DNA of 64,000 nt, from positions 1-64,000 of the forward strand of contig CALHAI010000005.1 in NCBI GenBank assembly GCA_937934295.1, in the 5' to 3' direction. The stretch is from an uncultured Blastocatellia bacterium (GTDB lineage: Bacteria > Acidobacteriota > Blastocatellia > HR10). Under the pieces are notes generated by a model, which had not been told where the DNA came from, made no database searches, and saw nothing but the letters and a program-made list of their open reading frames with translations. Below are positions 1-64,000 of this stretch, one piece after another. How positions within the stretch are numbered: position 1 is the first letter of the stretch; each line of letters starts with the position of its first letter. The translations under genes were made by a program, and so were the position numbers.

Positions 1-167
1 AAGGCAGCTCCCGCGATGGCGTTGCACGCGGCGTTGAACCGCTTCATCGTCTCCAAGAGCGCGAGAAACTGCTCGGGCGTCGGTTGGAGCTTGCCTCTCA
101 GCGCCTGAAGGCAGGGGCCCGCCAGGTGGCGATATCGGTGATGACGAGGGCAGAGCTGTCTGTCCAT
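1..167 (-). mobile_element. tnpB: N-terminal part of IS200/IS605-family TnpB (OrfB), runs off the left edge
   Basis: Manual reverse-complement translation from ATG at 167: MDRQLCPRHHRYRHLAGPCLQALRGKLQPTPEQFLALLETMKRFNAACNAIAGAA; the 'KLQPTPEQ..LLETM.RFNAACN' block is typical of TnpB N-termini. Confidence 0.6.
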
Positions 168-183
168 GATCTCGAGATGAGGC

Positions 184-1056
184 TTATGTGAGGCGGGATT
201 CGATTTCTCTCACAATCCGGGCTGTTCGCTCGAAGGCGTCTGGGGAAACCGACAGGGACGTGACGCCCAATTGCAACAACGAAGCCACCAGCTCCGGACG
301 CCGCGATGGGGCATCGCCACACACGCAGCATTCCATAGCCCTCTCGTGACAAGCGCGCGCAACTCGCTCGAGGGCGCATCTCACCGCTTCATCCTGCTCA
401 TCCCAAAGGGGGATCAAACGCGGATTATCTCGATCCACGCCGAGGATGAGTTGCGTGAGATCGTTGGTTCCAATGGAGACGCCGTCTACAAGCGGAAGGA
501 ATCGCTCGATGAGGAAGACGACCGAGGGCACTTCGACCATGAGCCAAAGGGGGATGCCTATCTCGCCTACTCCCTCTTCGCGCAGGATCTCGCGACAGGC
601 GAGCAGCTCTGACACCGATCGAACGAAAGGGAGCATGAGACGAAGATTCGTCCAGCCCATCTCATAGACGCGTCGCACAGCACGCAATTGGAGACGGAAC
701 GGCTCGGGGTCATACAAATAGCGACGACAGCCTCGCAATCCGAGCGCCGGGTTCTCCTCCAGCTCCTCGAACTCCTGGCCTCCGCGCAAGCCGCGACATT
801 CGTTCGACTTCAGATCGAGCGTCCGAAAAGTGACCGGACGCGGCCAGAAGCAGCGCGCGACCTCAGCTAAGCCTTCGGCGAAAACCCGAATGAAGGCCTC
901 CGCTCCTCCCTCGGCAAGGAGTTTCCTGGGGTGGACTCCGAGCGCAAGGATGAGGAACTCGGAACGCAGGAGTCCGACACCATGGGCCGGGAGATCAGCG
1001 TATTGAGCCGCCAGTTGAGGGAAGCTCAGGTTCAAATAGATCTTCATGGAGCTCAC
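184..1056 (-). CDS. PEP-synthase-like C-terminal PEP/pyruvate-binding TIM-barrel domain as a stand-alone protein
   Basis: GVGLLRSEFLI, DLKSNEC, EENPALGLRG, NLRLMLPFVRS, GVSIGTNDLTQLILGVDRDN, CVCGDAPS: PpsA C-terminal domain motifs including the Cys-containing loop. Confidence 0.9.
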   Translation of the reverse strand: MSSMKIYLNLSFPQLAAQYADLPAHGVGLLRSEFLILALGVHPRKLLAEGGAEAFIRVFAEGLAEVARCFWPRPVTFRTLDLKSNECRGLRGGQEFEELEENPALGLRGCRRYLYDPEPFRLQLRAVRRVYEMGWTNLRLMLPFVRSVSELLACREILREEGVGEIGIPLWLMVEVPSVVFLIERFLPLVDGVSIGTNDLTQLILGVDRDNPRLIPLWDEQDEAVRCALERVARACHERAMECCVCGDAPSRRPELVASLLQLGVTSLSVSPDAFERTARIVREIESRLT

Positions 1057-1418
1057 TCTTCGAGGAAGATCTCCCCTTCAGCCGTGAATCGCACGCGACG
1101 CCCTTCCAACGCCTCCACGCCTTCGACGCGGCTCCCCATCACGCACGGGAGATCGAACTCCCGCGCGACGATCGCCAAATGCGACGTGATCCCTCCAGAA
1201 GCGCAGATGATCCCTCGAATCTTCGGCAGAATCGGCGTGATCGCCGTCACCGATGCCGACGGCGTGAACACGATTGTCTCCGAGAGATCGCTCTCCATCA
1301 GGCGCAAAACATCCTCAATGGCCTCGACCCTTCGCAGAATGCCGACGGCCCCTCGCCCACAGATCAGCTCTCCTTCCCCGATCTTTCGCATCTCCACCCT
1401 CCTGATAGTGCGCCTCAT
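1053..1418 (-). CDS. PEP-utilising swivelling phosphohistidine domain as a stand-alone protein
   Basis: GIICASGGITSHLAIVAREFDLPCVMG (phosphohistidine motif); start at 1418 gives 4-nt overlaps with both neighbours. Confidence 0.88.
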   Translation of the reverse strand: MRRTIRRVEMRKIGEGELICGRGAVGILRRVEAIEDVLRLMESDLSETIVFTPSASVTAITPILPKIRGIICASGGITSHLAIVAREFDLPCVMGSRVEGVEALEGRRVRFTAEGEIFLEE

Positions 1419-3673
1419 CCGAGATCGAGTTGAAGGTCCCACAAAGGCGCGTCCGAGGATCGCGCCAGCTCCGTCTCCAAAAGCGCTCCGCACTCCGGAC
1501 AGTAATAGTGCCGCCACTCGATGGCTTCCTCGACGTAGTGCTTCGGATCGAGAATGTGCGGGTTGGCTTCCTGGAGTGGGAACTGCTTCTGCAGACATCC
1601 GAGCTTATAGTTCTCCGTCGCCGACGCCAACGGGTGATCACAGTACCGGCACCGAATCCATCCCTGGATAAGCTTTAAGCCCTCCGCCAGAGGACGCGCC
1701 TCCGGCTCATCGGTCGCCGTCTGCGGCTTCGGCTCACGTCCGATGCGCTGACGGCGCATCTCCAGGCGCAACCGCTCCGTCTCCGAGCAGACGACGGCCC
1801 CCACCTCATCGAGTACAACCCCATAAGCCTGCCGTGCCCACTCTCGTGTGATGCGCCCCTGGCGATAGTCCTCCGCCACCCACTCGGGATCACGCCGCAA
1901 TGGATCCCCATATCCCCCCGCCGACGCCCACGACATGAGGAAAACGTCGTCGGGGTTTTGAACGATATTGAACGCCTTCGGCGGGATCAGCTCCACTGTC
2001 CCGTCCAAAGCCTCTGCACGATCGGGCACTCGCCCGGCTGACATCAACTCTCGCGCACGTGTCCTTCGAACCAGAGTATAGCGCGTCGTCGAAGTAGGAA
2101 ACCCTCCGAAAAGCCCAGGCCCTGGCACCGCGCAATGCCCTGTCGCCGTGAAAAGTGAGATCCGATCCGTCCCATGTGGGATGAAGGCCAATTCCGCCGC
2201 GTTTCCGCCGCGGAACTTCCCCGCCCCTCCCGAATCCGGCAACTCGCGACGCCAGAGATAGAGGATCGGGTAGAACCACTCACTCTCCTCAACGTTCGGC
2301 ATGGTGCTTTGCAGATCCCAGGGCCATCCCCCTGTGTCCACGCCATCGCGCCAAGAGAGTCCGGCCAACGCGGCTCCCACCGGATCGAGCAGGAACGAGA
2401 CATAGGGCGCGCCACGTTGATTCACGCCGCTCAACGCCGCGATGGGATACATCGGCGCGCCCATGCAGCTTTGCACCTCCGTCCGTAATTCCGGATCGTT
2501 CGAGCAGGCAAGCATCTTCGAGATCACAAGCCCCGAGAGGGCGATCGTTTGAAGGAGCGTGAGGGCAGGAGCTGCGCTCACCGCTGCCGGGAAAAGAGCG
2601 CAGGTGAGCGTGCCGGGCTGAACTTCGAATTCCACGTGACGATAGGCCCCCTCGACGACGAACATCTGATCGAAGAGCATCTGTGCCGAGACCATCGCCA
2701 TGATGGCCCCTCGCCAGGCGACGAGCGTACAATTAAGCGTGCCCGCCTGCGGATCCGTCCCCTCATTAGAGAAGAGCAATTGATCTCCCCGTTTGGTGAG
2801 CGTCAAACAATTTCGATACACGTGCCGATCGTCCGGGTGCGCCCACTCCACCCATCCAACGGCGCGCCATGTCCCGTCGGGGATGGTCTCCAATCGCCGT
2901 ACGAAGGCTTTCTCCGAATCATCCTGCAACTTGCGCATGACCCCCTTGACGGTCGCCGCCCCATATCGGGCGAGCAGTTGCTTGATCCGCTCGCGTGCTA
3001 CATGGCAGCCAGCGATCTCCGCCCGCAAATCCAAGGCGACCAACTCCGGCATCCGCGACCGGCGAATGTACTCCTCTTCGAGGTCTCGACGCAGCCGCCC
3101 GCGCTCGACGATCTTGATCGGCGGAATACATCCGGCCTCCCAGTAAACATCTAAAGCCATAGGATTGAATCCCCCGGGCGCCGTTCCGCCGAGGTCCCAT
3201 TGATGGAGGGTGTTCCCCACCCAACAGAACAGTTCCCCCTCCCAGAAGACAGGTGCGATCAGCGTCACATCGGATTGATGCGTCGCCCCAATCCACGGAT
3301 CGTTCGTCAGGAAGACATCGCCCTCCTCGATCCCCGGGTTCTCCGAACGATACTCCAGCGTCCATTTCACCGCCGAACTGGTCGCTGAGGAGAGATACTG
3401 CAAGAACGGGCCGAAGAAGATGAAATCCCCCCTCTCGTCCAGAAGACACGGATTGAAATCATGCCCATAAGCGCAAATGGGCGAGCCGGAGATCTTCATG
3501 ATCGTCACACCGTGCTCGACGTTGATGTTCCACAAAGCATGGCGAATGACTTCGTACGTGATCGGATCAATCCGTTCGGCCGCCTCCGTATGCAATTTCA
3601 GTCCAGGAGCGATCTGCAACTCCCGACCGTAAACGTACGGATATTGACGACCATCCCATTGCGCTGACGACAT
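1415..3673 (-). CDS. Hydantoinase B/acetone-acetophenone carboxylase-type subunit with C-terminal zinc-ribbon-like tail
   Basis: HyuB family sequence (ITYEVIRHALWNI, GDVFLTNDPWIGATHQSDV, CRGGNAAE-like region) plus C-terminal CRYCDH...YYCPECGALLE. Confidence 0.9.
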   Translation of the reverse strand: MSSAQWDGRQYPYVYGRELQIAPGLKLHTEAAERIDPITYEVIRHALWNINVEHGVTIMKISGSPICAYGHDFNPCLLDERGDFIFFGPFLQYLSSATSSAVKWTLEYRSENPGIEEGDVFLTNDPWIGATHQSDVTLIAPVFWEGELFCWVGNTLHQWDLGGTAPGGFNPMALDVYWEAGCIPPIKIVERGRLRRDLEEEYIRRSRMPELVALDLRAEIAGCHVARERIKQLLARYGAATVKGVMRKLQDDSEKAFVRRLETIPDGTWRAVGWVEWAHPDDRHVYRNCLTLTKRGDQLLFSNEGTDPQAGTLNCTLVAWRGAIMAMVSAQMLFDQMFVVEGAYRHVEFEVQPGTLTCALFPAAVSAAPALTLLQTIALSGLVISKMLACSNDPELRTEVQSCMGAPMYPIAALSGVNQRGAPYVSFLLDPVGAALAGLSWRDGVDTGGWPWDLQSTMPNVEESEWFYPILYLWRRELPDSGGAGKFRGGNAAELAFIPHGTDRISLFTATGHCAVPGPGLFGGFPTSTTRYTLVRRTRARELMSAGRVPDRAEALDGTVELIPPKAFNIVQNPDDVFLMSWASAGGYGDPLRRDPEWVAEDYRQGRITREWARQAYGVVLDEVGAVVCSETERLRLEMRRQRIGREPKPQTATDEPEARPLAEGLKLIQGWIRCRYCDHPLASATENYKLGCLQKQFPLQEANPHILDPKHYVEEAIEWRHYYCPECGALLETELARSSDAPLWDLQLDLG

Positions 3674-3692
3674 AGGCGTTCCTCCTTCCCGT

Positions 3693-5858
3693 TCACGAAA
3701 GAGTCAGGATGAAATTCCCATAGGCATCGACCGTGAGGAGGCTGCCCGGCCGCACGACGATCGTTGTCACAGGCAGCTCGATGACCGCTGGGCCTTCGAT
3801 CACCACTCCCGGTGGAACATCTTCCCCGGCGAAGATCGGCGTCCGTTGGTGCCGTCCGAGTTCCCGCCAATAGACCTCGCGTCGCCATCTGGGTGTGACC
3901 TTCCCCACCACGTGCCCGAAGGCCCCCTCCTTCATCCCGCGCGGACCGATGCGACCGAGGGCGACCACGCGCAATAGACCGATCTCCATTCCCGCCGCCG
4001 TGAACGCCGAGCCCCGTCCATAGAGCGTTTCGTACTTCTGAACGAATACCCGCTCCAGCTCACGCATATCCTCATCACTCAATATCCCCCCAGGGACGGG
4101 GACCTCAACCCGATGGATCTGAAGACGGAACTTCATCTCGGCGAAGCGCTGAAGGATCATGCGGTCCTCGGGAACCCCTTCTTCGTGAAGTTGCCGGCGC
4201 GCTTGCTCCTCCAATTCGAGGAAGATCTCCATGACGCGTCCAGCTTCACATGGTGCGACGAGCAACTCCGCTTTCTCATACACATGTTGAATGTCGGTTG
4301 AGAGGATGCCGAAGGCCGACCAGGTCGAAGCCAGGGCCCCGCCCGGGACGACGACCGTGCGACATCCCAACTCTCGCGCATAGGCGACGGCATGGGCCCC
4401 GGCCGCCCCGCCATACGCATAAATGACAAAGTCGCGCGGATCATACCCTCGCTGAATCGTCATCTGCCGGATGAGGTCGGCCATGTGCGTCTCCACGATC
4501 CGCGTGGCTCCATCCGCTGCCTCTAGAACGTCTAAACCAAGCGGCCCGGCCACCGCCTGCATGGCTCGACGCGCGGCCTCGCGATCAAGCGTGAGCCGAC
4601 CGCCCAAGAAGAAGTCCGGATTGTAATAGCCGAGAAGCAGATCAGCATCCGTCACCGTAGGCCGCGTGTTCCCCCGCCCATAACAGGCCGGTCCCGGATC
4701 CGCTCCTGCCGATTCGGGGCCGACCTTCATAGTTCCACTCAGCTCATCAATCCAGATGATGGATCCACCCCCAGCGCCTATTGAGACGATGTCCAACCGC
4801 GGCATGAAGAACGTGTAGTGATGGAGCGTCGTCTCGGAGGCCGAGAGCGGTCGCCCTTCGGCGATGAGGCCGACATCGAAGCTTGTTCCCCCCATGTCGG
4901 TGGCGATGACGTGCGAATGCCCAAGTTGTTCGGCCAGAAATCGGGACCCCATCAGTCCTCCCGCCGGCCCCGATCCGACCGTGAAGAGTGGCGCGCGCAC
5001 GATCGCCTCGGCCGGCGCTACCCCTCCTGAGGCCTGCATGATGAGCAACGGCCCTCGATATCCGAGGTCGCGCACCCGCTCCTGCACCCGGCGCACGTAG
5101 CGCGAGGTCTTCGGTCCGATGAAGCAATTGATCACCGTCGCCGCCGTCCGCTCGTACTCCCCCGGTTTGGCGATCAACTCGTGCGCGCACGTCACGAAGA
5201 GATCGGGAGCCATCTCCTGAACCATATGGCGCACTTCGCGTTCGTGAATGGGATTGACGAACCCCCAGAGAAATGCGATGGCGATCGCCTCGACCTGCTG
5301 TTCCAACAGCTCCTCGATAGCCCGTCGCGCTTCATCCCGATTCAATGGCACGATGACCTCGCCCCGCCAATCCACGCGCTCGCTCACTTCGCGAATGAGA
5401 CGGCGTGGGACGATCGGCTCCGGCTTCCGATGCCGTGAGACGTGCAAGAGTTTCTCGATCGGTAATCCGGCCGAGCGCCCGACCGAGCGCATGATGAGAA
5501 GCGCATCACCGTGTCCGCGCGTCGTGATCAGTCCCACGCGCGCCCCTTTCATCTCCACCACGGCATTCGTCCCGACCGTCGTCCCATGCAAGAGCCTGCG
5601 AGTGCGCGCCAGCAGCTCCGCGAGCGTGAGCCCAAACTGTTCGGCCGCGACCGAGAGCGCTGCGAAGAATCCCTCGGAGAAATCCCCCGGCGTTGAAGGG
5701 CTCTTGGCGAAGACCACGTTCCCTTCTGAATCACGCACGACGCAGTCGGTGAAGGTCCCGCCCGTGTCCACGGCACAGTAATATTCCCGCTCTTCCTTGG
5801 CGCGGCTTGAGCGCGCCGACTCCAAAATACTCACGACGTTTTCGCTCCTCATCGCCAT
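3693..5858 (-). CDS. Hydantoinase A/oxoprolinase family (ketone carboxylase ATPase-like subunit)
   Basis: YYCAVDTGGTFTDCVV, HGTTVGTNAVVEMKGARVGLITTRGHGD, ATDMGGTSFDVGLI, GGGSIIWID; start chosen at internal Met adjacent to upstream stop. Confidence 0.92.
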   Translation of the reverse strand: MAMRSENVVSILESARSSRAKEEREYYCAVDTGGTFTDCVVRDSEGNVVFAKSPSTPGDFSEGFFAALSVAAEQFGLTLAELLARTRRLLHGTTVGTNAVVEMKGARVGLITTRGHGDALLIMRSVGRSAGLPIEKLLHVSRHRKPEPIVPRRLIREVSERVDWRGEVIVPLNRDEARRAIEELLEQQVEAIAIAFLWGFVNPIHEREVRHMVQEMAPDLFVTCAHELIAKPGEYERTAATVINCFIGPKTSRYVRRVQERVRDLGYRGPLLIMQASGGVAPAEAIVRAPLFTVGSGPAGGLMGSRFLAEQLGHSHVIATDMGGTSFDVGLIAEGRPLSASETTLHHYTFFMPRLDIVSIGAGGGSIIWIDELSGTMKVGPESAGADPGPACYGRGNTRPTVTDADLLLGYYNPDFFLGGRLTLDREAARRAMQAVAGPLGLDVLEAADGATRIVETHMADLIRQMTIQRGYDPRDFVIYAYGGAAGAHAVAYARELGCRTVVVPGGALASTWSAFGILSTDIQHVYEKAELLVAPCEAGRVMEIFLELEEQARRQLHEEGVPEDRMILQRFAEMKFRLQIHRVEVPVPGGILSDEDMRELERVFVQKYETLYGRGSAFTAAGMEIGLLRVVALGRIGPRGMKEGAFGHVVGKVTPRWRREVYWRELGRHQRTPIFAGEDVPPGVVIEGPAVIELPVTTIVVRPGSLLTVDAYGNFILTLS

Positions 5859-5865
5859 CCTCGGC

Positions 5866-7017
5866 TCATAAAGAGATGGGGGAGAAGAACTCTTCCTCCG
5901 TCGTCGCCATGAATCGCCAGATCGACGGCGGTTCGGGCTCTTTGAGCAGTCGGCGGAGGAACGGAGCCGCCGCTTCCTCGAATGCTCGTCGAATCCGCTC
6001 ACCCGCCTCCACGCCAGCGATGTCGAAGAAGGCCTTCATGTGGTTCGCGAAAAGATGGAGACCATACTCGATCTTGAAGCGCGGCGACCAAGAGAGCGCT
6101 GCGCGGTATAGCTCCAGTTGCGCTTCAGCCGCGCAGCGTTCGATCTCCATAATCTCCTCGAAAGGAACAGCGCGCACCGCCCCCTCGTCGTAGGCGGTCA
6201 GGAGCGCACAAGCGCGCACGCGATCCGCATATTCCGCAGGCTCAATGTGTACTCCGCCGAAGAGATCGAATCGCACTGCCACCTCCCGAAGCGCGAGCAC
6301 GAGCGCCAGATTCGGATAACGGTTGCGCGCCCGCGTCCGCGCCCATGGCAGGTATGTATTCTGCAAGTCGGTGAATTCGCGGACAATGAGCACCTCTCGA
6401 TCGCCCGCATCATACGGCCCGTGCGCGAAGAGGCCATCTCGTTGCTCTCCATGCAGGATAAACGCATACAGCTCTAACGTCGCTGCCATCCGACGCAGGC
6501 GCTGAAACGTAGATGAATCCACCTCGACGAGATAGTCCCGCAGTGAAGCGATCGCCTCCAGCGGCAGGATCCGCATCGTCGCCTCCCGCTCATTCGGAAG
6601 GAGCCCTTCGGCCTCGCGATACGCCTGACAGACTCGCTGCCAAAACTCCACGACAAACCCAATCTGCTCCAGATCGTCCGCGGGAAAAGGCTCGCCCGGC
6701 TTCATCCCCAGATCGAGGATGTGTTGTTGACGTCCACCGAGATAACAACAAATGAGGATGCTCAAAGTGAGGAAGTTCGGACGCGCGCACAAGCGCCTCA
6801 TGCGCCGCCCGATCTCCTCAGGCGTGATGACCGAAGTCAACTCAGTGAGTAACGGATACGCCGTGCGATAAAGGCATTCCCATCCGAGCGAGGAGCGACG
6901 TGGCACATCGAAAAGCGCCGACTGCAAAAGCGCCCGCCGCTCCGATCGCATGAAGGCCTTCAGACTTCCGGAGACGATCCGGATATGGCGATTGAGCTCC
7001 TCGAGCGTCATCCCCAT
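5866..7017 (-). CDS. Uncharacterised protein, paralogue of the next gene (orphan family)
   Basis: Full-length 383 aa ORF in operon; shares HGPY, 'E....SPI' C-tail and overall length with 7027..8154. Confidence 0.8.
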   Translation of the reverse strand: MGMTLEELNRHIRIVSGSLKAFMRSERRALLQSALFDVPRRSSLGWECLYRTAYPLLTELTSVITPEEIGRRMRRLCARPNFLTLSILICCYLGGRQQHILDLGMKPGEPFPADDLEQIGFVVEFWQRVCQAYREAEGLLPNEREATMRILPLEAIASLRDYLVEVDSSTFQRLRRMAATLELYAFILHGEQRDGLFAHGPYDAGDREVLIVREFTDLQNTYLPWARTRARNRYPNLALVLALREVAVRFDLFGGVHIEPAEYADRVRACALLTAYDEGAVRAVPFEEIMEIERCAAEAQLELYRAALSWSPRFKIEYGLHLFANHMKAFFDIAGVEAGERIRRAFEEAAAPFLRRLLKEPEPPSIWRFMATTEEEFFSPISL

Positions 7018-7026
7018 CGTTCCCTC

Positions 7027-8154
7027 TCATACGATAGGGCTGTAGATCTCCCCTTCGGTCTCCGCAATATGGCGCAAAATGACCGGAGGTTCACCGGCGA
7101 GCAAGGCCTCCAGATGCCGATCTACACTCTCTTGGAAGCGTTCGCGGATCTGCTGATGAAAATCCGGCCCCAGGCCCGCGTGATCGCCGAAGATGCGAAG
7201 CAAATTCCCGTACAGCTCCGCCCCGTAGGCGATGCGGCGACGTTCATCCCACGCGAGAAAGCGCCGGTAGAGGTGTATCTGTGCGTCGGCCGCTTGCGCC
7301 GCAATCGCTTCCAATTCCTCAAGCGTTACGGGACGAACGCCCGCTTCCGTCGTCGTGAGGAGACCATAGGCGATGACATTTCGGCTATATTCTCTGGGCT
7401 CAGTCCAGAGCGAGCCGAAGAGGCCGATCCGCACCGTGACGTCCCTCAAACGCATGAGGCACGCCAGATGCGCAATGGGGAGCCACACGGACTCATCCGC
7501 CCAGGAATAGAATTCGTCTCGCAATCCCACTTGTTCCTTAACAAGCAGATACGTGCCATCCGACAACGGATAGGGTCCATGGTGGAAGATCCCCACGCGC
7601 GCTTCGCCATTGAAGACGAAGGTGAAGAGATCGAGCGTCGCCAGTGCGCGATGCAAGCGTCGGCGCCGCTCCTCCTCCGGTTCAGGATGGAGTGCCGGAA
7701 GGAGCGCTTCAACCGCCTGGTCTTCTAATATCGGTAATGTGAAACCGCTCTCTTCCGGTAAGAGCCAACCATCCCGACGATAGGCGGAGAGAAACCGCAC
7801 CCAGAAGTCTAAGAGGAAGGTGATCTCATCCGCTTCTTCCCTCACCCAGTGGCCGAGCAGTCGCTTTTGTTCGCGTCCGTTCAAGTAACCGAGTAACAGC
7901 GAATTAATGTGGATCTCATTCGGTCGCGCGCCGAGCCGCTTCGCCCGATGTGCCAACGCTTCTGGAGGCATGTGCTCGGTGACGCGCCGCAACAGTGGCA
8001 CCAGGTTCTCGACGTAACAGTAACTCCCCAAGATCAACCGCCCCGGCAGATGAAAAAGAGGGGAGAGCATCCGCGAGCGCTGCTGCGCGCGGAAGAACTC
8101 GCGAACGCTCTCTCCAAACCGATGAAGCAACGTATTGATATACGCCCGTTCCAT
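7027..8154 (-). CDS. Uncharacterised protein, paralogue of 5866..7017
   Basis: 375 aa ORF; FNGEARVGIFHHGPY / ILHGEQRDGLFAHGPY and AETEGEIYSPI / ATTEEEFFSPI alignable between the two. Confidence 0.8.
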   Translation of the reverse strand: MERAYINTLLHRFGESVREFFRAQQRSRMLSPLFHLPGRLILGSYCYVENLVPLLRRVTEHMPPEALAHRAKRLGARPNEIHINSLLLGYLNGREQKRLLGHWVREEADEITFLLDFWVRFLSAYRRDGWLLPEESGFTLPILEDQAVEALLPALHPEPEEERRRRLHRALATLDLFTFVFNGEARVGIFHHGPYPLSDGTYLLVKEQVGLRDEFYSWADESVWLPIAHLACLMRLRDVTVRIGLFGSLWTEPREYSRNVIAYGLLTTTEAGVRPVTLEELEAIAAQAADAQIHLYRRFLAWDERRRIAYGAELYGNLLRIFGDHAGLGPDFHQQIRERFQESVDRHLEALLAGEPPVILRHIAETEGEIYSPIV

Positions 8155-8179
8155 CGCCTCTTCTCGATTCGCCGGAACC

Positions 8180-8690
8180 TAGACGCGAGCCATCTGTCCC
8201 AGCGTGGACCCGGCATGCCCACCCCAGCGAGGCTGAAAGCGGAAAAAGGCGATTGCGACAAAGGGGGCGAAGAACCGATCTAATAGGACACCACACGCGA
8301 CCCTCCCCACAAGAAGAGCTACACCGAAAACAGACATCGCCCAAGCCGCTTGTTCAGCCGATAGGCCTCGATCTAAAGGCAATGGTCCAAGGTGAATCAT
8401 AATCCCGAACGCTGCCAAAGAGGGCGGTGGCCGGGAGGATGACTCGGCGCGCCCCCCAGCGATCCACGAGCTTTCCAATCACAGGAGAACACACAGTCAT
8501 AGCCAAGAGGGAGTCGAATACGCTGAAGCGCTCTCCGCACGATCCCGGTTGAACTCTTCGACCAGCGAATTCAATCTCAAAGGTGATTCCGGCAAGAGGA
8601 CCGAAGCTAATATGCTACGGCCGCCGCCAGGACGATCACCCATCCGTAGAGGATCGCTACCGCCGCATTCCCCACAAGTAGTGGCTTGGA
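8180..8690 (-). pseudogene. MFS transporter pseudogene
   Basis: MFS-like segments in different minus frames: YGWVIVLAAAVAY, FGPLAGITFEIEFA, FDSLLAMTVCSPVIGKLVDRWGARRVILPATALFG, FGIMIHLGPLPLDRGLSAEQAAWAMSVFGVALLVGRVACGVLLDRFF. Confidence 0.75.
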
Positions 8691-8705
8691 TAGTCAAACG
8701 GCTGT

Positions 8706-9662
8706 TCAGAATTCGATCACCGACAGTCGCTCATCTGCGGTGCCGAAGCTCCAGGTCAGGCATCCATACCCCTTCATCTCCCGACATTCATATTCCCCAA
8801 CGGAGAAGAGCAGGTGATCGAACCGATGGGGCCAGTGATGTGACGTATCAATGATGCCGAGCGGTCGGGCCGAGAGCGTGAGCGAACGTCCGCGCATATC
8901 GATGACGCGCGCGTCCACCCGTTCGATGGATTTCCACCGGCGCTCGCTCCAGGTGACGGCCAGATGGGCCGAGTGCAAGAGCGCGCGTTCGTTCCCTTGA
9001 TGGAGATAGCCGCAGAGGTGGCGTCGACCGTCAGCGAAGTTCATGGCCGCCACGTTGACGACGAGCTCAGGAGAGAACGGAACCCAGAGTACGAGATACC
9101 CCCGCCAGAGCGCGCGCCCCCCCCATCCCCACATCCGATCGCGCATCCCGAGCGCTGCGACGGAAATCTCTTCCCCTTCGATGTTCATCCATCCCTCGTA
9201 CCACCCGACCTGATCGAAATGGCGGCTCTGCTCTCCCCCAGCCGCCTCCTCCATCCACAGCTTGGCCTCTGCCCAACTGAAGGCTCGATGCTGCGCACGG
9301 AAAGTGAGATCGAACTGCAATCGCGGACTATCATAGCGCAATCGCCATCGCGCGAAGGGCTCGACCATCTCCAGCTTCAGGGGGCCGAAGCTCAAGCGCT
9401 CTCGCCAGATATCGCGCGGGATCGCGTAGTCCATCTTCATCAGCTCATAGCGCAGATGTCCGTCCACGAACACATAGAGGGTGAGATCACCGCGACCGGC
9501 ATTGGGGAAGACGCCCTGGTAGACCTGGAATTGAACGCGTGCGGTCGGATCGAAGAATTCGAAATACCAGGCCTCGCGCCACCACGGTTCAGGACCCACA
9601 ACGTGAATATCATCGTCACTGGGATCGAGGCCAACGGGAACGAAATCGTCATCCTTGGACAT
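8706..9662 (-). CDS. Lipocalin/AttH-like (DUF7064-type) protein
   Basis: 318 aa ORF; ALGMRDRMWGWGG motif reminiscent of 'GMRDRSWG' AttH-like proteins found in lipid/steroid catabolic loci. Confidence 0.5.
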   Translation of the reverse strand: MSKDDDFVPVGLDPSDDDIHVVGPEPWWREAWYFEFFDPTARVQFQVYQGVFPNAGRGDLTLYVFVDGHLRYELMKMDYAIPRDIWRERLSFGPLKLEMVEPFARWRLRYDSPRLQFDLTFRAQHRAFSWAEAKLWMEEAAGGEQSRHFDQVGWYEGWMNIEGEEISVAALGMRDRMWGWGGRALWRGYLVLWVPFSPELVVNVAAMNFADGRRHLCGYLHQGNERALLHSAHLAVTWSERRWKSIERVDARVIDMRGRSLTLSARPLGIIDTSHHWPHRFDHLLFSVGEYECREMKGYGCLTWSFGTADERLSVIEF

Positions 9663-9705
9663 CGGTTCCCCTCCTTGCTCGGCTCATAGCCTGAAGCCCC
9701 TCGCC

Positions 9706-10503
9706 TCAGCGGCCGCAGAAGCGCGGTGGGCGCTTCTCGATGAACGCGCGCACGCCTTCGCCGAAGTCATCGGTCGCAGCGAGCATGCCGACGATTTGCC
9801 GCTCGCGCTCCAATTGCTCATCTAACGAAGCCGTGAGGCTCACCATCAGCAGATACTTGATGGCGGCGAGCGCCCGCACCGGTCCCTGTACGATGCGCGC
9901 GGCGAACGTCCGCGCTTCCTCAAGCAATTCACCCTCGGGGACCACACGATGTACGAGCCCCCATCGCGCGGCTTCCTCCGCTTCGATCAGCTCCCCACTC
10001 ACCATCCACTCGAAGGCCCTCCCCCACCCAATCAGCCGCGGGATGAAGAACGTTCCCCCGCAATCCGGCGCGATCCCCAACCGCACGAACGCCTGGTTGA
10101 AGCGCGTCCCCGCGGCCGCTAACCGATAGTCGCAAGCGAGCGCGAGATTGCAACCGCCGCCGCTGGCGACCCCATGAATGGCCGCGATAACGATCTTCGG
10201 CATCCCGCGAATGATCCGGACAACATCATTCAAGGGGGCGAGCAACTCGTCCAACAAGTGGTCGGCCGAAGCCCTTTCCTCCAACCGCCGCCCGAGATAC
10301 TTCAAATCGGCCCCCGCCGAGAATGCTCGCCCGGCTCCGGTGAGGATCACAGCTCGGACGTCCTCCCGTGCCTGAAGGGCCCGAAAGACCTCGCGCAGTT
10401 CGGTCGCCAAGGTCGCATCAATGGCGTTGAGCACCTCAGGCCGATGGAGCGTCACCGTAGCCACCCCTTCACTCACCGCAAGCTGCACGGTCTGTCCACC
10501 CAT
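9706..10503 (-). CDS. Enoyl-CoA hydratase/isomerase family protein
   Basis: ILTGAGRAFSAGADLKYL, AAIHGVASGGGCNLALACDYRLAA, GIAPDCGGTFFIPRLIG. Confidence 0.93.
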   Translation of the reverse strand: MGGQTVQLAVSEGVATVTLHRPEVLNAIDATLATELREVFRALQAREDVRAVILTGAGRAFSAGADLKYLGRRLEERASADHLLDELLAPLNDVVRIIRGMPKIVIAAIHGVASGGGCNLALACDYRLAAAGTRFNQAFVRLGIAPDCGGTFFIPRLIGWGRAFEWMVSGELIEAEEAARWGLVHRVVPEGELLEEARTFAARIVQGPVRALAAIKYLLMVSLTASLDEQLERERQIVGMLAATDDFGEGVRAFIEKRPPRFCGR

Positions 10504-10519
10504 ATCCCCCCTCGTACGC

Positions 10520-11527
10520 TCACGCCTTCCCCGCCACACGCAACCGCTTCACCTCCTCGATCAGGACCGGAATGATATTCTCGTAGGCTTCGACGATCCC
10601 CAGATCAGCCACTTTGAAAATCGGCGCGTGTGGGTCCGTGTTAATGGCGACGATGCATTTCGCCCTGGAGATCCCAACGACATGTTGACTGGCTCCGGAG
10701 ATGCCGACGGCGAGATAGAGATCAGGAGCGACCTTCTTCCCTGTCTGTCCGATCTGCCAGCTCGCTGGCACCCATCCGGCATCACACGCCGCGCGCGAAG
10801 CTCCGACAGCCCCCCCCAACCATCGCGCCAGCTCTTCCAACAGCCGGAACCCTTCGGGGCCCCCTATGCCCCGTCCACCGCTCACGACGATCTGCGCCTC
10901 TTCGAGCGCAGTGCCAGTCGCTGACTCCTCTTGGATTCGCTCCAGGAGCCGCGTCCGCTCCAATGAGGGATCGAGCGCCACCTCGACCCATGTCGTGTCT
11001 CCCCCGACGATCTCCCCCTCGATTGGATCAAATGCGCGCGGGCGCACGCAAACGACGACCGGGGGTCGAGAGGCGACCAACATGGCGTGGGCTTTCCCTC
11101 CATAGACGGGTTTGGTGATGACCACCGCCCCATCTTCAGCTTGGAGTCCGATGACGTCGGTCACCATCGCCGCTCCCAGCCGATAGGCCAGCCGCGGAGC
11201 GATCTCCAGTGCAATCGTCCGACCGGGGAAGAGGATCACGTCCGGTCGAACGGTCGCCAGCAGCTGTTCGAGGGCGCTCACATACAACTCCGGCGCATAT
11301 CCCCGAAGCATCGGATGAGCGATGAAGAACGTGCGCGCGTTCGCTGATGCCTCCAATGTCAGGCCCGCTCTCTCTGGGCGCTCAGCGACGGATTCTGCAG
11401 CCGGGCCGACGAGTGCTACATTCACTTCCCCAGCGAACGCCGTTGCGAGGGCGCGGGCTGCGCCGATGGCTTCGCGCTCACTCCGCCCGACCTCAGGCGT
11501 CGGAAGAACGACTAAGATGACGCGCAT
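10520..11527 (-). CDS. etfA: Electron transfer flavoprotein alpha subunit
   Basis: [89 protein letters not shown]. Confidence 0.95.
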
Positions 11528-11540
11528 ACGCTCCCCCCAC

Positions 11541-12353
11541 TCAGAGAATTCGCCGTTCTCGCAGCGCCCGCACAAGATGCACAGCTTTTTCGGTAACGGT
11601 CTCCCCTTCGATCCATTCGCACGCTTTCGACGTGCCCGGAATGACCAGCTCCCGCACCTGCAGGCGTCCGTTCGCTCCCCAAAGCCCCGTTACGTCGCTC
11701 ACTAACTCTGGAATCGTCCACATGGGGATCGGCGCGCGCGCCGCGAGCATCGTGTCCCGTACTTTGGGCAAGCGCGGGACGTTCGTCTCCTCGTTGGTGA
11801 TCGTCGCCACCGCCGGTCGCGCTGCCCACACGATCTCCCACCCCTCGTCTGACTGCCGTCGCATGAGGAATCCGCCGTCCGTCGCCTCGATGCGCGAGAC
11901 GAAGGTCACACACGTCCATCCAAGCGCTTCGGCCAGGAACGATCCGACTTGTCCCCCGTGCCAATCCCCGGTCTCGCGCCCGCAGAGGACGAGGTCCACC
12001 GGATGCAATCGCTCTACAGCCGCCTTCAGCAGACTCGCGACGACGACCCCATCGAGCACCGGTCCCCCCTCGCTCGAGATCAAGATCGCTCGATCGGCGC
12101 GTAAACTCAACGCCCTCCGCAGCACATCCGCTGCCGATGGTGGACCGACTGTGAGCGCGATGACCTCCACCGGCTCGCGCTCGATCATCCGCTCCCGGAG
12201 TTGCAAGGCGACCTCTACCGCGTTCTCATCGAAGATGCTCATGACCAATTGTCCAATCCCTTCAGCCGCCGCAGTCCGCTCCGCATTGAGCCGGAATTCG
12301 CCTGGCGGAATCTCCGGATCTAAAATCTGTGTCACGCAGACGATGACGCGCAT
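11541..12353 (-). CDS. etfB: Electron transfer flavoprotein beta subunit
   Basis: MRVIVCVTQI, NAVEVALQLRE, LVLCGRETGDWHGGQVGSFLAEALGW. Confidence 0.93.
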   Translation of the reverse strand: MRVIVCVTQILDPEIPPGEFRLNAERTAAAEGIGQLVMSIFDENAVEVALQLRERMIEREPVEVIALTVGPPSAADVLRRALSLRADRAILISSEGGPVLDGVVVASLLKAAVERLHPVDLVLCGRETGDWHGGQVGSFLAEALGWTCVTFVSRIEATDGGFLMRRQSDEGWEIVWAARPAVATITNEETNVPRLPKVRDTMLAARAPIPMWTIPELVSDVTGLWGANGRLQVRELVIPGTSKACEWIEGETVTEKAVHLVRALRERRIL

Positions 12354-12417
12354 ACCCCTTTCCCCTCATGATGAACTGACCGGGAGTTCGCGAACTTCGG
12401 GGGACGATCGCCGGCAC

Positions 12418-13581
12418 TCACCGTCCTAAGACGACGACGCAGGCGACTGAGCCCGGTCCTCCGAGATTATGCACAAGCCCCAACTCGGCATTCTTCACTT
12501 GTCGAGCCCCAGCTTGCCCGCGCAACTGAAGGACGATCTCCGTGAGCATGCGCACGCCACTCGCGCCAATGGGATGGCCGAACGATTTCAATCCCCCACT
12601 CGGATTCACCGGCAGATCTCCCGCAAGCGCGCTCCGCCCCTCTTCGATGAAATATCGCCCTTCCCCCTTCTTGCAGAATCCCAAGTCCTCATAATTGGCG
12701 ATCTCCGTCCACGTGAAGCAATCGTGCACTTCCGCCACGGAGATCTCCCGTGCCGGATTCCGAATCCCCGCCATGCGATACGCCTCAGCCGCCGCGGCCA
12801 CCGTCGCCGGAAACCCGATGTACTCGAACGTCGGATCGAAAAACGGCCAGCCTGTTTCTACGGCCAATCCAATCCCTTTGACATAGACCGGATCCTCCCG
12901 AAACTGTCGCGCACGATCGGCCCGACAGATGATGACTGCCGCCGCTCCATCCGTCGTCGGACAGCAATCGTAGAGCCCGAATGGATAGGCCACAAGCGGC
13001 GCCGCCAGGACCTGTTCTTCGGTCACCTCCATCCGAAAATGGGCCTTTGGATTGAGGGCGCCGTTGTGATGATTTTTCACAGCTACCTTCGCCAGCGTGT
13101 GCCGATCGCCGCCGAACCGATGGAAATATCGATTCGCCGCCAGGGCGAAAAGGCCCGGCGGCGTCGAACCCGCTTCCAGATACGGATGTGTCCCCTCTCG
13201 CTGCAGCCCGCGCACAGGCCGATCCCGCAACTTCTCGGCCCCGACAACCAACACCACCTCATATACCCCAGCGGCCACAGCCAGACACGCATTCCGAAAG
13301 GCATCCGTCCCGGTCGCGCAGTAGTTCTCCACCCGCGTGATCGGCTTCCCATACAGCCGCAGGGCATCGGCCAAGGTGACGCTCGCTTTCCCCCCTCCGA
13401 ATCCCGGCGAGAATGTGCCCAACCAAGCGGCCTCTACCCGCTCCGGCTCGATCCCCGCATCCTCATAAGCGGCCAACGCCGCTTCCGCCATCAACTCCGA
13501 TAAGCTCTTGTCATGCAACTCGCCGAACTTTGTGCAACCGATCCCAATGACAGCCACTTTGTCCTTGAGACTCTCAGCCAT
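12418..13581 (-). CDS. Thiolase (SCP2-type acetyl-CoA acetyltransferase family) with apparently intact Cys
   Basis: VENYCATGTDAFRNA, HDCFTWTEI, NPSGGLKSFGHPIGASG. Confidence 0.92.
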   Translation of the reverse strand: MAESLKDKVAVIGIGCTKFGELHDKSLSELMAEAALAAYEDAGIEPERVEAAWLGTFSPGFGGGKASVTLADALRLYGKPITRVENYCATGTDAFRNACLAVAAGVYEVVLVVGAEKLRDRPVRGLQREGTHPYLEAGSTPPGLFALAANRYFHRFGGDRHTLAKVAVKNHHNGALNPKAHFRMEVTEEQVLAAPLVAYPFGLYDCCPTTDGAAAVIICRADRARQFREDPVYVKGIGLAVETGWPFFDPTFEYIGFPATVAAAAEAYRMAGIRNPAREISVAEVHDCFTWTEIANYEDLGFCKKGEGRYFIEEGRSALAGDLPVNPSGGLKSFGHPIGASGVRMLTEIVLQLRGQAGARQVKNAELGLVHNLGGPGSVACVVVLGR

Positions 13582-14980
13582 CTTCCCCTCCCTCCGGTCG
13601 GCACTTCCAGTAGTAATGATAGAGACCGCCGCCCGCCCCCAACCGCCGCAGCGTCAGACGCACCCGCATCCCAATACGCACTTCCGAAGGTTCGACGTCA
13701 GTCACCTGCACATAGAGTCGCCCTCCCCCTTCGATGTCCACCACGGCCAACACCGTCGGCGGCATGGGCGAAGCCGCGAGCCAATCCACTGTATATGTGA
13801 ACACCTCCCCCTGCCGACCAAGCGAGACCTCGCGCAGGCCCGTCATGCTGTGGCACCTTTGACAGATACGCGTCGGCGGAAACTGCCGCAGACCGCATTC
13901 CCCACATTCGGTTCCCCGCAGACGAATCGTGCGCGCCTCCTCCTTCTCATAGAAGACGTTCGAGAGCACTGGTCCCTCCTCGTGATGCCGAAAGTACTCT
14001 CGCGCCTTCCGAAACCGTTCGTAGGAGGGGAAGCGCAGCCCACGTCGAAGTTGTTCGGCGATCGGATCGCGCACCACATAGCCCTCAATAAGCGGCGTCA
14101 CTTCAAACAGCACGGCATCGGCGCCACTCCCATAGCCGACCAAGAGGATTCGATCCCCGGGCCGCGCTTGTTCGAGTGCCGCGCTCAGCAGAAACAGCGG
14201 CATCGCGCATCCGAGCATCCCCACGCGATCCAGAAACGTCTCCTGCACTTGCTCAGCGCGAAACCCCAATTCCGACGCCACGCGCGTCGCCATCTTCGGA
14301 TCCAAAGGCGGGAGAATCACCCGCGCGATCTCCGAAGGCCGGAGCCCACTCTTCTCCAATACCCGCGCGATCGCGCGACCGACGATCCGACAATAGCCCT
14401 CCACCGTGAACCGAGAAGCAAAGCTCGTGATCCGCTCATCTTTATCCCGCCGGACGAAATCAAGGAAATCGTCGCTCACACTCGCCCACGCCTTCGCCGC
14501 AGCCACGACGTGCTCTCGCCCGACGGCTACAGCCGCCGCCCCATCCCCAAACCATTGCTCCTCAGGCGACTCCGGCGACGCTTCTCGCACGTCGGCGGCG
14601 ACGACGAGGATCGGCTCCTGCCCCCCCACAGCCGCGCGATCCAGAGCCGCCATGAGCGCTACCGTTCCTGCTCGCAGCGAATGCGCGAAGTCCGCAACTG
14701 CGATCTCTTCCGGGAGATCACAGGCTGTCGCCAGCAGTGCGGCGTTCATCCGCTCCAGATACGGCGCCGTCGTGGAAGCGAAATAGATTCCACCGCAAGC
14801 GGGGAGGTCTAATCCTTGTACGGCCTCTAGGGCGAGCGTCAGCGCATCTTCGTCGAACCCGATGGCTGTTCGCTCGCCTTCCAAGACAGGCTTCCCCCCA
14901 TGGGCGGCAGCAATCTTCTCCCGTTCGATCCGGTGTCGCGGCAGATACACGGCATGTCGGGTGATCCCGATCATCTCCAA
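13574..14980 (-). CDS. HMG-CoA synthase-like (thiolase fold) protein fused to C-terminal DUF35 zinc-ribbon/OB-fold
   Basis: N-terminal HMGS-like region (EEQWFGDGAAAVAVG) and C-terminal GTECGECGLRQFPPTRICQRCHS...GEVFTYTVDW. Confidence 0.85.
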   Translation of the reverse strand: MEMIGITRHAVYLPRHRIEREKIAAAHGGKPVLEGERTAIGFDEDALTLALEAVQGLDLPACGGIYFASTTAPYLERMNAALLATACDLPEEIAVADFAHSLRAGTVALMAALDRAAVGGQEPILVVAADVREASPESPEEQWFGDGAAAVAVGREHVVAAAKAWASVSDDFLDFVRRDKDERITSFASRFTVEGYCRIVGRAIARVLEKSGLRPSEIARVILPPLDPKMATRVASELGFRAEQVQETFLDRVGMLGCAMPLFLLSAALEQARPGDRILLVGYGSGADAVLFEVTPLIEGYVVRDPIAEQLRRGLRFPSYERFRKAREYFRHHEEGPVLSNVFYEKEEARTIRLRGTECGECGLRQFPPTRICQRCHSMTGLREVSLGRQGEVFTYTVDWLAASPMPPTVLAVVDIEGGGRLYVQVTDVEPSEVRIGMRVRLTLRRLGAGGGLYHYYWKCRPEGGEDG

Positions 14981-15009
14981 AGCTCAAGACATTTCATCGC
15001 CGAGCTCAA

Positions 15010-16641
15010 TTACCCTTTTGCTCGCAGCAGTCCCCGACGATCCACCCGCGTGCGCAAGAGCCGAAGCTCCTCCGACGTCGGTGGCGGCGTCTCCGGCACA
15101 TCGGCCGGGATGACCAAATCAAATCCCGTATTCTCCCGAATCTGGTCCACGCTCACCCCCGGATGCCGCCAGACCACACGCATCCGCCCCTCGGCGTCAA
15201 AATCCAACACAGCCAGATCAGTGACGACCCAAAACTCCGTGAGGGAGTGAGCATACCCCGGAGCTGAGACGAAATCAACGCGCTCGACGAAGACCTGAGG
15301 CGTATGCCGGCGAAAGAAGGCCACACGACGCCGCGCGCAAGGGGCCAATTCCAATCCCACGCTCCCTGGTCCTCTCAGTCGCGGCGCCGACCACGTCCCC
15401 ACACCCACGAGATTCACATTCCCATGCCGATCGATTTGCAAGCCGCTCAAGAACATCACGTCGAAGGCGCCCCGGAGCTCCAGATCGAACAATTCTTCTA
15501 AGCGCAGCACGGCTTCCGCTCGTGAGATCGCCTGCGCGGAATTCACCGAGGGTAAGAGTTCTTCCAGCTCTGGGTTGAGCGCTGCCGTCCCCCCCATGGT
15601 GAACGAGAGATTGGGCGCATGCGTGAGTTGCGCCAATCGTAACCCGGCCGCCACCTCCCAACACCCCGTGCCGACGCCGACGAAATCCCCATCTCGGACC
15701 AAGCGCGAAAAAATAACGGCCAGCCACTCTCTTGATGAAGGCGGGGCAACCTCCGCCACCTCTTCCGCGCGATCTTCCGATGCCCTCGCGATCACCCCCT
15801 TCTTCAAATACTCCGATTCATCGGACGAGAGCACGAGGTCCTGGAGATACCTCGCCATCCCCTCGCGCGTCCGGCTGTGGGCGAGATAGAACCGCAGATG
15901 TTCGCGATCCACGTCGTAGAGCGGTTCGCTCGCCGTCGGATGTGCCGCTCCGAACATGGGGACGACCATATCCACCAAAATGGATGGAAGCGTCGTCCGC
16001 TGTGGCTCCGCGCGCACGATGTCATGCGGGATCAGTTCATCGCAACTGAGGATGACACGACGCGCCGCCCGCGCCAGCAGCGGGTCCATGTAGACCGATC
16101 CGAGATGTCGCGCATTCCCAAAAGGATCGCTCTGTGGCGCATGCAACAGTGCCCAATCGGGCGCGAGCGCGGGCACGCAGAGGACCTCCTCACCGGTGAA
16201 TGGATCGCGCGTGAAGCGATAGTCCGTGTTCACCCGAACAAGATCCGTATAGGCGAGCGTGCGCGGAAGAGCGAAGAAGGGCGCCCCGGCCGCCCCCGCC
16301 TTCAGGCCGAAGGCGAGAAAGGCTTCTCCAATCTCGCGAATCTCAACCTCCCCACATTCGGCGGCGCGCCGAAAATTCGGCGCCACACCGAACTCCTCCA
16401 ACCCCACGTAAGGGCTGATCACCCGACGCACGCATCTGGCCCCGATAAGCAGATCGAGCGGAAAGCCCGCCACGGCAGACGTGATCACCGTCAGATCCCG
16501 CTTCCGCTGCCGAATCAGCTCCCGCACCAGCGCCATCGGCACGTTGAAATAGGATAACCCCCCGATGGCGATCGTGCTCCCATCCTCGATCTGCTCGATG
16601 GCCTCACGGAGCGAGACGATCTTCTCCCGTCGCGTCGTCAC
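15010..16641 (-). CDS. Fused alpha+beta CoA-transferase-family protein (GctAB/IpdAB-like)
   Basis: N-half GSTIAIGGLSYFNVPMALVRELIR..DLLIGARCVRRVI; C-half LVRDGDFVGVGTGCWEVAAGLRLAQLTHAPN...GNVNLVGVGTW. Confidence 0.88.
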   Translation of the reverse strand: MTTRREKIVSLREAIEQIEDGSTIAIGGLSYFNVPMALVRELIRQRKRDLTVITSAVAGFPLDLLIGARCVRRVISPYVGLEEFGVAPNFRRAAECGEVEIREIGEAFLAFGLKAGAAGAPFFALPRTLAYTDLVRVNTDYRFTRDPFTGEEVLCVPALAPDWALLHAPQSDPFGNARHLGSVYMDPLLARAARRVILSCDELIPHDIVRAEPQRTTLPSILVDMVVPMFGAAHPTASEPLYDVDREHLRFYLAHSRTREGMARYLQDLVLSSDESEYLKKGVIARASEDRAEEVAEVAPPSSREWLAVIFSRLVRDGDFVGVGTGCWEVAAGLRLAQLTHAPNLSFTMGGTAALNPELEELLPSVNSAQAISRAEAVLRLEELFDLELRGAFDVMFLSGLQIDRHGNVNLVGVGTWSAPRLRGPGSVGLELAPCARRRVAFFRRHTPQVFVERVDFVSAPGYAHSLTEFWVVTDLAVLDFDAEGRMRVVWRHPGVSVDQIRENTGFDLVIPADVPETPPPTSEELRLLRTRVDRRGLLRAKG

Positions 16642-18014
16642 TTCTGATCCCGTCGCTCGATGAGCTTCGTCTTATGGGCCGTGCGCTCGAGCGTCCCCTC
16701 AGGAACCATCTCGATCTCCGGACGCACGCGCAGGCGATCGTGCATCGCTTCGGCGATCTCCACCTTCAAGCGCTCGATCTGCTCCCCTTCCAAACCCGCG
16801 CTGTATTCGACCCGAAGCCGCAGTGGTGGCATCACGCGCGGCCCCGGAACGTCGAGCACGATCCGCATCTCCCCGGTTACGCGCGGGGAGAATGATTCAA
16901 CGAGATTCTTCACCGCCGCTGGGTAGACCTTCACCCCCTTGACGATCAAGAGGTCATCCACGCGCCCGAGCACTTTGATGCGCGGTCCTGGCCGCCCACA
17001 CGGACATGGCGTCGTGAACACCTGATAGATGTCTCCCACGGAATATCGAATCGGCGGTTGCGCTTCCCATTCCAGGGCCGTCTTCACCCGCTCGCCAATG
17101 GCCCCATCCTCCAATGGAAGGGGCTCCTTCGTCTCCGGATCCACGAGATCGTAGGAGACGGAGAAATCTTCCCCCACCACGTGCATCCCCTGATATTCAG
17201 GAGCGTCGCACGAGACGTTGAGGATTCCATGAGCCCCACCGAGCATATCGTAGAGCCGCGCGCCATATGCTTCTTGAATCTTCCGACGCACCTCGAGCAG
17301 CCCGGCTCCAGGTTCTCCCGCGCAGCAGATGATCTCAATGCCCAGCTCGCCGACCTCGCACCCAAGGACCTTGGGCGCGACCTCGATCAGATATTCGGCA
17401 TATGAAGGCGTGCACAACAGCGCTCGAGGGCGCGTCCACCGAATGAGTTTCAATAAGCGTTCACTTCCGGCCTCAGCGCCGCAGGGGATCGGACGCGCCC
17501 CCATCCATTCCAACGCCCGAACGACAGGCACTCCGGCCAGGAACATGCTCAGTCCGAAGGCGTGCATCACGGTATCCTTGGGTCTGATCCCCGCACGCCA
17601 GAATCCGCGCGCCCAGAGGCGATTGGTGACCTCCACGTCGTGTCGCGTGAAGGCATAAAACGTCGGCTCCCCCGTCGTCCCCGACGTCGCCGCGACGGCG
17701 ACCACCTGCTCCACGGGTGCGCAGAGGAACATCCCAAAGGGATGACCCAACTCGCGCAGCGATTGCTCCTGACTCTCCCGATGAATTTCCGGCGTGATGA
17801 AGATCGGCAACTGACGCAAATCCTCCAGCGTGCGGATGTCCTCGGGATGCGCTCCCGCTTGATGAAACTTCTCGCGGTAGAAAGCCGACCTCTCATAAGC
17901 GTAGCGGAGTTGACGCCGGAGCTTCTCTACGCGCACGGCCTCAAGCCGCTCCTCGGGCATCAACTCCCATTCCGGCTCGAAATACACCTCGGATTGCCGT
18001 TCAACCGGTGACAT
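16638..18014 (-). CDS. Phenylacetate-CoA ligase (PaaK)-family AMP-forming ligase
   Basis: VAATSGTTGEPTFYAFT, EIICCAGEPG, PIRYSVGDIYQV, LLIVKGVKVYPAAVKNLVE. Confidence 0.9.
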   Translation of the reverse strand: MSPVERQSEVYFEPEWELMPEERLEAVRVEKLRRQLRYAYERSAFYREKFHQAGAHPEDIRTLEDLRQLPIFITPEIHRESQEQSLRELGHPFGMFLCAPVEQVVAVAATSGTTGEPTFYAFTRHDVEVTNRLWARGFWRAGIRPKDTVMHAFGLSMFLAGVPVVRALEWMGARPIPCGAEAGSERLLKLIRWTRPRALLCTPSYAEYLIEVAPKVLGCEVGELGIEIICCAGEPGAGLLEVRRKIQEAYGARLYDMLGGAHGILNVSCDAPEYQGMHVVGEDFSVSYDLVDPETKEPLPLEDGAIGERVKTALEWEAQPPIRYSVGDIYQVFTTPCPCGRPGPRIKVLGRVDDLLIVKGVKVYPAAVKNLVESFSPRVTGEMRIVLDVPGPRVMPPLRLRVEYSAGLEGEQIERLKVEIAEAMHDRLRVRPEIEMVPEGTLERTAHKTKLIERRDQK

Positions 18015-18021
18015 AGCCCCC

Positions 18022-18498
18022 TCACGAGGTCTCGTCCACATCGGGCACCCACCGATTGCCCTCCACCCGATACCGAGTGGCGACCTCGACGAGCACACCA
18101 TGCGCCTTACGTGGCGGGACGAAGACCCACTTCAACCACGGAATGTTCGAGGGCCCCGTCGGTTCAGTGCTCGTCAGCGGAATCTCGGCCTGCTGCAGGT
18201 CTTCGATCGTTTGTGCGAGATCACTCGTCGTGAAGGCGATGTGATGGACGCGCTCGCCATATTTCTCCAGGAGCTTCTGATCGGCCGGATGTTGGCTCTC
18301 GAAGAATTGCAGTGAAGTCCCATGGGGATTGACGAAAGTCGCCCATCGGAGCTTATACCCGTCGGCCTCGCCTTCATCCCACACGATCTGTCGCGCTTGT
18401 TCCGGATCAAGGACGCTCAGGATCTGCTGATAATCCCTCACGGCCTGATCCAGATCGCGCACCAGGAAGGCGATGTGATCGAATTTCAACTTCGGCAT
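18022..18498 (-). CDS. VOC family (glyoxalase/methylmalonyl-CoA epimerase-like)
   Basis: MPKLKFDHIAFLVRDLDQAVRDYQQIL, GERVHHIAFTTSDLAQTIEDL. Confidence 0.88.
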   Translation of the reverse strand: MPKLKFDHIAFLVRDLDQAVRDYQQILSVLDPEQARQIVWDEGEADGYKLRWATFVNPHGTSLQFFESQHPADQKLLEKYGERVHHIAFTTSDLAQTIEDLQQAEIPLTSTEPTGPSNIPWLKWVFVPPRKAHGVLVEVATRYRVEGNRWVPDVDETS

Positions 18499-18529
18499 GG
18501 CTCTCCCTCCCTTGCAGAGCATCCCGCCG

Positions 18530-19372
18530 TCACGTTCCCGAGACGGGATTGATGAACTCCAAGCCTCCGTCAATTTGTAGGACTTGTCCGGTGATGAAAT
18601 CGGCCTGTGGGGAAGCCAGGAACACGATGGCCGAGGCCACGTCTTCTGGGTATCCGGGACGCCCGAAGGGCATCTGTCTGAGGATACGCTCGCGCACGTC
18701 TGGAGGAAGCCCGAGCCCAGGCGGAGCCCCCTTCCCCCGCGCGGACGTCAGACGCGTCTCGATGAATCCGGGCGCGACGGCATTGACGTTGACCAGAAAG
18801 GGTGCCAGCTCGCGAGCCGCCGCCTTGGTCAATCCAATCACGCCCGCCTTGGCCGCCGCATAATTAGCATTGCCCACGGTACCATAAATCCCGGCGATCG
18901 AGCTGACGTTGACGATCTTGCGATGCACGCGTTCGCCGCGTTGCTGATCGCGTCGGAACGCCTCGCGGAAATAAACGGCCGCCGCGCGCATGAGATAGAA
19001 TGTGCCGCGCAGCACAACGTCCAGGACGTGATTGAACTGCTCATCGGTCATGCGATGCAGCAGGGCGTCGGCCGTAATGCCCGCGTTATTAACCACGATG
19101 TCAAGCTGCCCGAACCGCGCGAGCGCGGCCTCCACAAGCGCCGGCGCCAGGTCCGCTTGCGCGACGCTGCCTAGGACGACGCTCGCTTGCCCGCCACGCT
19201 CGCGTACAAGCGCTTCGGTCTCGCGCGCCGGCTCCTCGTCCACATCGTTGATGAGGACGCGAGCGCCGAGCGCCGCAAGCGTCAACACTGTCGCCCGCCC
19301 GATCCCGCGCCCCGATCCTGTCACGACGGCGACCTTCCCGTCCAACGAGAGCATCGCCCCTCCGACCGTCAA
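18530..19372 (-). CDS. SDR family oxidoreductase (FabG-like)
   Basis: GKVAVVTGSGRGIGRAT, VVNNAGITAD, YAAAKAGVIGLTKA. Confidence 0.93.
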   Translation of the reverse strand: MTVGGAMLSLDGKVAVVTGSGRGIGRATVLTLAALGARVLINDVDEEPARETEALVRERGGQASVVLGSVAQADLAPALVEAALARFGQLDIVVNNAGITADALLHRMTDEQFNHVLDVVLRGTFYLMRAAAVYFREAFRRDQQRGERVHRKIVNVSSIAGIYGTVGNANYAAAKAGVIGLTKAAARELAPFLVNVNAVAPGFIETRLTSARGKGAPPGLGLPPDVRERILRQMPFGRPGYPEDVASAIVFLASPQADFITGQVLQIDGGLEFINPVSGT

Positions 19373-20574
19373 TAACTCCGCGGCAGTCCCAGTCGCTCCC
19401 CGATGAAATTCAAGATCATCTCATCCGTGATCGGTCCGACGCGATGCAACCGCACATCGCGCCAATAGCGCTGCATGTCGTACTCGCGGCTGTAGCAATA
19501 CCCCCCCAGAATCTGCATCCCCATGTCCGCGATCTCGAATCCGAAGTTCGCCGCCACCAACTTCGCCATGTTCGCCTCCACCGCGCACTCCCGTCCCTGC
19601 GATTGCAGCCATGCCGCCTTGTACGTGATCAGCCGCGCCAACTCCAATTTCGTGCACATCCATGAGAGCTTGTGTTGAATCGCCTGAAATTGGCCGATCG
19701 GCTTCCCAAACGCCCGCCGCTCCTTAGCATACGCCAGCGCATCCTCGAACGCCCCTTGCGCCTCGCCCACGCACATGGCAGCCGTCAGAATCCGCTCCTC
19801 ATTCAGCATGCCGAACAGCTGATACATCCCCTTGTCCCGTTGCCCGAGCAAATTCTCCCCTGGGACCCAGACGCGATCGTAGAAGACCTCGAAGGATTGT
19901 GTGGCGCGGATGCCCACCTTCTCCAGTTTCCGCAGCGTGATCCCCGGACTTCGCCGATCCACGAGAAACGCCGAGATGCCGTCCACCCGCTTCGTCACAT
20001 TCTCGTTCGTTCGCGCGAAGACGATCAGATAGTCCGACACATGCGCTGCCGTCGTCCACACCTTCTGCCCGGTGATCACATACCCTTCTCTATCCTCAAC
20101 GGCACGCGTCTTCATAACTCCGGCTACGTCCGTCCCCCCGTCGGGCTCGGTCAACGAGATGGCGAACTTAATCCGCCCTTCGGCCAACTGCGGCAAAAAG
20201 CGCCGCTTCTGCTCCTCCGTCCCCACCAGAAGCAACGTCATCGCTCCGAAACAGGCCGACATCCAGAAGGTCAACGCGATGGCTCCACTGCGACGCGCCA
20301 ATTCCTCGGTCACGATGACCAAATCCACGATGTCCCCCCCAACCCCACCATAAGCCTCCGGGATGGGAAGTTGCAGAAACCCATATTCGGCGAGCTTCTG
20401 CCAGATGCGTTCGGGATATTCCTCCTTCTCATCCAACTCCCGCACGTATTCCCGCGGACACTCCCGCTCGACGAACGCCCGAATGTTCTGCCGCAACAGC
20501 TCCTTCTCCTTCCCGAAGTCGAAGCTCAGCCCCCCTTCGAGGGGGACGCTCCGCTCCGAATGATGAGCGACCAT
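19369..20574 (-). CDS. Acyl-CoA dehydrogenase
   Basis: SLTEPDGGTDVAGVMKTRA, GQKVWTTAAHVSDY, GGYCYSREYDMQRYWRDVR; RBS AGGAGG upstream of ATG at 20574. Confidence 0.94.
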   Translation of the reverse strand: MVAHHSERSVPLEGGLSFDFGKEKELLRQNIRAFVERECPREYVRELDEKEEYPERIWQKLAEYGFLQLPIPEAYGGVGGDIVDLVIVTEELARRSGAIALTFWMSACFGAMTLLLVGTEEQKRRFLPQLAEGRIKFAISLTEPDGGTDVAGVMKTRAVEDREGYVITGQKVWTTAAHVSDYLIVFARTNENVTKRVDGISAFLVDRRSPGITLRKLEKVGIRATQSFEVFYDRVWVPGENLLGQRDKGMYQLFGMLNEERILTAAMCVGEAQGAFEDALAYAKERRAFGKPIGQFQAIQHKLSWMCTKLELARLITYKAAWLQSQGRECAVEANMAKLVAANFGFEIADMGMQILGGYCYSREYDMQRYWRDVRLHRVGPITDEMILNFIGERLGLPRSY

Positions 20575-20644
20575 ACGCTTCACCTCCTGAACTCAGAGAT
20601 CCTCTCTCCGGAGCCACAGCCGCCCCGAGGCTCCTCGGCGGCTC

Positions 20645-21355
20645 TCACCGCCGCACCGAGGAGCGTGCCTTCGCGGCTCTCTTCGTGCGACGCGGCGAGT
20701 TCGAGGCCGCCGAATCTCGCTTCACAATGCCGTCGAGGATGAGGCTCGTGAAGACAGTCGTGATCTGCTTCAATGTGAAGCCAAGATCAGGCCGATACCA
20801 CCGGTAGGCCCAATTGCACATCCCGAGGATCCCATAGACCGCCAATCGAGGGTCCAGCTCGCGGAAGACCCCGGCAGCCTGCCCTTCGCGAATGATCTCG
20901 ATGTACTGATTCTGAAATCGACGCATCCGCGCCAGGATGCGGCGCTGACGCCGTTCCGAGAGCGTATCGAATTCGTGCAGGAAGAGACCCACGGTCACTT
21001 GATCTCGAATGACGTACTCGATCTCAGCCTCGATGGCGCGGCGCAATTTCTCGATCGGATCGCGAGCCGAGGCGACCTTCTGCAAGAAGTAATCGTCGCC
21101 CTTTTTGATGACCTGATCGAGCGTGATGTAGAGGAGGTCCTCCTTGGAGTCGATGTAGTAGTAGAGCGACCCCTTGAGCATCCCCACTCGATCGGCGACG
21201 TCCTGCATCGTCGTCGCATGGTACCCCTTCTCGTAGAATAACTCGGCGGCAGCTCTCAGGATGTCCTCGAACCGATTCCCCCCTCCGGGAGCGCGTCTCC
21301 GCACGCGTTCTCTTGCGGTGACCACCGTTGTACCTCCTTCCACAGAGATTCCCAA
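20645..21355 (-). CDS. TetR family transcriptional regulator
   Basis: N-terminal HTH: DILRAAAELFYEKGYHATTMQDVADRVGMLKGSLYYYIDSKEDLLY. Confidence 0.92.
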   Translation of the reverse strand: MGISVEGGTTVVTARERVRRRAPGGGNRFEDILRAAAELFYEKGYHATTMQDVADRVGMLKGSLYYYIDSKEDLLYITLDQVIKKGDDYFLQKVASARDPIEKLRRAIEAEIEYVIRDQVTVGLFLHEFDTLSERRQRRILARMRRFQNQYIEIIREGQAAGVFRELDPRLAVYGILGMCNWAYRWYRPDLGFTLKQITTVFTSLILDGIVKRDSAASNSPRRTKRAAKARSSVRR

Positions 21356-21446
21356 CGCTTCAAGCTTGCCTCACCCCGCTTGCTCCCGGCAAGCCCTCGG
21401 GTGTCGAAGAAATCGCTGAGACCACCATGCATCAGCCTCTCCCAGA

Positions 21447-23357
21447 TCAGAGCTTCGCCGCCAGATGAGCACCCTGTGCCACGGCATCCAAGATCGTCCC
21501 CGGACGGACGCAATCTCCGATCCGATAGACGGGCACGGGGAACTCCTCTTCTAAGCAGAAGGCCATCTCGTCGCTCGGCCGATAGCCCATGGCCAGGACG
21601 ACGGAATCACACGGCAGGATCACGTCCTGATCCCGTTCATCCAGAGCGATGGCGCGCCCCTCTTCGATCCGCGCGATACGATGTCGCGTCAGCAACTGCA
21701 CGCCCGCCTTCTTGAACTCGTAGTACAGCCATCGGCGAGTGATCGCTTCGATTCCCTGCCCGATGTGCGAGAGGAGCTCCAGGATCGTGATCTCATGACC
21801 GCGATGCAGCAGATATTCGGCCACGTCACATCCTGTCCCCCCTCCACCGACGATCACCACACGATGGCCGATCGAAGCGCGATCAAGCAGCACCTCTTCG
21901 GCGATGGCCACTATCGGGAGGTCAGCCCCCGGCAGCGGGGGAATCGTCGGCACGCTCCCTGTGGCCAAGACGACGACATCGGGATGCAGCCCGAGCAGCT
22001 CCTCGCGCCCCAGTGTTACCCCCAGCTCCACTCGAACGCGATGTTTCTCGATCTGTCGGATCAAATATGCCGTGAACCGATGGATCTCCTTCTTCGACGG
22101 CGCCGCCGCCGACACGTGTAATTTCCCCCCCAACCGCCCTTCCTTCTCGAAGAGCCACACCTCATGCCCGCGCTCGGCTGCCACACGCGCGGCTTCCAGT
22201 CCAGCCGGCCCTCCCCCAATGATGAGGATGCGTTTGCGCTGCCGCGCCGGTCGAATCTGAAAGATGAATTCTTCCCCCAGCTCGGCGTTGACCGTGCATC
22301 GCGCTTCCAGCGCCCGCGAGACGAAGTCCACACAGTAGTTGCACGAGATGCACGGACGAATATCCTCGACGCGACGCTCGATCACCTTCTTCGCCCACTC
22401 GGGATCGGCGATGAGGCCGCGCCCGATCGCGATGAGATCGGCCTTCCCCTCCTGCAGGACGCGCTCAGCCACTTCCACATCGTGCAGGCGACCGACGGCG
22501 ATGATGGGGATGCGCACGGCGGATTTGATCGCGGCGGCATCCTCAACGAGGTACCCCTTGGGCATGAACATGGGCGCCATGATGTAATGGAGCGTCTGCC
22601 AATTCCCCGCCGAGACGCTGATCGAGCTGACGCCCGCCTGCTCCAAATGCCGCGCGATCTCACACGTCTCCGTAAGCGTCAAGCCATCGGGCACATACTC
22701 CTGCCCCGAGAGCCGAACCTGAATGGGGAAATCCGCCCCCACCCGCTCCGTAATCCCCGCGATGATCTCCAGGAGGAATCGGAGTCGCCCCTCCAAAGAA
22801 CCGCCGTACGCATCCTCGCGACGATTCGACGCCGGCGAGAGGAACTCACCGATCAAGTATCCATGCGCGCCGTGAAGTTCCACGAAGTCGAATCCCGCCT
22901 CGCGCGCGCGTCGCGCTCCCTCCACGAACTCCCCTACCACGAACCGAATCTCCTCCGGGGTGAGCACGTGCGGGATCGGTCCCTTAGATGAGATCGGGAT
23001 GGGCGAAGGCGCGATCGGCGTGCCGAGCGTCGTCTGCCGCCCCATGTGGTTCAACTGCAGACCGACGACGACATCGTACGGCTTGAGCGCGCGCACGAGC
23101 CGCCGCAGCCCCTCGATATACCGATCGTCGTGAATCCGCAGCTCGGGCCCCACGCCGACAACATCGGGATCCACGATGCAATTCTCGACGACGATCATGC
23201 CGACGCCGCTCTGAGCTCGTCGCAGGTAATACCGGATCATTCGATCGGAGACTGTACCATCCTCATGGGCATATCCCATCCCCATTGGGGGCATGACGAG
23301 GCGATTCTTCACCTTCAGACCGCTGAACGTGATGGGCTCCAGGAGCTTCAGACTCAT
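21447..23357 (-). CDS. 2,4-dienoyl-CoA reductase/old yellow enzyme-like FMN/FAD/FeS oxidoreductase
   Basis: GLKVKNRLVMPPMG, RPCISCNYCVD (FeS), RILIIGGGPAGLEAARVAAERGHEVWLFEK, VVIVGGGGTGCDVAEYL. Confidence 0.93.
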   Translation of the reverse strand: MSLKLLEPITFSGLKVKNRLVMPPMGMGYAHEDGTVSDRMIRYYLRRAQSGVGMIVVENCIVDPDVVGVGPELRIHDDRYIEGLRRLVRALKPYDVVVGLQLNHMGRQTTLGTPIAPSPIPISSKGPIPHVLTPEEIRFVVGEFVEGARRAREAGFDFVELHGAHGYLIGEFLSPASNRREDAYGGSLEGRLRFLLEIIAGITERVGADFPIQVRLSGQEYVPDGLTLTETCEIARHLEQAGVSSISVSAGNWQTLHYIMAPMFMPKGYLVEDAAAIKSAVRIPIIAVGRLHDVEVAERVLQEGKADLIAIGRGLIADPEWAKKVIERRVEDIRPCISCNYCVDFVSRALEARCTVNAELGEEFIFQIRPARQRKRILIIGGGPAGLEAARVAAERGHEVWLFEKEGRLGGKLHVSAAAPSKKEIHRFTAYLIRQIEKHRVRVELGVTLGREELLGLHPDVVVLATGSVPTIPPLPGADLPIVAIAEEVLLDRASIGHRVVIVGGGGTGCDVAEYLLHRGHEITILELLSHIGQGIEAITRRWLYYEFKKAGVQLLTRHRIARIEEGRAIALDERDQDVILPCDSVVLAMGYRPSDEMAFCLEEEFPVPVYRIGDCVRPGTILDAVAQGAHLAAKL

Positions 23358-24151
23358 GTTCGCAACATCCCCTCCACATCAATCCGTTCACGCAGCACCC
23401 GCAGTTCCTCCACCGTCGGCGGCTCGGTCTCCGGAACGATGTCCGGGACGATCAGCTCAAATCCCGTGTTCCGCACCACATCGTCCACGGTCACGCCGGG
23501 ATGGACCGATTTGAGGCGCATCCGCTTGGTCTGCGGCTCGAAATCCATGAGGCACAGCGGTGTGATGCAGTAGGTCGGTCCGTTGTCGGGAAGGCCCAAC
23601 CGTCGGCGCCCATCGGCCCCCCCTTCACCCCATCCCACCGTCGAGATGAAGTCACACTTCTCAACGAAGATGCGACGATCGTGAGATTGAACGTAGAGGT
23701 AATAGCGATCCACATAATGAGCCATCGAGGTCGTACCGATGGCCCCGGGCCCGCGAAACGTCAGACGCCGATAGTCCTTGCCGACGCCGATGAGGTTCGA
23801 GTTGCCGTACGGATCAATTTGGAGTGCCCCGACGACGAACATGTTGGAGACCAAGCGCGGGTTCTCTTGAAAATCGTCGTGCAAGACATAGGCTTCAGCC
23901 CACTTCGCCGGACGGAAATCGGTCACCGTATAGAACGGCTCCATCTTCGGCTCCTTGAGTACGTTCGTGAACGTCATGACCATATAGAGCCGAACGTTGG
24001 GGCAATAGAGCAGGTGTGCGAGCAAGATCCCAGCGCGCGGCACATGGAGTCCGGCCCCGACGGCCACGCGCTCGCCGTCGCGCACCTGACGGGCAATGAA
24101 CGCCGCAATCAGCTCCTTCGTCGTGAAGTCCTTTGCGTATGCTTTTGCCAC
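23354..24151 (-). CDS. CoA-transferase-family beta subunit (IpdB/GctB-like)
   Basis: ELIAAFIARQVRDGERVAVGAGLHVPRAGILLAHL, GALQIDPYGNSNLIGVG, HPGVTVDDVVRNTGFELIVP. Confidence 0.88.
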   Translation of the reverse strand: MAKAYAKDFTTKELIAAFIARQVRDGERVAVGAGLHVPRAGILLAHLLYCPNVRLYMVMTFTNVLKEPKMEPFYTVTDFRPAKWAEAYVLHDDFQENPRLVSNMFVVGALQIDPYGNSNLIGVGKDYRRLTFRGPGAIGTTSMAHYVDRYYLYVQSHDRRIFVEKCDFISTVGWGEGGADGRRRLGLPDNGPTYCITPLCLMDFEPQTKRMRLKSVHPGVTVDDVVRNTGFELIVPDIVPETEPPTVEELRVLRERIDVEGMLRT

Positions 24152-24154
24152 GGC

Positions 24155-25072
24155 CTAATACTCGTGCAAGGAGATGAGTCGTTTGATCCCGATAACTTCC
24201 AGATAATCGGCGTGTGTTTCCGGCTCCAAGACATATCTCCGAAGATAAGCGTCGAAGGGGCCACGGTCGCCGTGCTTGGCATAGGTCATTGCCGCGGCGA
24301 CGTACTCGCGCAGATGCTCGGCGTCCTCGATGTAGTAGCCCGGCGCGGCGAATGGATGTGACCCATAGGGCGCGCGCACAACAGCGTCCACACCATAGAG
24401 CGACGTCGCCAACGGGTTCCTCCGCACCTCTTCGTTAGGGATGATCCGTTCGACCTGAACGATCGTCCGATCCGCCGCGCGCCAGAGGGCGCGATCGCCG
24501 AACCCCGTCCCGATGTGCTGGACGTTCCCATAAGGATCGGCATGGGCGGCGTAGATGATGGCGATGTCGGGCTTGATAGCCGGGATAGCGAGAAGCGGCT
24601 CGCCCGTGATCGGATCGGTGAAGACCTTGATGTCCGGATTGACCTCGGGGAAAGAGGTGCCGATCCCAGCCTTCCACGGCGTGAAGGGCAAGCGCTGAGC
24701 GGCCGCGCGCAAGGCGCAATAGTACATCCCCTCATCGCACTCCCAGACTTCCAGCTCCCCATGCTCGACAGCTGCGCGAAACATCGGAGCGACCGGACAG
24801 TAGTGTTCGCCCCCCATGTAGGCCGTCACAAGCTTCCGGACGCACCCGGCCCCAATGAGTAGATCCAGATCCAAGCCGCCAGAAGCCGGTCCGATGACGG
24901 TGAGCCCCCTCACTCCACGCCGGATGATCTGACGAACGATCGCCATCGGATGACTGGAGTTGATGAATCCCCCGATGGCGATCGTCATCCCATCGCGAAT
25001 CCACGAAGCCGCTTCCCGTTCGTCTATGACCAGCGATTTCCGTTCCAGAGCCATCGCGACCCGCTCGCTCAA
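24155..25072 (-). CDS. CoA-transferase-family alpha subunit (IpdA/GctA-like)
   Basis: IRDGMTIAIGGFINSSHPMAIVRQIIR, DLDLLIGAGCVRKLVTAYMG, ADPYGNVQHIG. Confidence 0.88.
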   Translation of the reverse strand: MSERVAMALERKSLVIDEREAASWIRDGMTIAIGGFINSSHPMAIVRQIIRRGVRGLTVIGPASGGLDLDLLIGAGCVRKLVTAYMGGEHYCPVAPMFRAAVEHGELEVWECDEGMYYCALRAAAQRLPFTPWKAGIGTSFPEVNPDIKVFTDPITGEPLLAIPAIKPDIAIIYAAHADPYGNVQHIGTGFGDRALWRAADRTIVQVERIIPNEEVRRNPLATSLYGVDAVVRAPYGSHPFAAPGYYIEDAEHLREYVAAAMTYAKHGDRGPFDAYLRRYVLEPETHADYLEVIGIKRLISLHEY

Positions 25073-26466
25073 TAGTGCCAGGAATCCTTGAACTCCGGGA
25101 TGCGAAAACCCAAGACCTGCTCAACGCACGTCAGGGCAGCACGCGCTGCACGATCCACGCCGATGCCCCGCGAGCGGAAGGTCTCCGAAGCGAAGAGCAA
25201 GCCCTCGATGTTCGGCACTCGATAATCGGGCCGATACCGACCGACCAAACACGGCTTCTGAATGACGCCGAACGGCGGATGCGCTACTAAGTGGCGCTTC
25301 TTCCAAATGATGTTCTTCGGCGTGAACGTATCGGGATACATGGCGGCCAAGTCGCGTTCGGCCTCCGCGAACTTTTGCTCGACCCATTCCCGATCCCGCA
25401 GTCCTTGAAACGCGAACCCACAGTTGAACAGATGTTTCCCCTCGGGAGCCGTCGTCGGATCCATCCCTGAGGTCAAGAATGCCCATCCAGGCAGCCGGCT
25501 GTAAGGTGCCTCGAACCACACGGCCAGCTCCGTGAGCGATATGCCCGTGTAGATCGGCTCATGAGAGGCGACATAGAGGCCCAGCCAGCAGACGCGGAAC
25601 TGGTCCTGCGCCAAGAGCTTCACCTGCGCCACAAACCAATCGGGCAGGTCCCGCTCCCATACGACGTCCAAGACGGTCCACACGGGCAACGTGCAAATGA
25701 CGGCTTCCGCTTCCACATACTCCAAGTTGAAGGCTTCCGTCGGAATGGCTTTCTGAACCGGCTCGAGCGCGACGGCGACGACCCGCCCATTCTCGATCAC
25801 GACGCGATGCGCGCGCGTCCGCAGCCGAATCTCCCCGCCATGCTCACGGATCACTTCGGCAAGGGTGTGAAACAAGCCATCCCATCCGCCGACGGGCCAG
25901 AAGGAGTAGCCGGCCATCCGCTTCTCCTGATAGTGCATCTTGCGGACGTAGAGATTATCGCTGGCTGAGTGATCGTACCACTTCTCGGTGAGACATTCGG
26001 CCATGGCGAGGTACTCGAACAGCTCAATGACACCCTCGCTGCGCGTGTGCTCCAAAAGCCACGTCCGAAGCGGAAGATGGTCATACCGATCGAACTCTGC
26101 GAACTCGGTCTCGCAGAGGATGCGGATGACCCTCTTCAATTCGCTTCTGTCCACGCGGTAGCGCTCTTGGATAGGACGCCATCGTCCCTCGCCGTTGTCC
26201 CAAAACGGGAGCCCCTGATTGACGACGCCGTGCTCGAGCTTCTTCCCGAGGAACTCGAAGATGCGGGTGATGCCCGATCCACTGTCTTCGAGCAGATGCC
26301 CGCCGAGGTTGAGCCGATATCCCTCATACGGGATGGCCATAGCGCGTCCGCCCAGATGGACATCGCGCTCGAGGACAAGGATCTTCTTCCCGAACTTGGC
26401 CAGCAGTGCGCCGGCCGTCAATCCGGCCGCCCCGGCCCCGATGATGACGACATCATACTTCGCCAT
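25069..26466 (-). CDS. FAD-dependent oxidoreductase (phytoene desaturase/amine oxidase-like)
   Basis: MAKYDVVIIGAGAAGLTAGALLAKFGKKILVLERDVHLGGRAM. Confidence 0.85.
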   Translation of the reverse strand: MAKYDVVIIGAGAAGLTAGALLAKFGKKILVLERDVHLGGRAMAIPYEGYRLNLGGHLLEDSGSGITRIFEFLGKKLEHGVVNQGLPFWDNGEGRWRPIQERYRVDRSELKRVIRILCETEFAEFDRYDHLPLRTWLLEHTRSEGVIELFEYLAMAECLTEKWYDHSASDNLYVRKMHYQEKRMAGYSFWPVGGWDGLFHTLAEVIREHGGEIRLRTRAHRVVIENGRVVAVALEPVQKAIPTEAFNLEYVEAEAVICTLPVWTVLDVVWERDLPDWFVAQVKLLAQDQFRVCWLGLYVASHEPIYTGISLTELAVWFEAPYSRLPGWAFLTSGMDPTTAPEGKHLFNCGFAFQGLRDREWVEQKFAEAERDLAAMYPDTFTPKNIIWKKRHLVAHPPFGVIQKPCLVGRYRPDYRVPNIEGLLFASETFRSRGIGVDRAARAALTCVEQVLGFRIPEFKDSWHY

Positions 26467-26482
26467 AGGATGCGCCCTCTCC

Positions 26483-27631
26483 CTATCGATAGCCCAACGC
26501 ATATTCGGCGATGAGCACGCGGTGTAGCTCGTTGACCCCTTCGACGATCTGAAAGACCTTGGCGTCGCGATAGTGCCGACTGACGGGATATTCGGCCGAG
26601 CATCCGTAAGCGCCAAAGATCTGGACAGCATGCGTGGCAGCCATGAGCGCCACATCCGTCGCCACCATCTTGGCGATCGACGCCTCGCGACGCACATCGG
26701 GAACCCCTTGGTCCTTGAGCCACGCCAATCGGTAAGTCAGATAGCGCGCGCTCTCGATCCCCACGATCATATCGGTGATCTTGGACTGTACGAGCTGGAA
26801 CTTCCCGATGGGTTGACCGAAGACCACGCGTTCGCGCGCGTACGCGATGACTTCGTCCAAACACGCTTGGGCCATCCCGACGGCGCGCGCGGCCACGCCC
26901 AACCGTCCGTTCTCCACCGCGCACATGGCGACGCGAAATCCCTCGCCCTCTTCGCCGATCCGATTCTCGACCGGAACTCGGCAGTCCTCGAAGACCACCT
27001 CGCCTGTGCAGAGGGGGCGAAATCCCAACTTGTGCTTATACGGTCGGAACGTCATTCCCGGCGTCCCCCGCTCGACAATGAACGCGCAAATCCCTTTGTG
27101 CCCGAGGCCCCGATCGAGCGTGGCAAACGTCAGCACCCAACTGCACACGTCGAGGAAGCTGATCCATGCCTTCGCCCCGTTGAGGACATAGTATTTCCCA
27201 TCCCGTCGGCACGTCGTGCGCATGGCGGCGACGTCCGTACCCGATCCCGGCTCGGTGAGCGCTACGGAGGCGAACACCTCACCTTGTGCAAGGGGCTTCA
27301 GATACTTCTGCTTTTGCTCCTCCGTCCCATAGCGAAGGATCGCCGAGCCGGCCAATCCACTGGGGAAGGAGAGCGCGCAGCCAATGACTTGACAGACGCG
27401 TGAGACCTCCTCGATGAGGAGCGTATAGGTGACGTGGTCCAGACCGGCGCCCCCGTACTCGACCGGGATGACCCCACCCATGTACCCCTGCGCTGCCGCC
27501 CTCTTGACGATCTCAATGGGGAACCGCTCCTCCTGATCATACGCGGCCACATAGGGCGCGATCTCCCGAAGGGAGAATTCTCGCACGGCCTTTTTGATCT
27601 GCAACTGCTCCTCGGTGAATCCGAAATCCAT
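26483..27631 (-). CDS. Acyl-CoA dehydrogenase
   Basis: ALTEPGSGTDVAAMRTTC, NGAKAWISF, QIFGAYGCSAEYPVSRHYRDAKVFQIVEG. Confidence 0.94.
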   Translation of the reverse strand: MDFGFTEEQLQIKKAVREFSLREIAPYVAAYDQEERFPIEIVKRAAAQGYMGGVIPVEYGGAGLDHVTYTLLIEEVSRVCQVIGCALSFPSGLAGSAILRYGTEEQKQKYLKPLAQGEVFASVALTEPGSGTDVAAMRTTCRRDGKYYVLNGAKAWISFLDVCSWVLTFATLDRGLGHKGICAFIVERGTPGMTFRPYKHKLGFRPLCTGEVVFEDCRVPVENRIGEEGEGFRVAMCAVENGRLGVAARAVGMAQACLDEVIAYARERVVFGQPIGKFQLVQSKITDMIVGIESARYLTYRLAWLKDQGVPDVRREASIAKMVATDVALMAATHAVQIFGAYGCSAEYPVSRHYRDAKVFQIVEGVNELHRVLIAEYALGYR

Positions 27632-27647
27632 CGTCCCCCTCCCTCCA

Positions 27648-28079
27648 TCAGGTGAGGCTCTTCGATCTCACCGGGGCGAAATAGGCGATGTCCAGGATGC
27701 TCCCCGTTCGATCTTCGCGCCATACGGCGCGAACACGGACCACACGTTCCAGCTCAGTCGGCTCTACTTCGCCGAGACGATGCACGAGGTGACTATCTGC
27801 TCCATCCAGCCGAATGAGGCCGAAGATCTCCGGAGGCTTTGCGGGTCGCACCGTGTAACTCACCAATTCTCCTTCGTCGGACAGCTCCAGCCATTCGGCG
27901 ATCTCTCGCCAGCATCGCCCGCAAAATCCAAGTGGCGGAACATACACGCGCCCACATCCCTCGCATCGCGTTGCCCAAATGCGACGCTCCGCGAGTCCCA
28001 GAAGAAAGCGCGATATCGCCCGACCCGCCGTATACCGGAAAGGGATACGAATCTTCTGTCGAACGATCCACTCATCCAT
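27648..28079 (-). CDS. DUF35 zinc-ribbon/OB-fold protein
   Basis: RCEGCGRVYVPPLGFCGRCWREI, DEGELVSYTVRPAKPPE. Confidence 0.87.
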   Translation of the reverse strand: MDEWIVRQKIRIPFRYTAGRAISRFLLGLAERRIWATRCEGCGRVYVPPLGFCGRCWREIAEWLELSDEGELVSYTVRPAKPPEIFGLIRLDGADSHLVHRLGEVEPTELERVVRVRAVWREDRTGSILDIAYFAPVRSKSLT

Positions 28080-28080
28080 C

Positions 28081-28548
28081 TCAGCCCTCAAGGAGGTGAA
28101 AATACAGAACGTCTCGCAACGATCCCTCGCGCTTCTCGCGGAAGATGGCTCGCACGCGTTGTCCGACGCGAATCTTACGCTCGTCGGCCTCGTCCAGAAA
28201 GTGATAGAGGCTCGTCGAAGCGCCATCCAATCGGATGAGGGCGAACCCGTAGGGGACGGGGCGTTGCTCCCCCGTCATCGGATCAATGAACGGGATGCGC
28301 ACGACAGTCCAGCCGACGATCGTCCCTTCCGGACCGACTTCGATCCATTCTTGCAGCTCGCGGTAGCAAATGCCACACACAGGACGCGGTGGAATATACA
28401 CGCGCCCGCACTCTGGACACCGCACACCCATGAACCGCGCATGATCGCGCAGCCCAGTGAAGAACCGCATCCCATACTGACCGACCGCATACTGATATTC
28501 GGTGTCCAGAAGGAAATCGATGCGCAGCGTCGGTGACTCCTCGCTCAT
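28081..28548 (-). CDS. DUF35 zinc-ribbon/OB-fold protein
   Basis: RCPECGRVYIPPRPVCGICYRELQEWIEVGPEGTIVGWTVV. Confidence 0.88.
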   Translation of the reverse strand: MSEESPTLRIDFLLDTEYQYAVGQYGMRFFTGLRDHARFMGVRCPECGRVYIPPRPVCGICYRELQEWIEVGPEGTIVGWTVVRIPFIDPMTGEQRPVPYGFALIRLDGASTSLYHFLDEADERKIRVGQRVRAIFREKREGSLRDVLYFHLLEG

Positions 28549-29708
28549 GGTCTCTCCCGACTCAGGATGATGACATCGGTCCACGCATTCCCCCCATAGC
28601 CCGTCGCCAGCGCCGTCCGCGCTCCCTCGACTTGACGTCCTCCAGCTTTCCCCATGATTTGCAAGGCCGCCTCAGCGACGCGAATGAGCGCCGTCGCCCC
28701 AATGGGATTCGTGGACATGACGCCCCCGGATGGATTCACCGGCAACTCTCCGGTCAATGCCGTCACGCCCGCATCAATGAGCTTCCCCCCCTCGCCTCGG
28801 TCGCAAAATCCGAGATTCTCGTACATGGCCAACTCGGCGAAGGAGGCGACCTCGTAGATCTCGGCGACATCGAGCTCCTTACGCGGATTCGTGATCCCTG
28901 CGGCTTGATAGGCCCGACGCGACGCCGCGACCAAACTCCGCATCTCGGCCAGGCGCTTCGGACTATCCCCCATGTATTGTTGCTCGTGGGCTGTCGCCAC
29001 GGCCCGGACCCATGCCGGTCGTGGGGCCAGTTTCTGCGCCTTCGACTCCTCGGCGAAGATGACCGCCACCGCTCCATCCGACTGCGGACACATATCGAGC
29101 CGCTTCACCGGATAAGCGAGCATCTCCGACTTCAGGACATCCTCGACCGTAATGTCGGGCATCTGCAGATGAGCGTATTCGTTGAGGCAAGCGTTGCGCC
29201 GCGCTTTGACGGCCGCCTTCGCCGCCTGCTCTTCGGTCACGCCACTCTCGTGCATGTAAGTCGTCGCCATGACAGCAAAATTGCCGATAGCGCCGGCCAT
29301 GACCGAACGCTCCCAGACGGGGTCCCCGACGGTCGTGATAGCTGTCTGCGTGTGTCCCTCGGATTGTTTCTCAAATCCGATCGCCATCACCACGTCGTAG
29401 ATGCCACTGGCGACATAGTAGTACGCCGCGATGGCCGTCGTCGTCCCTACCGTCCCACCCGTATTGAACTTCACCGAGGGCTTCATGTATCCCCCCCATC
29501 CTTCGACCGCCCACAGCTCCGGAAAGAGAAATCCCTCAAACGGCTCCATGTTGCCGAGCAGCACGGCGTCGATGTCCCGCATCCTCAGATCGGCGTCTTG
29601 CAATGCGCGAGTGACGGCTTCAGTGATCAGCTCGCGAATGTTAACATCAAGCCGTCGTGCGGCGTGCTTGGTCTGCCCCGTGGCGATGATGGCGACGCGT
29701 CGCGGCAT
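28545..29708 (-). CDS. Thiolase-like (Ltp2-type) protein, catalytic Cys absent
   Basis: Thiolase fold: GIYDVVMAIGFEKQSEG, DVAEIYEVASFAELAMYE, NPSGGVMSTNPIGATAL; Cys position is Gly by alignment to 12418 paralogue. Confidence 0.85.
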   Translation of the reverse strand: MPRRVAIIATGQTKHAARRLDVNIRELITEAVTRALQDADLRMRDIDAVLLGNMEPFEGFLFPELWAVEGWGGYMKPSVKFNTGGTVGTTTAIAAYYYVASGIYDVVMAIGFEKQSEGHTQTAITTVGDPVWERSVMAGAIGNFAVMATTYMHESGVTEEQAAKAAVKARRNACLNEYAHLQMPDITVEDVLKSEMLAYPVKRLDMCPQSDGAVAVIFAEESKAQKLAPRPAWVRAVATAHEQQYMGDSPKRLAEMRSLVAASRRAYQAAGITNPRKELDVAEIYEVASFAELAMYENLGFCDRGEGGKLIDAGVTALTGELPVNPSGGVMSTNPIGATALIRVAEAALQIMGKAGGRQVEGARTALATGYGGNAWTDVIILSRERP

Positions 29709-29714
29709 ATGATT

Positions 29715-30833
29715 TCACGCTCGTCTTAAGATCACGACCGTTTGATTCTGCCCGCAGATGCCCCCTGCGCCATGCGCTAGAGCCGTGCGCGCGCCAAGGA
29801 CTTGACGCTCTCCCGCCTCCCCCCGCAACTGCCAATAGGCCTCGACGACGCGCACGAGCCCACTGACGGTTGGCGGATTTCCACAGAGAGGGCCACCGGA
29901 TGGATTGATAAATGGCGCACGGTCTTGCGTGATGAATTCCACCGGCGAGGTGTGGAGGCCGAGCGCCTCAATGGCCATCAGTTCTTCATGCGCATACCGC
30001 GCCGAGAGCTCAACGACATCGATCTCGCGAGCGGGATCGCTGATGCCCGCCATCGCATAGGCCCGTCGCGCGGCTTCCTGAAGCGCCCGCGCCTCGGCCA
30101 GGTCGCGCTCCGTCCAATATGCATCGGTGCAATTCCCGATGCCGACGATATACACCGGACGGTCGGTGAGCTGGCACGCTCGCCATTCGCTCGCTAAGAG
30201 TACAGCGCACGCGCCATCCGAACGTGGCGCGGCCTCCAGCTCGTGGATGGGATCGGCCAGAATAGGCGAAGCCAGCACATCCTCGACGGTGAATGCTCCA
30301 GCTCGCTGGGCATACGGATTCTTGAGCGCCTGACAATGCGCTTTCGCAGCGACGAACGCCACGTCCTCCGGCCTCACCCCTCGCCTCCGGCAATAACGGC
30401 GCGCCTGTAACGCGGCAGCTATCAGTTCCTCCAACCCCAGCGGACGCTGGAGAAAGGGATCGAACATAAGGCCCGTGATCGCCGACGGCTGTCCTTCGGA
30501 TTCCTTGCAGTGAGCGACGACGAGCGTCAGATCGAACTCCCCGGAGAGAATGCGGGCAGCCCCATAGAGGAGCGCTTGCAGCCCATCGGCGGCCACCTTC
30601 GCCTCGGATTTCAAGTACGCGCCCACGACCTCATTGATAGCCATGCTGGAGATGGTCTTCCCATCATAGGCGTCTTGCGAAGCCGTCACCATGCTCTCGA
30701 TCTCGCGCATCGAGATGCCCGTACGATCGAGAAGCTCTCGAACGACTCCATAGACCAGCTCGTTGTACGCGAGCGAGGCCTTTCGAGCTTCAAACCGCGT
30801 CTGCGCCGCCCCGATGATCGCCACCCGCCTCAT
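29715..30833 (-). CDS. Thiolase-like (Ltp2-type) protein, catalytic Cys absent
   Basis: MRRVAIIGAAQTRFEAR, GEFDLTLVVAHCKES, NPSGGPLCGNPPTVSGLVRVVEAY; Cys position is Ala by alignment. Confidence 0.83.
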   Translation of the reverse strand: MRRVAIIGAAQTRFEARKASLAYNELVYGVVRELLDRTGISMREIESMVTASQDAYDGKTISSMAINEVVGAYLKSEAKVAADGLQALLYGAARILSGEFDLTLVVAHCKESEGQPSAITGLMFDPFLQRPLGLEELIAAALQARRYCRRRGVRPEDVAFVAAKAHCQALKNPYAQRAGAFTVEDVLASPILADPIHELEAAPRSDGACAVLLASEWRACQLTDRPVYIVGIGNCTDAYWTERDLAEARALQEAARRAYAMAGISDPAREIDVVELSARYAHEELMAIEALGLHTSPVEFITQDRAPFINPSGGPLCGNPPTVSGLVRVVEAYWQLRGEAGERQVLGARTALAHGAGGICGQNQTVVILRRA

Positions 30834-31624
30834 CGCCCCTTCCACCGCGGAGAGCGTTTTTCAAGGAAAGCAGCGATCCCTTCCCGCGCGTCCTCGGAGA
30901 GGAGCGCGTGTAAGCAATATCGCGTCTCGATCGCCAACCCTTCCGCCAACGTCACTCCCGCTGACTCGACCAAACAGCGCTTGATCGCGCGCATCGCCAC
31001 AGGAGCTTGAGCCGCCAAACGATGCGCGAACGCGCGCGCTTCTTCTCGCGTGTGCTCAGGGGCGCACGCCCGCGTGATCAGCCCGATGGCTTCCGCTCGC
31101 TCGGCATCCAGCAGCTCCCCAGTCATAATCAGTTCCGCCGCGCGCATGCGGCCGATCAATCGCGGGAGCCGTTGCGTCCCACCTCCCCCGGGGAGAATAC
31201 CCAACTTAATCTCCGGCAGCCCAATGCGGGGCGCTCCTTGGGACATGAAGCGAAAGTCCAACGCCAGCGCCAGCTCGCATCCGCCGCCCAACGCATGCCC
31301 GGTGATGGCCGCGATGGTCGGCTTGGAGAGACGCTCGAGGCGATTGAACGCCGCATGCACCAACTCGATCTTCCGCTCAAGCGGCTCTCGCTCGAACTGA
31401 TACTCGGCCATCTGCGCGATGTCTGCGCCAGCGATGAAGACGTTCTCCACACCGCTCGCGAAGACGATGGCGCGCACTTCTTCATCGTCTTCCAATTCCT
31501 CGCTCACCCGAATGAGCTCTTCGTATAACTCCGGATCCAGTGTGTTCACCGGCGGCTTGCACACGATCACCTCAGCCACGCCATCGGCTCGGACGATCGT
31601 CAGGAAGCGATAGTCGGACATCAC
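30830..31624 (-). CDS. Enoyl-CoA hydratase/isomerase
   Basis: FASGVENVFIAGADIAQM, AAITGHALGGGCELALALDFRF, LPEIKLGILPGGGGTQRLPRLIG. Confidence 0.95.
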   Translation of the reverse strand: MMSDYRFLTIVRADGVAEVIVCKPPVNTLDPELYEELIRVSEELEDDEEVRAIVFASGVENVFIAGADIAQMAEYQFEREPLERKIELVHAAFNRLERLSKPTIAAITGHALGGGCELALALDFRFMSQGAPRIGLPEIKLGILPGGGGTQRLPRLIGRMRAAELIMTGELLDAERAEAIGLITRACAPEHTREEARAFAHRLAAQAPVAMRAIKRCLVESAGVTLAEGLAIETRYCLHALLSEDAREGIAAFLEKRSPRWKGR

Positions 31625-32479
31625 TCACTCCTCGAACTGGAAGACCTTCACGGCCGTCTCGCGCAACAAGGCCCGTTTGGCTTCCGGCTTCAACCCGAGC
31701 TGCTCGATCTGCGTGAGACTCTCCTCATGCAGGATGAGCGGATAGTCCGTCCCCCACATGACTTTCCCAATGCCCCGCGAATTCATGAAATGAACGAGCG
31801 ATTTGTCCCAATACTTGGGCGCATGCCCGCTGACGGCGATGTACACGTTCGGATGCTTCCACGCCAGGGCGATCAATTCCTCAACCCACGGCCACCCAGT
31901 ATGGGCGGCAACCAGACGAAGCTCAGGGAAATAAAGGGCGACGTCGTCGAGCAGGATCGGACGCCCGCAAGCGCTCGGCATGAACTCGGCCGAATGGCCG
32001 GTCTGAATCACGATTGGGATGTCCAGCTCCGCGCACTTGGCGTAGAAGGGGTACCATTCGGCGGCATTGAGCGGCAAGCCGAAACCGTAAGGATGAATAT
32101 GGGCGCCCCGAAACCCATATTCTCGAACGGCATGCTCGAGCCGACGCACACCCGCCATGCGCTCAAAGGGGTTGATGCCCGCCAGCCCCACGATCCGATC
32201 CGGATACGCTTGAACCAATGTGGCGATCTCCTCGTAGGGGAAGTCCGCCCCCATCCTGTTCTTTCGATAGAACGCCTGCTTGAGCGCGGGGATGCACACT
32301 TTCTCGATGCCGAGCCGATCCATCATGGCGATAAATTCGTGGGGCTCGTAGCCCTTCATGTTCGCGGTGCGCCCCCACCGAATCCCCATCATGAAGTAGA
32401 CCTCCTCGTTGTCGAGAAAGAGATGCTTGATCCCCGCTGGCGTGAACGGATTACACCAAACGTCAATGGCCCCCTTCAT
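31625..32479 (-). CDS. Amidohydrolase family (ACMSD-like TIM barrel)
   Basis: GLAGINPFERMAGVRRLEHAVREYGFRGAHIHPYGFG, HTGWPWVEELIALAWKHPNVYIAVSG, VMWGTDYP. Confidence 0.9.
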   Translation of the reverse strand: MKGAIDVWCNPFTPAGIKHLFLDNEEVYFMMGIRWGRTANMKGYEPHEFIAMMDRLGIEKVCIPALKQAFYRKNRMGADFPYEEIATLVQAYPDRIVGLAGINPFERMAGVRRLEHAVREYGFRGAHIHPYGFGLPLNAAEWYPFYAKCAELDIPIVIQTGHSAEFMPSACGRPILLDDVALYFPELRLVAAHTGWPWVEELIALAWKHPNVYIAVSGHAPKYWDKSLVHFMNSRGIGKVMWGTDYPLILHEESLTQIEQLGLKPEAKRALLRETAVKVFQFEE

Positions 32480-32907
32480 GCGCTTCCCTCCTCCGCGCGT
32501 TCGTCCGGCTCCTCCGCCAACTCGATGAGGATCTCTCCCTGCGTCCCCAGGTTCAGGAATGCGATCTTCCGCCCGTGCAGCCCCGCCCGCGGTCGCGGAT
32601 CGAGAATGCGCGCCCCCAACTCCCGAAGGCGTGCCAGTTCAGCCTCCAGGTCTCGAACGTGGAAGGAGATATGATGCATGCCCTCGCCGCGCTCTGCGAG
32701 CAAGCGGCCGACCTTCGTATCCCCCTCCTTGGCACTAAGCAGTTCCAAGTGAACGCCACCGATCTCAAGCACAGCAACCTCGGTCCCCGATTCCGGCAGG
32801 AAGCTCCGTTCCCGCAGCGTCGCGCCCAGCAATCGCTGAAATCGCTCGATGCTCTCCTCGACGTCCGCGACCAGAAGCGCGATATGATTCAATCCGCCAA
32901 TCACCAC
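32476..32907 (-). CDS. VOC family/methylmalonyl-CoA epimerase-like
   Basis: GLNHIALLVADVEESIERFQRLLGA, GEGMHHISFHVRDLEAELARLRELGARILD. Confidence 0.92.
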   Translation of the reverse strand: MVIGGLNHIALLVADVEESIERFQRLLGATLRERSFLPESGTEVAVLEIGGVHLELLSAKEGDTKVGRLLAERGEGMHHISFHVRDLEAELARLRELGARILDPRPRAGLHGRKIAFLNLGTQGEILIELAEEPDERAEEGSA

Positions 32908-32918
32908 CGCCTCCTTCT

Positions 32919-32938
32919 TACCAAACGCTCGTTTGATA
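32919..32938. promoter_or_regulatory. Operator-like palindrome TAcCAAACGCTCGTTTGaTA
   Basis: Inverted repeat CAAACG-CT-CGTTTG immediately upstream of VOC gene; same core at 54073. Confidence 0.6.
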
Positions 32939-32976
32939 ACCGTCCAGTGTGTTCGATAAGTGGGCCTTTTGTCAAA

Positions 32977-33528
32977 TCAATCGCTTCCCGCGCGCGAGGG
33001 ATCGGTTTGGCATGCGAAGGCGATGCGGAACACGGTGTTGAACTTCTGGAATCCTGTGACGAGGGCGAAATACATGCCCACCTCCACGAGCTCCTCATCG
33101 GTCAACTCTCGCTTCAGCTCCTCGAGCACCGTCTCTTCCAGCATGGCCTCCGACCGATGCGCCATCAATTCGGCCATGCGCAGGATGGCACGCTCGCGCG
33201 GCGTGAACGGCCCCTGTTCGGGATCGTCAACGCCCTTGACCTTCTCCTCGGGAATGCCATTTCGCCTGGCCCAGGCGAGGTTCGCCGCCTCTCAATATGC
33301 GCATCCATTCAACCGCGCCAAGCGCAGGCGTGCTAATTCCTTGATCTCGGACTCAACGCGACCGGTGAGTAGCGCGAGATAAAGCTCATGAAAGGCCCGA
33401 AAGGCTTCAGGCCGATGGGCGATAACGCGGGCGAAGGTCGTATCGCCGATCCATGCCTCATACATGGCCACCAGGTGTTGGAGATCTTGGGGAAGATCGC
33501 TCGTCCTCTTCAGCTCGACGATCGGCAT
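32977..33528 (-). CDS. Carboxymuconolactone decarboxylase/AhpD-like protein with in-frame TGA (33292..33294) at CxxU: predicted selenoprotein
   Basis: Same-frame translation through TGA: ...LARLNGCAY-U-EAANLAWARRNGIPEEKVKGVDDPEQGPFTPRERAILRMAELMAHRSEAMLEE... Confidence 0.78.
33262..33278 (-). promoter_or_regulatory. Candidate bacterial SECIS hairpin 3' of the in-frame UGA
   Basis: RNA UCGCCU-GGGCC-AGGCGA, 6-bp stem with G-starting apical loop, loop begins 20 nt after UGA. Confidence 0.55.
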
Positions 33529-33567
33529 CTCCGTCCTCCTATAGTGCGCCCACAAAGGAGCGCTGGT

Positions 33568-36504
33568 TCAAAACGTGAATCTCAGGGCGAGTTGCGTCTT
33601 GAAGGCGTCGCCGACGGCGCGCGGCATATTGAAAGTGGCAATCGGGGGTTGCGCCAGCGTCGGCCGTCCCCACACAGTGAAGAGGTCGGTGATATTCACC
33701 CGGTTGAAGAGATTGTAGAATTCGACGATGGCTTCCAGGCTATAGCGCTCGGCCATCCGGAAGCGCCGCACCAGACGCAGATCCAACGCCACGAAATCAT
33801 CTCCTCGATGGGTATTCCGTCCGAGTGTGTCCGGCCGATCCGTGACGGCGTTGAGGTCTCGATTCACATCTGAGCCCGCTGTCACATTGAAATACCGAGG
33901 GCTCTGGGCCGTCGCGATCACATGCGCGCCGAACCCTCTCAGGATGGGGAGCTGTGAAGGCGCTTCCACACTCAGCGTCAGGATGAAGCGATGCTTGGCG
34001 TGTTCCGCCGAGAGTCCTCGATCCAACCGCGTATTGTACGGATCCTCGGGCGTGATGAATGTGCTATTGCCTGCCCCATTGTCGATTGCGCGCGAGAAGA
34101 CGTAGTTGGCCGTGAGCCCGAAGTGGCGCGCGAACGCCCGACGCACGGTGAGCGTTCCCGCGTGATAGATCGAGTATCCGATAGGCTGCCCGATATAGGT
34201 TACGCCAAAGCGCGTGTCGTAAAGTCGCCCTTGATAGTCGTTCTTCCCGTTGGGGAGGCGGGAGATGGCCGGCCGTAGGTTGTGATTGATCAAGAGCGGC
34301 AGCTTGAACGAGCGCAATCCCGAATAACCGACGGTCACCGCCCAGGACGAGGAGAGCTGTCGCTCGAGCTCCAAGCTCCACTGTAGGGCATACGGATTGG
34401 GAATATCTGGGGCCGAGATGACGACGAATTGCGGCGATGGCCCAGTGGGAATCGTCCCGCGCCGCACGTAGTCGAGGAAAGCCGCCGTCGCCGCATCCGT
34501 TCCCGTGATGATGAGAGGGACGACCGTGTTCGGCAGAGGCCTATATCGCTGAACGAAGGGATTCGCCCGCACGTATTCCTCGTTGAAGTTCGGGAAATTG
34601 GATCCGTGCACGAATCCGTCAATGAGCAAATACGGATGGTAGCGATCGGAGACGAAGATCCCGTAGCCGCCGCGGATCACCGTCAGGCGGAGCTGTCCGA
34701 AGGAATACGCGAATCCCACGCGGGGCTGGAAATTATTGTGATCCCCTTCGGTGAGCGTCGTGATCCCGCGAATCCGCTCGACGTCGTATCGAACTCCATA
34801 GGTGAACATCAGGTTCCGGCGTGCTTGCCACTGGTCTTGCACGAACCACCCGAACTGATCCGCGTCCATGAACAGACGAAGCCGATACTGTTCCGGATGA
34901 ATGCGGATTTGAAGGACGAGCGGCCCGTTGGGAGCCGTAAAGGCGGCGAGGCCGGGAATGATGGCCAACGAGCCGGGCGTGACGTGGTTCATGACAGCTG
35001 TCCGCAGGAACTCGATGCCGAACCTCACGTGATGAGCGCCGCGCAGATAACTCGCGTTGTGGAAGATGTGCCACCGCTTTTCATCGAGCCCTTGCTCATC
35101 AGCGGCCTCCACCCCGCTGGAGAACGCCCCAACGACGGCCAGTTCCACCATCGGCACTCCCGGTCGCGGTCGCAACTGGTAGGCGTGCTTGGCGAAGCCG
35201 AAACCCGTCACCGTGACAAAGCGCGGCGAGAAGGTGGAATTCAGCGTCAGGACCACCCCTTGATCCCGCAACGTGTGATGGCGCGCCGCCAGCGTCGTGA
35301 TCGGCTCTCCCGTCACCCCTGATGCCCCAATTCGATCGTTCCGACTCTCCAGGTCGTAGACGTTGTACCGCACCATCCCCATATGCTTCTCTCCCAGGGC
35401 GAAATCCGATCGCACCAAGAATTGATCCACATCTGACGTCTGCAACACATTTGGCGTCTCCAGCTCCGGATACCCAAGCCGCTGCAACACGGCGTTAATG
35501 GCTCCCAGATTCTGTAGATAGACGGCTGGGAATCGCGGCGCCTTCGCTTGTCGCTGCCCCTCGTAGTTGCCAAAGAGGAAGAACCGATCTCGCCGTAGGG
35601 GTCCGCCGATCGTCCCACCGAATTGTCCGCGCCGAAAGGCACTGAAGCCCGGCGTCGTCAAGAGGTCCACCTTGTCCAGCTTGTCGTTCCGCAAAAATCC
35701 ATATCCGCTCCCGTGCCACTCGTTCGTCCCCGAACGGGTGATCACATTGATGAGCCCTCCCATAGCATGCCCTTGCTCGACCGTGTACAAGCTGTTGACG
35801 ACCCGAAACTCTCGCACGGCTTCGAGCGAGTAGAAGGATTTCACCACATTGGCCGTCCACACATAGGCATCGGCTCCATCTATCGTCTGGTAATTGAATT
35901 GATAGCGCTGCCCGCTGAAACTGAACTGATTCTCCTTGTAGCGATCGCCCATGTACGCTCCCCGTCCGCTGGCCGCACTGGCCGGAACGACTTTGGGCGT
36001 GATGAGCGTCAACTGTACGAAATTGCGCGTGTTGATCGGCAAGGCATGCACCTGCCGTTCGTCCAGCACGTGCGTGATCTCCGTTCGCGTCGGCTCCACA
36101 AGCGGCGCTTGCGCCGTGATCTCCACCCTCTCCTCGACCGCTCCCACTTTCAATACGACATCCACTGTCGCCGCTTGCCCCACCGTCAAGACGACGGGGA
36201 TCACGCTAACGGTAAATCCTGGCGCTTCAACGCGCACCTCGTATTGTCCCGGCAGGAGCGAGATCACTCGATACCTCCCGCGCTCATCCGTCTCCACGCG
36301 TTGACCCGCTCCCGTATCGAGGTTCCGCACATGCACCTGCGCGCCTACGACGACATTCCCCGCCGGATCCGTCACTATGCCATTGATGCTCGCCATCGCC
36401 GGTATCTGCGCAGCGAAAGCTGCGGCTGCCAGGAGCACTAGGCTCCCAATCATCCCGCAGAGATGCGGGCGAAGATTCTTGCCGGGTTCAGACTTCCGAG
36501 GCAT
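33568..36504 (-). CDS. TonB-dependent receptor, Oar-like, with carboxypeptidase-regulatory-like N-terminal domain
   Basis: SINGIVTDPAGNVVVGAQVHVRNLDTGAGQRVETDERGRYRV...; MGGLINVITRSGTNEWHGSGYGF; C-terminal FNMPRAVGDAFKTQLALRFTF. Confidence 0.92.
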   Translation of the reverse strand: MPRKSEPGKNLRPHLCGMIGSLVLLAAAAFAAQIPAMASINGIVTDPAGNVVVGAQVHVRNLDTGAGQRVETDERGRYRVISLLPGQYEVRVEAPGFTVSVIPVVLTVGQAATVDVVLKVGAVEERVEITAQAPLVEPTRTEITHVLDERQVHALPINTRNFVQLTLITPKVVPASAASGRGAYMGDRYKENQFSFSGQRYQFNYQTIDGADAYVWTANVVKSFYSLEAVREFRVVNSLYTVEQGHAMGGLINVITRSGTNEWHGSGYGFLRNDKLDKVDLLTTPGFSAFRRGQFGGTIGGPLRRDRFFLFGNYEGQRQAKAPRFPAVYLQNLGAINAVLQRLGYPELETPNVLQTSDVDQFLVRSDFALGEKHMGMVRYNVYDLESRNDRIGASGVTGEPITTLAARHHTLRDQGVVLTLNSTFSPRFVTVTGFGFAKHAYQLRPRPGVPMVELAVVGAFSSGVEAADEQGLDEKRWHIFHNASYLRGAHHVRFGIEFLRTAVMNHVTPGSLAIIPGLAAFTAPNGPLVLQIRIHPEQYRLRLFMDADQFGWFVQDQWQARRNLMFTYGVRYDVERIRGITTLTEGDHNNFQPRVGFAYSFGQLRLTVIRGGYGIFVSDRYHPYLLIDGFVHGSNFPNFNEEYVRANPFVQRYRPLPNTVVPLIITGTDAATAAFLDYVRRGTIPTGPSPQFVVISAPDIPNPYALQWSLELERQLSSSWAVTVGYSGLRSFKLPLLINHNLRPAISRLPNGKNDYQGRLYDTRFGVTYIGQPIGYSIYHAGTLTVRRAFARHFGLTANYVFSRAIDNGAGNSTFITPEDPYNTRLDRGLSAEHAKHRFILTLSVEAPSQLPILRGFGAHVIATAQSPRYFNVTAGSDVNRDLNAVTDRPDTLGRNTHRGDDFVALDLRLVRRFRMAERYSLEAIVEFYNLFNRVNITDLFTVWGRPTLAQPPIATFNMPRAVGDAFKTQLALRFTF

Positions 36505-37066
36505 CTCTCCTCTCCTCCTCTCTCCCCAGTGACCGGGGACGTGATGAAAATGAATTCGAGATGGGGCTTCCTATTGGCTCACGAACGTTTGGAAGCCCCA
36601 CCTCCAATTCATCTATGCGAAAGACTTGGCAGGTATTTTTGAGGAGCGACAACCAGCGCTGGCGATGCTCACGCTCGGAGAGTCCGCCCAAGCCCTCCTC
36701 ACTCATCCCCGTGCGCCGATCAATAAGATACGTCGCCGTGAATCGAACGGCGGATTGCGCGACCTCAACCAGATGCACGCAGCCGCTCGCTCCACCGAGT
36801 CGCTCGGTGATGTGTCGATTGATTCCCGGCCCGATGACCTCTCCTCCGAGGCGGATGACGTTCGCCAATGCCGGAAGGCATAGTGTGGGATAGGGTCGCT
36901 TGATCATCTCGGCACGCGCCTGAAGAATCCGCCCAGTCTCGACCTCGACGAGCAATTCGATATGAAAGCTGTGTTCGACATCCAGGAGCGATCCCTGCAC
37001 GCGTAGGGTTGGCCCACGCTCGTCGAAGATCTTCACGTTGACATTTCGCTCGAGGACCTTCGTCAT
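36488..37066 (-). CDS. DUF2889 family protein
   Basis: HSFHIELLVEVETGRILQARAEMIKRPYPTLCLPALANVIRLGGEVIGPGINRHITERLGGASGCVHLVEV. Confidence 0.75.
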   Translation of the reverse strand: MTKVLERNVNVKIFDERGPTLRVQGSLLDVEHSFHIELLVEVETGRILQARAEMIKRPYPTLCLPALANVIRLGGEVIGPGINRHITERLGGASGCVHLVEVAQSAVRFTATYLIDRRTGMSEEGLGGLSEREHRQRWLSLLKNTCQVFRIDELEVGLPNVREPIGSPISNSFSSRPRSLGREEERRDASEV

Positions 37067-38100
37067 GCGCTCTGGCTGTGAAAATACGGCACGACCTCGC
37101 GCCCGAAGAGGGTGAGACATTGCAAGACCCGATCCCACCGAGGCCCTTTCGGGAGCCGGAAGCGAAGGACGATCTCATCCACGTCATACTCCCGCGCGTA
37201 CATCTCAATCTGGCGGATGCACTCTTTTGGAGACCCGAGGATGAGATGACGGCTGGCGCGTTCGAGGGTGAAGTCGGATTCGGATTGGAATTCCGGATGA
37301 TGCGTGAGGATGCCCCAGCGGAAATAGAAGAGCCATTCCTCGACGGCGAGTCGCCCGAACACCACTTCGGCTTCCGCGCGCGTAGGCGCCACCCATCCAT
37401 CCCGCATGAGGACGACCTTCGAGGGGCGGCCGGCCGCGCGCGCCGCCTCGCGATAAAGACGGACTTGCTCGAGCCACACTTGACGATCCAAAGGGAACGG
37501 ATCGCTGCACCACGCATCGCCGATGCGCCCGGCTCGCGCGATCGTCTTCGGGAACATGCCGCCGACCCACCATTCGGGCATCGGTTTCTGATAGGGCTTC
37601 GGCGTGAGCAAGACTTCGTCGAACTGGTAGTATCGGCCATGATAGGAGAATCGCTCCTCGGTCCAAGCGAGCTTGATGATCTCGACCTGCTCCTCGAATC
37701 GCGCGCCGCGTTGGTGATGGGGAATGCCGAACATCCGGCTGTATCCGGAATGGTATCCAGCGGCGACGCCGAAGATGACGCGCCCGCGGGAGACGTGATC
37801 GATCATGGCCACCTGCTCGGCCACATGAATCGGATGATGGAGCGGGAGCACGAGGATGTAGCTGCCCAAGCGAATGCGGCTCGTTCGAGCCGCGATGACC
37901 GAGAGCAGCACCAGGGAGGAAGGAAAGAAGCATTCGGTCCGTCCATGTCGCTCGGGCACGACGATCGAATCGAATCCCCCTTCCTCGGCCAGCTCGATCT
38001 CGCGGTAAAGCTGATCGACGAACGCACTCACTTCCTCGCGCGTCGGGATCGAACGATTGTAAGGTCCGGCGTGTGTGTCCAAGAGATAATGCAGCCTCAT
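37063..38100 (-). CDS. LLM class (luciferase-like) flavin-dependent oxidoreductase
   Basis: AEEGGFDSIVVPERH, RIRLGSYILVLPLHHPIHVAEQVAMIDHVSRGRVIFGVAAGYH. Confidence 0.92.
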   Translation of the reverse strand: MRLHYLLDTHAGPYNRSIPTREEVSAFVDQLYREIELAEEGGFDSIVVPERHGRTECFFPSSLVLLSVIAARTSRIRLGSYILVLPLHHPIHVAEQVAMIDHVSRGRVIFGVAAGYHSGYSRMFGIPHHQRGARFEEQVEIIKLAWTEERFSYHGRYYQFDEVLLTPKPYQKPMPEWWVGGMFPKTIARAGRIGDAWCSDPFPLDRQVWLEQVRLYREAARAAGRPSKVVLMRDGWVAPTRAEAEVVFGRLAVEEWLFYFRWGILTHHPEFQSESDFTLERASRHLILGSPKECIRQIEMYAREYDVDEIVLRFRLPKGPRWDRVLQCLTLFGREVVPYFHSQSA

Positions 38101-38143
38101 GGCTTCCCTCCTCGCGGCCTTCCGCCGGCGCGATCCACCGAGA

Positions 38144-39187
38144 TCAGTGGCGGAAGTGCGGGATGACCTCTTTTCCGAACAGCTCAAGGCATCGCATCGT
38201 CGCTTGGTGATCAGGCCCGGTGGGATGGCGGAAGTAGAAGACGATGTATTCGCATCCGACCTCGCGGCGATAGCGTTCGATCTCGGCGATGACTTCGTCG
38301 GGCGTCCCGGCGATCACCCGATTGGGAGCCACGCGCTCATAGGTCCAGTCCTCATCGCGAGCTGTGCGCACCCAAGGTTCCCACTGGGCGTTGAAGCGCC
38401 CGGATTCGAAGAAGCCGAGGTGCTTGTAGAACAGATGATAGTCCCGAACGGTCGGCCACCACAGCTCGCGAATCTCCCGGGGATCGTGCGAGACCCATCC
38501 GTCGCGGATGAGGACGACCTCGATCTGATCCGCGTGGCCGTGCTCGATCGCCGACTCCCGATAGATATCGGCCCAGGCCTTCATGACCTGAATGACGTGC
38601 AGCGGATCGGAAATCCATCCTGTGCCGAGGCGTCCGGCACGGCGCAAGGCGGGCTCACTCATGGCGCCGATCCAGATCGGCGGGTGCGGCCGCTGTACGA
38701 CACGCGGCGTGACTCGGACGTTCTCCAACGTGAAGAATTCCCCCTCGAAGGAGAAGGGCTCGCCGCTCCACGCGCGCCGCAAAATCTCGATCTGCTCGAC
38801 AAATCGTCGGGTTACTCCCTGCCGCTCGATGCCGAAGAGTCGGAATTCGGATTCGACGAGATTGAGGCCGACGCCGAGGATGACGCGCCCTTTTGAGACG
38901 TTATCCAGCACGGCGACCTCTTCGGCCACGTGGATCGGGTGCCATTCGGGAAGCTGCAGGATGGATGTGCCCACGCGCAATCGCTTCGTGCAAGCGGCCA
39001 CGGCGGCCAAGAGGATCAGTGGAGCACTCAGGTATCCGTCAGGCATCATGTGATGCTCGGGCACGAAGACCGCATCAAACCCGACGGCTTCGGCCAACTT
39101 GGCTTCTTCCAAGATCTCGCCGTAGAGTTCCGCGATCCGCGCCCCATTGGGCGGATCCTGGGTATTGACAAGCATGCCGAATCTCAT
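38144..39187 (-). CDS. LLM class (luciferase-like) flavin-dependent oxidoreductase
   Basis: AVGFDAVFVPEHH, RLRVGTSILQLPEWHPIHVAEEVAVLDNVSKGRVILGVGLN. Confidence 0.92.
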   Translation of the reverse strand: MRFGMLVNTQDPPNGARIAELYGEILEEAKLAEAVGFDAVFVPEHHMMPDGYLSAPLILLAAVAACTKRLRVGTSILQLPEWHPIHVAEEVAVLDNVSKGRVILGVGLNLVESEFRLFGIERQGVTRRFVEQIEILRRAWSGEPFSFEGEFFTLENVRVTPRVVQRPHPPIWIGAMSEPALRRAGRLGTGWISDPLHVIQVMKAWADIYRESAIEHGHADQIEVVLIRDGWVSHDPREIRELWWPTVRDYHLFYKHLGFFESGRFNAQWEPWVRTARDEDWTYERVAPNRVIAGTPDEVIAEIERYRREVGCEYIVFYFRHPTGPDHQATMRCLELFGKEVIPHFRH

Positions 39188-39252
39188 CGGCCAGCCTCCA
39201 GAGAATGCATTCGACCGACGGACGCGCTCTCACACATCGCGCGATCGCTCCC

Positions 39253-42200
39253 TCACCACGTCAGCTTCAACGCGAACTGGATCTGGCGCGGCGTTCCGAT
39301 AGTGCTCGTGATCCGACCCGCTTGCGGATTACAGGAATGGATTTGCGCCTGCTCGGCCGTCAGCCGGCACGGCAGTGCCTCCAGCTCGGCCGGTGTGGGG
39401 ACGCGTCGGAATTGCGGGACGAAGCCGACGTAGAGTTGATTGAACGGGAGAGCGAAGTTCGGATGGTTGAGGACGTTGAAGGCCTCGACACGAAACTGCG
39501 CGCGCACCGTCTCCCGAATGAGGAATTCCTTCGAGAGCCCGACGTCGAGGTTCGAGAAGCCAGGGCCGCGTACGGATGTGCGCGGGGCGTTCCCCAAGCG
39601 GCCGGGCTCTTGCAACGCGAACGCCTTCGGATCGAAATACCGATCCACACGCCCGATGACGGGATTGGCTCGCAGAATGTTCGGCCGATCAGGGAAATCT
39701 ATGTTGTCCCCTACGCCCGTGATACCGAATCCGGCCAACACGGAGAACGGGTATCCACTGCGAAATTCGCCGAGAGTGGTGATCTTCCATCCCCCGAAGA
39801 GCGCTTGGGTCAGGCCGCGCGCTTCCCCAAGAAATCGTTTGCCGCGTCCCACCGGTAGCTCATAGACGGCGTTCACGGTCGCGCGATGTCGGATGCTAAA
39901 GAGCGATTCCGAACGATCCAGTTTGCGGTTTGGTGGATATTGACTCGCCTGCGCGACGCCGCGAATGATGTTGTTGGAATTGAAGGCGTCGGATTCCGAG
40001 AGAGCTTTGGAGAAGGCGTAGGCGCTTTGGAACGTCAAGCCCCCGGCGAGCCGACGCGCCACTTGAACGCTCATGGAATGGTAGTTCGCCGTAGTATCGA
40101 AGCGACGGGCGTAGAGAGAGAACGCGATCCGACTCACTGCCGGAGCCGCCGTCCCACATCCTCCGGTGAAGATAGGCTGTCCATTCTCGAACCGGCACGG
40201 GAGGTTGTGATTGGCCTCGATCTTCCGCGGGATGTGATACGATTGAGACCCGGCGTAGGTGAGCGTCAAACTCAGCTTCGCCGGCAACTCGCGCGCGATC
40301 TCCAGATGCCACTGGATCGAGGTGGGCGAGTTGACGGGATCGAGCAGCCCTGTGACCAATCCCACATAGGGCGTCGGCTGCGTACACGCCGCGCACTGAG
40401 GGAACGGGATTGGAGGCAAGAACCCAGGCGCCAGTGGCTCTCCGAAGAACGTATTGAGCACCGGCTGTGGCGCATTCCACTGGAGAATACCCTGAGCTGT
40501 CCCCTCGAATCCGAGGAATTCATTGAAGACACCGAAGCCCGTGCGAATGACCGTCTTGCCGTTGCCGAAGAGATCGTAGGCGATGCCCAGGCGCGGCTGG
40601 AACTGCGTGAGCGAGTAGTTGTCATAAGGTTGACCAATAGTGACCTGCGTATCGTCGGGACGCCGCCAATTGCCCAATTTATTGTGGATATCCTTGAGGA
40701 TCGGCACTTGGAATTCGTGCCGCAGTCCGAGCGTGAGCGTCACGCGAGGGGAGAGCCGCCAGGCGTCTTCCACGTACCAAGCGAAGAGCGTCGTGCGAAT
40801 GCCGAAGCTGGCATCAGCCCCATCCCGACGAATGATCAGCACGGCCGGATTTGCGGCCAGCAGATCATTCAGGGTGAGGAAGGTGTAGCTCCCCCCCGGA
40901 ATGACCGCTGAATTCCAATTCCACTGGAAGCGGTTCACCATCCCACCGAGCTTCATCGTGTGATTTCCGCGCGTGTACACGAGGTCATCATTGACGGCGA
41001 AGATATTGCGCACGAGATGGAAGGGGCTGGCATCGTCATTCCCCAGCAGCGTCAACGTGCCGCTCACGGTGCCCGCCGTCCCACCACCGACGGAGATCAC
41101 ACCGATCGTCTTTCGAGCCGGATTGCCTGTATATTGCTCCGAACGTAAGGAGATGGTCGGCTCCGTAGCCGCCGAGACATTGGACCGCAGGAAGCTGAAG
41201 CTCGCCGTATTGACAAGATTGGGCGTGAAGACGCGCGACCATCGGAGCAGGTAGTTCTGCACGCGATCCGTCCGCACAAATTCGAACGTTGGGAAGTGAA
41301 AAGCCGCAGTGGCGTCGGCATCGGTGAGGGAGTAGCGGCCGGAGAATTGATCCCTCGGTGAGAGCGTGGACGTGATGTGAACGAGCCCGAAGTCCTGGCG
41401 CGTCGGCTGACGGTTCTGGAAGATATATTCGGCGATTCCCCCACCGAGATCAGCTCCGTTGGACCGGGGATAAAGCTCCAGAATGGCCCTCACGGCCGGG
41501 GAGATGGCGACGGGCTGCCCTCCGGGACCGATGACCGGAAAGTCGCACGTCCCCCCCAGGCCCCCGTTTCGCGCGCACTCGCTTGGGACGAAGGAGATCT
41601 CGGTCATCGTCAGTCGCTGTCGCAACCCCTCGTAGTTGGTGAAGAAGAACGCGCGATCCCGACGGATGGGCCCTCCCAAGGCTGCCCCGAATTGATTGCG
41701 TCGGAAGGGCGGTTTCTCCCGATCGAAGAAGGAGCGCGTATCGAAGATGTCGTTGCGCACGAACTCATAAGCGCTGCCGTGCCACTCATTGGTGCCGCTG
41801 CGCGTGGCGAAACTGACCACAGCTCCTGAGGCCCCCCCATAGACCGCACTGAAGGAATGGGTGATCACCTTGAATTCCTGAATGGCTTCGACCCCCGGCA
41901 TATCGCCCGCTGCCGCCGTCCCAGGGGCAGTGAAATTCCCATGGCTGAAGTTCACGCCATCAACGAGGTATGCCACAGACGATCCCATCAATCCATTGGC
42001 GCTGATATAAGACCCAGTATTGGTCGCTGCGCCGAGCACGGTCGGGGGCGTCGCGTTGGTCATGCGCACAAGCCCAGGCTGCTGTGTGACCAGGGCCGTG
42101 AAGCTCCGCTGGTTCAACGGTAGCTCGCGCACTTGCAGGGGGAGGATGACATTGCTGACTTCGACCTTGGTCGTCTCCACAACAGGGACGACTTCCCCGC

Positions 42201-42582
42201 TCACATCAACGCTCTCGGTCAGTTCGCCGACTTCGAGCGTGACCCGCACGGTCTCGGTCGCCCCTACCGTGAGAGACACATCCCGAATGATCGCTCTCTT
42301 GAATCCCAGCGCTTCGACGCGCACCTCGTAGCGCCCGGCCGGGAGCTGGGAGATGACGAATTGCCCCTGCTCTCCTGTCGTGGTCTCGCGGGTCAATCCC
42401 GTCTCTTGATTCTTGATGGCGACGCGCGCTCCAGGGACGACGGCATTGGTTTTATCCACGACGTCCCCGGCAATGGTCGCCGTCGTCACCGCTCCTTGAG
42501 CGAAGACCCGCGATTCTCCCCACGGATCAAATGCGAGCGAGAGCAGGACGATCCAAAATAGAAGCGCGCTTTTCTTTCCCAT
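39253..42582 (-). CDS. TonB-dependent receptor, Oar-like, with carboxypeptidase-regulatory-like N-terminal domain
   Basis: TIAGDVVDKTNAVVPGARVAIKNQETGLTRETTTGEQGQFVISQLPAGRYEV; YGGASGAVVSFATRSGTNEWHGSAYEF; IGTPRQIQFALKLTW. Confidence 0.93.
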   Translation of the reverse strand: MGKKSALLFWIVLLSLAFDPWGESRVFAQGAVTTATIAGDVVDKTNAVVPGARVAIKNQETGLTRETTTGEQGQFVISQLPAGRYEVRVEALGFKRAIIRDVSLTVGATETVRVTLEVGELTESVDVSGEVVPVVETTKVEVSNVILPLQVRELPLNQRSFTALVTQQPGLVRMTNATPPTVLGAATNTGSYISANGLMGSSVAYLVDGVNFSHGNFTAPGTAAAGDMPGVEAIQEFKVITHSFSAVYGGASGAVVSFATRSGTNEWHGSAYEFVRNDIFDTRSFFDREKPPFRRNQFGAALGGPIRRDRAFFFTNYEGLRQRLTMTEISFVPSECARNGGLGGTCDFPVIGPGGQPVAISPAVRAILELYPRSNGADLGGGIAEYIFQNRQPTRQDFGLVHITSTLSPRDQFSGRYSLTDADATAAFHFPTFEFVRTDRVQNYLLRWSRVFTPNLVNTASFSFLRSNVSAATEPTISLRSEQYTGNPARKTIGVISVGGGTAGTVSGTLTLLGNDDASPFHLVRNIFAVNDDLVYTRGNHTMKLGGMVNRFQWNWNSAVIPGGSYTFLTLNDLLAANPAVLIIRRDGADASFGIRTTLFAWYVEDAWRLSPRVTLTLGLRHEFQVPILKDIHNKLGNWRRPDDTQVTIGQPYDNYSLTQFQPRLGIAYDLFGNGKTVIRTGFGVFNEFLGFEGTAQGILQWNAPQPVLNTFFGEPLAPGFLPPIPFPQCAACTQPTPYVGLVTGLLDPVNSPTSIQWHLEIARELPAKLSLTLTYAGSQSYHIPRKIEANHNLPCRFENGQPIFTGGCGTAAPAVSRIAFSLYARRFDTTANYHSMSVQVARRLAGGLTFQSAYAFSKALSESDAFNSNNIIRGVAQASQYPPNRKLDRSESLFSIRHRATVNAVYELPVGRGKRFLGEARGLTQALFGGWKITTLGEFRSGYPFSVLAGFGITGVGDNIDFPDRPNILRANPVIGRVDRYFDPKAFALQEPGRLGNAPRTSVRGPGFSNLDVGLSKEFLIRETVRAQFRVEAFNVLNHPNFALPFNQLYVGFVPQFRRVPTPAELEALPCRLTAEQAQIHSCNPQAGRITSTIGTPRQIQFALKLTW

Positions 42583-42611
42583 GGCCTCCACCTCCTGAAG
42601 GGGGATTGCCC

Positions 42612-44387
42612 TCATCGGCACGTATCGAGAGAACACTCCAAATAGTGTCCTCCCACGTCGGAGGAGCTCTCTTGACTCCTCTCACAAGCGGCAGGGAGAG
42701 GGGCTTCGATGCCTCTCCTCATCTCCTTCTCGAAGGATTCTCGAAGCCGAGATTTGTGAATCTTCCCACTCCCTGTCATGGGGAATTCTCGAACGAAGCG
42801 AACGTAGCGGGGGACCTTGAAGGGGGCCAGCTGCTGACGACAGTACCTCATGACCTCTTCCTCGGTCAGGTGCTCCCCCTCTTTGAGCTGTAGGAAAGCG
42901 GCCGGGACCTCCCCCCACTGCGGATCAGGGACGCCGATGACGGCCGCTGCGATGACCTTGGGATGCGTCAGGAGGAAATTCTCAACCTCCAGAGCCGAGA
43001 CGTTCTCGCCTCCGACGCGCAACACGTCTTTCAGTCGCCCCAGGAAGATCAGGTATCCCTCCTCAGTCAACATGCCGCGATCTCCCGTGTGCAACCATCC
43101 GTTGGGATCAATGGCCCGCGCTGTCTCCTCAGGCATTCGATAATACCCCTTCATCACGTTGTACCCGCGCACGCAGATCTCACCCGCTTGTCCGGGTGCG
43201 AGGCGCTCCCCGGTCTCGGGATCCCGAATCTCCACCTCGACGCCCGGATGGGGCCGACCGTTCGTCTGCACTCGCTTCTCCCGCGCATCCCGCCAATCGG
43301 TGATGCAAACATTTGGACTCGCCTCCGAGAGCCCATAGACGGAGCACACGTGCCGGATGCCGATCTCATCAGCGACCATTTGCAGAAGCGCTGGAGAGCC
43401 GGCCGCCCACCCTTTCTTCAGGCTTGAACGATCCCGACGCGGGTAATCCGGATGATCGCGAAGCATGAGGAACATCGTCTCGATGCCGATATATGCGGTG
43501 ATCCGCTCTTCCTCGAAAAGCCGCAGCGTCTCCCCGGCATCGAACTTGGTCATCATGTGCAAGACGTAGCCCCGCGTGACGGCTCCAAGAAGCGCACAGA
43601 CCGAACCACCAATGTGAAACATCGGCATGGCCGAGAGCACGCGGTCGCTCTCGTCGAAGCCCGCGCGTCCGGCCATGATGAAGGCGTTGCGTAAGGTCTG
43701 ATCGTGCGCGAGCATGACGCCTTTCGGAAAGGCGGTGCTCCCGGACGTATATTGAAGGAGCACGACGTCATCCGGACGAACATCTGCCTCCCGTTGGCGA
43801 AGCGCGCGCTCCCAGTAGGGTTCCGCGCCGAGCGCGAGCACGTGGGAGTAGGCGAACATCCCGGGCACTCCGGGCCCGAGCGTGATCAGGCGCTTCAAAT
43901 CCGGGAACCGATGCGACCGAAGTTGTCCGGGTGGACAGCTATTCGCCTCCGGGCAGAGAGCGCGGATGACGGCCTCATACTCAGTGTCTAGGAAGCGATC
44001 CATCGTGATGAGCGTCGTCGCTTCGGATTGTCGCAGGACGTACTCGAGCTCTCCCGCTTTGAACCGCGTGTTAATAGGAACCACGATGGCGCCGATTTTG
44101 GCGATGGCGAACTGCGCGATGGCCGCCTCCGGCACGTTGGCCAACCACAAAGCGACGCGTTCCCCCGCAGCGACGCCAAGCGCGAGCAACCCGCAAGCCA
44201 ACCGATTCACTGCAGTCAAAAAGTCGGCCGCCGTGTACGCTCGCCGAGCGGCTCTTCCATCGGATCCGGGGCTCTCGACATGATGGAAGACGAATAGCTC
44301 GCTTCCCGGAGATCGCGCTGCCAAACGCTCCAGAGCCGCTCCATACGTGAGCTGTGGCCACTCGAAGGCCTCCTCGTAGAGCATCAC
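42612..44387 (-). CDS. AMP-dependent acyl-CoA synthetase/ligase
   Basis: LLQYTSGSTAFPKGVMLAH, VYGLSEASPNVCIT, GWLHTGDRGMLTEEGYLIFLGRLKDVLRVGGENVSALEVE. Confidence 0.94.
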   Translation of the reverse strand: MMLYEEAFEWPQLTYGAALERLAARSPGSELFVFHHVESPGSDGRAARRAYTAADFLTAVNRLACGLLALGVAAGERVALWLANVPEAAIAQFAIAKIGAIVVPINTRFKAGELEYVLRQSEATTLITMDRFLDTEYEAVIRALCPEANSCPPGQLRSHRFPDLKRLITLGPGVPGMFAYSHVLALGAEPYWERALRQREADVRPDDVVLLQYTSGSTAFPKGVMLAHDQTLRNAFIMAGRAGFDESDRVLSAMPMFHIGGSVCALLGAVTRGYVLHMMTKFDAGETLRLFEEERITAYIGIETMFLMLRDHPDYPRRDRSSLKKGWAAGSPALLQMVADEIGIRHVCSVYGLSEASPNVCITDWRDAREKRVQTNGRPHPGVEVEIRDPETGERLAPGQAGEICVRGYNVMKGYYRMPEETARAIDPNGWLHTGDRGMLTEEGYLIFLGRLKDVLRVGGENVSALEVENFLLTHPKVIAAAVIGVPDPQWGEVPAAFLQLKEGEHLTEEEVMRYCRQQLAPFKVPRYVRFVREFPMTGSGKIHKSRLRESFEKEMRRGIEAPLPAACERSQESSSDVGGHYLECSLDTCR

Positions 44388-44413
44388 TTTCTCCCTTACG
44401 GCTGAGGCGAACC

Positions 44414-44806
44414 TCAGGTTTTTGGAAGCGCTCCGATCATCTCTAAGACGCGCGCGCTATCGTAGAAGATCTGCAGCTCCCGAATCTGCCCATCCCGAAT
44501 CGTGAAGAGGTCTACGGCCGCGAAGGCGACCCGTCGCCCGGTCTGCGTCGTCCCCTCAAAGTGAATCTCGACGGCGACGTCGCCATTCGGGCTGAAGAAG
44601 AGTCGCCGCACGTCATCGAACCGCTCGGGATAAAACTGCAGGACGTTCGCATAGAATTGACCAATCGCCTCGCGCCCGACGATGGGATCGGACATCGGGA
44701 AATGCAACGAGGCGTCAGGCGCAAAGAGCGCGACCAGATCAGCAAGGCGCGTCTCATTCACGGCGGCGAAATACGCGCGAACGATCCGCTCGGATTCCGC
44801 GCTCAT
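44414..44806 (-). CDS. SnoaL/NTF2-like protein
   Basis: 130 aa; VRAYFAAVNETRLADLVALFAPDASLHFPMSDPIVGREAIGQFYANV. Confidence 0.85.
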   Translation of the reverse strand: MSAESERIVRAYFAAVNETRLADLVALFAPDASLHFPMSDPIVGREAIGQFYANVLQFYPERFDDVRRLFFSPNGDVAVEIHFEGTTQTGRRVAFAAVDLFTIRDGQIRELQIFYDSARVLEMIGALPKT

Positions 44807-44834
44807 CCCTCATCCCCTCGGAGAAAGCTCTCGG

Positions 44835-45605
44835 CTATTGAGCCGTGAATCCTCCATCGGCGACTAGGACGGCCCCGGTCACATAGCTGGCTTCATCGCT
44901 GGCCAGGAAGGCAATGCAACGGGCGATCTCTTCAGGTTGCGCGATTCGTTTGAGGAGTGTGAGGTCGGCGTACATCTGCCGCACCTCGTGCGGGCTCCTC
45001 TCTCCGCACACGCGCCGACAGGCGCGTTCGAGCAAGGGGGTATCCACAGGTCCCGGACAGACGCAGTTGACCCGAATACCGTACTCGGCGTAATCGGCAG
45101 CCATGCTCCGCGTCAATTGAATGACGGCCGCTTTGGAAGCTCCATAGGCGGAGAACTCTCGCACGGCCACCAGACCGCCAATCGAGGCGACATTAACGAT
45201 AGCTCCCCCACCAGCCCGAATGAGCTCGGGGATGGCGAACCGACTCATGCGATAGACGCCATGGAGATTGACAGCGATCTGTCGCTCCCACTCATCATCG
45301 CGCGCCGTCGTGACCGAGCCGACGGTCTCGATCCCCGCGTTGTTGATCAGGATGTCGAGTCCGCCCAAGAAGGCGACGGCTTCGGCGACCATGCGTTCGG
45401 CATCTTCGATTCGTGAGACATCGCCGACGACGGCCACGACCCGTGCGCCACGAGCGCGCAGCGCATCGGTGAACGTTCGTGCCGCTTCGCCCTCCAGATC
45501 GGCGATAGCGACGGCCGCACCTTCGGCGATGAATCGCTCGACGACTGCTCGACCGATGCCCGATGCTCCCCCGGTCACCAATGCCCGTTTGTTGAGGAAT
45601 CGCAT
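44835..45605 (-). CDS. SDR family oxidoreductase
   Basis: MRFLNKRALVTGGASGIGRAVVERF, ILINNAGIETVG, YGASKAAVIQLTRSMAADYAEYGIRVNCVCPG. Confidence 0.94.
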   Translation of the reverse strand: MRFLNKRALVTGGASGIGRAVVERFIAEGAAVAIADLEGEAARTFTDALRARGARVVAVVGDVSRIEDAERMVAEAVAFLGGLDILINNAGIETVGSVTTARDDEWERQIAVNLHGVYRMSRFAIPELIRAGGGAIVNVASIGGLVAVREFSAYGASKAAVIQLTRSMAADYAEYGIRVNCVCPGPVDTPLLERACRRVCGERSPHEVRQMYADLTLLKRIAQPEEIARCIAFLASDEASYVTGAVLVADGGFTAQ

Positions 45606-45622
45606 CTTCGTTCCCCCTCCAA

Positions 45623-46795
45623 TCAGGCGATCGCGGATACGAGGTCCTTCACTTGATCCAGCGCTTGAAATGAGGTGCGCGTGCGCGCAGGATCGGCGAA
45701 GGGCGTGATGTTCCAAAGCACGATGTGCCGCAGCCCGACCTCCACGAGTGTGCTGATCTGCTCAGCGATGTCTTCTGGCGTTCCATGAAGCGTGAAGTAG
45801 GCGACGATCTCACGAGGCACCTTCTGAATCGCCGCCATCGCCTCCGCATAGCCGAAGCGCGCCGGGATGTAAGCGTGAAAACCACTCGCTTCGGGCCCGA
45901 ACGGCGCCTCGTAGCCGAGGCGAATGAAGACCTCGGCGGGAAGAAGCAAGCACAAGGCCTTCACGAGAACCGCCTCCATCATTCGAACGACGGCTGCGCG
46001 GTCCTCATCCACGAGGACATAGGCGAGCATGCCCGGCGTGATCGCCGCGGGATCGCGTCCGGCTTCGCGAGCGGCCTGGTGAATCTGTGCTAACTTCTCG
46101 CTGTACTCGGCCGGCGTCATCTTCGTAGGCAACCATCCATCGGCATAGCGTCCGGTGAGTCGCAACATGCGTGGTCCGTGCGCGGCGATCCAGATCGGGG
46201 GATATCGGCCCTCATAAGGACTGAGGCCGAGCACAGCGCTCTCCAAGCGCCAGAATCGTCCCTCGAAATCAACAGGTCGCCCGCCGGATTCCCATAACCG
46301 GCGAATGATCATCAACCCTTCTTCGAGCCGGGAGACGGGTTGATCGAAGTCGAGTCCATAAGGCGTGATGTTCAACCGCTCGCCCGAGCCAAGCCCTAGG
46401 ATCACCCGTCCGCGCGTGATGTGATCGAGGGTGAGCGCCGCCTGAGCAAGCATGGCCGGATGGCGACGGATCACATCGGTGACCCCGATCCCCAGCCGAA
46501 TGCGAGTCGTGTGCACGCCAACGGCGGCGATCGTCGCTACGGGGTCGAAATACGTGTCAGCGTTCGGCTGCCTCTCTGCCAAGGGAGTGATCTCCGGGCG
46601 CCAAATCGCCTGCGGATGCCACCCCATCAGATGACAGGGCCACCAGATGGCGTCATAGCCTTTCGCCTCGGCCCGTTGCGCTTGCTGAAGGACCTTCTCA
46701 AAAGGCAACATGATCCCCCCGGGCGCACCGATCTCGACGTGGCACGACGCCGTGCCCTCGGGTCTTCCACGCCACATGGGTCGACCCTCCCTCAC
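45623..46795 (-). CDS. LLM class (luciferase-like) flavin-dependent oxidoreductase
   Basis: AEAKGYDAIWWPCHLMGWH, RIRLGIGVTDVIRRHPAMLAQAALTLDHITRGRVILGLGSGERLN. Confidence 0.92.
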   Translation of the reverse strand: MREGRPMWRGRPEGTASCHVEIGAPGGIMLPFEKVLQQAQRAEAKGYDAIWWPCHLMGWHPQAIWRPEITPLAERQPNADTYFDPVATIAAVGVHTTRIRLGIGVTDVIRRHPAMLAQAALTLDHITRGRVILGLGSGERLNITPYGLDFDQPVSRLEEGLMIIRRLWESGGRPVDFEGRFWRLESAVLGLSPYEGRYPPIWIAAHGPRMLRLTGRYADGWLPTKMTPAEYSEKLAQIHQAAREAGRDPAAITPGMLAYVLVDEDRAAVVRMMEAVLVKALCLLLPAEVFIRLGYEAPFGPEASGFHAYIPARFGYAEAMAAIQKVPREIVAYFTLHGTPEDIAEQISTLVEVGLRHIVLWNITPFADPARTRTSFQALDQVKDLVSAIA

Positions 46796-47598
46796 TCTCG
46801 CCCGGAGGTGCTGCGGAACTCGCGTCGCCTCATCCCATGCGGGTCAATGACCTCACGCAAGAGGCGGATCTCTTCGACCGTCGGCAACTCCGTCTTCGGA
46901 ATGTCTTTGGGAACGATCAACGGGAATCCCGTCCGCGCTTGGACCTCTTCGACCGTGACACCCGGATGGACCGACTTCAACCGCATGTGCTTGCTCTGCG
47001 GCTCGAAATCCATCACACAGAGATTCGTGATGACGAGTTGCGGCCCGTTCTTCAATCCCAACCGCTCGCGCGAATCCCCCCCTTCCAAATACCCCGCACA
47101 GGAGCGAAAATCCACGCGTTCGACGAATGTCCGCGGCGTATGCGCCGTCGTCCAGATGAAGATGCGCTTATCGAGTGACCCCATGTCGCCCATCCCTGCC
47201 GACCCGGGCAATCGCACTTTCGGTCGCGCATAGTCGCCAATGACCGTGTTGTTGACGTTGCCGTATTTGTCGATCTGTGCGCCCCGGATGCAAAAGGTCT
47301 CCAGAACGCCACGATGCACGTACGACCACATGTGCTCCTGCGGCAAATACATGACGCATCGCTTCCACATCGTCGGATCAAGCGTGTTGCCAATGAGGGG
47401 CTCCGGTTGAGCGTCCACGCCGACGGCTCCGGCGATCCACGTGAGTCCCGGCGCATGCGTGGCCCGCGCCAACAAGATCGCCGCGACCGGGATGAAAGAG
47501 ACTGTCCCGTTGAGAACGATATCTTCGTTCCGAAACTGCCGAGCGAGCGTGACGACCATCAGCTCATCTATCGTGTAGTCACGTGCGTCCTCGCCCAT
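46792..47598 (-). CDS. CoA-transferase-family beta subunit (IpdB/GctB-like)
   Basis: IDELMVVTLARQFRNEDIVLNGTVSFIPVAAILLARATHAPGL, GAQIDKYGNVNNTVIG, HPGVTVEEVQARTGFPLIVP. Confidence 0.88.
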   Translation of the reverse strand: MGEDARDYTIDELMVVTLARQFRNEDIVLNGTVSFIPVAAILLARATHAPGLTWIAGAVGVDAQPEPLIGNTLDPTMWKRCVMYLPQEHMWSYVHRGVLETFCIRGAQIDKYGNVNNTVIGDYARPKVRLPGSAGMGDMGSLDKRIFIWTTAHTPRTFVERVDFRSCAGYLEGGDSRERLGLKNGPQLVITNLCVMDFEPQSKHMRLKSVHPGVTVEEVQARTGFPLIVPKDIPKTELPTVEEIRLLREVIDPHGMRRREFRSTSGRE

Positions 47599-47601
47599 AG
47601 A

Positions 47602-48498
47602 TCACTCCCATTTCCGAATGCGCAAAAGCGTCCCCGCTCCTCCGACCCGTTGCAAATAGTCGTGGTGAGAGGTTGGCCCGTAGATGTATTTCTCCAGGAA
47701 GGCGCGCGTCCCCTCGACCGTTCGCGAAGCAGATGCATACTCCTGAAAGAGCGCTCGATCGAAGCTGTAGAGTGGATAGAGAGAACAAGGGTGGGCCCCA
47801 TACGGAACCTCGACGACGGCATCCACCTTGAAATACGGAATGCCCGTGTGAATGGGCGTTCGCCGGATCTCCTCGTTCTCAACGATCTCCTCGACGGTGA
47901 CGAGGACCTTTTTTGCTGCTCGCGGGAAGACATCGGCATCAAGCCAGATGGGTTTCGGGAAGAATTGCACATTCCCATAGGCGTCGGCGCGATGCGCATG
48001 GAGGATGGCGACGTCTGGCTCTAAGGCTCGGCACGCGACGACCTTCTGTCCCGTGAAGGGACACACGATGACTCGCATGGTCTCGGGGTGAATGGCCAGC
48101 AGGTCCGTACCGAGCCCGGAGCGCGTGACGAGAAAGGGAAGCCCATAGGCAGCGGCCAGAAGGCGTGACAGGAGCTGATGCTCGCTGTACTCCTCCATGA
48201 CGACTTCTCCGGCTTCCACAGCTCGGCGAAAAGCATGGGCCATACCGAACTCATCGAGATTGACGATGATGGCGATAACGCGTCGCACACATCCTGCGGC
48301 GATGAGCCAATCAAGCCCAATCCCCCCGACAATCATCATGATTGTGAGATCGCGTTTACCCGCCCGAATCAGCTCGCGCACGAGCGCCAGCGGGCTCATC
48401 TGCGTCCCCATGCCTTGCAGCGCCACGACATCGCCATCCCGCACGAGGGACGCCGCCTCGGCCAACGTCACAACCTTGTTCGCCTTCCTCGCCGCCAT
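47602..48498 (-). CDS. CoA-transferase-family alpha subunit (IpdA/GctA-like)
   Basis: VRDGDVVALQGMGTQMSPLALVRELIRAGKRDLTIMMIVGGIGLDWLIAAGCVRRVIA, HAHRADAYGNVQFF. Confidence 0.88.
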   Translation of the reverse strand: MAARKANKVVTLAEAASLVRDGDVVALQGMGTQMSPLALVRELIRAGKRDLTIMMIVGGIGLDWLIAAGCVRRVIAIIVNLDEFGMAHAFRRAVEAGEVVMEEYSEHQLLSRLLAAAYGLPFLVTRSGLGTDLLAIHPETMRVIVCPFTGQKVVACRALEPDVAILHAHRADAYGNVQFFPKPIWLDADVFPRAAKKVLVTVEEIVENEEIRRTPIHTGIPYFKVDAVVEVPYGAHPCSLYPLYSFDRALFQEYASASRTVEGTRAFLEKYIYGPTSHHDYLQRVGGAGTLLRIRKWE

Positions 48499-48581
48499 CG
48501 GTCCTCCTCACCTCACGCAGAATCTTCCGGAGCCCTGGCCTTCCATGCCCGCTTCTCGTTCATCAGGCATCTCCTGAGAAT

Positions 48582-49865
48582 TCACACTCGTCGAAGGTCT
48601 TCGACAATGGGCGCCTCGACCGGGAGAGTCCCCTCGGGGACGAAGACGATCTCGTCGGCGGTCACGCGAATCTTCTCCTTCAGTTCCCGGATCAAGACTT
48701 CTCTCAAACTCAACGCATCGGCGGCGCCCTTCAGCTCAATCTTCACCGTGAGCCGATCCCGAATCTCTGGGCGATCCACGATGAGTTGAAACCGCCCGAG
48801 CTCGGGATGCCGACCGATGACCTCCTCCACCTCTCGTGGGACGATGAAGAGCCCCTTCACGCGAGGGATCTGCCCGACCCGACCAAGGATCGGTCTCATC
48901 CGAGGTGTCGTCCTTCCGCACGGACAGGGTGTGCTTTCAAGTCCCTCAGTGATATCACCAGTTCGGTACCGAATGCTCGGCTGGGCCCGTTTCACCAAGT
49001 CAGTGATCACCAACTCCCCGCTCTCGCCTTCTGGGACCGGTTGTTGCATGTGTGGATCGAGGACTTCTACGATGAAGCGAGGGTCCAGATGCATGCCGCC
49101 GCCTTCTGAGCATTCGGCGGCGACAAATGGGACTTCACTCGCCCCATAGATTTCGCGCGTCTGAAAGCCGAAGGTTCGCTCCAACTCCTGACGCAGCGTC
49201 CGCGCCCGCAGCTCCCCAGTCACGATGGCCAATCGCAGCGAGAGATCGCGCGCGGGGTCAAACCCCATCTCCACGGCGACCTTGCCCAACTCCTCGGCAA
49301 AGGTGAAGAAAGCGAAGAGCACCGTCGTCTGCGTCGCCCGCATCACCTCCAGATGCATTCGACTCTGTCCGGCTCCTCCAGGGATCACCGCGCATCCGAT
49401 CGCCCGAAACGCTTCATCAATGACCGTCCCGGCGATGACCCAGTGATACGTGCACGTCACATTCACAATATCCTCTGGACGGACACCACAGGTGAAGAAT
49501 GCCTTGGCCGCGAGATCCACCACAGAGGCGTAGTCCTCCGGCGTGAAGACGATCAACTCCGGCCCCGGTGACCAGTAGATGCGGATCAGCTCCTGTGGTT
49601 TCACGGCCAGCAACCGTCCGAACGGAGGATGCTCGCGCTGATCCTCAATGATCTGCAACTTGGTCAGGCACGGCACCGCCGTCGTGAACTCCTCCCAACT
49701 GGTGATCGCCTCGGGTCGAACACCGGCTGCCTCGAACGCGCTTCGATAATATGCCGAATTCTCATATGCGTATGCGAGTTGTTGCCGCAGGCGCTCCCAT
49801 TGCCAGCGGCTCAGCTCCTCGCGCGGCATCGTCTCCAAGCGGGCGTCCCAATAAGCCTCGGCCAT
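48582..49865 (-). CDS. Phenylacetate-CoA ligase (PaaK)-family protein
   Basis: ENSAYYRSAFEAAGV, GASEVPFVAAECSEGGGMHLDPRFIVEVLD, PSIRYRTGDITEGL, GQIPRVKGLFIVPREVEEVIG. Confidence 0.88.
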   Translation of the reverse strand: MAEAYWDARLETMPREELSRWQWERLRQQLAYAYENSAYYRSAFEAAGVRPEAITSWEEFTTAVPCLTKLQIIEDQREHPPFGRLLAVKPQELIRIYWSPGPELIVFTPEDYASVVDLAAKAFFTCGVRPEDIVNVTCTYHWVIAGTVIDEAFRAIGCAVIPGGAGQSRMHLEVMRATQTTVLFAFFTFAEELGKVAVEMGFDPARDLSLRLAIVTGELRARTLRQELERTFGFQTREIYGASEVPFVAAECSEGGGMHLDPRFIVEVLDPHMQQPVPEGESGELVITDLVKRAQPSIRYRTGDITEGLESTPCPCGRTTPRMRPILGRVGQIPRVKGLFIVPREVEEVIGRHPELGRFQLIVDRPEIRDRLTVKIELKGAADALSLREVLIRELKEKIRVTADEIVFVPEGTLPVEAPIVEDLRRV

Positions 49866-49883
49866 GTCCTCCCCCCTCGCCCT

Positions 49884-51077
49884 TTATCCCGCCTGAGCCC
49901 GAAACGGCTCCTCATACGCTTCAACGGGGATGAGGCGCTCCCCCGCCTTGTGAAGAGCTCGGATGATGTCCCCAGGCTCGATCAAAGGCATCTCGAAATC
50001 CGGTCGAGAGAAGACACTCTCCACCGCCTGTCGAATCCCCTCCTCCTCGCTCACGACGATCCCCTGCAAGGCCTCGCGAAAGTACTCCACCGCGCCCGGC
50101 GAGAAGAGCGTCGGCTGCGGTCTCCAGTAAAAATCCCCCGTGAGCAAGCACTCCTCAATCTCTCCTCGCCCATTGACGAGGAGACTGGCGACAATCAACT
50201 TGCGCGCCTTATACGCCGCCTTCCCCAATCGGCTCCCTGAAGGCGCCTTCGCGCACATCCGCTTCGTCGAGAGCCGCTTGATCCACGTCTCGCTCTCGAA
50301 GAAAGGTGCAGTCCGCGCGAGCTCCGCCGCCTCCTCCTCGGCCCATGTCTCGGAGACGATCCTCTCCTCCCCCATGAGCGCCCTCACATTCGCCTCGATC
50401 ACCGCCTCGATGACGTCTTCGAGCTGAAGCGCCATCCCATGCTGTTTGGCGATCTCCCGCAGCGGTCTCATGCGCGCCTGTGGCGTCTTGGTCTCTTTGT
50501 CCTCGAATTTCTCCGGATAGTGATAGAGGCATTCGACATAGGCGCGGGCTGTCTCCGGAGGTAACGGATCCCAGATGATCGAGCTGCACGCGGACCAAAA
50601 GTCGGGCAGAGCATAATTCCCCGCATAACTGGCGATGACTTTGTATCGCGCTTCCCCCATCAGAATCTCCGTATCCCCAATGGCGCGATATTCCGCCGTG
50701 AAACCCAGCCGGCGAAGAGCCGCCGCATTCGCCCGGCCGTTCAAATCGGATTGGGAGAGGAGAGTGACGGCGGGTTTCTCGTAGGGCTTTCGATAGTAGT
50801 AGAGGATCAAGGGCAAGCCTTCCGTGAAGGCGCCCGCTCCGCCTCCGCAGCAAAGATGGCGAAACGGAACGTGTCCGCACTCGCGCACGCGTCGTGCGTC
50901 TATCCGATCTCCATCGTCGTTCACCCCAATGCTCAAGGAGGGACAGTCCCGGCTAAAGTGGAGCACGACGACAGTATCGCGGAACGTCCCCTCGATCATC
51001 TCCTGCGCCATCAAATTATCAATGGCCGACCAGTAGGAGTTCGGAACACCGACCATCTCGATCTTTCGAACGGACAT
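49884..51077 (-). CDS. Lipoate-protein ligase A-like (biotin/lipoate ligase family), divergent
   Basis: CPSLSIGVNDD, FRHLCCGGGAGAFTEG, GDTEILMGEARYKVIASYAGN, plus ~200 aa C-terminal extension. Confidence 0.65.
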   Translation of the reverse strand: MSVRKIEMVGVPNSYWSAIDNLMAQEMIEGTFRDTVVVLHFSRDCPSLSIGVNDDGDRIDARRVRECGHVPFRHLCCGGGAGAFTEGLPLILYYYRKPYEKPAVTLLSQSDLNGRANAAALRRLGFTAEYRAIGDTEILMGEARYKVIASYAGNYALPDFWSACSSIIWDPLPPETARAYVECLYHYPEKFEDKETKTPQARMRPLREIAKQHGMALQLEDVIEAVIEANVRALMGEERIVSETWAEEEAAELARTAPFFESETWIKRLSTKRMCAKAPSGSRLGKAAYKARKLIVASLLVNGRGEIEECLLTGDFYWRPQPTLFSPGAVEYFREALQGIVVSEEEGIRQAVESVFSRPDFEMPLIEPGDIIRALHKAGERLIPVEAYEEPFRAQAG

Positions 51078-51108
51078 GGTCCTCGCCCTCCTTTTCTCGG
51101 CTCAGACG

Positions 51109-51642
51109 TCAAGAGTCGTCAGCATGCGATCGAAGCGCGGGCCGATTATCCCGCCACTGAACGCGCCCCCTCAGCACATCCTCCAGCGTGATGCCCTCAA
51201 TAGGCTGGTCCCAACGAAGCGTCGTATCCACGACCTGTAGGAGGACGCCGAAGGCGGATTTCGGTCGAAGGAACGCCTCCCGCCACGTCGGGGAGGAGAG
51301 ATCGGTACCCGCGATCTCTAATCCACGAGCACGAAAGTGCTCCAGAGCCGCTTCGAGATCGGAGACGATGAGTGTGAGGTGATGAACGCCCGGTCCCCGG
51401 CGCCGTAAGAAACGATGAAGGAAGGAATCGTCGCGGATCGGTTGCAACAACTCGATCTTCACGCCCGGTGGGAGATGTAACTGGACGGTCCGAATACCCA
51501 GCTCCTCGTCGTCCCCGCCCATGAGGAACTCGCCGCCCAAAAGGTCTCGGAACAGGACGAGCGCCTCCTCAATGGACCAGACAGCGATGGCGATATGATC
51601 CACGGCCTTCACGGGGATACACGCTGGTGAGGATTCCGCCAC
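51109..51642 (-). CDS. VOC family protein (methylmalonyl-CoA epimerase-like)
   Basis: VKAVDHIAIAVWSIEEALVLFRDLLGGEF, GPGVHHLTLIVSDLEAALEHFRARGLEIAG; start (GTG 51642) uncertain. Confidence 0.85.
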   Translation of the reverse strand: MAESSPACIPVKAVDHIAIAVWSIEEALVLFRDLLGGEFLMGGDDEELGIRTVQLHLPPGVKIELLQPIRDDSFLHRFLRRRGPGVHHLTLIVSDLEAALEHFRARGLEIAGTDLSSPTWREAFLRPKSAFGVLLQVVDTTLRWDQPIEGITLEDVLRGRVQWRDNRPALRSHADDS

Positions 51643-51872
51643 GTCGCTCTCTCCAAATGCGCTGAGGGTCACCTCCGAAGACGTCAGGAGGAGGTGTCCA
51701 CAAGGGTCTGGCAGGCTACCGCCCTTTCGATCACCAAAGGGCGATCGCCTCGATGCCTTCCTCGATTGTCCGACCTCTTCACGCTCGCTTGACCACAGAT
51801 GAGCGCCTTCCTCAAGGAGCGCAAGGCCGATCCCTTGATCGCCCCTGATCCCGCACGAGCTCCCGCATCCGC

Positions 51873-51892
51873 TATCAAACAACCGTTTGGTA
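51873..51892. promoter_or_regulatory. Operator-like palindrome TAtCAAACAACCGTTTGgTA
   Basis: Half-sites CAAAC/GTTTG and flanking TA match the 32919 and 54070 sites. Confidence 0.5.
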
Positions 51893-52030
51893 AATTATCA
51901 CATTTCGCCCCTTGAGTCAAGCCCCTTCTTCGTCCACCCGCTCCGTAGAGGGGCGCACGGAGGCCGGTATCGCCTCCACCGCACGTCAGGGGATGTTGAG
52001 GGTCCTCGCCCCGAAGACCTCCGTAGCGAC

Positions 52031-54046
52031 TCACGCCGCTGTCCCCCCTTTCCCGTCCAGGGCACGCTCCAAAAGCTCGGCAATGTCAAGGACTTCGACT
52101 GTTCGCCCTTCGGCCTTCGCTCTGACTCCGTCCTCCAGCATGATCAAGCAGAAAGGGCAGGAGACGGCGATGACCTCAGCCTGCGTTGCAAGAGCGTGCG
52201 TTGCGCGTTCGTGATTAATGCGCCGTCCCAACTCTTCCACCCACATCAATCCACCTCCGGCGCCGCAGCAGAAGGCACGGTCGCGGCAACGCGACATCTC
52301 GCTCAGTTTGTGCACGCACGCCCGGACGACCTCCCGCGGAGCATCGTAGAGACCATTGTATCGCCCGAGGTAGCAGGGATCATGATACGTCACCATCTGG
52401 ATCGAGAGGGGCCGGGGGTGCAGTCGTCCTGTCCTCACGAGATCGGCCAGAAGCTGGCTGTGATGGATCACCTCATAATGCCCACCGAACTGCGGATACT
52501 CATGTGCCAGGCAGTTGAAGCAATGCGGGCACATGGTCACGATCTTCCGGACGCCATACTTCTCCAGGCGTTGCATATTCTCGTGCACGAGCTGCTTGAA
52601 GAGATATTCATGGCCGATCCGACGGGCCGGATCTCCGGTGCAACGTTCCTCCATACCGAGGACGGCAAATCGCAGGCCCGCTTCTCGCAGTACGCGGACG
52701 AAGGCTCGTGCGACCCGCTGATTGCGTTCGTTGAGCGCCGACGCGCACCCGACCCAGAGCAGGAAGTCTACCGAATCGGCCTCCCGAACGTGCGGCACTG
52801 CGAGATCGCGGTACCACTCAGTCCGCGAGAGCGTCGTTCCTCGAAAGGGATGTCCCCGGTCCCCAAGCGATCGAAGCGCCTCGGCCATCAGCTCCGGCAC
52901 GCGCGCTTCCTCCATGACGAGATACCGCCGCAGATTCACGATCTTCGGCACGTGCTCGATGAAGACCGGACAAGCTTGCGTACAGGCCATGCACGTCGTG
53001 CACGACCAAAGCGTCTCCTCTCGAACGAATCGCCCGATGAGCGGGATGCCCTCCTTCTCCGATGCGGACATAGCCTCCCGAAGATCCAGAATGAGCGTTT
53101 TCGGCGAAAGGGGCTTCTCTGTCGTGGTGGCCGGACATTCCTGCTGACATCGGCCACATTCGGTACAGGCGTCCAAGTCGAGTAAGTCCTTCCAGGTGAA
53201 GTCCTCGATCCGCGCAGCGCCCAATGTCCGAGCTGCCTCGATGTCGAGCGGCTGGAGGCGCATGCCGGTAGGTTCCAGAGGGCGAAGGAAGACGTTCGCC
53301 GCGGCCGTGAAGACATGTCGAAGCTTCGTGTAGGGCAACCAAGCGATCAACCCATAGGTGAGTCCTAGGTGAAACCACCAGAGGAACCGATGAACGCCCC
53401 GCATCGTGTCCGCATCCCACCGCGCGGTGAACCAATGAGCGAGAAGCCAACCCACGGGAGACCACGGGCCCCACGGATCACGGGTGGCGGCGATCCGAAG
53501 CCCTTCGATGAGAAAGCCCGTGACCAGAATGGCGAAGATAAGCACCAACAATCCAGCATCCTCCCAAGGACGTTGCCGCCGTGCCTCCATCCGCTCAGGG
53601 ACATTCGCATGCAATCGAGAGGGCTTCAAGAGATACCGCTTCGCTGCGAGCATCAAGACGCCCAGAATCGCCAACAGGCCAAACGTATCGAGAGCGAGCG
53701 ATTGAAAGTAGAGATAGAACGCGCCCTGCATGATCCGAATCTTGAAATCCTCGTGGATCATCACGACGAGCGTTCCCACAAAGAGCACGAGGAATCCCAC
53801 GAAGAGGGCCAGGTGAAAGAATCCGGAATACCGCTCCCGGAGCATCCGTCGATGCGCGAAGACTTCGAGGGCGAATGTCTTCAACCGAAGGAGCACTTCG
53901 GCCCATCGGAGCGAATAGGGTCGTCCCCTCCGCCACAATCGGTAATGGCGATACCATCCGTACCCGAAGGCAAATAAAGTGGGAACGAGCAGCGCATACA
54001 TCAGCCAGATGTGATGGATGTTCCAGTAGACTTCTCGCGTTGGCAT
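52031..54046 (-). CDS. Membrane FeS oxidoreductase (b-heme + 2x4Fe4S + CCG domains; ETF:quinone oxidoreductase/FadF-like)
   Basis: N-terminal transmembrane segments, CTECGRCQQECPA, CTTCMACTQACPV, CCG-domain motifs CGAGGGLMWVEELG and HDPCYLGRYNGLYDAPREV. Confidence 0.92.
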   Translation of the reverse strand: MPTREVYWNIHHIWLMYALLVPTLFAFGYGWYRHYRLWRRGRPYSLRWAEVLLRLKTFALEVFAHRRMLRERYSGFFHLALFVGFLVLFVGTLVVMIHEDFKIRIMQGAFYLYFQSLALDTFGLLAILGVLMLAAKRYLLKPSRLHANVPERMEARRQRPWEDAGLLVLIFAILVTGFLIEGLRIAATRDPWGPWSPVGWLLAHWFTARWDADTMRGVHRFLWWFHLGLTYGLIAWLPYTKLRHVFTAAANVFLRPLEPTGMRLQPLDIEAARTLGAARIEDFTWKDLLDLDACTECGRCQQECPATTTEKPLSPKTLILDLREAMSASEKEGIPLIGRFVREETLWSCTTCMACTQACPVFIEHVPKIVNLRRYLVMEEARVPELMAEALRSLGDRGHPFRGTTLSRTEWYRDLAVPHVREADSVDFLLWVGCASALNERNQRVARAFVRVLREAGLRFAVLGMEERCTGDPARRIGHEYLFKQLVHENMQRLEKYGVRKIVTMCPHCFNCLAHEYPQFGGHYEVIHHSQLLADLVRTGRLHPRPLSIQMVTYHDPCYLGRYNGLYDAPREVVRACVHKLSEMSRCRDRAFCCGAGGGLMWVEELGRRINHERATHALATQAEVIAVSCPFCLIMLEDGVRAKAEGRTVEVLDIAELLERALDGKGGTAA

Positions 54047-54069
54047 CCCGCGCTCCTCAACAACGCCAT

Positions 54070-54089
54070 CAACAAACGCTCGTTTGATG
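54070..54089. promoter_or_regulatory. Operator-like palindrome (core CAAACGCTCGTTTG)
   Basis: Identical 14-bp core to 32922..32935, located just upstream of FeS oxidoreductase start. Confidence 0.6.
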
Positions 54090-55070
54090 AGCGAGGAAGG
54101 ATACGCGAAGCCGTCTCGAATGTCAAGGACACTCTGCCGACTTGGGATTCCGCCTCCGACGTCCGACCTCGGAGGCGTGCCGTGAGGGTGTTGTTTGGGA
54201 TGGGTTCGCCACGCTTGACCGCGAAGGGGCATCTCGGAGGGCCCAGGTGTGGCCGGCGGAGCCCGTTCTGCTTGCTGACTGAGTACTGCTATCGTCGGGC
54301 GAGAGCAATCCCTGCAGAGGACTTCCCCACAACAGCTTCTGAGCCAGATGCTCAGGCAACCCCGCTGCACGACGCCGAAGGGATGCTCCAAAGAGCACCC
54401 AGCGTGGCCGACGATGTGCTGGGAGTTTTGGAGTCGAGCCAATCAGCGCTCCCCCAACGAGCGCCTCCGATTCAACCGTCCGCTCCGTCCCCCTTGCGAG
54501 ATGGCATCCTCCGATTCGACCGAGGGGGGCAATTCTGACACTCCCCTTCCCCACCAAGGGCTCATCCAGGGAGTCGCAAGTGCTGAGGCTTCTCTGAAAC
54601 GAGCGTGCAAGATCGGCTCCCCTCCCTTCTTGCAGCCCCCTGCTCCCGCAACTCTTCGGCTCAAGCCCCCCAGATCCTCGCCTCATTGCAGACCCTGAAA
54701 GCATCAAGGATCAATCAGGGAGAGGGGAGAACCCTCAGGGAAGCCCTTCCCGACTGCTCCACTCCGCAGAATCCAGAAGATCCCACTCGGGCCCATCCCG
54801 GTCATCCCAACAGGATCGGCTTCAACCATCGCACCGTTTGGACTGAGGAATCAGCCCGTAAAGCCCTACCCAGGGCCAATCAGTCAAATCCAGGCCCTCC
54901 CTTCAGTCGCTCGCTGTCCTACTTTGCACCCCATTTTTATTTGAGAGAGCTTCGAGCACCTTCATTGGAGTCATTGATAGGCATCTCGAACACTTGGCCT
55001 GTGCAGGGTATTCTCAATGCGCCTCATTTGGACATTCGATCATCTCATTCGAAGGCGGTGAGAATGTGAG

Positions 55071-55230
55071 TTAGGCAAGAGGCTTCTTCTTGAGCGCGCC
55101 GCAGCCGTGGCAGACCTGGGAGAGCCTCGTTCGGTGTGTGGGGAACTCGATCACCTTGCCGCCGGCACTCTCAACCTTGCGGCGGACGAACGACGGTGTG
55201 CGCTCAAACCCGCTTTTGTTACCCGATGTA
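55071..55230 (-). mobile_element. tnpB: C-terminal remnant of IS200/IS605-family TnpB
   Basis: ERTPSFVRRKVESAGGKVIEFPTHRTRLSQVCHGCGALKKKPLA* matches the TnpB zinc-finger region; no N-terminal part upstream. Confidence 0.75.
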
Positions 55231-55448
55231 TTCACGGTTGTTCGACTTGTACACGTACCGCGGCATGAAAAACTATACCATCCCGCTTCCAACCACTCAA
55301 AACTGACTGCCTTATCCCCGTGGCCGCAAGGGGAGCTATCTTGCGGCGGCCCATTTTAAGCGCTCACAGCACCGTGCTGATCTTGAAAAGAGGAGGTACA
55401 TATGCTAGCCTTTCACGCCCTATCAACATTAGGAGGTTAGGCGATCGT

Positions 55449-57497
55449 ATGTTCGAGCCGACGAGTGTCATGATCGTCGCGGCCCTCTTGGGCCTGATGG
55501 GATTGGGCTTTGCCGCGCTCACATACGTGCAGGTCATCCGGCAACCGGCCGGAGAAGGCGTGATGATCGAAATCTCCAATGCCATCCACGAGGGGGCAAT
55601 GGTCTTCCTGAAGCGGGAGTACAAGATCCTCTCGATTTTCATCCTCGTGGTGGCGATGGCCATCTTCTTCGGTCTCCCGGAGGGGAACAAGACGGCACTC
55701 TCGTTCGTCTTCGGGGCGCTCTGTTCACTTCTGGCTGGTTTCTTCGGCATGAAGGCGGCCACGCGAGCGAACGTGCGCACGGCTGAAGCCGCTCGCCGAG
55801 CCGGACAACGCGCGGCACTCATGGTGGCTTTCAGTGGAGGCGCCGTCATGGGCATGTCCGTGGCGAGTCTTGGGTTGGTGGGCACGGGCCTTCTGCTCTA
55901 CATCTACACGCAACTTCTCGGCTTCCCCCCGGATAAAACGGCGATGATCATCAGTGGCTTCGCCATGGGTGCCAGCTCCATCGCCCTCTTCGCTCGCGTC
56001 GGCGGTGGCATTTACACGAAGACGGCCGATGTCGGAGCGGATCTGGTTGGGAAAGTCGAGGCCGGCATTCCCGAAGACGATCCGCGCAACCCGGCGACGA
56101 TTGCCGATAACGTGGGGGATAATGTGGGTGATGTCGCGGGCATGGGCGCTGACCTCTTTGAATCCTACGTCGGTTCGATCATCGCGACGATCACGATTGC
56201 GGCGACGACGCCGCTGCCGGGAGATCGGGTGCCGTGGATGGTCCTGCCGCTTCTTGTGGCCGCGATCGGGACGGCGAGTTCGCTGCTCAGCCTTCTGCTG
56301 GTTCGCCTTCTCAAGAGAGCCGATCCGGCGACCGTGCTCAGAACGGCGACGGCTTTGGCGGCGTTTTTGATGCTCGCGGGATCGTTGATAGCCGTCGTGC
56401 TGCTTGATTTGGACTTACCCGAGAGCCCCGTCTACTATGGGCCCTTCTGGGCCCTTGCCAGTGGGACGTGTGTCGGCTTGCTCATCGGATACATCACGGA
56501 ATATTACACGGCGAAGAAGCCGATTCTCGAGATCGCTCGCGCGGCGACGACTGGTGCGGCGACGAATATCATCACGGGTCTGGCCGTCGGGATGAAATCC
56601 ACGATATTGCCTGTTCTGGGAATCTGCCTCGCCGTTTTGCTCTCCTATACAGTCGCGGGGCTGTATGGGATTGGCATCTCGGCTGTCGGCATGTTGGCGA
56701 CGATCGGCTTGGTGATGTCCGTGGATGCGTATGGGCCGATCGCTGATAATGCAGGGGGGATTTCGGAGATGAGTCGTTTGGGTGCGGACGTGCGTCGGAT
56801 CACTGATGGGTTAGATGCGCTGGGGAACACGACGGCGGCCGTCGGCAAGGGTTTCGCCATCGGATCGGCGGCGCTGACGGCGTTGGCACTCTTTTCGGCC
56901 TATAAGAGCGCGGCGAGAATCCCCATGATTGATCTGACGAACGCCTATGTCGTCATCGGCCTCTTCATCGGGGGGATTGTGCCCTTCTTCATCGCTGCTT
57001 CGACGATGGCCTCGGTCGGGCGCGCCGCTTTCAAGATGGTGGAAGAGGTGCGCCGCCAATTCCGCGAGATCAAGGGACTCATGGAGGGACGCGCCAAGCC
57101 CGATACGGCCCGCTGCATTGACATCTCCACGCTCGCTGCCTTGAGGGAGATGATCACGCCGGGGTTGGTGGCCGTTCTGACCCCCGTCCTCGTGGGATTC
57201 ATCTTTGGGAAAGAAGCGCTTGGTGGGACATTGGCCGGAGCGATAGTGAGCGGCGTGATGCTGGCTCTTTTGATGGCGAATGCTGGAGGAGCATGGGACA
57301 ACGCCAAGAAACACATCGAGAAGGGCGAATTCGGCGGGAAAGGGAGCGACGCGCATAAGGCGGCCGTCGTCGGCGATACCGTGGGAGATCCGTTCAAAGA
57401 CACGGCCGGTCCCTCGATGAACATCCTCATCAAGCTCATGTCGGTCGTCAGCCTCATCATCGCTCCTGTCCTCGGCACCGGGCTCTTCGCGCAGTAA
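55449..57497 (+). CDS. hppA: Membrane-bound ion-translocating pyrophosphatase, K+-dependent type
   Basis: [92 protein letters not shown]. Confidence 0.96.
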
Positions 57498-57575
57498 AGA
57501 AGCGGCACGTGGATCTTACGAACTAGACATAAGGAGGAATTCGCGTATGCTAAACCGGCGAAAGGGGGCGGACCG

Positions 57576-58076
57576 ATGAGCCGAGGTGGCGCTCGCGGCG
57601 CAGCATGCGGCTGGGCGAGCGCGCCGCTGCTCTTCTGGGTGCTTCTGGCTGTAGTCTCGGCACACGCTTACTTTTCAGCTCGAGCGTTGAAGGACGAGGC
57701 CGAGAAGGCGGCTCCGGAAGTCTCCTTAACGGCTTCGCCAGAAGAAAAGGTGCCCCCGCTGGACCTCGAGCGTCTTCCGGCGCTCACGTTTCTCGCCACT
57801 GCATATTCGCTGCCGGGACAGACGGCCTCGGGAGAAACCGTTCGCGTGGGGATCGTCGCCGCCGATCCAGAGATCCTTCCGATCGGCTCGATCATTCATC
57901 TCTCGGCTGGCCGCTATTCTGGGATCTACACGGTGCTGGACACGGGATTGAACATTCGCGGGCGCATGCTCGACATTTGGATGCCGACGGTCGAAGAAGC
58001 GCGCGCCTTCGGTGTGCGGCGCGTGAAGGTGCGCATCCTCCGATGGGGAGGGAAGTCCTCAGCTCCTCGCCGATGA
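57576..58076 (+). CDS. 3D domain-containing secreted/membrane-anchored protein
   Basis: [39 protein letters not shown]...[38 protein letters not shown]. Confidence 0.88.
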
Positions 58077-58084
58077 ACGCCCGT

Positions 58085-60178
58085 TCAGTCCAAGTTTCCA
58101 TCCACGCGATAGCGATTTCGCCATTCAGCCAGAAGACCGCGATTCCACATCGAGAGGCGACCGAAGGTCTGCACGCCGAGCGCCAGGCCATCGAGTCGCG
58201 AGCCGTGACAATGTGGACATTGCCGATGTAGACCTCGCGCGCAGCGTCCGCACTCCATGCAGAGCGTGAACTCCGGTGCCGGCAGAATACCCGCCGAATG
58301 CGTCTGGAAGAATCCACGAGAGATGAGCGCCGCCAGTGGCTCTACTGCCGTCGTATCCTCTCCCAACCAGATGGGCGTTATGGCGCCAAACGGTCCGAAG
58401 TCGTGAAGCAATCCCTCAATGCGCACGCGCTCGAAGGCGCGCACGGCAGCTTGCGGGAGCACCTTGAAGGGCCGACTGTAGTACACCTCGCCTCGCTCCG
58501 CATCCCCGGAGACCGTCTCGGCGGCACGTGCGGCGAACGGAGATCGCACATCCAGGCGCGCCAACCGAGTGGCGGCCACCTCATCCGTCGAATCCGCCAC
58601 GACGAACCGAACCTTATACTTAGCGCTCAAGCGCCCGGCCTCTCGCACTAAGTGCGCCGTGATGCGCAGGGCCATCTCCACGGCTTGATCGGACTCATGC
58701 AGATGCTTCCCCGTGAGCAACCACACCGCTTCGTCTAACCCGAAGGGACAAATGAGATGCGTCGTCCATGTGAGTTTGAGGAACGTCATCTCCGCATGGC
58801 GCAGGGTCAGAAGAGCGAGCGGTCCCACTTCGCCCAACGCCATCAGTTTCTCCAGGAAGATGCGCTTCTCCAAATGCGCTTGCGCCACCACTTCCATCAG
58901 GTCGGTGAGCTGCTCGAAGAAGGCGAGCACATCGCCTTCGACGCGATATCCGATGCGAGGGAGATTCACGGCGATCGCCTGAAGTACAGCCGTGCGCCAT
59001 CGCCAGGTCTCGGCGCGCTCGTGGCTGGCCTCGAAGGGGACGCCGAACCGCGAGAAGAAGCTCCGCGTCTCATCCCGATCGAAGACGATGCGCACGCCCC
59101 CGCGCTGCGCGATGACGTCGCACAAGAGATCGAGGAACTCGCGATAGCCCTCGATCGTCGCGAAACGATCCGTCAGGTGCAGGACAAGACGCGGCGTGAG
59201 AAAGGGACGGCCCTCAGCATCCCCCTCCCGATAGACCTCCAGGAGCTGGCGCAAGAAACGACGGGCGACCTCCCCATAGGCCGCGTACGGTTGGCCGGTC
59301 TCCTCGCCCTGAGGTCCCAGCGCCGGGCGCGCCGCCAGATATGCCGGCACGTCCCAATCCAGATGCACATCGCATGCGAGGACTTGCCCCCCTCGCGCGA
59401 CGGCCGGGGCCGACAGCTCGAACAGGAGCGCTTGCGCCAACTGGCGCAGATCGCGATCCTCGGCGTCTCTCACATACGGCGCGAGCGCTACGTTGAGACT
59501 ATCCCAGACGACGGGCCCCGCTAAATAACCGTGGAGCGCGGCCGAGAACTTCACCAGATGTGCGAGCAAGACTTCGGGGTGTCGCGCCGGACGCGCGCTG
59601 GCGAACCCATGCGGGAGCGCGATCCCGTAGCGCTTGAGATAATCCACCGAGCTGGCAAGCAGAGCAGGACGATCCACCGCGCCGATGTTCTGGAGATGGA
59701 TCATCCCTGTCAGATGGGCGTCCGCGACCATGTCGGAGAAGACTTCTCGAATCGCGTATTCCCGCTTGATGGCTTCGGCCAGGAGGAGGCTCGTCCCCTC
59801 CGGTCCATGCGGCGGCGCCTCGTGCTCGCGCGCGCCCTGTCGAATGATCCGATCGGCATCGTAGAGCGGAACGCCCAAGCGCGAATGCGCGCGGTGCGCC
59901 GCCTCCAGATTGTGCTCCAGAAGCTTCACGTTCACCAATTCGCGGATGAGCGAAGAACTGAGCGTGCGCACGCCCGCGCGCGCGATCGCCTCTTTGACTT
60001 CCAGACTGATCTGCGTCGCCAGCTCAACATCCACGCGCGCTTCTCGAACCAACGCCTCCACGATGTGCTGCGGGTCGAAGCGCACGACTTGCTCATCCGA
60101 GCGGCGAACGTACATCTCCGGTTCCGAACCCGCTTCGTCCTGTGACCACGCCTCTTCCCTCTCCATATCTCCCACCAC
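58085..60178 (-). CDS. NrdD (class III ribonucleotide reductase)-like protein with ATP-cone, apparently degenerate active site
   Basis: N-terminal ATP-cone; internal NrdD-like VKFSAALHGYLAGPVVWDSLNVALAPYV, LDWDVP, NLPRIGY; C-terminal CMECGRC...CPHCHG zinc site; no RVxGY glycyl motif. Confidence 0.75.
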   Translation of the reverse strand: MVGDMEREEAWSQDEAGSEPEMYVRRSDEQVVRFDPQHIVEALVREARVDVELATQISLEVKEAIARAGVRTLSSSLIRELVNVKLLEHNLEAAHRAHSRLGVPLYDADRIIRQGAREHEAPPHGPEGTSLLLAEAIKREYAIREVFSDMVADAHLTGMIHLQNIGAVDRPALLASSVDYLKRYGIALPHGFASARPARHPEVLLAHLVKFSAALHGYLAGPVVWDSLNVALAPYVRDAEDRDLRQLAQALLFELSAPAVARGGQVLACDVHLDWDVPAYLAARPALGPQGEETGQPYAAYGEVARRFLRQLLEVYREGDAEGRPFLTPRLVLHLTDRFATIEGYREFLDLLCDVIAQRGGVRIVFDRDETRSFFSRFGVPFEASHERAETWRWRTAVLQAIAVNLPRIGYRVEGDVLAFFEQLTDLMEVVAQAHLEKRIFLEKLMALGEVGPLALLTLRHAEMTFLKLTWTTHLICPFGLDEAVWLLTGKHLHESDQAVEMALRITAHLVREAGRLSAKYKVRFVVADSTDEVAATRLARLDVRSPFAARAAETVSGDAERGEVYYSRPFKVLPQAAVRAFERVRIEGLLHDFGPFGAITPIWLGEDTTAVEPLAALISRGFFQTHSAGILPAPEFTLCMECGRCARGLHRQCPHCHGSRLDGLALGVQTFGRLSMWNRGLLAEWRNRYRVDGNLD

Positions 60179-60333
60179 CGGCGGATGATAGCCGCGACGT
60201 TCCCTCCTTTTGGCCGTTCATGCTAGCTTAAAATCCCCTTCGATTCAAGGCCTCCCCCGACTATAATAAGCCCGAGGGACGAAGAGAGCATTCGAGTTCC
60301 GCTCGCGAGAGCGGGGATGTGGAGCAGGCGAGC

Positions 60334-61854
60334 ATGACCGTGCGGGTACGCTTCGCACCGAGTCCGACGGGAGAGCTCCACGTCGGGAACGTGCGGACGG
60401 CACTCTATAACTGGCTCTTCGCGCGACAACACGGCGGCCGCTTCATCCTGCGCATTGAGGATACGGATGTGGAGCGCTCGCGCCGGGAGTACGAGGAGCA
60501 CATTCTGGAAGACTTGCGCTGGCTCGGCCTGGATTGGGATGAAGGCCCGGATGTCGGCGGAGATTTTGGCCCATATCGGCAGAGCGAACGCCTGGCGCTC
60601 TACCAGGAATACGCCCGACGGTTGCTCGACGCGGGATGGGCTTATCGGTGCTTCTGCACGGAAGAGGAGTTGGAACGAGAACGCGAACGCGCGCGAGCGG
60701 AGAACCGTCCGTATCGTTACGGGGGACGTTGTCGGCATCTCTCCGACTCGGAAGCGCGCGAGCGAGCGGGAGCGGGAGAGCCCCACACGTTGCGCTTTCG
60801 CGTGCGCTCGGGGCCTATCCTCTGGGAGGATGTCGTACGCGGTCCCGTGCGATGGGACGCTGAGGTCATCGGTGATTTCGTCATCGTGAAATCCGACGGT
60901 TGGCCCGTCTACAATTTCGCCGTTGTCGTGGATGATCTGCTCATGCGCATCACGCATGTGATCCGCGGCGATGGGCATCTACCGAACACCCCACGACAGC
61001 TTCTGCTCTATGAAGCGTTGGGGGCTACGCCGCCGGTCTTCGCACATCTATCGACGATCCTCGGTGCTGACGGGACGAAGCTCTCCAAGCGACATGGCGC
61101 GACGGCGCTCCGCGAATTCCGCGAACAGGGGTACGTGCCCGAAGCCCTCTTCAATTTCCTCGCCTTACTTGGTTGGGCGCCTCCGCAAGAGGTCGGCGAG
61201 ATCCTCTCCTGCGAGCAGCTCCTGGAGCTGTTCGCGCTGGAGAACGTCTCCAAGGCGCCGGCGATCTTCGATCTGCAGAAGCTCCAGTGGATGAATCGCG
61301 CGTATCTGAAGGCGAAACCGCTCGATGAGCTGGTGACGGCCATCCTGCCCTATCTGCAGCAGGCGGGACGCCTCCCCACATCCGTGGATGCGGCGATCCG
61401 GGAATGGCTCCGTCGCGTCGTGGATGCCGTGCTCACCCATCTGGATCACCTCTCGCAGATCGTCGAGGAGACGCGGATCATCTTCGAGTACGATCTCTCG
61501 GCCGCGCTCGCGTACCCAGAGGTTCACGAAGTCGTAGAGGATCCGGGCGCCCTCGACGTCCTCGCGCGATTAGTTGAGGAACTGGCCGACGTCCCCGAGA
61601 TCACGACCGAGACCTTTCGCGCGGCGGCTGCTCGCGTCCGCGAACAGACGGGGCGCAAAGGGCGTGCCCTCTTTCACCCGATTCGGATCGCGCTCACCGG
61701 CCGTCCCTCGGGACCGGAGTTGGACAAGCTCGTCCCGATCTATGAGATCGGGGCGACGCTCGCTCTCCCACATCCGATCCCTTCGGTGCGCGAACGGCTT
61801 CGAATGTTCCTGACGTGGGCCGAGCGCGTGCGCGCGGAATCGCCCTCGCGCTGA
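60334..61854 (+). CDS. gltX: Glutamyl-tRNA synthetase
   Basis: VRFAPSPTGELHVGNVRTALYNWLFAR, RIEDTDVERS, TKLSKRHGATALREFREQGYVPEALFNFLALLGW. Confidence 0.97.
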   Translation: MTVRVRFAPSPTGELHVGNVRTALYNWLFARQHGGRFILRIEDTDVERSRREYEEHILEDLRWLGLDWDEGPDVGGDFGPYRQSERLALYQEYARRLLDAGWAYRCFCTEEELERERERARAENRPYRYGGRCRHLSDSEARERAGAGEPHTLRFRVRSGPILWEDVVRGPVRWDAEVIGDFVIVKSDGWPVYNFAVVVDDLLMRITHVIRGDGHLPNTPRQLLLYEALGATPPVFAHLSTILGADGTKLSKRHGATALREFREQGYVPEALFNFLALLGWAPPQEVGEILSCEQLLELFALENVSKAPAIFDLQKLQWMNRAYLKAKPLDELVTAILPYLQQAGRLPTSVDAAIREWLRRVVDAVLTHLDHLSQIVEETRIIFEYDLSAALAYPEVHEVVEDPGALDVLARLVEELADVPEITTETFRAAAARVREQTGRKGRALFHPIRIALTGRPSGPELDKLVPIYEIGATLALPHPIPSVRERLRMFLTWAERVRAESPSR

Positions 61855-61859
61855 CGCCG

Positions 61860-62537
61860 ATGACCGAACGGCTCTTCTACCGAATGAATGCGCTCTTTTG
61901 CCTGGGCGTGGCGGCGAACTTCTTTTGGAGCGCCGAGCTCTGGGATGCGCGCGCATTGGAACGCCTGTCAGAGGAGGATGTGGAACACCTCTTGCGCCAG
62001 CTCGCCGGAGGTGGCCCGCACCTGCTCGCGCTAGTGAGCTATCTGCCCGTTCTGCTCATGATCTCGCTGATGTTCGCCTTCTACCTCTACCTCCATCGTC
62101 GAGCGCGATATCTCTCGCTGCTGGCCTTGCTCTCGGGAACTCTCCTGAGCGGGATTCTCCTGGTTCGTCAAGTGTCCGGGCATCAACTGACTTCGGTCGC
62201 GCTTCGCTTCGTCGCGACGACCGAGTATACGGCGCGACTCGAACTGGTTCAGGAAGCGCGTCGGCTTCTGGATCTGCATCTGTTGCATGGGCTTTTGGTC
62301 AATCGGGCGAGCATCGTCGCGTATGCCCTCTACGGGTTCCTCTTCCAAAAGAGCCGGTATCTCTTGGAAGTCCTCGTCGGCTCTCTCTTCCTGCTGAGCG
62401 CCGTACTGCTTCTGCTCGCGCAGGTGATGGCTTCGGCCGGTGGGCCCCTTGATCGCTCGCCCATCGCGAGCTTCCCGGCCTTCGCCTTCATCCTAGCTGC
62501 CGTCGTGCTCTTCCGCGCTCGAGCGGACGAGGAGTGA
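61860..62537 (+). CDS. Hypothetical integral membrane protein
   Basis: 225 aa with several hydrophobic segments; immediately downstream of gltX. Confidence 0.75.
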   Translation: MTERLFYRMNALFCLGVAANFFWSAELWDARALERLSEEDVEHLLRQLAGGGPHLLALVSYLPVLLMISLMFAFYLYLHRRARYLSLLALLSGTLLSGILLVRQVSGHQLTSVALRFVATTEYTARLELVQEARRLLDLHLLHGLLVNRASIVAYALYGFLFQKSRYLLEVLVGSLFLLSAVLLLLAQVMASAGGPLDRSPIASFPAFAFILAAVVLFRARADEE

Positions 62538-62630
62538 GCCGCGTCCGCGAAGACGCGGGGCTTCATTGACGGATTTCCCAAAGGCCGGGTAAACTGAACG
62601 GGTGAATGTCCAACATGCGAGGAGGGCATT

Positions 62631-62969
62631 ATGGCGGAGAATAACGGAGTCAGCCGATTGACCTACTTTCTGATCGGATTCGGTCTGGGGGCGGTCGTCG
62701 CTCTGCTCTTCGCTCCGAAGTCGGGACGCGAGCTGCGGGAAGATATCGCTGAGAAGACGCGACGCGGATTGGAGAAAGCGAGCGAGGCCTATGAGACGGC
62801 GCGGGAGCGCGCGAAGGAGCTGGTGGAGAGCGGGCGCGAGAAAGCGGCCGCGCTCGCCGAAGAAGCCAAGGAGCGCGTGGTCGAGACCCGAGAGCGCCTC
62901 TCGGCGGCCATCGAGGCGGGCCGACAAGCCTATCGCGAGGAGAAGCGCAAAGCGGAAGCCGAAGGATGA
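62631..62969 (+). CDS. YtxH domain-containing protein
   Basis: YFLIGFGLGAVVALLFAPKSGRELREDIAEKTRRGLEKA. Confidence 0.88.
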   Translation: MAENNGVSRLTYFLIGFGLGAVVALLFAPKSGRELREDIAEKTRRGLEKASEAYETARERAKELVESGREKAAALAEEAKERVVETRERLSAAIEAGRQAYREEKRKAEAEG

Positions 62970-62993
62970 GCCCCCGCCAAGGAGAAGCGAACC

Positions 62994-63527
62994 GTGGGAC
63001 ATGCCGTCTTTGAATGGGTGATCGCGATTGCCGTCCTCGTCCTCTTCGCCTCGAACATCATCTTCCTCTGGCGCATCAACGAGACGCTCAAGGCCCTGAT
63101 GGTGAATTCCCAGCAGATGAACGAACGCGTGAACGCCATGCTCAACGAAGCGCACGGCGTCTTGAGCGATGCGCGCGGCGCCATCGCCGCGCTCGTCGGA
63201 GAGGCGCGTCCCGTCGTGCGCGCCATTGCGACGACGGCCAATGAGCTGACGGACATGGTCCATCGGCAGGCGCTCGAAGTGCGCGGACTGCTGCGCGACA
63301 CGGTCCTCATCCTCCGCAACAAGGTCGAGCAGCTCGATGACCTGGTCACGCGCACGACCGAGCGCGTGGATGAGACGACGGCCACCATCCAACGGCAGAT
63401 CCTGGAGCCCGTTCGAGAGATTCACTATCTGACGACGGCCATCCGGCGCGCCGCCGGCGTGCTCTTTGCCGGTCGCCGGAGATCCGTGGATCGGGCGTAT
63501 CACGACGAGGAGTTGTTCATCGGATGA
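62994..63527 (+). CDS. DUF948-like membrane-anchored coiled-coil protein
   Basis: N-terminal TM then long helical NEAHGVLSDARGAIAALVGEARPVVRAIATTANELTDMV. Confidence 0.65.
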   Translation: MGHAVFEWVIAIAVLVLFASNIIFLWRINETLKALMVNSQQMNERVNAMLNEAHGVLSDARGAIAALVGEARPVVRAIATTANELTDMVHRQALEVRGLLRDTVLILRNKVEQLDDLVTRTTERVDETTATIQRQILEPVREIHYLTTAIRRAAGVLFAGRRRSVDRAYHDEELFIG

Positions 63528-63529
63528 CG

Positions 63530-64000
63530 ATGCGAGCCCCACTTGATCTCAAGCAGACGATCAATCTCCCGAAGAAGATCCTGCCGATGAAGGCGAATCT
63601 CGTGGAATCAGAACCGGCGCGCCTGCAGCGGTGGAAGGAGATGCGCCTGTACGAGCGCATCCTGGAAGCGCGGCGCGATCGCCCGCTCTTCATCTTGCAC
63701 GATGGGCCGCCCTACGCCAACGGCCACATTCACATCGGGCATGCGTTGAACAAGATCTTGAAAGATTTGATCGTGAAGACGCGCACGATGATGGGGTACC
63801 AATGCCCCTTCGTCCCGGGATGGGATTGCCACGGTCTGCCGATCGAGATCCAGGTGGATGAGCAGCTCGGGCGGCGTAAAGCCGAGTTGCCCATCGTGGA
63901 GATTCGGCGCGAAGCGCGGCAGTTGGCGGAGTACTACATGCGGGCGCAGTCGGAGGAATTCCAACGCTTGGGCGTCTTCGGCGACTTCGAGCATCCCTAT
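63530..64000 (+). CDS. ileS: Isoleucyl-tRNA synthetase, N-terminal part (truncated by window)
   Basis: LDLKQTINLPKKILPMKANL, ILHDGPPYANGHIHIGHALNKILKDLIVKTRTMMGYQCPFVPGWDCHGLPIE. Confidence 0.96.
   Translation, partial: MRAPLDLKQTINLPKKILPMKANLVESEPARLQRWKEMRLYERILEARRDRPLFILHDGPPYANGHIHIGHALNKILKDLIVKTRTMMGYQCPFVPGWDCHGLPIEIQVDEQLGRRKAELPIVEIRREARQLAEYYMRAQSEEFQRLGVFGDFEHPY

Follow-up and report, generated by a model that had tools for sequence, protein, structure and literature searches.

A conserved Acidobacteriota gene block encoding a putative PEP-driven phosphate relay beside a probable HyuAB-type carboxylase

Six minus-strand genes at the start of the window (the whole stretch of 64,000 nucleotides of contig CALHAI010000005.1 that was analysed) form part of a longer block that is kept in seven Acidobacteriota genomes. 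We read this block as a catabolic operon in which a four-protein PEP-driven phosphotransferase and a phospholyase would act alongside a HyuAB-gamma carboxylase, a reading to which we give an even chance. A more specific version, in which the PEP-powered phosphotransferase would use an acceptor pair of new fold to activate an alcohol (perhaps a tertiary one) or a ketone enol of a hydrophobic substrate, together with the phospholyase and HyuAB-gamma, is put forward more tentatively; the relay could conceivably also supply HyuAB directly.

Gene content of the block

All six genes of the sequence-only reading were found in the window where it had placed them, nearly contiguous and on the minus strand, and four of them carry the expected Pfam domains. 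Read from the upstream end, their order is orphan A, orphan B, HyuA, HyuB-gamma, swivel and PEP-binding gene. The conserved block is longer than these six genes and includes, further upstream, genes for a DUF7064/7065 protein, an enoyl-CoA hydratase-like protein (ECH), EtfA/B, a thiolase, a KAS-III/OB protein, a CoA-transferase and a CoA ligase. The features are as follows.

184..1047, minus strand: PEP/pyruvate-binding protein, a lone PEP-synthase C-terminal domain (PF02896, PEP-utilizers_C, 217.7 bits)
1053..1391, minus strand: phosphohistidine swivel protein, 112 aa (PF00391, 49 bits; motif GGITSHLAIVARE)
1179..1181, minus strand: codon of the presumed phospho-accepting His of the swivel protein (His80 of the 121-aa form)
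1415..3673, minus strand: HyuB-type subunit with a fused acetone-carboxylase-gamma-like Cys4 domain (PF02538, PF08882)
3693..5858, minus strand: HyuA-type ATP-binding subunit (PF05378, PF01968, PF19278)
5866..7017, minus strand: orphan B, proposed acceptor/substrate-binding subunit (AF2 model, linkage to the swivel gene)
7027..8154, minus strand: orphan A, paralogue of orphan B (AF2 model, invariant residues)
8706..9662, minus strand: DUF7064/DUF7065 protein, putative phospholyase (PF23212/PF23213, match to 25-phosphosteroid lyase)
9706..12353, minus strand: ECH, EtfA and EtfB (conserved operon neighbours)
12418..18101, minus strand: thiolase, KAS-III/ChsH2-OB fusion, CoA-transferase and PaaK-type CoA ligase (conserved operon neighbours)

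Three of the open reading frames extend beyond the starts given here. The swivel frame could begin at 1418 (121-aa form), and the ATG at 1391 is preferred on the basis of a good Shine-Dalgarno sequence and of its relatives; the PEP-binding frame could begin at 1056, the ATG at 1047 being the likely start, which gives a protein of 287-290 aa; and the HyuA frame runs to a possible start at 6002, with relatives favouring a start at about 5858. The 4-nt overlaps noted earlier (1415/1418 and 1053/1056) therefore depend on which start codons are used, and the favoured starts, such as the ATG at 1391, do away with part of them. A scan for promoters and terminators gave nothing above chance. The contig ends at window position 1, so that the region downstream of the PEP-binding gene is out of view.

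Conservation of the gene order

Scanning genome contigs with the orphan alignment gave four loci: two in near relatives, L006 (an Acidobacteriota MAG) and L007 (HRbin10), and two on actinomycete MAG contigs, L008 and L009. Each of the five genomes of the genus has a free-standing orthologue of the PEP-binding protein, as do two genomes from another family of the same taxonomic order (61-62% identity); none was found in the other near relatives searched. In total, seven Acidobacteriota genomes, which belong to two families, have the same block as far as the contigs extend, the G599 contig beginning within orphan B and the G603 contig within HyuA. The six-gene order, whose conservation had been proposed as a check, is thus real and kept, within one taxonomic order. 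Variation was seen at the edges and at a few internal points: the block terminates at the PEP-binding gene in L006 and L007, G602 and G603 carry an extra AMP-dependent ligase gene between HyuB and the swivel gene as well as a second DUF7064/65 gene that follows the PEP-binding gene and ends the block, and an MFS gene is inserted between DUF7064/65 and orphan A in G598. That HyuAB and the PEP genes are neighbours merely by chance was ruled out, as the block recurs in seven genomes and the flanks beyond it vary (the downstream flanks of L006 and L007, for instance, differ), and an assembly or frameshift artefact was ruled out as the origin of the split PEP synthase by the identical split in six further genomes.

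The relay genes and the HyuAB genes also occur apart from each other. In L008 and L009, the swivel, PEP-binding, orphan A and orphan B genes are contiguous, with no HyuAB at the module; genes for luciferase-like oxidoreductases border them at one end and a gene for an ADP-forming CoA ligase at the opposite end. Identities between this actinomycete module and the window are 51% for the swivel protein, 52% for the PEP-binding protein, 41-42% for orphan A and 45% for orphan B; the taxonomy of the PEP-linked actinomycete contigs is unsure, as they are short (4.5 kb) and have a coverage below 2. The reverse is seen on plasmids, where the nearest relatives of HyuB, from haloarchaea (45%), R. opacus and M. 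branderi, are accompanied by HyuA and by gamma, either as a domain or as a gene, and no swivel, PEP-binding or orphan genes were found near them. Co-occurrence of the PEP genes with HyuAB, which the sequence-only reading had named as its test, therefore holds within one order but breaks down elsewhere in both directions. Its joint ATP/PEP-dependent ketone-activating carboxylase fared similarly: the parts are linked in one order, but each lives alone elsewhere and a lyase relative is present, so that a single joint machine is a possibility.

The PEP-binding and swivel proteins

In the PTS, enzyme I moves phosphate from PEP to a swivel His, and PEP synthase does likewise, in reverse. The description of the two PEP-synthase parts as free-standing was borne out; they are encoded by separate genes, have intact catalytic residues and lack an ATP-grasp subunit. 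In an alignment with solved PEP synthases and enzyme I (numbering of the 289-aa form), the PEP-binding protein has the catalytic residues R30, R77, R107, E174, N197, D198, R207 and C245, which are retained in L007, L009, L112 and L114, a set that includes the second family and actinomycete MAGs; its best solved matches are PEP synthases. The swivel His (His80) is retained in all 53 swivel proteins compared. Among the PEP-linked swivels, six of six have the motif GGxTSH (GGITSH in the window), compared with none of 49 others. The six probably share a single lineage, so that the motif counts as a consistent trait rather than as six independent events. The Thr of this motif is typical of PEP synthase, PPDK and PtsI, and Met is found in phenolic kinases (PMC12167813).

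HpeHI, CreHI, PpsAB and rifampin phosphotransferase (RPH) rely on an ATP-grasp partner (PMC12167813). No separate ATP-grasp (PPDK_N) subunit was found in the window's genome (2.79 Mb, 94.5% complete, with Acidobacteriota as near relatives), and the sole PPDK_N domain in each of the window's, L006 and L007 genomes sits in a full-length PPDK of 915-937 aa. Pfam searches found no HPr-binding domain in the swivel or the PEP-binding protein, and no HPr is encoded within the block. From these sequences, PEP is the simplest candidate for the phosphate donor.

The orphan A/B family

Orphans A and B (375 and 383 aa, 38% identical) are paralogues, as had been proposed. For 47 of the 52 orphan domains outside the PEP-linked group, a swivel gene lies within 262 bp on the same strand; of the five that remain, two begin where their contig does and a third is one part of a match that was split. 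Given that most genomes have only few swivel domains, chance is impossible as an explanation of this linkage. Natural swivel-orphan fusions occur in L011 (8503-10131) and L013 (7876-10257), and a tblastn search against plasmids gave distant orphans in Rhodococcus and Novosphingobium, some of them fused to a swivel domain. Judged by this gene neighbourhood, the orphans are constant partners of the swivel protein, core parts and not bystanders.

Neither orphan has a Pfam or NCBIfam match or a significant PHROG match. The AF2 models (pLDDT 92.2 and pTM 0.92 for orphan A, pLDDT 88.8 and pTM 0.90 for orphan B) gave no fold match with Foldseek against the PDB (best E 1.2 and 0.45, TM about 0.1), and the modelled fold is apparently new only in the sense of having no neighbour among solved structures. 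Weak hemerythrin matches of orphan A (E 0.03) and Rieske/relaxase fold matches of orphan B (E about 0.5, TM 0.1) were taken as chance. Two assignments to known families were ruled out: the substrate-binding domain of RPH/HpeH, with no RPH among the Foldseek matches listed and none by profile search, and a degenerate ATP-grasp, with no Pfam match and a model of helices and one sheet that has no ATP-grasp match. Across 56 orphan domains, R186, G193, P194, Y195 and P253 are invariant, position 184 is always acidic and position 206 always basic. In the tree of these domains, A and B form separate groups, each with an actinomycete copy, indicating that the A/B duplication is older than the split from the actinomycete copies. 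Of 296 sampled actinomycete-class genomes, 39 contain the family by profile search, whereas among 297 genomes from the phylum of the window a search with a single sequence detected it in the window's own genome only.

The surroundings of the orphan-swivel genes differ among the loci. An ATP-grasp protein accompanies them in L010, L011, L013 and L087, a PPDK_N protein adjoining the orphan-swivel genes in Rhodococcus relatives of the module, and in many Actinomycetes the pair has no donor domain nearby, from which we infer that donors act in trans there and could do so here. In other Actinomycetes, the genes lie near malate dehydrogenase and glycerol-3-phosphate genes. Naming a substrate from 100 actinomycete neighbour genes was abandoned, as these were mostly malate dehydrogenase and glycerol-3-phosphate genes common to related genomes.

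The HyuA and HyuB subunits

The likeness of HyuA and HyuB to acetone and acetophenone carboxylases, on which the ketone-activating proposal was built, was upheld by ATP motifs, metal motifs and the gamma-like Cys4 domain on HyuB. HyuA (Pfam match of 286.4 bits plus N and C domains) has the ATP motifs DTGGTFTD, DMGGTSFD and GADPGP, and there is one HyuA in the block and in its relatives. HyuB (PF02538, 340.5 bits) has the metal-site motifs GHDFN, THQSD and LHQWD at 70, 131 and 156, aligned with 5l9w_A, and its fused Acetone_carb_G domain (PF08882, 36.1 bits, above the cut-off) has CxxC at 675 and 725.

These ATP and metal motifs are common to carboxylases and hydrolases, and the two classes were not separable by them (PMC8453981). 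That HyuAB-gamma is instead an ATP-dependent lactam- or hydantoin-type hydrolase, which would be compatible with the relay, draws on this shared metal site (PMC8453981) and on the scores of HyuA, which is slightly nearer caprolactamase A (414 bits) and N-methylhydantoinase (400 bits) than acetophenone carboxylase gamma (398 bits). The fused gamma-like domain points the other way, as do the acetophenone carboxylase delta subunit as the nearest of the solved chains to HyuB and the annotation of the nearest plasmid relatives of HyuB with acetone carboxylase gamma; the adjoining ligase, CoA-transferase and thiolase would moreover fit a beta-keto acid product. On these sequence features, carboxylase is clearly the better reading, and we consider a hydrolase unlikely.

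A phospholyase relative and the fate of the phosphate

The DUF7064/DUF7065 gene adjoins the six genes and was absent from the sequence-only reading. Its product matches the 25-phosphosteroid lyase entries 9fzn and 9g4c (E 4e-6 and 1.9e-5) in an alignment that spans residues 28-179, the N-terminal half only, leaving the C-terminal half unaligned; the Asp of RDxxWG (RDRxWG) is retained in the window protein and is Asn in entry 9g4c. In 23 of 49 loci a DUF7064/65 gene is no more than 400 bp away from the orphan gene; the distance is larger in the window, L010 and L013. Several of the actinomycete copies are short, with no RDxxWG motif. Given this lyase relative, elimination may be the fate of the phosphate, and not use by HyuAB.

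Bacterial-type dehydration of this kind is known from sterol degradation, where a tertiary alcohol loses water through the successive action of a kinase and a lyase that eliminates phosphate; the transfer potential of tertiary phosphoesters slightly exceeds that of ATP (PMC8449060), which would, in our own inference, make PEP a sensible donor for such a kinase. An APH domain was found in none of the Pfam-scanned genes of the block; an APH-type kinase is present in the M. branderi, H. alkaliphila and R. opacus loci. In Mycobacterium branderi, the genes for this kinase and DUF7064/65 overlap by 4 nt, and HyuBA-gamma lies in the region as well; one type of kinase may thus be able to stand in for another.

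Proposed pathway and alternatives

In the pathway that we favour, the PEP-binding protein would take phosphate from PEP and pass it to the swivel His, and the phospho-swivel would dock on the orphan A/B pair, which would bind an organic substrate and transfer the phosphate onto the hydroxyl (or enol) group of that substrate. The DUF7064/65 protein would then eliminate the phosphate to give an alkene, as 25-phosphosteroid lyase does. A ketone formed within the pathway would be carboxylated by HyuA, using ATP and bicarbonate, together with the metal-dependent HyuB-gamma, and the resulting beta-keto acid would be broken down by the CoA ligase or CoA-transferase and the thiolase. Gene content, conserved order, intact active-site motifs, the lack of an ATP-grasp partner and the constant orphan-swivel linkage are read directly from the sequences; PEP as donor, the parts played by the orphans and the lyase relative, carboxylation and the substrates are proposals. 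Several observations tell against this pathway: no member of the orphan family has a known activity, donors may act in trans as they seem to in many Actinomycetes, the lyase match covers the N-terminal half only, many of the 49 orphan loci have no DUF7064/65 gene close by and several actinomycete copies lack its motif, the malate dehydrogenase and glycerol-3-phosphate neighbours in other Actinomycetes do not indicate ketones, and the PEP-linked actinomycete contigs are of unsure taxonomy.

The relay could instead phosphorylate a ketone at its phenol or enol group, and HyuAB-gamma would then act directly on the phospho-ketone; taken furthest, this explanation would have the relay replace the second HyuA-type kinase of acetophenone carboxylase, with HyuA activating bicarbonate only. 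Phosphorylation before carboxylation is established in published pathways (Hpe, PMC9618137; HpeHI, PMC12167813), and HpeCBA carboxylates the phosphorylated ketone only (PMC9618137). HyuAB is nested among the relay genes in every Acidobacteriota copy with contig coverage, the relay is contiguous in the actinomycete MAGs, and the window has a single HyuA, best matched by caprolactamase A, which uses about one ATP per substrate (PMC8453981), compared with two such subunits in acetophenone carboxylase. One HyuA is, however, also all that acetone carboxylase requires (PMC5543143), the HyuAB-gamma of haloarchaea, R. opacus and M. branderi has no relay nearby, the orphans are unlike the HpeH/RPH acceptor domain, and the DUF7064/65 lyase relative would be left without a role; we regard this explanation as rather unlikely. 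That the relay is regulatory, with the swivel phosphohistidine reporting the PEP/pyruvate ratio and the orphans acting as sensors or protein targets and not as enzymes, would agree with the swivel-orphan pairs that are often divergent from a winged-helix-like gene, and VadK, a PPDK-derived histidine kinase, is reported to be regulatory (PMC13400623). It appears improbable, as the window block has no winged-helix-like regulator gene, the linkage to catabolic enzymes and a phospholyase relative is recurrent, and the invariant Arg with the acidic and basic orphan positions resembles a catalytic or phosphate-binding site. We consider it very improbable that the pieces serve in trans with a full-length PPDK or PTS enzyme I, with phosphate coming from ATP or the PTS and PEP being made from pyruvate. 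The window's genome does encode a PPDK of 937 aa, located on a different contig, as well as an enzyme I-like protein of 640 aa, and PEP formation is the direction of PEP synthase; yet both are fused multidomain proteins with a swivel of their own, the swivel motif tracks the PEP-binding gene, and PEP synthesis requires no orphans.

Comparison with known systems and significance

The two-component phenolic dikinases HpeHI, CreHI and PpsAB, and rifampin phosphotransferase, likewise move phosphate from a swivel phosphohistidine to a catabolic substrate on a separate domain. A catabolic operon is a further shared feature, and ketone carboxylation follows in the Hpe pathway (PMC12167813, PMC9618137). 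The window differs from this group in having a PEP-binding subunit in place of ATP-grasp and acceptors that belong to another family with no fold match, and from the phenolic kinases in the GGxTSH motif of its swivel, where theirs has Met for Thr. Swivel and PEP-binding domains are also found in PEP synthase and PPDK, and those of the window keep the catalytic residues, but the window system is split into two proteins, lacks ATP-grasp and has two extra acceptor proteins. With PTS enzyme I it would share phosphorylation of the swivel His from PEP without ATP; its sequence is nearer PEP synthase, and its acceptor is apparently not HPr.

The DUF7064/65 protein is related to 25-phosphosteroid lyase, and kinase and lyase together would amount to an ATP- or PEP-driven dehydration (PMC8449060). 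The 25-hydroxysteroid kinase is a single phosphotransferase-family enzyme that uses ATP, whereas the window would use a four-protein PEP relay. Acetone carboxylase, acetophenone carboxylase and caprolactamase have in common with the window the HyuA ATP motifs, the HyuB metal site and a gamma/beta-like Cys4 domain, which in the window is fused to HyuB and lies within a phosphate relay operon; in having one HyuA, the window resembles acetone carboxylase and caprolactamase rather than acetophenone carboxylase.

The block would join three lines of biochemistry that are at present studied separately: phosphorylation before carboxylation (Hpe), kinase-lyase dehydration of tertiary alcohols (sterols) and biotin-free ketone carboxylation. 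The orphan family, which has no Pfam entry or solved fold, gains a first testable role. If the proposed pathway is true, the relay would apparently be the first swivel-type small-molecule phosphotransferase in which acceptors of a new family deliver phosphate from PEP to a substrate of catabolism, and the block would encode an undescribed pathway in which PEP, and not ATP, pays for activating an unreactive hydroxyl or ketone for breakdown.

Gene content around the carboxylase-like block

Features flanking the minus-strand block of HyuAB-gamma, swivel and orphan genes in the window
1–154, minus strand: open frame truncated by the contig end
8155–8705, minus strand: MFS transporter gene remnant
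12418–13581: SCP2-type thiolase
13574–14980: fusion of a KAS-III/HMG-CoA-synthase-like protein with a DUF35/ChsH2-type OB domain
18022–32479: second catabolic block (gene content in the text)

The MFS remnant, located between the DUF7064/65 gene and orphan A, is spread over several frames. At the equivalent position, the related genome G598 carries an intact gene of 428 aa (L108, 9857–11143), and no MFS gene was found there in the loci of the relatives L006 and L007. By eye, the frame at the contig end resembles the start of a putative TnpB/OrfB-type transposase gene.

The KAS-III/OB fusion gene adjoins the thiolase gene, and this pair (12418–14980) is, as we presume, reminiscent of the archaeal thiolase–HMGCS–DUF35 complex. 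The second catabolic block, also present in G598 (L115), encodes IpdA/IpdB-like CoA-transferases, a FadH-like reductase, acyl-CoA dehydrogenases, a ChsH2-like OB protein and Ltp-like thiolases, and in composition resembles the genes for steroid-ring degradation.

Related gene sets in other genomes

An APH-type kinase gene lies in the same region as a HyuAB-gamma cluster on plasmids of Haloterrigena alkaliphila (L116) and Mycobacterium branderi (L118), the latter region also containing two DUF7064/65 genes. Actinomycetes genomes (L060–L090) harbor swivel–orphan–DUF7064/65 sets, often divergent from a gene coding for a winged-helix-like protein of 200 aa, with genes for malate dehydrogenase, glycerol-3-phosphate dehydrogenase and glycerol kinase nearby. 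Three or four swivel–orphan pairs are clustered in L076 and L080 (genomes G512 and G497) and on the R. oxybenzonivorans plasmid pRB98 (L011), where PPDK_N-type and DUF7064/65 genes accompany them; these clusters represent several paralogous putative phosphotransferases encoded side by side.
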